From NCBI GenBank assembly GCA_018221305.1, contig JAAOYK010000046.1, forward strand, positions 1 through 38,849: a stretch of 38,849 nucleotides of DNA, read 5' to 3'. How positions within the stretch are numbered: position 1 is the stretch's first letter; each line of letters opens with the position of its first letter. The DNA comes from Candidatus Pacearchaeota archaeon (GTDB lineage Archaea > Nanobdellota > Nanobdellia > Pacearchaeales > GW2011-AR1). Made by a program: the position numbers and the translations under genes. Positions 1 through 38,849 of the stretch are shown piece by piece. The notes under the pieces were generated by a model. The model saw only the letters and a program-made list of their open reading frames with translations, was not told the origin of the DNA and did not search any database.

Positions 1-102
1 AGCATAAATCTTTACCTCATCTTGAAATCTGTCTAAATAAGATACTAGTTCTATTTGTTCAAAAGGTTTTGATTTAACATTCATTCTAGTTCTAGCTGGC
101 AT
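1..102 (-). CDS. Partial CDS running off the left edge, unknown product (MPARTRMNVKSKPFEQIELVSYLDRFQDEVKIYA...)
   Basis: Open frame on minus strand from ATG (revcomp 100-102) to window edge, 34 codons without stop; divergent from rtcB. Not in the ORF track. Confidence 0.4.
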   Translation of the reverse strand, partial: MPARTRMNVKSKPFEQIELVSYLDRFQDEVKIYA

Positions 103-158
103 TAATGTATCTATGGATCATACTTTTTAAAATTTATTATCTAACAGATTTTGATTAA

Positions 159-167
159 TTTTATATA
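159..167 (+). promoter_or_regulatory. TATA box of rtcB (probably leaderless transcript)
   Basis: TTTTATATA about 26 nt upstream of the ATG at 189; no Shine-Dalgarno. Confidence 0.5.
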
Positions 168-188
168 CTAATTTGAACTTATTTTTTT

Positions 189-1568
189 ATGGTAGAAGTG
201 AAGAAGATTAATGAAAATATGTGGGAAATCCCTAAAACAGGAGAAATGAATGTTCCAGGACTTGTTCTTGCTAGTGAGAAACTTATCAAAGACATAAAGC
301 AAGACAAAACATTATCTCAAGTACAAAATGTTGCAAAACTTCCTGGAATAATTGGTTCTAGTATTGCTTTAATGGACGCTCACCAAGGCTACGGTTTTAG
401 TATTGGAGGTGTTGCAGGTTTTGATATGGACAAAGGAGTTATTAGTCCTGGAGGGGTTGGATATGATATTGACTGCTCAGTTAGATTACTTTCCACAAAC
501 CTAACCCTTGCGGATATTGAAAAAGTCGGCAAAAAAGAAATCATTCATAGTTTGTTTAGGACCGTTCCATCAGGAGTTGGGCGAGGGAGTAAGATTAATT
601 TAAAAGCATCAGACTTAAATGAAGTTTTAAGAAAAGGTGCTAGATGGGCAGTTGAGCATGGATATGGAAGTGAAGAAGACCTAGCTCATTTAGAAGAAAA
701 TGGGAACTTAACTCCTGCAGATCCAGAAAACGTCAGTAAACGTGCAAAACAGCGAGGGATCGGACAATTAGGAACACTTGGGGCAGGAAATCATTTTTTA
801 GAAATACAAGAAGTTACTAAAATTTATGATAAAGAAAAAGCTAAAGAATGGGGTCTAGAAAAAGGACAAATAACAATAATGATTCATTGCGGATCTCGAG
901 GTCTTGGACATCAGGTAGCTTCAGATTATATTAAATTAATGGAAGCAAAGTATGGTTGGCCAGAATATGACCGCGAACTAGTCAATGCGCCAATAAAAAG
1001 TGAACTAGGTGAAAAATATTTTTCTGCAATGAACTGTGCTGCAAATTTTGCGTTTGCAAACAAGCAAGTAATAACTCATTGGGTAAGAGAAAACTTGTTA
1101 CATTATTTCCCAAAACTTAAAGCAGATGTAGTATATGAAGTGTGTCATAATATTGCAAAAAAGGAAAAGCATGATATTAATGGAGAAGAGAAAGAAATTT
1201 TGGTTATGAGAAAAGGGGCAACTCGTGCTTTCCCAAATCAGCCAGTATTAATTCCAGGAAGTATGGGGACAGCAAGTTATGTGTTAGTAGGTACACAAAA
1301 AGCAGTGGAACTATCATTTGGAAGCACTGCTCATGGCGCAGGAAGAGTAAAAAGTAGGACAAAAGCCAGAAAGACAATAACAACAGACGATGTTAAAAAA
1401 GAAATGGCAAGCAAAGGAATAGAACTTGAAGCTGGAAGTTTCAAAGGGATAGTTGAAGAAGCATCGAGTGTTTACAAAGATATTGATGAAGTGGTCAAAG
1501 TTAGTGATGAGCTTGGTATTGGTAAATTGATTGCTAAATTAAAACCATTGGCTGTTATGAAAGGATGA
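189..1568 (+). CDS. rtcB: RNA-splicing ligase RtcB
   Basis: MDAHQGYGFSIGGVAGFD, GGVGYDIDCSVRLL, GTLGAGNHFLEIQ, GSMGTASYVLVG and HGAGR motifs of RtcB; no intein apparent at 459 aa. Confidence 0.95.
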   Translation: MVEVKKINENMWEIPKTGEMNVPGLVLASEKLIKDIKQDKTLSQVQNVAKLPGIIGSSIALMDAHQGYGFSIGGVAGFDMDKGVISPGGVGYDIDCSVRLLSTNLTLADIEKVGKKEIIHSLFRTVPSGVGRGSKINLKASDLNEVLRKGARWAVEHGYGSEEDLAHLEENGNLTPADPENVSKRAKQRGIGQLGTLGAGNHFLEIQEVTKIYDKEKAKEWGLEKGQITIMIHCGSRGLGHQVASDYIKLMEAKYGWPEYDRELVNAPIKSELGEKYFSAMNCAANFAFANKQVITHWVRENLLHYFPKLKADVVYEVCHNIAKKEKHDINGEEKEILVMRKGATRAFPNQPVLIPGSMGTASYVLVGTQKAVELSFGSTAHGAGRVKSRTKARKTITTDDVKKEMASKGIELEAGSFKGIVEEASSVYKDIDEVVKVSDELGIGKLIAKLKPLAVMKG

Positions 1569-1628
1569 AAAAATTACAAGTTTTCCGCAGGTTTTATAAA
1601 GAATAATTCTCTTTTAAAGAATATAAAA

Positions 1629-4600
1629 ATGAGGAAGAAAATAGGTTTATTATTAGTTAGTGTATTATTTGGAATATTTTTAATTGGAGGAGTTTTTGCT
1701 GCAGATATTAATTATGCTTTATCAGGTGAAGGGTATGCAATGGTAAAAGTTACCCAAAGATCTCCTGGAGCAGATGGGTATGTATCTGGAGGGGATGCTG
1801 CATATATTACTGACGGAAACTTTAGTAGCTATTCTTCTCAATATTCTCATGATGGTGGATATGCTTATATTGAAGTAATATTGAACTTTTCTTCCCCAAT
1901 ACCTCAGATCAATAATTTTTTTTATAAAGTTCGTGGGGCCCGTACTGCTTCAAATTTTCAAATAAAAACCCAAGAAAACTCCTCTTGGACGACAATAAAA
2001 AGTGATTTGACTGCTCGTACAGTAATCAAGAATTTTACAGTAGATGGCCCATTTTACAATGTCACAGAAATCAGATTTTATGTCCGAAGTAATTCTGATA
2101 ATGATCCTTATCGTGACCCCTATGGAGTTGCCATTTATGAAATTGAAGCATGGGGTCCTGAATCTGCGACAGAACCTACAGTTATCAATACTGCTTGCCC
2201 TTCAGGATTAGTAAGTTATTGGAGTTTTGATGATGGAACTGCAAATGATCAGATTGGAAATAATGATGGGACTATTTATGGGCCAAATTCTGCTGCTGGA
2301 AAAGTTAGTAATGCATTAAATTTTGATGGTGTTGATGATTATGTAGGAGTTAGTGATGATAATAGTTTAGATATGGAAGGGCCGTTTACAATGGGTGCTT
2401 GGATTAATCCTATTGATATTTATAATCCAATTAATGATAGAGTTACTATAATAGATAAAGGTCATCATGGAGCTGCTGCAGATACTAATTATTTGATGTA
2501 TTTAAGCCCATGGTCAATAGCATGCGTTATTGGAAATAGTACTCATTCTAGTAGTATGAGTTATCTGATGGATACAACAGGTAGTTGGAACCATGTGATG
2601 TGTATTTATGATGGCACTAGCTTTAAAATGTATGTTAATGGAGTATTTGCTAATGATAGTAAAGGTAGGATTTATGATTATGACGGAGGAGATCCAGTTT
2701 CAAATGCAGGACCAATAGTTCCTAAAGGTAATGACAAATTACTTTCTATTGGAGATTTGCACAGTTTTGATTCTGCAGGTTATCCTAATACTCCGATTGA
2801 ACAGTTCGATGGTTCAATAGATGAAGTGGTAATATTTAATAGAGCGTTGTCCCTTACAGAAATTTCTGAGCTTTATCAAAAAGGGGCAAATGGAGTTGGA
2901 GCTTGTGCTCAAACCTCCACATGTAATAATAATCAACGAATAATGAAACTATATTCACCAAGCAATTCTCATGGCGCAAAATGGGACGATACACATCAAG
3001 AATATTCAGTTGATATCTGTTATAATACTATTTTTGGGAGTGACTTTGTTGATTCAGGAACAGGTTATCATCCAGATTCATGTACTGATCCGATTTTGTG
3101 GATGACGGCAGATTATAATTCGCATGCATCAACAACAAGTCATGACACATACACAACACCAGTATGTTATGGAGATTTAAGTTGTAGTATACAGGATAAT
3201 GCTTGTAATGCAGGCGAAGAAATGGTTTTAGCATTATATGATACAGACAATTCACATATTACTGATCCTAATTATCGGCCTAGTGGATTGGTAAGTGAAT
3301 GGAAATTTGATGGAGATGTCTTGGATAGTGTTGGTGGGAATGATGGGACTTGGAACGGTGGAGGAAGTGCTAGTTATGATGATGGGCAGATTGGGCAGGG
3401 GTTAGAGTTTGATGGTGGTGGTGATTGGGTTGATATTCCAAATATTGATTTGGCTAGTGAGTATTCTTATTCTATATGGTTAAAGACAGATGCTGACATT
3501 CAGGAAACATATGGAATTAATAGTGTTGCTAGTGTTGGAAATGGGGTGATGAATGGTTATAACACAACATCTATATTATCTATGGGGAAAAATGCTCTTG
3601 CAATAACTGGTCATTGGAATAATAATGTTCCTTTGCAATTGTGGTATGATTTTCCGATCTTGAAGGATGATTGGACTAATGTGGTTATAACTTCTGTGAA
3701 CAATGTTGGGTCTGTTTACGTTGATGGAGATTTTATTGGTACTTTTAATGATCCTATGGATTTTAATATTGGAATGATTGGAACTCGTTCTTATCAATAT
3801 GATAGTAATCCTCCTGCGTACTCTTATTACTATTTTGACGGACTTATGGATAATTTTCAAATCTATGACCAAGCACTATCTTCTGAAGAGGTTCAACATT
3901 TATACAATAAAGAAGCATATACAAAAAAAGTCTGCTGCAAATCAGACACATCAGTCACAACTACTGGAGCGTACTGGGCAGACATGACAGATAAACTGAT
4001 CAACAAAACAGACCTTGAAGATGAAGTAAAAGTTGTTATTGATCAAGCAGCTTTTCAAGGACAAAATATTAATGTGACAATATATGAAGATAGTGACAGT
4101 TTTGTTAGACGTATTTTAAACATATTAACGTTTGGTTTTGTTTCAGCAAACCCAATAGTAGGTACTGTTTCAGGTGCAGGATATGTTACATGGGTTGCAG
4201 GAGATAAGGGAGAGGGCACATTAAAGTCAGGAAATTATTATTTTAAAGCTCACCCTGAAAATGATAAAAGTAATGTTATTGATTCACGCGATTATGGACC
4301 GTATGGCATATTAACAGTTACAGACACTGTTGATAACGAGGTCCCTACAGCTGTAATTATTAGTCCTAATGAAAGTAATAAATACATAATCAAGCAAGCA
4401 ACAAACAAGACAAACATGATATATTTTACTCAAGCAAGTTATGATGAGGACGATGATTTAAAAATTCAATGGACTTTAGGAGAATCAATAAAAAGTCAAT
4501 GGTTCCTTAATTGCCAGAAAGGACAAAGTTGTAACACTATTCATGTTTATAACAAAAGTGGGGTAAAATATATTGAGCTGGTTGCACAAGAAATGAAAAG

Positions 4601-5033
4601 AAGTCAAAGCAACAAAGATCAAACCAATATTTTGGTCTATAAAGAAGGCATTAATATATTTGTTTTAATGAAAGAAAAAAAGAGTCTAGATGACAGTAGA
4701 GGGGTTATAATAGATACTACAGATACACATGTTGCTAATTGTACTCGCTCATGGGCCAATATTGCTGCATGCAGCGCTACAAACCCACAAAACATGAAAA
4801 GTGGATCATCATGTTATCAAGTAACAGATAGTGATAATCCAAGTGAGATGATTGTTTGTTATAATATAGAAACAGGAAATCCTGGAGGGAGTAAATTAAA
4901 ATATTTTTGGAGTGCTGATGGTTATGATATTGAACCTGCAATAGTCATTGGAAATGCATGGAAATATTATTATCTTTTTGATGATCCTGGAGATCATAAA
5001 ATAAAGTTAAAAGCAGCATTTCTTCCATCATAA
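1629..5033 (+). CDS. Large secreted protein with discoidin-like N-terminus, two LamG/ConA-like lectin domains and PKD-like C-terminal region
   Basis: N-terminal signal peptide; two copies of SGLVS(Y/E)W(S/K)FD...NDGT...G.(A/G)L.F(D)G..D(Y/W)V typical of LamG-like domains; AVIISP...DEDDDLKIQW PKD-like stretch. Confidence 0.8.
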   Translation: MRKKIGLLLVSVLFGIFLIGGVFAADINYALSGEGYAMVKVTQRSPGADGYVSGGDAAYITDGNFSSYSSQYSHDGGYAYIEVILNFSSPIPQINNFFYKVRGARTASNFQIKTQENSSWTTIKSDLTARTVIKNFTVDGPFYNVTEIRFYVRSNSDNDPYRDPYGVAIYEIEAWGPESATEPTVINTACPSGLVSYWSFDDGTANDQIGNNDGTIYGPNSAAGKVSNALNFDGVDDYVGVSDDNSLDMEGPFTMGAWINPIDIYNPINDRVTIIDKGHHGAAADTNYLMYLSPWSIACVIGNSTHSSSMSYLMDTTGSWNHVMCIYDGTSFKMYVNGVFANDSKGRIYDYDGGDPVSNAGPIVPKGNDKLLSIGDLHSFDSAGYPNTPIEQFDGSIDEVVIFNRALSLTEISELYQKGANGVGACAQTSTCNNNQRIMKLYSPSNSHGAKWDDTHQEYSVDICYNTIFGSDFVDSGTGYHPDSCTDPILWMTADYNSHASTTSHDTYTTPVCYGDLSCSIQDNACNAGEEMVLALYDTDNSHITDPNYRPSGLVSEWKFDGDVLDSVGGNDGTWNGGGSASYDDGQIGQGLEFDGGGDWVDIPNIDLASEYSYSIWLKTDADIQETYGINSVASVGNGVMNGYNTTSILSMGKNALAITGHWNNNVPLQLWYDFPILKDDWTNVVITSVNNVGSVYVDGDFIGTFNDPMDFNIGMIGTRSYQYDSNPPAYSYYYFDGLMDNFQIYDQALSSEEVQHLYNKEAYTKKVCCKSDTSVTTTGAYWADMTDKLINKTDLEDEVKVVIDQAAFQGQNINVTIYEDSDSFVRRILNILTFGFVSANPIVGTVSGAGYVTWVAGDKGEGTLKSGNYYFKAHPENDKSNVIDSRDYGPYGILTVTDTVDNEVPTAVIISPNESNKYIIKQATNKTNMIYFTQASYDEDDDLKIQWTLGESIKSQWFLNCQKGQSCNTIHVYNKSGVKYIELVAQEMKRSQSNKDQTNILVYKEGINIFVLMKEKKSLDDSRGVIIDTTDTHVANCTRSWANIAACSATNPQNMKSGSSCYQVTDSDNPSEMIVCYNIETGNPGGSKLKYFWSADGYDIEPAIVIGNAWKYYYLFDDPGDHKIKLKAAFLPS

Positions 5034-5039
5034 AAAAAA

Positions 5040-5972
5040 ATGAATATAAAAATAAGCCTAATAAGTACAGTTTTAGTACTATTAGTAGGAATTGGATTAA
5101 TCAGTGCAGCAGATTGTTCCGTAACTTTGCCTCCAGGAAATTGGATTTGTGACGAAGGATCAGTAGATGTTAATATTGAAGGAGGATTTTATTGCCAAGA
5201 AGATGAACATTATGGATTTTTATGGGTAGATACTGATAATGGTGATAAGGAATACCCTACAAAGCTTGTTAATGGAAAAATAGCTTATACTTGTCTTGAC
5301 CCTCAAGGTAATGATAATTCATGTTGTCCAGAAGACACTGATTGTCGAAAAGTTTCTCCAGGAAGTACTGGCTTTGAAAATATTTTCCCAATACCAGGCG
5401 GTATTAATGAAAAATGGACATGTAGAGCAACATCTGCAAGTTTTTGTTCAGACTTCATAACAAAAAATGAATGTGTAAATTCTAGTACGAAATTTATTGC
5501 AAAAAATAGTATAGAATCTGCTAGTGAAATAGAAGATGGATATTGTTCACGACCTCCAACAGAAGTAACTGTTACTAATAATGCAGGAGCGAGTGTAGTT
5601 TGTTGGAACCAGACATCTTGTGAATGTACATGGAACGCAACAGCGTCAAATGGTCAAGGCGGAAAAGGATTATGCACAGCAAAAGATACTTATTCACTTA
5701 ATTGTACAAACGGTGACAGTGAAATTATAGACCAGTGTGAATTTGATTTAATTACTCAAGAGACATGTGATGTCGATGAAAGTATTCATTTAAAATGGAA
5801 GATTGTTTCAGGAAATGAGGTGAAATGTAAACGTGCAGATACCATAATACCATGTACAAATCTTATGAAGTTACCATTTTTTGGATTTACTCAATTTATG
5901 CTTGCAATTCTTAGCATAATGGGATTTTATATTCTTTATTATAAAAAAAAGAGTTATAGACAATATTTATAA
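5040..5972 (+). CDS. Cys-rich secreted protein with C-terminal TM anchor
   Basis: Signal peptide (MNIKISLISTVLVLLVGIGLISAA), many Cys, terminal hydrophobic FMLAILSIMGFYILYY followed by KKKS. Confidence 0.75.
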   Translation: MNIKISLISTVLVLLVGIGLISAADCSVTLPPGNWICDEGSVDVNIEGGFYCQEDEHYGFLWVDTDNGDKEYPTKLVNGKIAYTCLDPQGNDNSCCPEDTDCRKVSPGSTGFENIFPIPGGINEKWTCRATSASFCSDFITKNECVNSSTKFIAKNSIESASEIEDGYCSRPPTEVTVTNNAGASVVCWNQTSCECTWNATASNGQGGKGLCTAKDTYSLNCTNGDSEIIDQCEFDLITQETCDVDESIHLKWKIVSGNEVKCKRADTIIPCTNLMKLPFFGFTQFMLAILSIMGFYILYYKKKSYRQYL

Positions 5973-6000
5973 AGATATTTCTCTAAACTAGATTATAAAA

Positions 6001-8823
6001 ATGAGGTTGAAAATATTAATATTTGTAATAGTAATAGGCCTACTATGTAACACTATTTCTGCAACATACGTGTTAGGCAATGGTACACATGAAATTGTTG
6101 CAAGTTATGGTTTTAACCAGCCAATATCTGGATGGGTTAACATGAGTTTTGAGAATGAACCTCAGAATAGCCTTTTTGAAATGTTAGGAGCCCAGATAAC
6201 GCTTAAAGATCTTCTTGAGATCAACAGTATTGGTTATAACTGCATTCCTGCAGATTGCAAAAATGCATATTCGTTTGACGAAGATGATGAATTATTAACA
6301 GACACGATAAGCCTTGGATATTTAGAAGAAAAAAGTTATGCAATAGTTCTTTCTGGGGAAGAGATAGAAATTTCAAACTTTAAAGCTGTAATAAATACTG
6401 ATGCACAAGAATCTTGTATGTATCCATTAAGAATAGAATTCTTAGACGGTGATGATATGATTGAATGGACACCAAAGATTATATCTACAAATACGTGCCC
6501 TATGAGAAACCCACAAGGTTGTTTTGATGCAAGCGAGGAAACTCAAGAAACACAAATTGACAAAACAATAACTTATTGTCAGAAAATTACAATACCTCCT
6601 ACAAAAGGTTTTAGAATAGGTGCTAATATTGAAGGAACAGGAAATGCACAATTCCAGTTAACTATTATATCAGATACTATTGAAGACAAGTGTGAAAACT
6701 TAATCGACGTTACCCAAGGTGGAGAGATTAGTTGTAATATTAATTTAGAGTATGCTGTTGAGGAAGAAGAAGAAGCAACAATTTGTCTAGAAGCAAAGGA
6801 GTTAAACGGTAATGTGTATAAAATTAAGTATGAAGATGTTGAAACTTGCGGATATTTTGAAGGAACAAGCAATACAATAGACCATGATGTAAATCTTTTT
6901 GTTTATCCATTAAAATATGCAAGCATTACCAATGTAACATTTAACCAAGAACTTTTGTATCCTACTAATCCTAATGAAAACGATCTAGCTTTAAGAATTG
7001 AAAATTATATCGACGACAAATATGACGGAATATGTGATCCACAGTGTATTATTCCGATAAAATTTATTTCAGGCTCAAGATTTGATCAAGAGCTTACTTT
7101 ATCTAACTTAGAATTAAATTATTCAAAGCAGTTAGTAACACCACCAGGAATAACCAGTTTTTATGAACTTGAAAGTGCAGAAGTTTTACTGAACATGAGT
7201 TTTAAAAAAATTAATCTGGATAAAGCAAAATTTATGACACCAAACAGTTCTAAAACATTTAAAGCAGCGTTGATGTATAAAGGAAAATCAATCTTAAACC
7301 AGGAAATCGTTGTGAAATCTTTACCAACGATTGAATATGTTTTCCCAGATACTGCAGCAGCATTAGTTGAATCTGTTTTTGTAGTAACTGTTTTGGATAG
7401 TAAGGGCAACTATACTTATACATGGGACTTTGGAGACAATACCCCAGAAATTACAACATCTGAAAATATTGCAAAACATACATACACAAAAATGCAAAAT
7501 TATGATTTGATAGTAAAAGTCAAAAATAAGCTTGGAGAAGCAACAAAAAAAATTATCGTCAAAGTAGAATCACCAAAAAATGCAATACCAGGAGTAATTG
7601 CACAATTTCGTACAAATCTTGCAAATGTGTCCAAACAAATAAATAGCTTACCCTTACTTGTTAAATCTAATCTGAACAAAAAGCTTGACAGTGAAGAACG
7701 CAATATTGAAAATTTAAAATCTGCACTTGACTTACTTGACAAACAGTATAATAACACATTATCTGGCCAAAGTGATGAATATTTTAAAATAATGCAAAAA
7801 TTAAACGAACTTGCAATACCTTACCAAATAAAAGAAGTCAAAACAGGGCCTATTGATTTTTTTAATTCAAACAAGCAGCTAGATCTAGAACTCTTTGAGT
7901 TACTTGGGGCTGGAACAACAGATTATACTGAAGTTAACTACACAGGAGCTGTTAATAGGTGGCTTTTAGAAGAAGTAGATGTACAGTTTGAATCAACTGC
8001 CTATGAAACAAAGTATAAGGATGGATCCAGTGAGACAATACTATCCCTTGTTAAATTATCTATTACACCAAAAATTGCTGCATATATTGATGAGATATAC
8101 ATAATAATCAATGAAGAATTAAAAAATCTTGTTTTTAGCAGTGAAATTGGTGAAAAGTCAGTAAGCACAAGTACAGGAATTATTTTGCTAGACCTTGACA
8201 AGAAACAAACAATAGAATTTATTTATCCAGGATTAATAGATGTTATTGAAGTACCAATATATGTTTCTCCACACCTTAAAGATATTGGTACTATGGATAA
8301 CAGCAGTACGTGTGATTTTGATAACAAATGTGACAAAAGTAGTGGAGAAAACTGGAAAAACTGTCCAAAAGATTGTAAACGATTGGGAATGAGCACTTTA
8401 ATGATCTTAATTTTAATATTTATAGCATTTATTGTATACATAATATTACAAGAATGGTACAAAAGGCATTATGAAAAACATTTGTTTCCTGACAGAAATC
8501 AGTTGTTTAACCTTATTAATTTTATAAATAATTCAGAAGGTCAAGGCATTTCAAAATCTGAAATTTTTTCTAAATTATCAGAAATGGACTGGACCCAGGA
8601 ACAATTGACTTATGCATGGAAGAAATTTAAAGGGAAACGTACTGGTATGTGGGAAATACCAATATTTAAATGGGTAGAAAAGAAAAAAGTTGACAAAGAA
8701 CTAAAAAAGAGACAAATTGTAAGCAATGTGACAAAAAATCTTTCAAACAGTAAAAAAGGTAATAATCCTAAAAAAAGTCAATTTAAGCAGAGAAACAATA
8801 ATTTCAGAACTTCTTTTAAATAA
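6001..8823 (+). CDS. PKD-domain surface protein with single TM and cytoplasmic C-terminal helical/wHTH-like domain
   Basis: Signal peptide; PKD signature (YTYTWDFGDNTPEITTSENIAKHTYTKMQNYDLIVKVKN); Cys motif CDFDNKCDKSSGENWKNCPKDC; TM LMILILIFIAFIVYIIL; basic cytoplasmic tail of about 130 aa. Confidence 0.75.
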   Translation: MRLKILIFVIVIGLLCNTISATYVLGNGTHEIVASYGFNQPISGWVNMSFENEPQNSLFEMLGAQITLKDLLEINSIGYNCIPADCKNAYSFDEDDELLTDTISLGYLEEKSYAIVLSGEEIEISNFKAVINTDAQESCMYPLRIEFLDGDDMIEWTPKIISTNTCPMRNPQGCFDASEETQETQIDKTITYCQKITIPPTKGFRIGANIEGTGNAQFQLTIISDTIEDKCENLIDVTQGGEISCNINLEYAVEEEEEATICLEAKELNGNVYKIKYEDVETCGYFEGTSNTIDHDVNLFVYPLKYASITNVTFNQELLYPTNPNENDLALRIENYIDDKYDGICDPQCIIPIKFISGSRFDQELTLSNLELNYSKQLVTPPGITSFYELESAEVLLNMSFKKINLDKAKFMTPNSSKTFKAALMYKGKSILNQEIVVKSLPTIEYVFPDTAAALVESVFVVTVLDSKGNYTYTWDFGDNTPEITTSENIAKHTYTKMQNYDLIVKVKNKLGEATKKIIVKVESPKNAIPGVIAQFRTNLANVSKQINSLPLLVKSNLNKKLDSEERNIENLKSALDLLDKQYNNTLSGQSDEYFKIMQKLNELAIPYQIKEVKTGPIDFFNSNKQLDLELFELLGAGTTDYTEVNYTGAVNRWLLEEVDVQFESTAYETKYKDGSSETILSLVKLSITPKIAAYIDEIYIIINEELKNLVFSSEIGEKSVSTSTGIILLDLDKKQTIEFIYPGLIDVIEVPIYVSPHLKDIGTMDNSSTCDFDNKCDKSSGENWKNCPKDCKRLGMSTLMILILIFIAFIVYIILQEWYKRHYEKHLFPDRNQLFNLINFINNSEGQGISKSEIFSKLSEMDWTQEQLTYAWKKFKGKRTGMWEIPIFKWVEKKKVDKELKKRQIVSNVTKNLSNSKKGNNPKKSQFKQRNNNFRTSFK

Positions 8824-8890
8824 TCGTTTGAGTATAGAAACCTTAATAAATCTAATTTGAGATATTACATTAAAATAGGGAAAAAAATCA

Positions 8891-9526
8891 ATGAAAATAT
8901 TTACAAGTTTTGCAAAAAGAATGTTTGGAATTTTTTTTAAAAGAAAAAAACAAATTAGTCTTGGATTCTATGGGCCACCAAATGCAGGAAAGACAAGTCT
9001 TGCGAATAGGATCTGCAAAGACTGGACAGGAGAAGAATTAGGAAAAGTTAGCAAGATTGCTCACGAGACGCGTAATGTGCAGTTTAAAGAAGAAGTAGAA
9101 ATTAAATATAAAGAAAAAAGGCTAAAATTCAAATTGGTTGATACGCCTGGGATTGCTACGAAAGTTGATTTTGAAGATTTTATGAAATCAAAAATGAAGA
9201 AAAAAGAGGCACAACAACGTGCAAAAGAAGCTACCCAAGGTATAGTTGAATCAATCAAATGGTTGGATGACATGGACGCGGTAGTAGTCGTAGTAGATTC
9301 AACAATAAACCCATACTCACAAGTAAATGTGACTATTGTCGGAAACCTGGTTGCAAGAAAAATACCAGTACTAGTTGTTGCAAACAAAATTGATCTAAAA
9401 AAGAGTAATCTAAAAAAAGTTGAAGCAGCATTTCCAGAATATGATGTAGTAGGAATTTCAGCAAAAACTGGCAAAAATTTTGATGAATTTTATGAATCAG
9501 TGTTTAAACTCTCGAAAAAGGTTTAG
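8891..9526 (+). CDS. arvA: Era-like small GTPase, ArvA-type (archaeal vesiculation GTPase)
   Basis: G1 GPPNAGKTS, G3 DTPG, G4 NKID, G5 SAKTG; amphipathic basic N-terminus; followed by DUF2073 and OapC/ArvC-type Zn-ribbon genes, the characteristic neighbourhood. Confidence 0.8.
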   Translation: MKIFTSFAKRMFGIFFKRKKQISLGFYGPPNAGKTSLANRICKDWTGEELGKVSKIAHETRNVQFKEEVEIKYKEKRLKFKLVDTPGIATKVDFEDFMKSKMKKKEAQQRAKEATQGIVESIKWLDDMDAVVVVVDSTINPYSQVNVTIVGNLVARKIPVLVVANKIDLKKSNLKKVEAAFPEYDVVGISAKTGKNFDEFYESVFKLSKKV

Positions 9527-9598
9527 CAAAGTTTAAAAATAAAAATATACTAATATAACATATATAACAAAGAGTAGTATAAAAAAAGAGGTAAGAAA

Positions 9599-10003
9599 GT
9601 GGGTAAAAAAAATAAAAAAACAAGAAAGCTAGACGGATTAACATTACAATTTATGCCTTATAGTGAAATTGCAAAACTTGATACTATTGAAAGAATTAAA
9701 AAACTTCTAAAGATTGTTTTAGACAATAAAGTAGTCATACTTCAGGGAAGATTAAAACCAGAAGAAGAAACACGCCTTATTGAGGATACAATGATAATGA
9801 TTGGAAATATTAAGGGGTTTAAGGGTGTTGAATTGGCTGTTATATCACAAGATACAGAAGAACGCACATTTCTTCAAAAAATGAAGTTTGGCCTTGCAAA
9901 AGCTTTGGTCGGTCAGCAAGATTCATTAACTATTATTGGCCCTGCAACAATCGTCAAAGAGATGAAAAAAGATCCAAAAAAACTTGAAGTAATGATGAGG
10001 TAA
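9599..10003 (+). CDS. arvB: DUF2073 / OapB-ArvB family protein (GTG start)
   Basis: DGLTLQFMPYSEIAKL...ILQGRLKPEEETRLIEDTM matches the DUF2073 pattern as recalled; SD-like GAGGT upstream of GTG. Confidence 0.75.
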   Translation: MGKKNKKTRKLDGLTLQFMPYSEIAKLDTIERIKKLLKIVLDNKVVILQGRLKPEEETRLIEDTMIMIGNIKGFKGVELAVISQDTEERTFLQKMKFGLAKALVGQQDSLTIIGPATIVKEMKKDPKKLEVMMR

Positions 10004-10014
10004 AAAAAGCTAAA

Positions 10015-10311
10015 ATGAAAATCCGAATTTTTAGATACGCAGTGTTCGCACTTTTATTAATTGCGTTTGTAAGCGCAGCAGAGTGCCCACAAGGAGCTAT
10101 ATGTAGTGATGGTGAGATTAGTGTTAGTAGCGAAGATAAAATCGATAAAATACAAGACCCACAATCACGCTGGATAAAAATTTTAGGGATTACTGCTGCT
10201 GTTATCTTATTATGGTACATTGTTCATAGATATAAATTAAAATATTTGAAAAAAAAGTTAAAATATAATACAAACAGTAAAACCAAAGAAGCAAGAAAAA
10301 AACGAAAATAA
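10015..10311 (+). CDS. Small membrane protein, signal peptide plus one TM and basic tail
   Basis: MKIRIFRYAVFALLLIAFVSAAECPQGAICSDG...WIKILGITAAVILLWYIVHRYKLKYLKKKLKYN; sits between arvB and arvC. Confidence 0.65.
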   Translation: MKIRIFRYAVFALLLIAFVSAAECPQGAICSDGEISVSSEDKIDKIQDPQSRWIKILGITAAVILLWYIVHRYKLKYLKKKLKYNTNSKTKEARKKRK

Positions 10312-10403
10312 GGATTTTTTTCTAGCTATTATAATCATTATTTGTGTAGATAGTATTGATAATTATACTAAAAGTTTATTAATTCATGTTTCTTGCAATT
10401 TTT

Positions 10404-10865
10404 ATGCCACATCAATGTACAAAATGCGGAGTAATATACAAAGATGCTTCACCAGAGATCCTAAAAGGATGTAGCTGTGGAAGCAAATTTTTCTATTATA
10501 TAAAACAAGAAGCTTTAGATAAAAAAAAGGAAACTGTTGATGAACAGTTATTTGACGCATTACCTCAAGATATTCAAGATAAAATAACTGAGTTAGATAA
10601 AGCAGATAAAGATCAAATTGAGCGAGATATAAGAGAAATTACAGGCCTTAATGATGAGGAAATGGAAAAACCAGTAATCCTAGACCTTGAGTCTGTCAAA
10701 GTGATAAGTCCTGGAAAGTTTGAAATTGATGTTGTTAACCTTTTTAATAAAAAACGTCCATTAATATACAAATTAGAAGAAGGAAAATATATCATTGATC
10801 TTGCTGCATCGTTTAAGGCCAGCACTGATGAACTTAGCAGAAAAATCAAAGATCCGGATGCTTAA
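10404..10865 (+). CDS. arvC: Zn-ribbon protein, DUF2072 / OapC-ArvC family (ORF track start at 10386; internal Met at 10404 preferred)
   Basis: MPHQCTKCGVIYKDASPEILKGCSCGSKFFYYI: two CxxC/CxC knuckles at the N-terminus, acidic middle. Confidence 0.75.
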   Translation: MPHQCTKCGVIYKDASPEILKGCSCGSKFFYYIKQEALDKKKETVDEQLFDALPQDIQDKITELDKADKDQIERDIREITGLNDEEMEKPVILDLESVKVISPGKFEIDVVNLFNKKRPLIYKLEEGKYIIDLAASFKASTDELSRKIKDPDA

Positions 10866-10870
10866 AAATT

Positions 10871-12607
10871 ATGGAAAAGAAAAGAGGCCAAGCTCAAATT
10901 ATAACTGTCGTTTTAATAATTCTTGTAGGTACTGCGCTAATCTTAATTTTGAGTGCTGTGTTTATACCTTTTGTTGAGTCTACCAGGAAGATTGAAAATG
11001 TTGAAGTCTTTAAAGTGAAGCTTACCTTAAAAGAAGCAAAAACATACATAAACGAAAAGAATGCTAATTGTATAAATTTTACAATCTTTCGCGAGGTCGG
11101 TGATGGAAAATTTAAAGGGTTTTTAGTAGTGATTGAGAATAAAAGTGGTGTTAAATATTCTTATAGACAATATGTTACTGATTTTGAGGAATTAGAAGAA
11201 AAAGCGTTTAAGAAATGTTTTGGTAATAAAGTTATAAATCTTAGCAGAGTCTCAATATACCCTATAACTAATTCAAGCGGAGAGGATCAGTTTGGAAATT
11301 TTCCATCCACAGTACGAATAAAAACAAGAGATTGTAAATTTGACAAGGATTGTAATAATGCCAATGCATGTACTATCGGTACGTGTAATACTGCAAAAGG
11401 AGAATGTTTACAAAGTGATGTAACTAGCTGTAATAAAAAACATGACGGATGTTGTCCAGACAACTGTAATACAGACGAAGATTCTGATTGTTTAGTGTGC
11501 ATTGATGATGAATGTGAGAGTGATTCAAACCCGTGCACAGATGAAGTCTGTGTTAAAGGAACTTGTAGATCCATTAATAATGATGCTAACATATGTAGTG
11601 GCAGTGAGGCGTGTACTGTTGATACATGTCAGGGAGGGGATTGTAAATCAACATCTGTATGTAATAGTATAATTGAAGGATGTGATACTGACTGTTGTGA
11701 TTATGCAACTGATGATGATTGTGAGGAACCAATTTGTAATGAATGTACAGAATGCGATACACTGTTTAGTGGCTGTGACTTTGACGAATGTAAAGCGTGT
11801 GCCCAAGACTGTTATTATAGAGGTATCAAAATATTTGCAGAAAACTGTATTCAAAAAGATTATGCATGCACTTTTATAACTCAATGTAGTAATTATCATA
11901 ACTTAGAATGTGTTGATCCAAATTTTACAGACTTTTGTAATGTTAACCCGGGACTTGGATGCAGATATAGTGAAGAATTGGGTTGTGTTGACGTAGAAAT
12001 TAGTTGTGGAGACGGCATTTGTAGTCAGCAGGAAAGTAACTGTTGTCAGGATTGTGGATGCGAAGGGGGGCTTTTTTGTGATGATCAAGTCGGAGCCTGT
12101 GTAGAATGTTTGCTTGAGACTGATTGTACGGATCCCTTAACTTGTTATTTAGATTCTGAAGCTAGTTGTGATTTTGGTACTTGCCAATATAAAGAAATTT
12201 CATCAGGGTCTACAGATCCAGGAAAATGTAATGCAAGCATTGGTTGTAGTCAAACTCCTTGTATTTGTGATGGATCTGGAACATGTATTGATGATGTTGA
12301 ATGTACAAACAAATCTCAATGCCCAGCAGACGTTTATATGCCAAATCAATGCAGAAGCGGAGACATAATGAGGAAGTGGGTTGGTTATTATTGTGATACT
12401 AACGTGAGTGAATGTAAATCAACATTTTCTTGGGGAATTGTCGAGGATTGCAATGATGGAGATGACTGTACAAGTGATTCTTGTAGTAATGGTTTATGCA
12501 GAAATAGTATCACTTGCTGTAGAGATAATGACAGTTCATGCCCTAGTGGATGTAGTAGTGATAATGATAATGACTGTACTATCCAAGGAAGTGATGATTA
12601 TATATAG
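10871..12607 (+). CDS. Type IV pilin-like N-terminus fused to a very Cys-rich ectodomain
   Basis: MEKKRGQAQIITVVLIILVGTALILILSAV pilin-like segment; about 70 Cys after residue 150 by hand count; repeated C-x-D-C...D-x-D-C modules; CGDGICSQQESNCCQDC motif. Confidence 0.7.
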   Translation: MEKKRGQAQIITVVLIILVGTALILILSAVFIPFVESTRKIENVEVFKVKLTLKEAKTYINEKNANCINFTIFREVGDGKFKGFLVVIENKSGVKYSYRQYVTDFEELEEKAFKKCFGNKVINLSRVSIYPITNSSGEDQFGNFPSTVRIKTRDCKFDKDCNNANACTIGTCNTAKGECLQSDVTSCNKKHDGCCPDNCNTDEDSDCLVCIDDECESDSNPCTDEVCVKGTCRSINNDANICSGSEACTVDTCQGGDCKSTSVCNSIIEGCDTDCCDYATDDDCEEPICNECTECDTLFSGCDFDECKACAQDCYYRGIKIFAENCIQKDYACTFITQCSNYHNLECVDPNFTDFCNVNPGLGCRYSEELGCVDVEISCGDGICSQQESNCCQDCGCEGGLFCDDQVGACVECLLETDCTDPLTCYLDSEASCDFGTCQYKEISSGSTDPGKCNASIGCSQTPCICDGSGTCIDDVECTNKSQCPADVYMPNQCRSGDIMRKWVGYYCDTNVSECKSTFSWGIVEDCNDGDDCTSDSCSNGLCRNSITCCRDNDSSCPSGCSSDNDNDCTIQGSDDYI

Positions 12608-12629
12608 AAATTAATTATTACATCTAAAT

Positions 12630-13466
12630 TCAAAACTGATTCACTATTTGATTTTTTATTTCTTCGCACAATGATGAGTCCTTATTAATTATTACTTTAA
12701 TGCTTGATTTTTTCTCTAATGCTTCTTTTAATAATGATAAGCTATCTTTCTTTTCCAAACATTCTTTAATTTTTTTTCTTAGTTTTTCTGGAATAAAAAC
12801 TTGTATGAAATAATCCGAAAATACAATGACCTCATTTGGAAACTTGGCTTTGCTAGTTTTTACACTTATGCCAATTGACTTGTAAAAACTTTGAGAGTCC
12901 TTATCAGTAATTGAATCTCCAGAAGATAAAATGTAAATTTTATGGCCGCGTGATATGAGACGTTTATAAAAATTATATTCTGCACGCAAATAAAAGATTG
13001 GCTTCCAATCATTATTTGTCTGAAAACAAAGTGTTTGTTCTTTTTTGCGGAAAAGCTCTCTTTTAATAAAATAGTAAAGATATTTTTCAGTATCAAAAAT
13101 TGTATCAAAATTTAGAATTATTAAATCATCACTAGATTTAGAAGACTTCAAGCCAGAAAAGTTTTGTGTTATTTGTTTTGCATAATAATTAGTTTCAATA
13201 ATATCAGTAAACGATTGAACCTGTTTTACCCATGAAATGTTTATTTCATATTTTTTATCATTTGCTTTTAAGACATCCTTATCAACAAGTTCTTTCACAG
13301 CTTTGTAGACTGATTGATAAGTATAAGAATATTTATAATGTTTTTTTAGACGATAATAAATGTTTCTTAAAGTCAGAGGCCACTCAGTAGTTAAAAGATT
13401 AATTATCGCATCTTTTGTGTTTTTTGGCCGCGTGTTTAATTCCGGAATCAAAATTTCAAAGCTCAT
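12630..13466 (-). CDS. Winged-helix transcriptional regulator with C-terminal ligand/effector-like domain
   Basis: N-terminal wHTH-like segment (TKDAIINLLTTEWPLTLRNIYYRLKKHYKYSYTYQSVYKAVKELVDKDVLKANDKKYEIN). Confidence 0.6.
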   Translation of the reverse strand: MSFEILIPELNTRPKNTKDAIINLLTTEWPLTLRNIYYRLKKHYKYSYTYQSVYKAVKELVDKDVLKANDKKYEINISWVKQVQSFTDIIETNYYAKQITQNFSGLKSSKSSDDLIILNFDTIFDTEKYLYYFIKRELFRKKEQTLCFQTNNDWKPIFYLRAEYNFYKRLISRGHKIYILSSGDSITDKDSQSFYKSIGISVKTSKAKFPNEVIVFSDYFIQVFIPEKLRKKIKECLEKKDSLSLLKEALEKKSSIKVIINKDSSLCEEIKNQIVNQF

Positions 13467-13481
13467 GTAATTAAAACACCA

Positions 13482-13522
13482 GGTTTATTATATAAACTTT
13501 TTGGTTTATTTTTTGTTAAACC
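13482..13522. promoter_or_regulatory. Operator-like array of GGTTTA/TAAACC elements over the regulator promoter
   Basis: GGTTTA at 13482-13487 and 13503-13508 (21-nt phasing), TAAACC at 13517-13522 forming GGTTTA-N8-TAAACC; GTTTAT-tat-ATAAAC palindrome over the minus-strand TATA box. Confidence 0.45.
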
Positions 13523-13581
13523 TAAGGTTAATAATAACTTTTAGATTATATTCTATTATAACAAAAAAAAAAGGTGAAAAA

Positions 13582-14442
13582 ATGAAATTTCCTTGGCACA
13601 AATATACTGAAAAACCACTTGCACGACGAAACACATTACAGGTTTTTGTAACAAATGATTGCAATTTAAAATGTGGGGGTTGTTTTGCTAGAAACGCAAT
13701 GGGTGATGATAAATCTAACATTAGTTTAGAAGAATACACACAAGCCATTAATCAATTCTTAGAAAAAGGGGGGCGACAAGTTAACATCTTAGGCGGAGAG
13801 CCAATGCTTCACCCTAAACTTCTTGACTTGCTTGATATTAATAAGCAAAAAAATCTCAAGACAACAGTATATACAAACGGATACTTTATGGATAAATTTA
13901 GTAGAGAAGATTTTGAAGGTGTAAAATTACGGGTATCTATTTATGGGAAAAGTAGCAAAAATAAAGCAGCATACGGACTTTCTCAAACAGATATACCTTT
14001 TGATGCAAATTTTATGGTCGGTGCGGACACTACACTAGAAGATTTATTAGAATCTGCAAAACATGTTGAGATTGACTTTGGCTGCAAAGTATTTTTTATA
14101 TCAAGCATAAGAGAGCTTGATAATGAAAGGCAAGAATTTTTTGATGATACAAAAAGAACTATGCCAGTATTAAAATATAAAGAACTTGTTCATAATTTCT
14201 TAAATCAATATGAAGGTGATATGGACGTACATATTTCAAAGAGAGGAATCTTTGAAAGCACTCAAACAGTGGCAGATAACAAATGTCGGTTTGCTAATTA
14301 CTTTATTGGAGAAAAAATAATACAATGTCCCTATGATGTTGTTAACTTAAAATTTCAAAAAGATTATGATTTTGAAAAAAGATATTGTCAGCAAAATAGT
14401 AGTTGTCTTATGTCAAAAATTGTTTTACAGACCAAAAAATAA
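13582..14442 (+). CDS. Radical SAM protein with C-terminal Cys cluster (ORF track start 13501 is TTG; ATG at 13582 preferred)
   Basis: VTNDCNLKCGGCFARN (CxxxCxxC), ILGGEPMLHP; C-terminal CRFANYFIGEKIIQCPYDVVN...YCQQNSSC resembles twitch/SPASM; AGGTG SD-like site at about 13572. Confidence 0.85.
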   Translation: MKFPWHKYTEKPLARRNTLQVFVTNDCNLKCGGCFARNAMGDDKSNISLEEYTQAINQFLEKGGRQVNILGGEPMLHPKLLDLLDINKQKNLKTTVYTNGYFMDKFSREDFEGVKLRVSIYGKSSKNKAAYGLSQTDIPFDANFMVGADTTLEDLLESAKHVEIDFGCKVFFISSIRELDNERQEFFDDTKRTMPVLKYKELVHNFLNQYEGDMDVHISKRGIFESTQTVADNKCRFANYFIGEKIIQCPYDVVNLKFQKDYDFEKRYCQQNSSCLMSKIVLQTKK

Positions 14443-14454
14443 AGAGGTTATAAA

Positions 14455-14718
14455 ATGTTTAAAAAAGCATATTTTAGGGTTTCAGAAGTAAGTAAAGACG
14501 TAGCTTCAAACAAAAAAGCAGTTATTGCTACAGATTTTTTTGGAAGAAAAATGTCTGGATTTTTTGATGACAGTTATATTAGAAAAGGGCAGTTAGAAGT
14601 TAAAACAGTTCAAGAGGAAGGTGATACAGTCTTGGTCATGTGCCCTGGTGAAGGTTTTTTAGAGCAAGATCGATATATTACTGTTTGTAAATATGATATA
14701 GAGTATCCTAAAGATTAA
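14455..14718 (+). CDS. Small 87-aa protein of unknown function, likely co-transcribed with the radical SAM gene
   Basis: 12-nt gap from the radical SAM ORF, SD-like GAGGT upstream; pattern suggests a small beta-rich fold. Confidence 0.6.
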   Translation: MFKKAYFRVSEVSKDVASNKKAVIATDFFGRKMSGFFDDSYIRKGQLEVKTVQEEGDTVLVMCPGEGFLEQDRYITVCKYDIEYPKD

Positions 14719-14766
14719 AAAAATCGATAACTAACCTTTAAATAATGAATAACTCTTTGTATGTTT

Positions 14767-16029
14767 ATGAAACTAAAAACAGTTCTAGATGAACAACTTA
14801 ACCAAATTCAACTTGAAAAGGAAGTTTTTAAAAAAATTAGTGAAACTGCCAACAACTTTGTCAAACAATTACAAAACAAATTAAGCAAAAAAGGGATTGC
14901 TGCAGAAGTGTTTATTGGAGGAAGCCTTGCAAAAAATACATTAGTAAAGAAAGATACGTATGATGCTGATATTTTTGTGCGATTTGATGAAAAATATGAC
15001 GATTCTCGTATCTCAAAAATCTTAGGTAAAATTTTGTCCAGAAAAGCAAAAAAGTTACACGGTTCGCGGGATTATTATCAGTTAAATATAGATGGTATAT
15101 TAATTGAGGTTGTGCCTGTTACAAAGATTAAACAACCAGAAGATGCAAGAAACGTTACGGATCTTAGTTATTTTCATGTAAATTATGTCTTAGGGAAAAA
15201 TAAAAAAAATAAAAAGTTAAAAAACGAAATTATTTTAGCTAAAGCTTTTTGTCATGCACAAAATGCTTATGGTGCAGAAGGTTATGTGAAAGGGTTTTCA
15301 GGATATTCAATAGAACTACTAATTTGCCATTATGGATCTTTTGAGAAATTTTTGCAGGCAATCCAAAAATTAAAACCAGATGAAAAAATTATTATTGATG
15401 ATGCAAAGTTTTACAAAAAAAATAATGTTTTACAGGAATTAAATAATGCCAAATTGCAAAGTCCAATTATTTTAATTGATCCAACATATAAGCAACGAAA
15501 CGCTTTAGCCGGTCTTTCAAATGAAAGGTTGAACAAATTTAAAACTGTAGCAAAGAAATTTTTACAAAATCCAGGAAGTGAATTTTTTGTCAAGAAGGGT
15601 ATATTAAAAGATTTAAAAGAAAAATATAAAGAGAAATTGGAAATTTTAGTTGTACAAACCAACAGACAGGCAGGAGATATTAGTGGTACAAAATCAAAGA
15701 AGTTTTTTGAATTTTTTAAGTATAAATTAAAAAGAGAGTTTGTAATTCTTGAGGCAGAATTTGAGTATAGTGAAGAAAAAAATTATGCAGGATTTTATTT
15801 TGTTGTAAACAAGAAAAAGGATGAAACAATTAAAGGTCCAAGCTTAAAAGATACCCAAAATGTTGCTCGTTTTAAGAAAATGCATGAACAGAGTTTTGTA
15901 AAAAATAATAGAATCTGTGCTAAATTAAGTCATAACATAAATTTTGAAGGTTTTCTTAAAAAATTTGTTCAAAAAGAAAAGAAAATTATCAAAAGTATGA
16001 GCATTAAAAAAATTAGTTTACTTAGGTAA
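14767..16029 (+). CDS. cca: CCA-adding enzyme (archaeal class I tRNA nucleotidyltransferase)
   Basis: GGSLAKNTLVKKDTYDADIFVRF nucleotidyltransferase motif, GFSGYSIELLICHYGSF, IILIDPTYKQRNALAGLS. Confidence 0.9.
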   Translation: MKLKTVLDEQLNQIQLEKEVFKKISETANNFVKQLQNKLSKKGIAAEVFIGGSLAKNTLVKKDTYDADIFVRFDEKYDDSRISKILGKILSRKAKKLHGSRDYYQLNIDGILIEVVPVTKIKQPEDARNVTDLSYFHVNYVLGKNKKNKKLKNEIILAKAFCHAQNAYGAEGYVKGFSGYSIELLICHYGSFEKFLQAIQKLKPDEKIIIDDAKFYKKNNVLQELNNAKLQSPIILIDPTYKQRNALAGLSNERLNKFKTVAKKFLQNPGSEFFVKKGILKDLKEKYKEKLEILVVQTNRQAGDISGTKSKKFFEFFKYKLKREFVILEAEFEYSEEKNYAGFYFVVNKKKDETIKGPSLKDTQNVARFKKMHEQSFVKNNRICAKLSHNINFEGFLKKFVQKEKKIIKSMSIKKISLLR

Positions 16030-16662
16030 GTGCTCACTGCAAAGCTCAACTAACTGTGCAAAATATGATGCGCGTTGTTCGATATATTTAGTTTTCTCTA
16101 CTTTATGATCATCAATTTCAGGAAAAACTTTTTTAAGACCTGTTAATTTACGTTTCTGACCCAAAACAGTTAATTCTTGAAATCCATTTTGTAAATATTT
16201 TTCTGCAGAACTTAAAAAATCTTCATATACCCACTGTTGCTTTTGCAAATCATATAATTCAACAAGTTTTGCATTATTAACTCTTTGTAACTCTTCTGCT
16301 TGATACCCAGACAATTTACCTTTGCTTGGGATAATATTCATTTCCTGTTTTAGAATATTTAGGTTGCGTAATCTCCCAGTTTCAGTCATCCTTCTAAAAT
16401 GCCCTTCCTGCATTAATTTATACGCACGTTCAACTTTTCTTTCCAAAATTCTTTTTACTCTAGAATAATTCGGACATCTAAGCCCTATGCTAGGTACACG
16501 ATCAATAACAACATTATCCCCATGAATCGATATACTTTCTTCAGTATCATCAAGAAATCTACCAAACACCTGATTAGTATTTACTGAATCACCCTTAACA
16601 ATTTTTAAAGGCTTTCCTTTAACAAATCTTACAGGTTCAATACTTAATCCTCCACCTTCCAT
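16018..16662 (-). CDS. Hypothetical protein, helical
   Basis: 214-codon ORF; TATA-like GTTTAAATATCC about 25 nt upstream of ATG; convergent 12-nt overlap with cca. Confidence 0.55.
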   Translation of the reverse strand: MEGGGLSIEPVRFVKGKPLKIVKGDSVNTNQVFGRFLDDTEESISIHGDNVVIDRVPSIGLRCPNYSRVKRILERKVERAYKLMQEGHFRRMTETGRLRNLNILKQEMNIIPSKGKLSGYQAEELQRVNNAKLVELYDLQKQQWVYEDFLSSAEKYLQNGFQELTVLGQKRKLTGLKKVFPEIDDHKVEKTKYIEQRASYFAQLVELCSEHLPK

Positions 16663-16698
16663 TATCCACCAAAAAGTTATGGATATTTAAACCTTACT

Positions 16699-17481
16699 TT
16701 ATTTGCCTTTTATTGCTTGTTCAAACATAAAAGCTAAAGAACTTGTAAAAAACGGAGTGTTTAGCCAAATTGCTAATTCCTCATCAGGAAGACCGCCTTT
16801 AGATATACCAAAAAGTACCTGATCTTTATCAGAAATATAAAATCGTGCATCAAGTTCTAATGGTTTTGCGTCAATCTTAAACTTATTATTAATTTTTTTA
16901 ATTTCTTTATCTGTACCAGAAAGTGAAATTTTTATCTTAACATTAGCTCTTTTTAATCTTTCAAAAATTGTGGCATAAAATCGTGATTTTGAAATTAATT
17001 CAGCAGCTTTTGTACAAATTATTACTTCTTCTGTTGCATTTTCAAGTAATTCCCTAATATGACTATAAATTGTTGATTTTCCTTTTATTGCACCTGAAAT
17101 ATCTTCATGTCTAACAGGTTGTATACCAACACTATACAGTTCCTGAAGTTCTGCATATTCATTTGTTTCTTTTAATTTTGCTAAAATTTCAATTTTTTCA
17201 TCTGCATCTTTTATCGCATTAGTTTTTAACTTTTCTAAAATAACATTTGGCTTAACTGCAATATATTTTACAGGCTTTCCAAGCTTCATTACTGCAAAAC
17301 CACGCTTTTCTAGGCTTTCTAGTACATCATAAGTACGAGATCTTGGAACCTGGGATATTTCTGCAATTTCTCCTGCAGAAGCAACACCTTTACCAAGTAA
17401 AGCTATCCAAACCTTAGTTTCATAAATATTAAGATTAAAATGTTCTTTTATTTGTTTTACAAGTTCTACTTTAATTATCAT
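16699..17481 (-). CDS. TrmB-family transcriptional regulator
   Basis: NIYETKVWIALLGKGVASAGEIAEISQVPRSRTYDVLESLEKRGFAVMKLGKPVKYIAV wHTH of TrmB type, with C-terminal PLD-like effector region. Confidence 0.85.
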   Translation of the reverse strand: MIIKVELVKQIKEHFNLNIYETKVWIALLGKGVASAGEIAEISQVPRSRTYDVLESLEKRGFAVMKLGKPVKYIAVKPNVILEKLKTNAIKDADEKIEILAKLKETNEYAELQELYSVGIQPVRHEDISGAIKGKSTIYSHIRELLENATEEVIICTKAAELISKSRFYATIFERLKRANVKIKISLSGTDKEIKKINNKFKIDAKPLELDARFYISDKDQVLFGISKGGLPDEELAIWLNTPFFTSSLAFMFEQAIKGK

Positions 17482-17500
17482 TTTTATTAATAAATTTGCT

Positions 17501-17516
17501 GAGTTAGTTATAACTC
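17501..17516. promoter_or_regulatory. Palindromic operator candidate overlapping the TATA-like region of the TrmB-type gene
   Basis: GAGTTA-GTTA-TAACTC perfect 6-bp arms; 20-35 nt upstream of the minus-strand ATG at 17481. Confidence 0.5.
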
Positions 17517-17654
17517 TATGCGTTTTATCATGAAATATATAGAAAAAAAGGCTTTATAAAGTTTTTGTTTTTGTTGTCACTGGGGAATTATAACAAATAG
17601 CAAACTTTATAAGCTAAAAATATCACTCAATAGTAAGTTATATTACAAGAAACA

Positions 17655-18149
17655 ATGAAAATTATAAAAATCTCACGAATTTGCCTTATATTTTTGATTG
17701 GGTTTCTTGCTGCAAACTTTGTTAACTATTACATGGTTTATGGTCTTGAAGCACCATTTTCAAAAAGTATTAATTTTTTAGGATATAGTTCAAAAGATGT
17801 ACCATCGGACTTTATAACAGAAGATGATATTATAATATATGATGATAAAATCGTTATTAAAATTGATGATGCAAGTATTGGAAGATATGCCCCTACAGGG
17901 AGCATGAAGCCCTTACTAGATCAAAATTCTAATGGGATAAGGATTATTCCAAAGAGTGAAAAAGATATCCATATAGGGGACATAATAACTTTTGAAGATA
18001 AAGGAAGCTTAATAATTCATAGAGTAATAGACAAAGGAACTGACAGTAAAGGAACATATTTTATAACAAAAGGAGACAATAATGAAATTGCTGATGGAAG
18101 GGTAAGGTTTAAAGACATTAGATATGTAACAATTGGTATTTTATGGTAG
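17655..18149 (+). CDS. Signal peptidase I-like (archaeal Sec11 type)
   Basis: N-terminal TM, PTGSMKP (Ser-Met box), HIGDIITF, IIHRVI, TKGDNNEIAD. Confidence 0.8.
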   Translation: MKIIKISRICLIFLIGFLAANFVNYYMVYGLEAPFSKSINFLGYSSKDVPSDFITEDDIIIYDDKIVIKIDDASIGRYAPTGSMKPLLDQNSNGIRIIPKSEKDIHIGDIITFEDKGSLIIHRVIDKGTDSKGTYFITKGDNNEIADGRVRFKDIRYVTIGILW

Positions 18150-18526
18150 AAAAAATGGAAAAAGAAAAAGACAATATTGAAAGAATGGGGTTTGAAACAC
18201 CTTACAAGCACTTACAGAGATTTATTGATGGCAAGCCAAGACATTATAGAAATCATCAATCAGGAGCATGCGGAGTACTTAACAGGCTTGAAGATGGTCA
18301 TGCAGTAATTACCCCAAGAATCATAACAAATCTTGATCAATCAAAAGCATATGTTGATAATGGTGAAACCTGGTTACCACTACCGCTTGGGACAGTTGAA
18401 GATTTACCAGAAAGTCTTGGAACATTAGAACGATGTGCAGCAGATTTTAATTATATGAAACGTACAAGCAATACAGAAGGTTTGATTCTTCGAGGAAGCA
18501 AAGAATGGAATCAAGCGTTTGGGTAA
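18143..18526 (+). CDS. Hypothetical protein overlapping the signal peptidase stop
   Basis: 127-codon ORF; ATGGTAG overlap, alternative ATG at 18155. Confidence 0.5.
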   Translation: MVEKMEKEKDNIERMGFETPYKHLQRFIDGKPRHYRNHQSGACGVLNRLEDGHAVITPRIITNLDQSKAYVDNGETWLPLPLGTVEDLPESLGTLERCAADFNYMKRTSNTEGLILRGSKEWNQAFG

Positions 18527-18572
18527 ACCCATAAAATTAAAAATTAGATTGTTTCTATACTCAATTAATTTC

Positions 18573-19499
18573 TTAAAGAATTAACCAGTTAACAAGCATT
18601 CCAAGATACATACCTGTTGTTAAAAATGGCATTGCTGGGTAAAATTTTCCTTTACGTGCTAATATGAACAAAGCTATAAGAGATAATGTTGCAAAAACAC
18701 TTATTACTAATGCAGGCATAAGTCCTGCAAGTTTATAAAAAACTCCTGCAGTAATTATTGGAAAGACAACATCCCCACCACCAAGAATTGCTAAGCTTAC
18801 CTTAACTTTTGCTTTTTTGAATTCTTTTTCAATTTTTTCGTCACCCTTACCTTTATATTTTTGTTTTATTTGTTGAATTTTAGCTTTTTCTCCCTTGTTA
18901 GCATAAGGTACAAAAAAGCCAGCAAAGATTTTTAGATTATTCATTTGGTAATTTGCCATCTTTTGCATAAAACCACTACGCCACACTGCCCAAATGTCAT
19001 ACAAAGAAATAATTAGTAAAAGAATAATTATCCCAAAAATTCCTAGGATCGGTACAAAAACAGCAGCTATTCCAGGATAGATTAATAATTCAGTAAAATT
19101 ATGAACATAAAAATTACGTCTATAAATTTTTATGAATGCAAAAGGAAGAGCAACAACTGCAGCAATAATTGCAGGATAAACCAAATTAAATCTTACTAAA
19201 AGTGCATTAATTGCCAAAGACAGTGCAAGAATTGTAACAAAGAAAAACCAAAATCTGATAAATTTGGCTGCATTTATTTTTGTTAGAAAAACGAAAAGTG
19301 CTACTGCTATTATAAAAGAAATAACAATTGATGTAATAATGGAAAGAGAATCTTCACTTTTTAATTCTTCAGGAGGCTCCATGCCAAAAGGCAACTGATT
19401 ATCATTACTATTATAAGTGGCAATTACAAATAATCCGATCAACTGCGTCACAAAAAACATTATAACAAGAATTGTAGTTACTTTTATGCTATGTTTCAT
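18573..19499 (-). CDS. Presenilin/signal-peptide-peptidase-like intramembrane aspartyl protease (A22)
   Basis: Polytopic; SLYDIWAV (YD) and LGGGDVVFP (GxGD) motifs plus PAMPFLT (PAL-like). Confidence 0.85.
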   Translation of the reverse strand: MKHSIKVTTILVIMFFVTQLIGLFVIATYNSNDNQLPFGMEPPEELKSEDSLSIITSIVISFIIAVALFVFLTKINAAKFIRFWFFFVTILALSLAINALLVRFNLVYPAIIAAVVALPFAFIKIYRRNFYVHNFTELLIYPGIAAVFVPILGIFGIIILLLIISLYDIWAVWRSGFMQKMANYQMNNLKIFAGFFVPYANKGEKAKIQQIKQKYKGKGDEKIEKEFKKAKVKVSLAILGGGDVVFPIITAGVFYKLAGLMPALVISVFATLSLIALFILARKGKFYPAMPFLTTGMYLGMLVNWLIL

Positions 19500-19588
19500 A
19501 TCGTATGAAAACCAATGAGGTTCTCTCCTTTTTATATCTAATATAGTAAAAGCATGTTTTTAAAGCTATACCAAGCAGAAGAAGAAAA

Positions 19589-21475
19589 TTAACGCAATCT
19601 TATTGTTTCAAGATTTCTTGGAACATTTGTCTCTATGTGATGCAATTTGTAAATACTAGACGCAAGGTCCAAACATTTGCTTTGTTCACCATGATTAATG
19701 ATTATACGATTTGGTCTAGGATTACTTCTATTAGCAAAATCTAATAATTCATTTCTTCCAGCATGTGCTGTTAGGCCAGGGATTGTAACAATTTCTAAGT
19801 TTACACTAATATCTTCATCTTTGCCATCAACAGTCATTTTTACATGTTTTATTCCATCTTGTATTTGTCTACCTAATGAACCAACACCTTGATAACAAAC
19901 AAAACAAATTTTATTTTTTTTATTGCTTGCAAAATGTCTTAAGTACTCAACAGATGCCCCTCCAACAAGCATACCTGAAGTTGCCAAAACAACGCATGGC
20001 CCGCCTTCTATTACTTCTTTTCTTTCAGTAGGACTACCAACACGAACAAAAATGTTTGAGACAAACGGATTATTGTCTTGAAAAATTTCTTTTCTTACAT
20101 GACCATTCAAAAAGTCAGGATATGCCGTATGAATACCATTAATGTCCCAGATCATACCATCAATATAAATAGGAACTTTTGGCATCTTCCCTTCTCTCAT
20201 TGCCTCTTCTAATATAAGCATTGTTTCTTGAGCTCTACCAAGACCTAACTCTGGAACTAAAATTTTTCCACCTTTCCTTATGGTATCTTTTATTGACTCA
20301 ATAAGTTGCTCTTCAGAATCACGCCGTGGAGGTAATATATCATTCCGGCTACCATAAGTTGATTCTACAATCATTGTCTCAAGACGTGGAAAGTTTGAGA
20401 TAGAACGATCAAGTAGCTTTGTCTTAGCATACTTCATATCTCCAGTATATAACAAATTATGAGCACCATTGCCAATATTAATATGAACCATTGCGCTTCC
20501 TAAGGCATGACCAGAATTATAAAGCGTTATTCGCATATCCTGAGCAATATCTGAGACTTCATTGTAATCAAGACAGATTGTATGCTTAACCATTTCTTTT
20601 ACGTCAACTGATGAAAATAATGGGGCAGAGGCTTGTTTATATGCTACACCAATAAAGTCAAGAGCAAGTAATGCTGCAATGTCACGTGTAGGAGCAGTCA
20701 TATATACAGGTCCACGGTAACCCATCTTGAAAAGATAAGGTATAAGTCCTGAGTGATCAAGATGTGCGTGTGATAAGATTATTGCATCAAGCTCATTAAT
20801 TTTAAATTCTGAAACGTCTAAGTAAGGAAACTTTTCTTTACCTTTACCTGCAACATTAATCCCACAATCAAGAAGGACCTTTGTTTGAGAAGTTTGGAGT
20901 AATAAACAACTTCGGCCGACTTGTCGTCCGCCTCCAAGAAACGAAACCCTTATCCATCCATCCATTTTTTCAGGATTCCATTCTTTGTAAATCTTTTTTC
21001 CAACAGAATTAAGAAACCTTTTACGTGTGGTATTATTTTGGTAAAGGACTGCACGAATACTTTCAGTAATCTTACTTTTTATTGCAGGACTACGTTGAAC
21101 TTGAGGAGTCCAAAATGTTTTTTCACGAATTTCTTTTAAAATAAGTCCAGATTTACCAATAACAAGTCCGGGTCGCTTAGCTTCAATAACAACTATACTT
21201 CTTTGAGGATCAAACAAAACTTCAGTAACACCTGCATCATCAGGCACAGTTTCTTTAATTATTCTCTCGGTTTCTTCATTAGATTTTAATAGTTTAGAAT
21301 CGCAACGAAGATCTATACGTTTCTTGAACTTGTTTACAAGTTCCCTAATAATGCCATCATTGTTCTTAAAAAAATCCATATCATTAGTATAAAGAACAAT
21401 ATTTGCTCCTTCAAAGTTTGCACTACCTATAACTTTTGGTAATTGTTTCTGAATATCTTTTAGAATATCTGCCAT
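19589..21475 (-). CDS. fttA: aCPSF1/FttA: KH-domain beta-CASP transcription termination ribonuclease
   Basis: N-terminal KH (RPGLVIGKSGLILKEI), metallo-beta-lactamase HAHLDHSG, beta-CASP region, C-terminal GLTAHAGRNELLDF. Confidence 0.93.
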   Translation of the reverse strand: MADILKDIQKQLPKVIGSANFEGANIVLYTNDMDFFKNNDGIIRELVNKFKKRIDLRCDSKLLKSNEETERIIKETVPDDAGVTEVLFDPQRSIVVIEAKRPGLVIGKSGLILKEIREKTFWTPQVQRSPAIKSKITESIRAVLYQNNTTRKRFLNSVGKKIYKEWNPEKMDGWIRVSFLGGGRQVGRSCLLLQTSQTKVLLDCGINVAGKGKEKFPYLDVSEFKINELDAIILSHAHLDHSGLIPYLFKMGYRGPVYMTAPTRDIAALLALDFIGVAYKQASAPLFSSVDVKEMVKHTICLDYNEVSDIAQDMRITLYNSGHALGSAMVHINIGNGAHNLLYTGDMKYAKTKLLDRSISNFPRLETMIVESTYGSRNDILPPRRDSEEQLIESIKDTIRKGGKILVPELGLGRAQETMLILEEAMREGKMPKVPIYIDGMIWDINGIHTAYPDFLNGHVRKEIFQDNNPFVSNIFVRVGSPTERKEVIEGGPCVVLATSGMLVGGASVEYLRHFASNKKNKICFVCYQGVGSLGRQIQDGIKHVKMTVDGKDEDISVNLEIVTIPGLTAHAGRNELLDFANRSNPRPNRIIINHGEQSKCLDLASSIYKLHHIETNVPRNLETIRLR

Positions 21476-21516
21476 TTTTTAAATTCTTTTGATAAAAATT
21501 ATGTTACACACCTTAT

Positions 21517-22179
21517 TTATTTTTGATTTTTATACTCTGGAGTAATTATTTGCTCAACAACATGTTTTATGCCTTTAGAAGTAATGGTCATCACATCAAA
21601 TCCATTACCGCTTGCAATATCACGTTGAGTTGACGCTTTTAACGCCTCTACTGCTAAATCTATTGCATCTGTTACACTTATATCTTTTTTATATTGTCTC
21701 TCTAATAATCCCAAGATATAAGGCATTCCTGATGAAAAATTTGCATCAAAATCTTCTACCTGTACTGCAGATCCTGCAGGTTCAACAGTGTAAAGTTCTG
21801 CTGATCCATCTTCATTAAATCCTCCAACCATTGTTCCTGCAACAAAAGCTATTGTTGAAAATTGACGAATATTACGATATGCAATAGTTGCAATCAAATT
21901 AGCTGCCTCCTTAACACTTGGCCTAAATTTTGATTTCAATTCTTTTAATCTTAATTCTGCTCTAACAATCTTTTGAAGCATTTCAATATCTGATGCTACA
22001 CCTGTACCTGATAATACTAAATAATCATTAATCATTACTACTTTTTGTTTATTCTTATTCATTACAATAGTGCCTGCAGTACTACGTCTGTCTCCAGCCA
22101 TAACAACACCATCTTTACAGACTATGCCTACAAGACTTGTGCCAGATTGTAAAACGCTTTTTTTCAATTCATTATCCAT
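21517..22179 (-). CDS. psmB: Proteasome beta subunit
   Basis: Short propeptide then G|TSLVGIVCKDGVVMAGDRRSTAG, VLSGTGVASD. Confidence 0.93.
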   Translation of the reverse strand: MDNELKKSVLQSGTSLVGIVCKDGVVMAGDRRSTAGTIVMNKNKQKVVMINDYLVLSGTGVASDIEMLQKIVRAELRLKELKSKFRPSVKEAANLIATIAYRNIRQFSTIAFVAGTMVGGFNEDGSAELYTVEPAGSAVQVEDFDANFSSGMPYILGLLERQYKKDISVTDAIDLAVEALKASTQRDIASGNGFDVMTITSKGIKHVVEQIITPEYKNQK

Positions 22180-22269
22180 TTTTAACTTTATAGAAAATTC
22201 TAGATTGTTTTTTAATCTAAATCTTTAGAATTTATATAAATACTATAAAAGAACGGTTTATAAAGTTTT

Positions 22270-24321
22270 TTATTGCTCAATGTTAGTTATTCCAAAATCC
22301 TTTCTGATTCGTATAATATTATCAACAAATCCTTCAATTTTTTGCTCATGACTGACTAAAATTAATTGATCAGCCTTTAACTGATGTAATACGTCGCGTA
22401 TTTTATCTAATTGTTGTGCTGAAAAACCGTCAGTTGGCTCATCTAAGATGACCAAATTTGATGTTTTTATATTACTCATTATTGAGTTTATTACCTGATT
22501 AAGCGAAAGACGGTATGCCAAAGCAATTGCAGTACGTTCTCCTCCAGACAAGAATGCATAATCTAACTCATAATCCTGTTGCTCAATAACTGGAGAAAAG
22601 TTATCATCAAGCTTTGCAGATAAAGATTCTGAAACAAGAGTTGAAAACCACTCTGAAAAAAGTGTTGAAAATTCTTCCTTTAAGGTTAGCATTACTTGCT
22701 TTTCAGTGGACAAGATCAGATTAATATATTTTTCTGAAACCCAGTATTCTAATTCTCTTATTTTTTCAATCGCTTTTTTAACTTCTTCCTTTTTCTTAAT
22801 ACGTATTTCATATTCTTTTATTTCTTTTTCAACGAATTGTAATTCTTTATTAACTTCTGCTTTTTTAATAGCAAGCTTGTTTTCTTGCAACTTACTTTGC
22901 TTTAGTTCTACATTTTTTTCTTCAAAATTGCGATCAAACTTTGTATAATCTTGTATAGCCTTTTTTGTACTTTCAAGATGCTTAATTAACATATCAAGAT
23001 CTTTTTGTAATGAATCTTGCTGCTTTTGTAAGTCTACTACACGCTCTTCTTTTTCTTTCACATTTTCAGACTTCACCTTTAATAGTTCCAGTTCAGATTG
23101 TTTCTTTTTAAATTCACTCTTTTTTCTTTTTGTATCTTCAATCTTTTCTGTAAGTTCATTTTTATTTTTATTCAATTCGTTCATCTGTTTTTGAATATTT
23201 TCAATCTCACTATTTGTGATCCCAAAAATGTTCTTTTTATATTCGCTTGAAACTTCCTGGAGACAAGTAGGACATTTTTGCATGTTTGAAATTTTATTTT
23301 TTAAAATTAATGCTTCCCTTCGTCTAGATTCTAATGAATTAATCTTGCTTATTACAGTGATATACTCTTTTTGCATTTCGCTTTCTTTTTGTTCCTGAAA
23401 CAAGGCACGCTGGTTTAAAGAATCAAATTCCTGCTGACTAAAAGTAATTTTTTTTGCTTCACTAATTTGCATTTCTAAACTTTTAAGCGTATTAATAAGA
23501 GTTGTTTTTTGCTGCGTCTTTTCACTAATTAAAATTTTTGATTTTGCGAGCTCTGTTTCAAGTGCACGCTTTTCACTAATTTTTTCTTGAAGATCTTCAA
23601 TATCTTTTTCATGAAGTTCTCGATTACTTATTGATACTTTATAATCGTTTATAGCAGATTTTTGTTCCACTTTTTTTGTATCTAATTCTTCTTTCTTTTT
23701 TATTAAGGATTTTTTTTCTGCTTCAAGATCATAAATGATTCCTTCATTAATACGTATTTTTTCTTTTAATTTTGTTACAAGAATAGATGTGTTTTCTTCA
23801 ATTCGTTTATATTTATCAATTCCAAAGACATGACGTAAAGTGTTTAAACGAATATCTCCTGGTTCTAAGATTATCTGCTTCATTTCTTCTTGAGGCGTGT
23901 ATACTGTAAATTTATATAACAAATTGGTCTTTTTTGCAAACTCTCTTGGGTAATTTAGAATTTTTAGTACTTTACTTTTTACTTCTGTTACACTTCCCTC
24001 AAATTTTTCATTATCAATAGTAATTGATGCACAATCCTGATTTACAGATTTTTTCCCTCTTTTTAAGGTTCTTTCAATAATCACTTCTGTTCCTTCAATC
24101 TCAAATTCTAGTTTAACACTTCCAGTGTCTGTCCCATTACGTAAAAGAGATGTACCTTTCTGGCTTGGTTGAAGACCAAAAAGTGCAAACTCTATTGCCA
24201 AAAGAATTGTAGTTTTTCCGCTACCAATATCACCAGATAAAAGGGTTGAACCTTTTGGAAAAATCATCTCCTGGCTTTCATAACTTCTAAGATTTTTAAT
24301 TGAGAGTTTTTTCAAAATCAT
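22270..24321 (-). CDS. rad50: Rad50-like ATPase with zinc hook
   Basis: Walker A GDIGSGKTTILLAIEF, CPTC hook, FLSGGERTAIALAYRLSLNQ signature, LVILDEPTDG Walker B; long coiled coils. Confidence 0.9.
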   Translation of the reverse strand: MILKKLSIKNLRSYESQEMIFPKGSTLLSGDIGSGKTTILLAIEFALFGLQPSQKGTSLLRNGTDTGSVKLEFEIEGTEVIIERTLKRGKKSVNQDCASITIDNEKFEGSVTEVKSKVLKILNYPREFAKKTNLLYKFTVYTPQEEMKQIILEPGDIRLNTLRHVFGIDKYKRIEENTSILVTKLKEKIRINEGIIYDLEAEKKSLIKKKEELDTKKVEQKSAINDYKVSISNRELHEKDIEDLQEKISEKRALETELAKSKILISEKTQQKTTLINTLKSLEMQISEAKKITFSQQEFDSLNQRALFQEQKESEMQKEYITVISKINSLESRRREALILKNKISNMQKCPTCLQEVSSEYKKNIFGITNSEIENIQKQMNELNKNKNELTEKIEDTKRKKSEFKKKQSELELLKVKSENVKEKEERVVDLQKQQDSLQKDLDMLIKHLESTKKAIQDYTKFDRNFEEKNVELKQSKLQENKLAIKKAEVNKELQFVEKEIKEYEIRIKKKEEVKKAIEKIRELEYWVSEKYINLILSTEKQVMLTLKEEFSTLFSEWFSTLVSESLSAKLDDNFSPVIEQQDYELDYAFLSGGERTAIALAYRLSLNQVINSIMSNIKTSNLVILDEPTDGFSAQQLDKIRDVLHQLKADQLILVSHEQKIEGFVDNIIRIRKDFGITNIEQ

Positions 24322-24330
24322 TGTTTAGTT

Positions 24331-25533
24331 TTATAGTTCTAATTTTAGCACTTTATTTAATTCAGATAATAGCCTGTTTTCAAAAATTGCTTTTTTTTCT
24401 CCTTCTTGCTTTTCAAGACTTAATGCACCCATCAAAGGGAAAATTAAGTGATTGAATTGTGAAGGATTATTTTTTTCATATTTCTTGATCAATAAATCTT
24501 CAACACGTTCCATATCTGAGGACTGAAACTGAATATCAATCTTTTGTTTTTCAGTAGTAAGCTTAGATGTATTTTTTAAAAAAGCATACACACCTTTTCT
24601 TTCTAAAAATTCTTTAATTTCTACAAAGTTTATATCTGATATTTTTCCTTGTTGCAAGACTCCAAAAACTTTTAACAAAACAATCTTATCTTCAAGATCA
24701 AGTTTTTCTAGTTCAGAAATTATTTGTTCAGTACCTTTAAGCGCATCTTCAAGCTCTATTTTGACAACTTCTACCTCTTTTAATTTTATTTCTTTTTTTG
24801 TTATCTTTGTGTACCCTTCAACCTCAATAATATAAAAACATCCACATTTTAATTCTTCTAATTCTTTAAAATTATTTGGAAAAGTTGGCCCCCCATAAAT
24901 CACAGGCTTTCCATTTATTTCTTGTTCAAAATCTATATGAATATGCCCTAACGCATAATAATCTGAATGTGGTAAATCATTTATGCCAATGGATTCTATT
25001 GGTAAATCTCCTTTTACTTCATCAATAGTAGTATGTAACATCAAAATCCTAAAATGATCCTGATATGATTCTTTTATTCTGATACGCTTTAGATCATTTA
25101 CTTCTAATCCGGATTTTTTTCCAGGATAACCATAAACATAAGCAGACTTGTGAATTAATGGATTTAGTACTATTTTATAATTTTCAGGATCATCAATATC
25201 TTTCTCAGTTTCATGTTTTGCGATCTCACAAAATCCTGCTTTCTCTAAAACATCTAAAAAAGTTTTACCAGACACAGAATAGTCATGACTTCCCGCGATA
25301 ATGTAGGCCTTTATACCTGCATCTTTTAATTTTCTAAATTCTGCAAAAGTTTCCTTTAAAACCTCAATTGGAGGGAATGCCGAGTCAAATAAATCTCCAG
25401 TAAATAAAATAAACTCAACATTATCACTAATACAAGTGTCTATTGCTTTTCTAAAAGATTCAATATTTAATTGTTGTAATTCAGGTAATCTCCATCCACC
25501 TAAATGACAGTCTGCTAAGTGTGCAAATTTCAT
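24331..25533 (-). CDS. mre11: Mre11-like nuclease (ORF track extends to 25590; MKFAHLADCHLGGW start preferred)
   Basis: MKFAHLADCHLGGWR, FTGDLFDSA, AGSHDYS, GHIHIDFEQ phosphoesterase motifs; adjacent to rad50. Confidence 0.9.
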   Translation of the reverse strand: MKFAHLADCHLGGWRLPELQQLNIESFRKAIDTCISDNVEFILFTGDLFDSAFPPIEVLKETFAEFRKLKDAGIKAYIIAGSHDYSVSGKTFLDVLEKAGFCEIAKHETEKDIDDPENYKIVLNPLIHKSAYVYGYPGKKSGLEVNDLKRIRIKESYQDHFRILMLHTTIDEVKGDLPIESIGINDLPHSDYYALGHIHIDFEQEINGKPVIYGGPTFPNNFKELEELKCGCFYIIEVEGYTKITKKEIKLKEVEVVKIELEDALKGTEQIISELEKLDLEDKIVLLKVFGVLQQGKISDINFVEIKEFLERKGVYAFLKNTSKLTTEKQKIDIQFQSSDMERVEDLLIKKYEKNNPSQFNHLIFPLMGALSLEKQEGEKKAIFENRLLSELNKVLKLEL

Positions 25534-25631
25534 TTTTAGTTTTGTATTCTCTTTCTTTAAAATATCAAAAAGTAGGGCTTTTATAAGCATAACTATGATA
25601 GAAAAATATCTTTACTAATTATCAAAAAGTA

Positions 25632-26198
25632 TTAATTTTGTAAATAGAACTTATAGACAAACAATTCTTCAAAATCTATCTTTTCTTTACCAATCAATTC
25701 ATATTTGTATCTTAACTTTCTTGCATGTTTTAGAATTACGTTGGATTTTGAAAGGCTTGAGAATAAGAGTAGAATTTCTCCATCTTCTTTTAGATGACTT
25801 TTTGCTTGATCTAAAAATTTAACGATTATTTCATAACCTTGTTCTCCTGCTGTTGTTGCCACACGAGACTCTTTTGGTTCACGTTTATCTTCTGGAAGAT
25901 AGGGGGGATTAAATACTATTAAATCAAAAGAATCCTCAATATTACTAAAAAGATCTGAATAAATTATTTTTAGATCTTTGTTTTGTTCTTTTAGTTGGGA
26001 TATAGCTAGCTGATTAATATCTGCAACAGTTATGTTCTCAAATCCTAAATCCAGTGCTGTTTTTGCCTGCACACCTGAACCAGTTCCCATGTCAAGAATA
26101 GATAGATCCTTATGTCGTTTTTTATTGTTATCTTTTAAATAACTAGCAATACATCTAGCTAAAAGGTAAGAATCTTCGCGAGGTTGATAAATTTCCAT
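25632..26198 (-). CDS. HemK/Mtq2-type class I SAM methyltransferase
   Basis: YQPREDSYLLA, LDMGTGSGVQAKTA, VFNPPYLPED. Confidence 0.85.
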   Translation of the reverse strand: MEIYQPREDSYLLARCIASYLKDNNKKRHKDLSILDMGTGSGVQAKTALDLGFENITVADINQLAISQLKEQNKDLKIIYSDLFSNIEDSFDLIVFNPPYLPEDKREPKESRVATTAGEQGYEIIVKFLDQAKSHLKEDGEILLLFSSLSKSNVILKHARKLRYKYELIGKEKIDFEELFVYKFYLQN

Positions 26199-26247
26199 AG
26201 TAAAACTAGAAAAAGGATATATTTAAAATTAATATCAAGAATTAATA

Positions 26248-26760
26248 TCAAGAAAAAAACGAAAGTATTGATTTTCTAAAAAATAGGGTTACAACCAAAA
26301 CACCTATCAAAAGAATCAAAAATATAAACAAAAGAATTTCTTTAAAGTAATTTGGCTTAGCATGACCAATCTTTCTTAGCTGGTTTGATATTGGTCCAGT
26401 TGGTCGAGGAACACTTGCTGGAGCAGATATTGCTTGCTTGATTGAATTACTAGAATTTATCATCCCACCTTGAGGTTTTGGCAATTGTTGTGTTGATTGT
26501 TGAGGCTGAGGGGTAGGACTTGGAGGAACTTGTTTCATACTATTTTGTTTTGGAAAAAAAGTTTTTTGATCCGGCATAGTAAGATGCTCATCAGGCATCG
26601 TCTCTTGCAAATGAATAGCACCACCACCAATAAATTTTGCCGCTTCTTGAACCTCGCGAACATTATATCCTGAATTAATTAATACTTCAACAGAGGTTCG
26701 AAGTGGTTCACCATTTGCTACAGCATTATTTAATGCAGTTAATATTTCCTCATTTACCAT
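26248..26760 (-). CDS. Tail-anchored protein with N-terminal helical (UBA-like?) domain and Pro/Gln-rich linker
   Basis: EILTALNNAVANGEPLRTSVEVLINSGYNVREVQEAAKFIGGG; C-terminal TM ILLFIFLILLIGVLVVTLFF; TAATG overlap with RNase J. Confidence 0.65.
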   Translation of the reverse strand: MVNEEILTALNNAVANGEPLRTSVEVLINSGYNVREVQEAAKFIGGGAIHLQETMPDEHLTMPDQKTFFPKQNSMKQVPPSPTPQPQQSTQQLPKPQGGMINSSNSIKQAISAPASVPRPTGPISNQLRKIGHAKPNYFKEILLFIFLILLIGVLVVTLFFRKSILSFFS

Positions 26761-28094
26761 TATTTAAACGTCAAACGATCACCATCATTTACTAAATGCA
26801 AGTAATGACCATTGTATCCCATTTCTTTTGCAAGATCAATCATTGGTCCAATTTTACTATGATCCCCATGAGCAGGAATAATATGCTCTGGATTAATCAT
26901 ATTAATGAAATCTCGTAAATCCTCACGGCCAGCATGACCTGAAACATGAACATTGTTAAATAAACGGATCCCACGTTTTTTGAACCGATTATCCAGACGC
27001 TGTCTGTTTTCAATATTTACTTTTGTTGGAATTACTGATGAAGAGAAAATAATATGATCTTCTCGTTGGAACTGAAAATGTAACCTATTTCGTGCCAAAC
27101 GATCCAAAATGCTTCCGGGCTCTCCCTGATGACCAGTGCATACTACCATGTACTCTTTTCTTTTTCTTTGTACAAGCTTTAATTTTTTCTCTACCTGATT
27201 TCTATATGTTGCTATCTCAAAATCATTAGCAAAAGGGCACATGTCAATCCTTTTAGAAGCAAGAACATATTTTTTTAAACTTCTACCTAAAAAAATTATT
27301 TTACGATTTAAGCGTTTACCAAATTCTACAATAGATTTTAAGCGCGCAATGTGTGAAGAAAAAGTTGTTACGAAAAGCGCAGCATCTTCGTTGCTAGTTG
27401 TCAGCATTACGTCTTCAAGCAAAGTACGGGCAACCTTTTCACTTGCAGTCTTTCTTTCATCTCCAGAATATAACGAATCCACAATTAACACCTTTACACC
27501 TTCACGTGCCAGCTCTTTTAATTTTTCATAATTTGGCCTTTTTCCAAGTATTGGATTATTATCAAACTTGAAATCATTAGAATATAAGACCACACCTTGA
27601 GGAGTATGTAAGGCAAGCATTGACGTCTGAATTGTCGAATGAGTAATGTTGACAAATTCTAATTTATATCTTCGATTTTTTCCTTGGATATAATAAAAAG
27701 AGTTTGGCTGAACCGTTCTAATCTTATTACTTAAAAAAATATTTTCATCTTTTAAAATTGATTTTAAAACTTCAATTGTAAACGGGGTTCCTACAATTTC
27801 TGCATTATATCTGTGCGCAAGAAGTGGAATAGCACCAATATGATCTAAATGTGCATGGCTGGGAATTATCGCGCGAACTTTGCCACGTAAATTTTCTCTA
27901 TCAAGTATTAAGTCGTTTGGCACTGCAGCAATTGATCTAAGTTTTTTTTCAGTATAAACTTTTTCTGATTCTTCTAACTCAACTATTGGAGGTAAAAAAA
28001 AACCACAATCAAAAAGTATAACATCATCACCCAAGTCTACAGCAGTCATATTTTTTCCTACTTCATTATATCCGCCAATAGTATAAATCTTCAT
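26760..28094 (-). CDS. rnj: RNase J-type beta-CASP ribonuclease (ORF track start 28115; SD-supported ATG at 28094)
   Basis: MKIYTIGGYNEVGKNMTAVDLGDDVILFDCG, PSHAHLDHIGAIP, VSGHAGREDL, IPAHGDHSK; AAGGAGGA SD (revcomp 28103-28110). Confidence 0.9.
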   Translation of the reverse strand: MKIYTIGGYNEVGKNMTAVDLGDDVILFDCGFFLPPIVELEESEKVYTEKKLRSIAAVPNDLILDRENLRGKVRAIIPSHAHLDHIGAIPLLAHRYNAEIVGTPFTIEVLKSILKDENIFLSNKIRTVQPNSFYYIQGKNRRYKLEFVNITHSTIQTSMLALHTPQGVVLYSNDFKFDNNPILGKRPNYEKLKELAREGVKVLIVDSLYSGDERKTASEKVARTLLEDVMLTTSNEDAALFVTTFSSHIARLKSIVEFGKRLNRKIIFLGRSLKKYVLASKRIDMCPFANDFEIATYRNQVEKKLKLVQRKRKEYMVVCTGHQGEPGSILDRLARNRLHFQFQREDHIIFSSSVIPTKVNIENRQRLDNRFKKRGIRLFNNVHVSGHAGREDLRDFINMINPEHIIPAHGDHSKIGPMIDLAKEMGYNGHYLHLVNDGDRLTFK

Positions 28095-28204
28095 ATCTGT
28101 TTTCCTCCTTATCAATAATACAATAATTATGCATTAGTTTAAATATATTTGTTTTTATAGAAAGTGTTATATACCAAGTTTTTCTTTAAATTATTAAGAT
28201 TATT

Positions 28205-28220
28205 GAGGTGAAAACACCTT
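28205..28220 (+). promoter_or_regulatory. Leader hairpin upstream of the glycosyltransferase
   Basis: GAGGTG-AAAA-CACCTT 6-bp stem (one G-U) in the leader; TATA-like TTATATA at 28167-28173. Confidence 0.4.
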
Positions 28221-28252
28221 AGATTGACTTCTGGGACTACGAAAGATTTTCA

Positions 28253-29626
28253 GTGAATAAAGAAAAAATGGATATTGAATATAAAAATCCTGTACATATT
28301 AATATTGTTAGTACGTACCCCAAAAGAGGATGTGGTATTGGAGATTTTAATTGGGACTTTTTAAAAAGTACTCAAAATATCACAGGTGATGCTGGGCTTA
28401 TTAAAAGTTTTGGACATTACCCAATAATTCGGCCTGGAATGGAGCTTGAATATAATAAATTTATTAGTGATAGTTTAGAGCGTGAAATTATTCAAGATTA
28501 TCCTGCATCATGGAACGAAGCACTGCGTGATATTCGAGAAAAAAGTCATGCAATGGATGCTAAAGGGCTTGACAATATTGTAATGCTGCAGCACGAGTTT
28601 GGATTATATGCAGATCATTGGACGCGAGATAATGCAGTTAATTTTGTAAAAGGATTATATGATGAAAACATTGCGAATGTTATAGTACTTCATACTTTAA
28701 AGAAAAATCCTAGTGATCATGAAAAGCAGGTTATATCAGGCATGATGAAATATACTGATAAAGGAATAGTTCTTAGCAGGTCGGGGCCTAGAACTTTAAG
28801 AAAAGTTTATGGTGCTGAGCGAGGAAAAGCAATATATATCCCGCATGGGGTCCCTGAAGATAATACTAATGAAACTAAAAGAGAATTAAAAGAAAAGCGA
28901 GGCCTTTTATACAAAAGTAATGGAAAGGAAAGAAAAGTTTTAACATCTGCAGGATATATTTCACGTGGTAAAGGGCTTCATTATATGATACGTGCACTCC
29001 CTGATGTTATTAATACAAAGGAAGGAAAAGGAATAGTCTATTTAGTTGCAGGAGATACTCATCCAGAAGTTTTTAAAGATCAAGGAGATAAATATTGGCA
29101 ATGTCAAGTAAATCTGGCACGCAACTTAAAAATACCTGGAGCAATAATTAGTGAAGAAGAAAATGAAAGTGGCCAGAAATTAGAAAAAATTGTTGATCTA
29201 GACGGAAATAAAATTGATAACCTTGAGGGTGCAAATATTGTTTTTTGGAAAAAAAGATTTACAACCCCTGAATTAATGGGAATAATGAAAATGAGTGATG
29301 TTGGAATGGTTGGAAATTTAGATCCTGAACAAATCTCTAGTGGTCCTGGAGCATATTGGATAGGAAACCAAAGAACAACTATTGCTACAGAATCTACATT
29401 TTTTAAAGATTTAGAAGATGAAGGGATAGGACTTTTAGTAGGGTTTCATCAACCAAAAGATTTTGCTGACAGAATGAATCACTACCTAAGGTTATCTGTC
29501 AAAGATAGAAAAGATTTACGCTTCCTTACAATTGAAAAGGCAAATAATATGCAATGGGAAAAAGTTGCTAGAAACTATGTTGATTTAATGAGAGCACTAA
29601 TTCAGCACCGCAAAGAAGACTGGTGA
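28253..29626 (+). CDS. GT4-like glycosyltransferase (GTG start; alternative ATG 28268)
   Basis: INIVSTYPKRGCGIGDFNWDF, LQHEFGLYADHW, SAGYISRGKGLHYMIRALPDV: GT-B pattern. Confidence 0.75.
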   Translation: MNKEKMDIEYKNPVHINIVSTYPKRGCGIGDFNWDFLKSTQNITGDAGLIKSFGHYPIIRPGMELEYNKFISDSLEREIIQDYPASWNEALRDIREKSHAMDAKGLDNIVMLQHEFGLYADHWTRDNAVNFVKGLYDENIANVIVLHTLKKNPSDHEKQVISGMMKYTDKGIVLSRSGPRTLRKVYGAERGKAIYIPHGVPEDNTNETKRELKEKRGLLYKSNGKERKVLTSAGYISRGKGLHYMIRALPDVINTKEGKGIVYLVAGDTHPEVFKDQGDKYWQCQVNLARNLKIPGAIISEEENESGQKLEKIVDLDGNKIDNLEGANIVFWKKRFTTPELMGIMKMSDVGMVGNLDPEQISSGPGAYWIGNQRTTIATESTFFKDLEDEGIGLLVGFHQPKDFADRMNHYLRLSVKDRKDLRFLTIEKANNMQWEKVARNYVDLMRALIQHRKEDW

Positions 29627-29687
29627 CCTTAATGTTTTTATACCTTGATTTCATTTAAATATCATTAAATTAATTAATAGTTTTATC

Positions 29688-30023
29688 ATGAAAATTAAGA
29701 AAAAAAAAGGGATCAAAAAGGTTAGAATTACGCATAATAAAAGTTTACTTTATGTTATTGCTGTTCTTTTTGTATTATTTATAATTGTTATAATTTTGGC
29801 AATGAAAAATAGTCCTGAAAAAGAAGATGTTGTTAGTGAATGTAATATTGATACAGACTGTGTTCCAGATACATGTTGTCACCCAGAATCATGCGTTGCA
29901 AAAGATTTAGCACCAGATTGTACATCTGCATTTTGTAGCTTGGAGTGTTCTAGTGTACTTGATTGTGAGGCGAGCAGTTGTTCATGTGTTAATAATAAAT
30001 GCGAAGTTATTAATAACAAATAG
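29688..30023 (+). CDS. Small single-TM Cys-rich protein
   Basis: TM SLLYVIAVLFVLFIIVIILAM; ectodomain CNIDTDCVPDTCCHPESC...CEASSCSCVNNKCEV. Confidence 0.7.
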   Translation: MKIKKKKGIKKVRITHNKSLLYVIAVLFVLFIIVIILAMKNSPEKEDVVSECNIDTDCVPDTCCHPESCVAKDLAPDCTSAFCSLECSSVLDCEASSCSCVNNKCEVINNK

Positions 30024-33000
30024 ATGAATCAAAAAAGAAGTATAATAACAACGGTTGTATTAATTGGAGTTTTATTAATTAGCATTTTATTAGTTAGTTC
30101 TGTATCACAAGATGTTGAAACAAAAGACCCACTTATTAGAAAAATTGTTTATGACAAATTAGAAGAAAATAATGAAATTCCAGTAATAATAAAATTAAAA
30201 GAAAGAAAACAAAAAGGACTTTTTTCTAAATTTGCAAGGGATAATGATATTGAGTCTAGACTTATGAGAAAGAAAGCATTTGATAAATCTCGAGACATAA
30301 TATATATTAAAGCAACAAAGGAAGATATACTTGAACTTGAAAAAGAAAATGATATTGAATCAATTGAATATGCTTTTTTGTTTAAAAAAAATTTACAAAA
30401 TGCAGTAAATGTTATGAATTTTACTCAAAGCTGGAACGCTCAATCAGCTAGCATTAACATTACAGGCCTTGATGAAACAATCTGTATTATTGATTCGGGA
30501 GTTAATTTTTCTCATCCAGACCTTGTTGGAAAAAACAGAACATGTATTATTGATTGTTTTAATAAAGCGTGTGTAGAAAATTGTTCAATAGGAGACGATG
30601 ATGCTCATGGAACACATGTTGCAGGAATTATCTCTGCAACAGGCGGAATAAAAGGGGTAGCACCAAATTCTACATTAATTGGAGTTAAAGTATTAAATTC
30701 ATCTGGTAGTGCGCATCATGTTACTGGAGCAGATGATATTGCTAATGCTATTGATTGGTGTATTGCACAAAGAGATACACATAACATAAGTGTTATTTCA
30801 ATGAGTTTGGGAAGTTCTGGACTTTTTAGTTCTTATTGTGATTCATCATTTTCATCAACAATGACGCCATCAATTAATAATGCTACAAAATATAACATAA
30901 GTGTTATTGCTGCATCAGGAAATGATGGGAGTTCTACAGGGATTGCAAGCCCTGCATGTATACAAAATTCTACAGCAGTAGCCGCGACAACAAAAGCTAA
31001 TGTAATGGCTAGTTATTCTGATAGAAACAGTCTTATAGATTTATTAGCTACAGGAAGTTCTATTAACTCAACAAGGTATGATCCGGGAGGATGTGATCCT
31101 CTTTGTACGTGCAGTGGTAATTATATGATTTGTTCAGGAACAAGTATGGCAACACCAATGGTTGCAGGTGCTTTTGCTTTAATTCGTCAATTTAATAGAT
31201 TACAAAATAATCAAATCTTAACACCTCAACAAATAGAAAATACATTTAACAGTACTGGATATAATGTTGCTGATGCTGGTTCTGGATTAAACTATTCACG
31301 TATTGACGTTTTATCAGCATTATATTCATTAGGTTATAAATCTCCTAGAGAAGCGACTATTGCATTTATGGGTGATGCTAGACCTTACAATGTTGGTGAC
31401 GGAAGTTCTCAACTTCAAAATGATTTAAATGCAACAGACGACAGCTTAGTTATTGGAAGTGGAAGACTTCTAGATGCTATAGTTTTTGTAGGAGATATGG
31501 ATTATGTTAATTATTCAGCAGGAAGAAATACAGAAGAAGCACATAATGGATCAGATATAAGAAATGTTCCAAGATTTTATGGGCTTGGAAATCATGAAAT
31601 TGATGATACTTATGACATTGATCCGATTAGAAAATATTTTGCAAGTTATAACTATACGCCAAATCCAGGCCCATTAGGAACAGAGAGTACAACTTATTCT
31701 TTTGACAAAGGAGATATGCATATTGTAATGATAAATCCTTACTGGGATGGAGATAATAATGGAGACTGTGCCTGGTTTAATAATGTTGCTGGAGATAATG
31801 ATGATGTTTGTATGAAGTATAGCACAAGTGATGGGGGATATATTACTGATGAATTATTTGAGTGGTTAAAGTCAGATTTAAGAAATTCAACAAAACCTTA
31901 TAAAATTGTGGCAAGTCATGAACCAGCATACCCCCTTTACAGACATGTAGGAGACTCACTAGATGCAAACATAACTAATAGAGATAAATTTTGGAATTTA
32001 TTGAGAACTGAAAAAGTTATTGCGCACATGACTGCACATACACATCGGTATGTTTTTAATGAATATGATGGTGTATTTGAAATTAATAACGGAGTTAGTG
32101 GAAGAATGGTTGGTGGAAGCTATGATCCCTATGCCGCAGTAATCTATGCACATACAGATACAAATGGTAATTTTGAGATTAGGACTGCAAGAGAAGAACC
32201 AAGTTGGGCTAATCCAAATATTTCAACATTTACAAGAATTAATATTACTAATCAGACATTAATTAATTCATGGGCTGGTGCAGGTACTGTTTCAAAGTAT
32301 TTTATTGATAGAAATAATTCTGATCAGGCAAACCCAAATTGGACAGCATATAATAATTCTCAGTGGTGGTCTTTAGGATTTAATGAAAGTGCGACTAATT
32401 GGAGCGATGGAGAATTAGGTACTGGATATGATTCTACTAATCCTAATGCTTGGGGATGGATAAATGAGAATATAAGTGTTAATAATGGAACTTATGGAAT
32501 CTTTCAAAGAATAAATTTTACTGCGTACAGTAAGTCTATTTATAATAGAATGATTCTTGGTCTTGATTATGATGACTCTATAATTGTCTGGTTAAATGGT
32601 GTTAAAATATATGAATCAGATAATGCCCCAATTGTTAGTTCTGGAGATATTTGGGATAAAAATGCAAGTTCTCAGAACAGTTCATTAGGGGATGAATCTT
32701 ATTCTCCAAATTTTAATTATATTGATATTACAGGATATATTGGTAATCTAAATGATGGAGAAAACTTGATTGCAATAGGAAACTGGAATGTAAACCTTAG
32801 TTCAACAGATTTGATCTCAGCAGCAAAGCTTGTGATCCAACAAGTAGATGCACCTGAAGTAATAATAAACACACCTACCGCAGTTACATATACTAGCTCC
32901 TTAATTATATTTAATGTTACCTTAGATGAAGATGGTTATTGTGAATACTCCCTTGATGACGGATCAACTAATATTACAATGAGTTCTACTGACAATAGAA

Positions 33001-33758
33001 CTTGGAATGCATCACAAACTATTTCAGATGGAAGCTATACAGCTAGATTTTATTGCAACGACAGTTCAGGATATAATAATTATACTGAGACAGTAAGTTT
33101 TGGTGTCTCTACAGCACCTATTGTTCAAAATAATGGCGGAAATAATGGAGGAGGGGGAACACCTACAGGTGTAACTTATGTTCCAAGTTTTGCAGAAGTA
33201 GTAGTAGGATATTCAAAAGGTTTAAGTGCTGATGACAAGGTTAAATTTAAACAAACCCCAACAGGAATTGATCATACCTTAACACTTAATAGCATAGTGA
33301 ACACGCAAAGTGTTAATATCACAATACAAAGCACTCCAATAACTTTTATTCTTCAACTTGGAGAAGAGAAAAAAATTAACTTAAATAATAATGGATATTA
33401 TGATCTTTCAGTCAAGCTTAGCTCAATACTCAACAGTAAAGCAAATATTGCAATAAAAACTATTAAAGAATTAATAAATGAAATAGTGATTACAAACAAT
33501 AACACAAATAATGATAGTCTTGGGGATGATCCTTTTAAAAAAGAAAACCCAAAACTTAAACCAAATCTGGTTATGATAATATTTTATTTTGTTGTAATAA
33601 TTATTGTTATCTTTTTGATCGTGCTTATAGTTTTTATGTCTACAAAAAATAAAAAACTTAAAGATGATATAAAAAATAAAACAAAACAGAAAGAAAAATC
33701 AATTAAAAATTACAAACAAGTATTTAATAACCATGTCCGTCCTAAAGATGTAAGATGA
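30024..33758 (+). CDS. Subtilisin-like (S8) protease fused to a purple-acid-phosphatase-like metallophosphoesterase, beta-sandwich domains and C-terminal TM
   Basis: S8 triad CIIDSGVNFSHPDL / DDAHGTHVAGIIS / CSGTSMATPMVAGA; then GDAR, GDMDY, GNHE, VASH, AHTH; C-terminal TM VMIIFYFVVIIIVIFLIVLIVFM. Confidence 0.88.
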   Translation: MNQKRSIITTVVLIGVLLISILLVSSVSQDVETKDPLIRKIVYDKLEENNEIPVIIKLKERKQKGLFSKFARDNDIESRLMRKKAFDKSRDIIYIKATKEDILELEKENDIESIEYAFLFKKNLQNAVNVMNFTQSWNAQSASINITGLDETICIIDSGVNFSHPDLVGKNRTCIIDCFNKACVENCSIGDDDAHGTHVAGIISATGGIKGVAPNSTLIGVKVLNSSGSAHHVTGADDIANAIDWCIAQRDTHNISVISMSLGSSGLFSSYCDSSFSSTMTPSINNATKYNISVIAASGNDGSSTGIASPACIQNSTAVAATTKANVMASYSDRNSLIDLLATGSSINSTRYDPGGCDPLCTCSGNYMICSGTSMATPMVAGAFALIRQFNRLQNNQILTPQQIENTFNSTGYNVADAGSGLNYSRIDVLSALYSLGYKSPREATIAFMGDARPYNVGDGSSQLQNDLNATDDSLVIGSGRLLDAIVFVGDMDYVNYSAGRNTEEAHNGSDIRNVPRFYGLGNHEIDDTYDIDPIRKYFASYNYTPNPGPLGTESTTYSFDKGDMHIVMINPYWDGDNNGDCAWFNNVAGDNDDVCMKYSTSDGGYITDELFEWLKSDLRNSTKPYKIVASHEPAYPLYRHVGDSLDANITNRDKFWNLLRTEKVIAHMTAHTHRYVFNEYDGVFEINNGVSGRMVGGSYDPYAAVIYAHTDTNGNFEIRTAREEPSWANPNISTFTRINITNQTLINSWAGAGTVSKYFIDRNNSDQANPNWTAYNNSQWWSLGFNESATNWSDGELGTGYDSTNPNAWGWINENISVNNGTYGIFQRINFTAYSKSIYNRMILGLDYDDSIIVWLNGVKIYESDNAPIVSSGDIWDKNASSQNSSLGDESYSPNFNYIDITGYIGNLNDGENLIAIGNWNVNLSSTDLISAAKLVIQQVDAPEVIINTPTAVTYTSSLIIFNVTLDEDGYCEYSLDDGSTNITMSSTDNRTWNASQTISDGSYTARFYCNDSSGYNNYTETVSFGVSTAPIVQNNGGNNGGGGTPTGVTYVPSFAEVVVGYSKGLSADDKVKFKQTPTGIDHTLTLNSIVNTQSVNITIQSTPITFILQLGEEKKINLNNNGYYDLSVKLSSILNSKANIAIKTIKELINEIVITNNNTNNDSLGDDPFKKENPKLKPNLVMIIFYFVVIIIVIFLIVLIVFMSTKNKKLKDDIKNKTKQKEKSIKNYKQVFNNHVRPKDVR

Positions 33759-34033
33759 AAGCAGTAATACCATCCCATAGAGAGAAAAAAAGATATTTAT
33801 TAATAAACAGTAAAGGTCTGGACAAAAAGATTATAGATGAAACGATACTTGATTCTCTTGGAATTTTAGGGTATGCAAAAGCATGTCCAAAAATTATCAA
33901 AAAAAGTAAAGATTCAATTATTCTTTCAATAAATCGAAAATCTTTAAACGATATCCAGGCAAGTTTTGTTCTAAGTAGTAAAGATATTAGCATAACAAAA
34001 GTCAGTGGTAATATTAACAATTTAAAACCATAA
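33755..34033 (+). CDS. rnp2: RNase P protein component 2 (Pop5/Rnp2)
   Basis: PSHREKKRYLLI N-terminus and DSLGILGYAKACPKII; ATGA overlap; position ahead of psmA. Confidence 0.75.
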   Translation: MKAVIPSHREKKRYLLINSKGLDKKIIDETILDSLGILGYAKACPKIIKKSKDSIILSINRKSLNDIQASFVLSSKDISITKVSGNINNLKP

Positions 34034-34087
34034 GTTTTTTAAACCCTAACTTATTAAATATTTTGAATGGAGACAAGTAGTGGGTCC

Positions 34088-34133
34088 GAATCCAAAGAAG
34101 AATTTCTTTGATTATTTTCTTTGGCGAAGGATT
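34088..34133 (+). promoter_or_regulatory. Structured psmA leader with mutually exclusive hairpins
   Basis: CAAAGAA (34093-34099) can pair with TTCTTTG (34104-34110), or CCAAAGAA (34092-34099) with TTCTTTGG (34117-34124); AATCC/GGATT flanks. Confidence 0.4.
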
Positions 34134-34153
34134 AAAACAGATTAGATCAAAAA

Positions 34154-34873
34154 ATGGAAATACCAGATATGCAGCATCAAGTAATGGGCTATGACAGAAG
34201 TGCGACAATGTTTTCACCTGACGGTCACATCTTACAAGTTGAATATGCAGAAAAAACAGTACGTCTTGGAAGTGCAAGTATTGGTATAAGAGGTACAGAT
34301 GGTGTGGTTATTATTGCTGATAAAGGTAAAAAAGATGAATTAATTGTTCCAGAATCAGCCGATAAAATTTATGAAATTGATGAGCATATAATCGCAAGTG
34401 CTGCAGGGATTCTAAGTGATGCTCGAATACTTATAAATCAGGTACGTATTAGTGCTCAACAGCACAGAGTTACATATGATTCTCCAGTGGACACTGAAAC
34501 AGTAATTCGAGAAATTTCTGACATAAAACAACAATATACTCAACATCCAGGCGTAAGGCCTTTTGGTGTCGCATTAATTGTTGCAGGAAGGCAAGGAGAC
34601 AAATGTAAATTATATACAAGCGATATTACAGGCAATTATTTTGAATATAATGCTATAGCTATTGGGAAAAATGATGACAGAGTTAAAGATCTTTTACGAA
34701 AGAAGTATAAAAAAGATTTGACAATAGATCAATCAATAAAGCTAGCACTAGGAATATTTAAAGAAATTTTAGGAGAAAATTTTGATCCTGGACGATTTAA
34801 TGTTACTTATATTAAAAATAAAGAAGGCAAATTAAAAAAATTAAAAGCAGAGGAAATCAAAAAACACGCATAA
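34154..34873 (+). CDS. psmA: Proteasome alpha subunit
   Basis: MGYDRSATMFSPDGHILQVEYAEKTVRLGS N-terminal signature. Confidence 0.95.
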   Translation: MEIPDMQHQVMGYDRSATMFSPDGHILQVEYAEKTVRLGSASIGIRGTDGVVIIADKGKKDELIVPESADKIYEIDEHIIASAAGILSDARILINQVRISAQQHRVTYDSPVDTETVIREISDIKQQYTQHPGVRPFGVALIVAGRQGDKCKLYTSDITGNYFEYNAIAIGKNDDRVKDLLRKKYKKDLTIDQSIKLALGIFKEILGENFDPGRFNVTYIKNKEGKLKKLKAEEIKKHA

Positions 34874-34876
34874 AAA

Positions 34877-35557
34877 ATGGTAGATACAATTGCTAGATTA
34901 AGGGTTGGTAAGATGACTTTTGAGACGATGGTAGATCTAAATGCTGCTATGAAATTTAGAAAAGGAGAAGGAGATATCAGTGAAGCTATAAGAGACAATG
35001 AAATCTGGACTGATATTAAAAAAGGAATGCGGCCTGCACAGGATGAAATTGAAAATGCTTTTGGAACATCACAATTATCAGAGATTACAGCTAAGATTAT
35101 CAAACGAGGAGAACTAGAAGTTACACAAGAATATCGTGATGAGGCCTTAGGAGCAAAGAAAAAACAAGTTATTGATTTTTTAGCAAAAAATGCTGTTGAT
35201 GCTCGTACTGGACGACCATATACACCAGACCTAATTGAGAGTGCAATAAAAGAAGCAGGAATAAGAATTGACAATCAAGCTATTGAAAAACAAATGGGAT
35301 CTATAACCGAAAGTTTAAAAAAGGTCATTCCAATTAAAATAGAAACAAAAAAAATCAAAATTATTATACCTGCGCAACATACAGGCAGAGGATACGGATT
35401 ATTACAAGAATATAAGGAAAAAGAAACTTGGAATGGAGATGGTTCATTGGAAGTTATCCTTAATATTCCAGTTGGAATTCAGGTTGATTTTTATGATAAA
35501 TTAAATAGTATAACTCATGGAAGTGCCATTACACAAGAAATTAAAAGTGTAGAATAA
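34877..35557 (+). CDS. sdo1: SBDS ribosome maturation protein
   Basis: ARLRVGKMTFETMVD...GDISEAI..NEIWTDIKKG..A, NAVDARTGRPYTPDLIESAIKEAGI. Confidence 0.93.
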   Translation: MVDTIARLRVGKMTFETMVDLNAAMKFRKGEGDISEAIRDNEIWTDIKKGMRPAQDEIENAFGTSQLSEITAKIIKRGELEVTQEYRDEALGAKKKQVIDFLAKNAVDARTGRPYTPDLIESAIKEAGIRIDNQAIEKQMGSITESLKKVIPIKIETKKIKIIIPAQHTGRGYGLLQEYKEKETWNGDGSLEVILNIPVGIQVDFYDKLNSITHGSAITQEIKSVE

Positions 35558-35561
35558 AAAA

Positions 35562-36266
35562 ATGACAGAAAAAACAAACAAAAAGCAACGAAAAATAGTA
35601 ATCCCTGGAGAAATAATTGTTTCTGCAGAAGATCATTTACCTGGAGATTTTACTAGAAAAGAAGATGGAAATATTATCGCTAATAGATATGGGCTAGTTG
35701 ATGATAGTGGAAGAATTATAAGAATCATCCCAATTTCTGGGGCTTTTGAGCCAAGACGAGGTAACACTGTTATTGGACGAGTAGAAGATATCACTTTTAA
35801 TGGGTGGGTTATTCACATTGGAGGACCTTACACAGCATTCTTACCTTTAGCTGAATGTCCAAGATATATTGATCGAAAAGCAATAAATGAATTTGCAACA
35901 ATTGGTGATGTATTAAACTTAAAAATTTGGGGTATTAAAAAAGGAAGTATTGATTTAACATTAAAATCGCGTGGACTTGGAAAACTTGAAGGCGGAAGAG
36001 TCATTAAAATTAATTCTCATAAAGTTCCAAGAGTTATTGGAAAAGAAGGAAGCATGATAAATTTAATAAAAAATTCAACAAATACTGAAATTACTGTAGG
36101 ACAAAACGGATTCATCTGGATAAAAGGAGACTTTGAAGGAGAGAAAAGAGCAGAAGAAGCAATAAACTTAGTTGTTAAAGAAGCAACATCAACAGGATTA
36201 ACAGAAAAGATTGAAGAATTTCTAGGCGGAAAAGTTGAAAAAATAACTGAAGAGGTTAAAGAATAA
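35562..36266 (+). CDS. rrp4: Exosome RNA-binding subunit Rrp4
   Basis: VIPGEII, S1 domain GNTVIGRVEDITFNGWVIHIGGPYTAFLP, KH VPRVIGKEGSMINLIK. Confidence 0.93.
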   Translation: MTEKTNKKQRKIVIPGEIIVSAEDHLPGDFTRKEDGNIIANRYGLVDDSGRIIRIIPISGAFEPRRGNTVIGRVEDITFNGWVIHIGGPYTAFLPLAECPRYIDRKAINEFATIGDVLNLKIWGIKKGSIDLTLKSRGLGKLEGGRVIKINSHKVPRVIGKEGSMINLIKNSTNTEITVGQNGFIWIKGDFEGEKRAEEAINLVVKEATSTGLTEKIEEFLGGKVEKITEEVKE

Positions 36267-36267
36267 A

Positions 36268-36996
36268 ATGCCATACACAAAACGACCTGATGGAAGAGAA
36301 ATGGATGAACTTCGTCCAATTAAAGCAGAAGTAGGAGTTGTACCTAATGCAGATGGATCTGCACTTTTTGCGCATGGAGACACATTAGCTATTGCAGCAG
36401 TTTACGGACCAAAACCATTACATCCAGCACACTTACAAAAAGCTGATAGGGGACTAATCAGAGCAAATTATAATATGTTACCATTTTCAGTTACTGAACG
36501 AGCTAGGCCTGGGCCTTCAAGAAGAAGTAAAGAAATTTCAATGGTTACAGCAAATGCATTATCAAGTGTTGTTGATTTGAAAAGATTTCCAGGTACTGTT
36601 ATTGATGTAGAAATATTAATCTTACAAGCAAATGCCTCAACAAGATGTGCAGGAATTAATGCTGCAGCAATGGCACTAGCACATGCCGGAATAGTTATGA
36701 ACGAAATGGTATCAAGTGTATCTATAGGTAAAATTGATGACAAAATTGTTGCAGATATAACAAAAAAAGAAGAAGATTGGACCGAAGGTGAAGGAGCAAC
36801 AGATATTCCGTTCACTTTAACATCAAATACAAAAGAAATAACTCATCTTCAATTAGACGGGAAAATTTCAACATCTAGAATGATGGAATCATACGATGCA
36901 GCAGTTAAAGCATGTGAGAAGATATATGAATATCAAAAACGAGCATTAAAAGGAGAAAAGATAGATGAAAATGTATCTTTAAAAAAGGAAGAATAA
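36268..36996 (+). CDS. rrp41: Exosome catalytic subunit Rrp41
   Basis: RPDGREMDELRPIKAEVGVVPNADGSALFAHGDTLAIAAVYGP; RNase PH fold. Confidence 0.93.
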   Translation: MPYTKRPDGREMDELRPIKAEVGVVPNADGSALFAHGDTLAIAAVYGPKPLHPAHLQKADRGLIRANYNMLPFSVTERARPGPSRRSKEISMVTANALSSVVDLKRFPGTVIDVEILILQANASTRCAGINAAAMALAHAGIVMNEMVSSVSIGKIDDKIVADITKKEEDWTEGEGATDIPFTLTSNTKEITHLQLDGKISTSRMMESYDAAVKACEKIYEYQKRALKGEKIDENVSLKKEE

Positions 36997-36999
36997 AAA

Positions 37000-37821
37000 A
37001 TGAATTTACCAAATATTAATAAGAAAAGAATTGAAAGCCTACTTAGTCAAGACAAAAGGCTTGATGAAAGAAAACTTTTTGATTACAGAGATATAATAAT
37101 CGAAACAGGAATTTCTGGTAATGCTGAAGGTTCTGCAAGAGTAAGAATCGGAAAAACAGAAGTCATAGTAGGAGTAAAACTTGGGACACAAACACCATAC
37201 ACAGACCATGAAGATGAAGGTACAATGATTACCGGAATGGAATTTAGTCCGATGTGTGGTGAAAGATATGAAGGTGGACCTCCAAAAATAAATGCAATAG
37301 AAACTGCAAGAGTTGTAGACAGAGGCATTAGAGAAAGTGGATTTATTGATTGGAAAAAGTTATGCATTAAAGAAGGAGAAACAGTATGGAGTGTTGCAAT
37401 AGATATTTATTGTGTGAATGATGACGGAAACGTTTTGGATGCTAGCTCAATCGGTGCTGTTGCTGCATTAATGATGACAAGATTTCCTGTATATGATGAA
37501 AAAGAAGAAAAGGTTAAATTCGGAGAATGGACAAATGATCCATTACCATTAACAGAAAAGGTACCTTTTGCTATGACAATTTATAAAGTTGGGGATAAGT
37601 TATTAGCAGACCCTAACAGAGAAGAAGAAGATGCTGCAAAAGCACGAGTAACATTAGCAATATCAAAACCAGGAAAAGAGTATATGATCAACTCTATGCA
37701 GAAAGGAGAGCTTGATACAATTAATGGTGAAGATTTGAAAAAGATTTTAGAAGAATCTGAAAAAATATATGACAAAATTTTCCCAGAATTAGATAAACAG
37801 ATAAAAAGTTTACAAAAGTAA
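37000..37821 (+). CDS. rrp42: Exosome subunit Rrp42
   Basis: DKRLDERKLFDYRDIIIETGISGNAEGSARVRIGKTEVIVGVK; follows rrp41. Confidence 0.93.
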   Translation: MNLPNINKKRIESLLSQDKRLDERKLFDYRDIIIETGISGNAEGSARVRIGKTEVIVGVKLGTQTPYTDHEDEGTMITGMEFSPMCGERYEGGPPKINAIETARVVDRGIRESGFIDWKKLCIKEGETVWSVAIDIYCVNDDGNVLDASSIGAVAALMMTRFPVYDEKEEKVKFGEWTNDPLPLTEKVPFAMTIYKVGDKLLADPNREEEDAAKARVTLAISKPGKEYMINSMQKGELDTINGEDLKKILEESEKIYDKIFPELDKQIKSLQK

Positions 37822-37857
37822 GTTTTTTATACATTAAACTTTATATAAATTCATAAA

Positions 37858-38298
37858 ATGGTATTAGAAAAATTAGAAGGAAAGTTCACACGGTATGAAA
37901 TTGCAAGAATTCTTGGAGCTAGAAGCTTACAATTAGCAATGGATGCTCCTGTACTTTTGAAGTTGTCTGCAAAACAAGAAGATGACCTAAATTTTGATAC
38001 ATTAAAAATTGCTGAAAAAGAGCTTGAAGGGGGAGTTTTACCAATAACTGTAAGACGCCCATTACCTAAAAAGTCTGAAAAAACTATTAAAAAGTTAAGT
38101 GATGAAGAAATTAAAGAAAAGATTGAAAAACAAGAAATAAAAGAACAAAAAGAAATCGCTGCTGAATCTAAAGATTTAACTGAAGAAGAAAAAAAAGAAA
38201 AGAAAGATATTGGAGCAGAGGGTGAAATAATGGAAATGGCTAATCCAGATGATGAAATTGAAGAAGAGAATGAAAGTAAGCCAAGTGAAATACAATAA
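37858..38298 (+). CDS. rpo6: RNA polymerase subunit Rpo6 (RpoK) with charged C-terminal extension
   Basis: LEGKFTRYEIARILGARSLQLAMDAPVLL...ELEGGVLPITVRRPLP; TATA TTTATATA just upstream, leaderless. Confidence 0.88.
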   Translation: MVLEKLEGKFTRYEIARILGARSLQLAMDAPVLLKLSAKQEDDLNFDTLKIAEKELEGGVLPITVRRPLPKKSEKTIKKLSDEEIKEKIEKQEIKEQKEIAAESKDLTEEEKKEKKDIGAEGEIMEMANPDDEIEEENESKPSEIQ

Positions 38299-38348
38299 TT
38301 CTAACAGATTCTAGAAATCTTTAAATAAGTCATATAAGTGATTAATTT

Positions 38349-38660
38349 ATGAAAAAGAGTGCTTTAAAAAAGAAGGGACAAAGATTAAGACTTATTGATA
38401 GAGCTATTGTTTATGTTGAACAAGCAATGAAGCTATATACATTAGATGAGAGAAATTATCGGGATGGCAAAAAATTATACAGAAAAGCAGAACGTATTGA
38501 AGGGTTAGTTGGTCATCACTTTAAATTATCTCCTGTTATGGAAAATGCAAGAAAATATTATGGATTTGCCCCAGCATTAATAAAAAAAGTTGAGTACAAA
38601 CCAGGAAAGGATGATTTAGGAATAAGATGTACTCTTGAAAATGATACAGTGCTAGAGTAA
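38349..38660 (+). CDS. Hypothetical basic protein
   Basis: 103-codon ORF between rpo6 and the enolase-like gene on the same strand. Confidence 0.6.
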   Translation: MKKSALKKKGQRLRLIDRAIVYVEQAMKLYTLDERNYRDGKKLYRKAERIEGLVGHHFKLSPVMENARKYYGFAPALIKKVEYKPGKDDLGIRCTLENDTVLE

Positions 38661-38698
38661 AAGATAATGTTTTTATATAGAACTTTATTGATAATTCT

Positions 38699-38849
38699 AT
38701 GATAATAAAAAAGGTGATAGCTATAAGTATTCTTGATTCTAGAAAAAAACCAACGATTCATGTAAGCGTTATTACAGATAAAGGAAGATTTTTTACAAGC
38801 GCTCCAAGTGGAAAATCTACTGGTGAGCATGAAGTTCCAACCTATGCTA
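38699..38849 (+). CDS. eno: Enolase-like protein, N-terminal part (truncated by window edge)
   Basis: MIIKKVIAISILDSRKKPTIHVSVITDKGRFFTSAPSGKSTGEHEVPTYA matches the enolase pattern ILDSRGNPTVEVEV...PSGASTG; not in the ORF track. Confidence 0.8.
   Translation, partial: MIIKKVIAISILDSRKKPTIHVSVITDKGRFFTSAPSGKSTGEHEVPTYA

Follow-up and report, generated by a model that had tools for sequence, protein, structure and literature searches.

The locus described here is, with high confidence, a bona fide ArvABC (= OapABC) set of a Candidatus Pacearchaeota genome, and two of its features are worth following: its GTPase, ArvA, carries the predicted signature of a K+-activated enzyme, and a conserved gene for a PKD-domain membrane protein lies directly upstream of arvA in Pacearchaeota. 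The system itself is already known and was reported in seven DPANN phyla (Mills et al. 2024, PMC10927574), so its presence in a Pacearchaeote was expected and the present copy is a new member. The K+ signature goes beyond that account of DPANN ArvA, and so does the PKD neighbour found throughout the family; also new here are the near-universality of ArvABC in the phylum, the conservation of ArvA, which exceeds that of the housekeeping neighbours RtcB and Cca, and the conserved basic, Phe-containing N-terminus of ArvA. The locus lies in a stretch of 38,849 nucleotides, hereafter the window, and its gene identities, order, conservation and motifs were established directly. As an overall explanation, we consider it somewhat probable that ArvA is a membrane-acting K+-GTPase that would work together with ArvB and ArvC, with the PKD protein as a candidate partner.

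The first gene, arvA (oapA; 8891..9526, on the + strand, as are arvB, arvC and the genes described below for the CCA-adding enzyme and the 98-aa and 578-aa proteins), starts with ATG and encodes a 211-aa Era/Der/MnmE-like GTPase, a complete small GTPase domain of less than 250 aa that matches Pfam MMR_HSR1 at 59.8 bits (cut-off 21.9). Starting 72 nt after it, arvB (oapB; 9599..10003) begins with GTG and encodes a 134-aa protein matching PF09846 at 61.3 bits (cut-off 27, E 9.7e-17); OapB is the current Pfam name of the DUF2073 domain described by Mills et al. (PMC10927574). One gene separates arvB from arvC (oapC, DUF2072; 10404..10865), which encodes a Zn-ribbon protein (CxxC...CxC) matching PF09845 OapC at 91.6 bits (cut-off 23). 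An earlier note on this DNA had proposed an ArvABC locus composed of an Era-like GTPase, a 134-aa DUF2073 protein and a 154-aa Zn-ribbon protein, and both Pfam matches, being above cut-off, together with the intact G1–G5 motifs of ArvA, bear out the proposal. The length of ArvC calls for amendment: the mechanical open reading frame spans 10386-10865 (159 aa) and homologues start at the Met of MPHQC, so the gene probably covers 10404-10865 and encodes 153 aa. The assignment of ArvA to its family is supported indirectly, by its linkage to ArvB and ArvC, its length and its motifs; this linkage was present in most of the related loci examined, and most relatives, which share 54-85% identity across the phylum, occur with linked ArvB/ArvC.

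In the usual gene order of the family, a surface-protein gene or RtcB is followed by the PKD membrane protein, ArvA, ArvB, ArvC and the CCA-adding enzyme. The window keeps this order with insertions, so that the next conserved gene 3' of arvC, the CCA-adding tRNA nucleotidyltransferase Cca (14761..16029; PF09249, 103 bits), is separated from it. Between arvB and arvC lies a gene that the earlier note had not mentioned, for a 98-aa lineage-specific protein (10015..10311) with a predicted signal peptide, a basic tail and a single transmembrane segment; homologues were absent from the related loci examined and the content of the arvB-arvC gap varies, and we rejected it as a conserved fourth component. 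A 578-aa Cys-rich secreted protein with a pilin-like N-terminus (KRGQAQIITVV...; 10871..12607) begins 5 nt after arvC; it likewise lacks a homologue in related loci and was rejected as a conserved member, the conserved gene downstream of arvC being Cca. Further upstream, at 1629-5033, the window encodes a 1134-aa laminin-G domain surface protein, whose place is held in many family genomes by similar, poorly conserved surface proteins. Elsewhere in the window, genes for proteasome alpha, Rrp4, an RNase PH family protein and a possible Rpb6 follow one another at 34154-38298 as an ordinary archaeal exosome/proteasome cluster, and a presenilin-like SPP protease, the transcription terminator FttA and a second proteasome subunit are encoded consecutively at 18573-22179 on the - strand.

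The source genome (1.26 Mb, 67 contigs, 61% complete) holds a single copy of arvA. A scan of named genomes returned at least 563 ArvA relatives, the best 80 of which, at 66-85% identity, are almost all from Candidatus Pacearchaeota / Nanoarchaeota metagenome-assembled genomes. This confirms Candidatus Pacearchaeota (Nanoarchaeota, DPANN) as the host and agrees with the DPANN origin suspected in the earlier note. A few of these 80 are labelled Dojkabacteria, bacterium, Diapherotrites, Parvarchaeum or Woesearchaeota; those with a bacterial name seem to come from wrongly labelled bins, and two loci titled Dojkabacteria bacterium and bacterium (L111 and L112) are typical Pacearchaeota ArvA loci from bins that seem mislabelled or contaminated. 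No viral or plasmid-borne ArvA was found in PLSDB or IMG/VR.

What is known of the function of ArvABC comes from Haloferax volcanii, where, according to Mills et al. (PMC10927574), deletion of arvA lowers and its over-expression raises the number of extracellular vesicles, deletion of arvB results in fewer vesicles and deletion of arvC in more. The same source counts 1,666 ArvA homologues in 14 archaeal phyla, seven of which, Nanoarchaeota among them, are DPANN, and gives ArvB for ~95% and ArvC for ~91% of the genomes that have ArvA; DPANN ArvA forms a clade of its own there, to which the window ArvA would add one more member. Like the Haloferax set (HVO_3014, 3013, 3012; PMC10927574), the window locus comprises a single-domain GTPase of under 250 aa with a candidate hydrophobic N-terminal helix, a DUF2073/OapB gene directly downstream whose product has a predicted SepF-like fold, and a DUF2072/OapC Zn-ribbon gene within two genes. 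Unlike the locus described for Haloferax, it lies between the PKD membrane-protein gene and the gene for the CCA-adding enzyme, and an additional gene, for the 98-aa membrane protein, separates arvB from arvC. Mills et al. state that function beyond haloarchaea is untested (PMC10927574), and our literature searches returned no later functional work on ArvA; to speak of vesicle machinery in DPANN is an extrapolation from Haloferax.

All GTPase motifs are present in ArvA: G1 GPPNAGKT (residues 28-35), G2 Thr60 in HETR, G3 DTPG (84-87), G4 NKID (165-168) and G5 SAK (190-192), by which the intact G1, G3, G4 and G5 noted earlier were found again and G2 was added. In the P-loop GPPNAGKTSLAN (8972..9007, + strand), Asn31 and Asn39 form the asparagine pair typical of K+-activated GTPases, and the G3 stretch DTPGIAT (9140..9160, + strand) places hydrophobic Ile88 where Ras has its catalytic Gln, the signature of HAS-GTPases. 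Throughout the family these positions hardly vary: Asn31, within GxxNxGK(T/S), and Asn39, five residues past the P-loop Lys, occur in 115/115 ArvA proteins, as does DTPG, and residue 88 is Ile in 114 and Leu in one. In MnmE, FeoB and EngA, K+ binding is determined by the two asparagines, and HAS-GTPases are marked by the hydrophobic residue (PMC3466195); K+ activation is listed for this superfamily, and dimerisation is the activating event for its MnmE-type members (PMC6310460). In a HMMER alignment, Asn31 and Asn39 of ArvA line up with the asparagines of TrmE (MnmE) and Der. With the G domains of MnmE/TrmE, Era, EngA (Der) and FeoB, of the TrmE-Era-EngA-Septin superfamily, ArvA shares the P-loop Asn before GK(S/T), the second Asn at Lys+5, a T-R in switch I, a hydrophobic residue behind DTPG/DTAG, NKxD and SA; members of this superfamily are also its best PDB profile matches. 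It differs from MnmE/TrmE, Era, EngA and FeoB in having none of their accessory domains and in its basic, putatively amphipathic N-terminus. The first P-loop Asn is also found in Sar1 and some Arl proteins, so it does not discriminate by itself; the combination does. A second K+ Asn is not known at that place in Arf/Sar1. Judged from these motifs, ArvA would be a K+-activated and probably dimerising GTPase, and a GEF/GAP cycle would then not be needed to explain it.

In another Nanoarchaeota family, one arvA gene (L081:4549-6570, - strand, contig C10 of genome G065) is interrupted by a complete intein that includes a LAGLIDADG endonuclease (Intein_splicing 95.7 bits, LAGLIDADG_3 60.4 bits). 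It sits inside the P-loop (GPPNSGK / intein / TSIANR), and GTP binding would therefore hinge on protein splicing. The split arvA genes of two further genomes (G057 and G145) were dismissed as contig-end artefacts.

The N-terminal segment of ArvA (residues 1-20; 8891..8950, + strand) is a candidate membrane-binding helix. The earlier note had described it as basic and Phe-rich, MKIFTSFAKRMFGIFFKRKKQ, and able by its looks to bind membranes. The sequence is correct and both properties are conserved in the family: across 112 relatives the mean net charge is +4.7 and the mean hydrophobic moment 0.56, the moment exceeds that of 95% of shuffles in 62% of the proteins, and Phe is conserved at F16 (112/115), F7 (103/115) and F12 (95/115). 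The hydrophobic moment of the window copy taken singly is not significant against shuffles (p = 0.20).

These features bear on the model of Mills et al., in which ArvA is an Arf-like switch, ArvB its exchange factor and ArvC its GTPase-activating protein. Like eukaryotic Arf/Sar1, ArvA is a small, putatively membrane-bound GTPase that has a candidate amphipathic segment at its N-terminus and a tie to vesicle budding; the model further accords with the arvB and arvC knock-out phenotypes in Haloferax and with an HMM search reported by its authors that ranked the Arf family first (PMC10927574). In our searches, however, Pfam and PDB profiles place Der, Era and MnmE before Arf and Sar1: Der/EngA, MnmE/TrmE and Era are nearest among PDB profiles (E 2e-12 to 2e-7), with Arf (5e-6) and Sar1 (3e-4) behind them, and a single-sequence search against Pfam Arf reached 19.6 bits, under the cut-off of 22.3. 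Besides this weaker match, the best match of ArvA is not to Arf/Sar1 and its G3, DTPGI, has no catalytic Gln/His; the presence of both K+ asparagines and the lack of the Ras/Arf catalytic Gln in 115/115 proteins argue against the published Arf-like GAP/GEF reading. Moreover, Mills et al. describe ArvB and ArvC as without homology to known GEFs or GAPs, and their main text does not mention potassium (PMC10927574). We therefore regard an Arf-like switch as improbable. The kinship with Era and Der could also point to a ribosome- or RNA-assembly GTPase with a Zn-ribbon partner, as the nearest families are ribosome-assembly and tRNA-modifying GTPases and the neighbours RtcB and Cca act on tRNA. Yet a Pfam search found no KH or other RNA-binding domain in ArvA, its basic, Phe-containing N-terminus is conserved, and in Haloferax the protein is enriched in vesicles, whose number it controls (PMC10927574), all of which makes such a role very unlikely. 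To a replication-origin function, suggested by the older name Oap (origin-associated protein) and by the origin association in Haloferax, we give hardly any credence: no replication-initiation gene is among the window proteins scanned, and a Haloferax mutant study could, in the account of Mills et al. (PMC10927574), assign no distinct function.

Directly upstream of arvA, a gene on the + strand (6001..8823) encodes a 940-aa single-pass membrane protein with a signal peptide, an ectodomain that contains Cys and a PKD domain (45.8 bits), a transmembrane segment at ~798-816 and a cytosolic tail. The transmembrane segment and conserved tail (8371..8709, + strand; WYKxxYExxLF...LxNLxxYI...GWxxEQIxYAxKKxxGKRTGMxEIP) include the best conserved part of the protein, the tail having a mean majority-residue frequency of 0.5-0.65 vs ~0.4 in the ectodomain. 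A profile of the tail finds matches together with ArvA in 52 genomes of the family; the two genes share contig and strand in 51 of these 52, the tail gene lies at most 500 nt upstream of ArvA in 49/52, with one overlapping it by a few bases, and no family genome has a near-full-length tail match without ArvA. Outside the family, the tail matches are weaker, belong to proteins of similar length and are not beside ArvA, which makes the PKD protein a candidate partner for Pacearchaeota alone. A fair alternative explanation of the adjacency is inherited gene order, since the neighbourhood keeps RtcB and Cca as well and the linkage is confined to one family.

Within the family, ArvA was found in 53/56 genomes at 67-78% identity, including 11/11 near-complete ones. 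Among 118 genomes spread over the phylum, ArvA occurs in 111, ArvB in 109 and ArvC in 111, and the same seven, from five family-level groups, lack all three (the near-complete genomes G060, G063, G087, G110, G143, G154 and G157). Based on this joint absence, the three genes seem to have been lost together, perhaps on some five occasions. In two further genomes, G059 (L087; a single contig, 100% complete) and G138 (L088; 95% complete), ArvA adjoins ArvC and no ArvB is recognisable, which is probably a natural loss of ArvB. Outside the phylum, the OapB and OapC families also match in Haloferax volcanii and Methanosarcina acetivorans, and in none other of 14 named control genomes. Since nearly all genomes of the phylum have the cassette and free-living Euryarchaeota share it, its presence is uninformative on host dependence. 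Mean identity to the window proteins is 73% for ArvA (100 loci), 56% for RtcB (10 loci) and 44% for Cca (61 loci). ESCRT-III, considered as an alternative vesicle system in the genomes without ArvABC, gave no match over the family cut-off in the sampled Nanoarchaeota genomes, with a Pfam model that is weak even in the Sulfolobus control.

The AlphaFold model of ArvB (pLDDT 82) has as its best match among solved structures archaeal SepF (7al1; probability 0.84, E 0.05, TM 0.34/0.48), a weak match, and further SepF entries, 3zig included, are among the fold matches; the model of ArvC is of low confidence (pLDDT 69). The resemblance of ArvB to SepF repeats for DPANN what was reported of Haloferax ArvB and is suggestive and not proof; a sequence search of ArvB against the SepF family PF04472 gave no match at E <= 1. 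A genuine SepF is encoded elsewhere in the source genome (G000:C59), and SepF is found in 115/118 genomes of the phylum, including all seven without ArvABC, so ArvB is not a replacement for SepF and was rejected as its substitute.

Together, the near-universality and the level of conservation of ArvA, whose identity exceeds that of RtcB in 10/10 paired loci and that of Cca in 61/61, suggest a core task broader than vesicle release. They speak for a reading, less likely than not in our estimate, in which ArvABC is a core factor of the cell envelope, cell shape or division, vesicle loss in Haloferax being one consequence of its absence and release of vesicles by DPANN cells not being required; the SepF-like fold of ArvB and the lower frequency of rod-shaped cells in the Haloferax mutant (PMC10927574) are consistent with it. 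The seven otherwise near-complete genomes manage without the set, however, the SepF present in them and in nearly all others speaks against this reading as well, and the increase in vesicle output on over-expression of ArvA in Haloferax, as reported by Mills et al., indicates a direct effect. Our preferred explanation, a membrane-acting K+-GTPase with partners, is itself weakened by the suggestion of a core task and by the two near-complete genomes that keep ArvA and ArvC without a recognisable ArvB.

According to this preferred explanation, ArvA would use its basic, Phe-containing N-terminus to bind the membrane on the cytosolic side and would hydrolyse GTP as a K+-activated enzyme of the TrmE-Era-EngA type, in which Asn31 and Asn39 serve K+ and no catalytic Gln takes part, and pairing of G domains, not an Arf-type GAP, would probably switch it on. 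ArvA, ArvB, whose SepF-like fold may make it an assembly or membrane adapter, and ArvC, a Zn-ribbon protein that appears to act as a brake in Haloferax, might together bend or bud the cell membrane. A candidate for their membrane partner or cargo receptor in Pacearchaeota is the PKD protein encoded upstream, whose cytosolic tail is conserved. A more far-reaching version, which we think rather unlikely, is that the ArvA family consists of K+-activated, dimerising membrane-remodelling GTPases of the Era/MnmE lineage and not of Arf-like switches, and that in Pacearchaeota it is coupled to a transmembrane PKD surface protein whose cytosolic tail would recruit ArvABC and so link the surface protein to vesicle or envelope budding in a probable ectosymbiont.

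ArvA is the GTPase that drives vesicle formation in haloarchaea, and the K+ signature offers a way to tell an Arf-like from an Era/MnmE-like model of its action and bears on claims that see in ArvA a forerunner of eukaryotic vesicle trafficking. In the linked PKD membrane protein, ArvABC has a concrete candidate partner. Cumulatively, near-universality, all-or-none loss and no ESCRT-III match over cut-off in the sampled genomes make ArvABC a leading candidate for membrane remodelling in the small cells of Nanoarchaeota.
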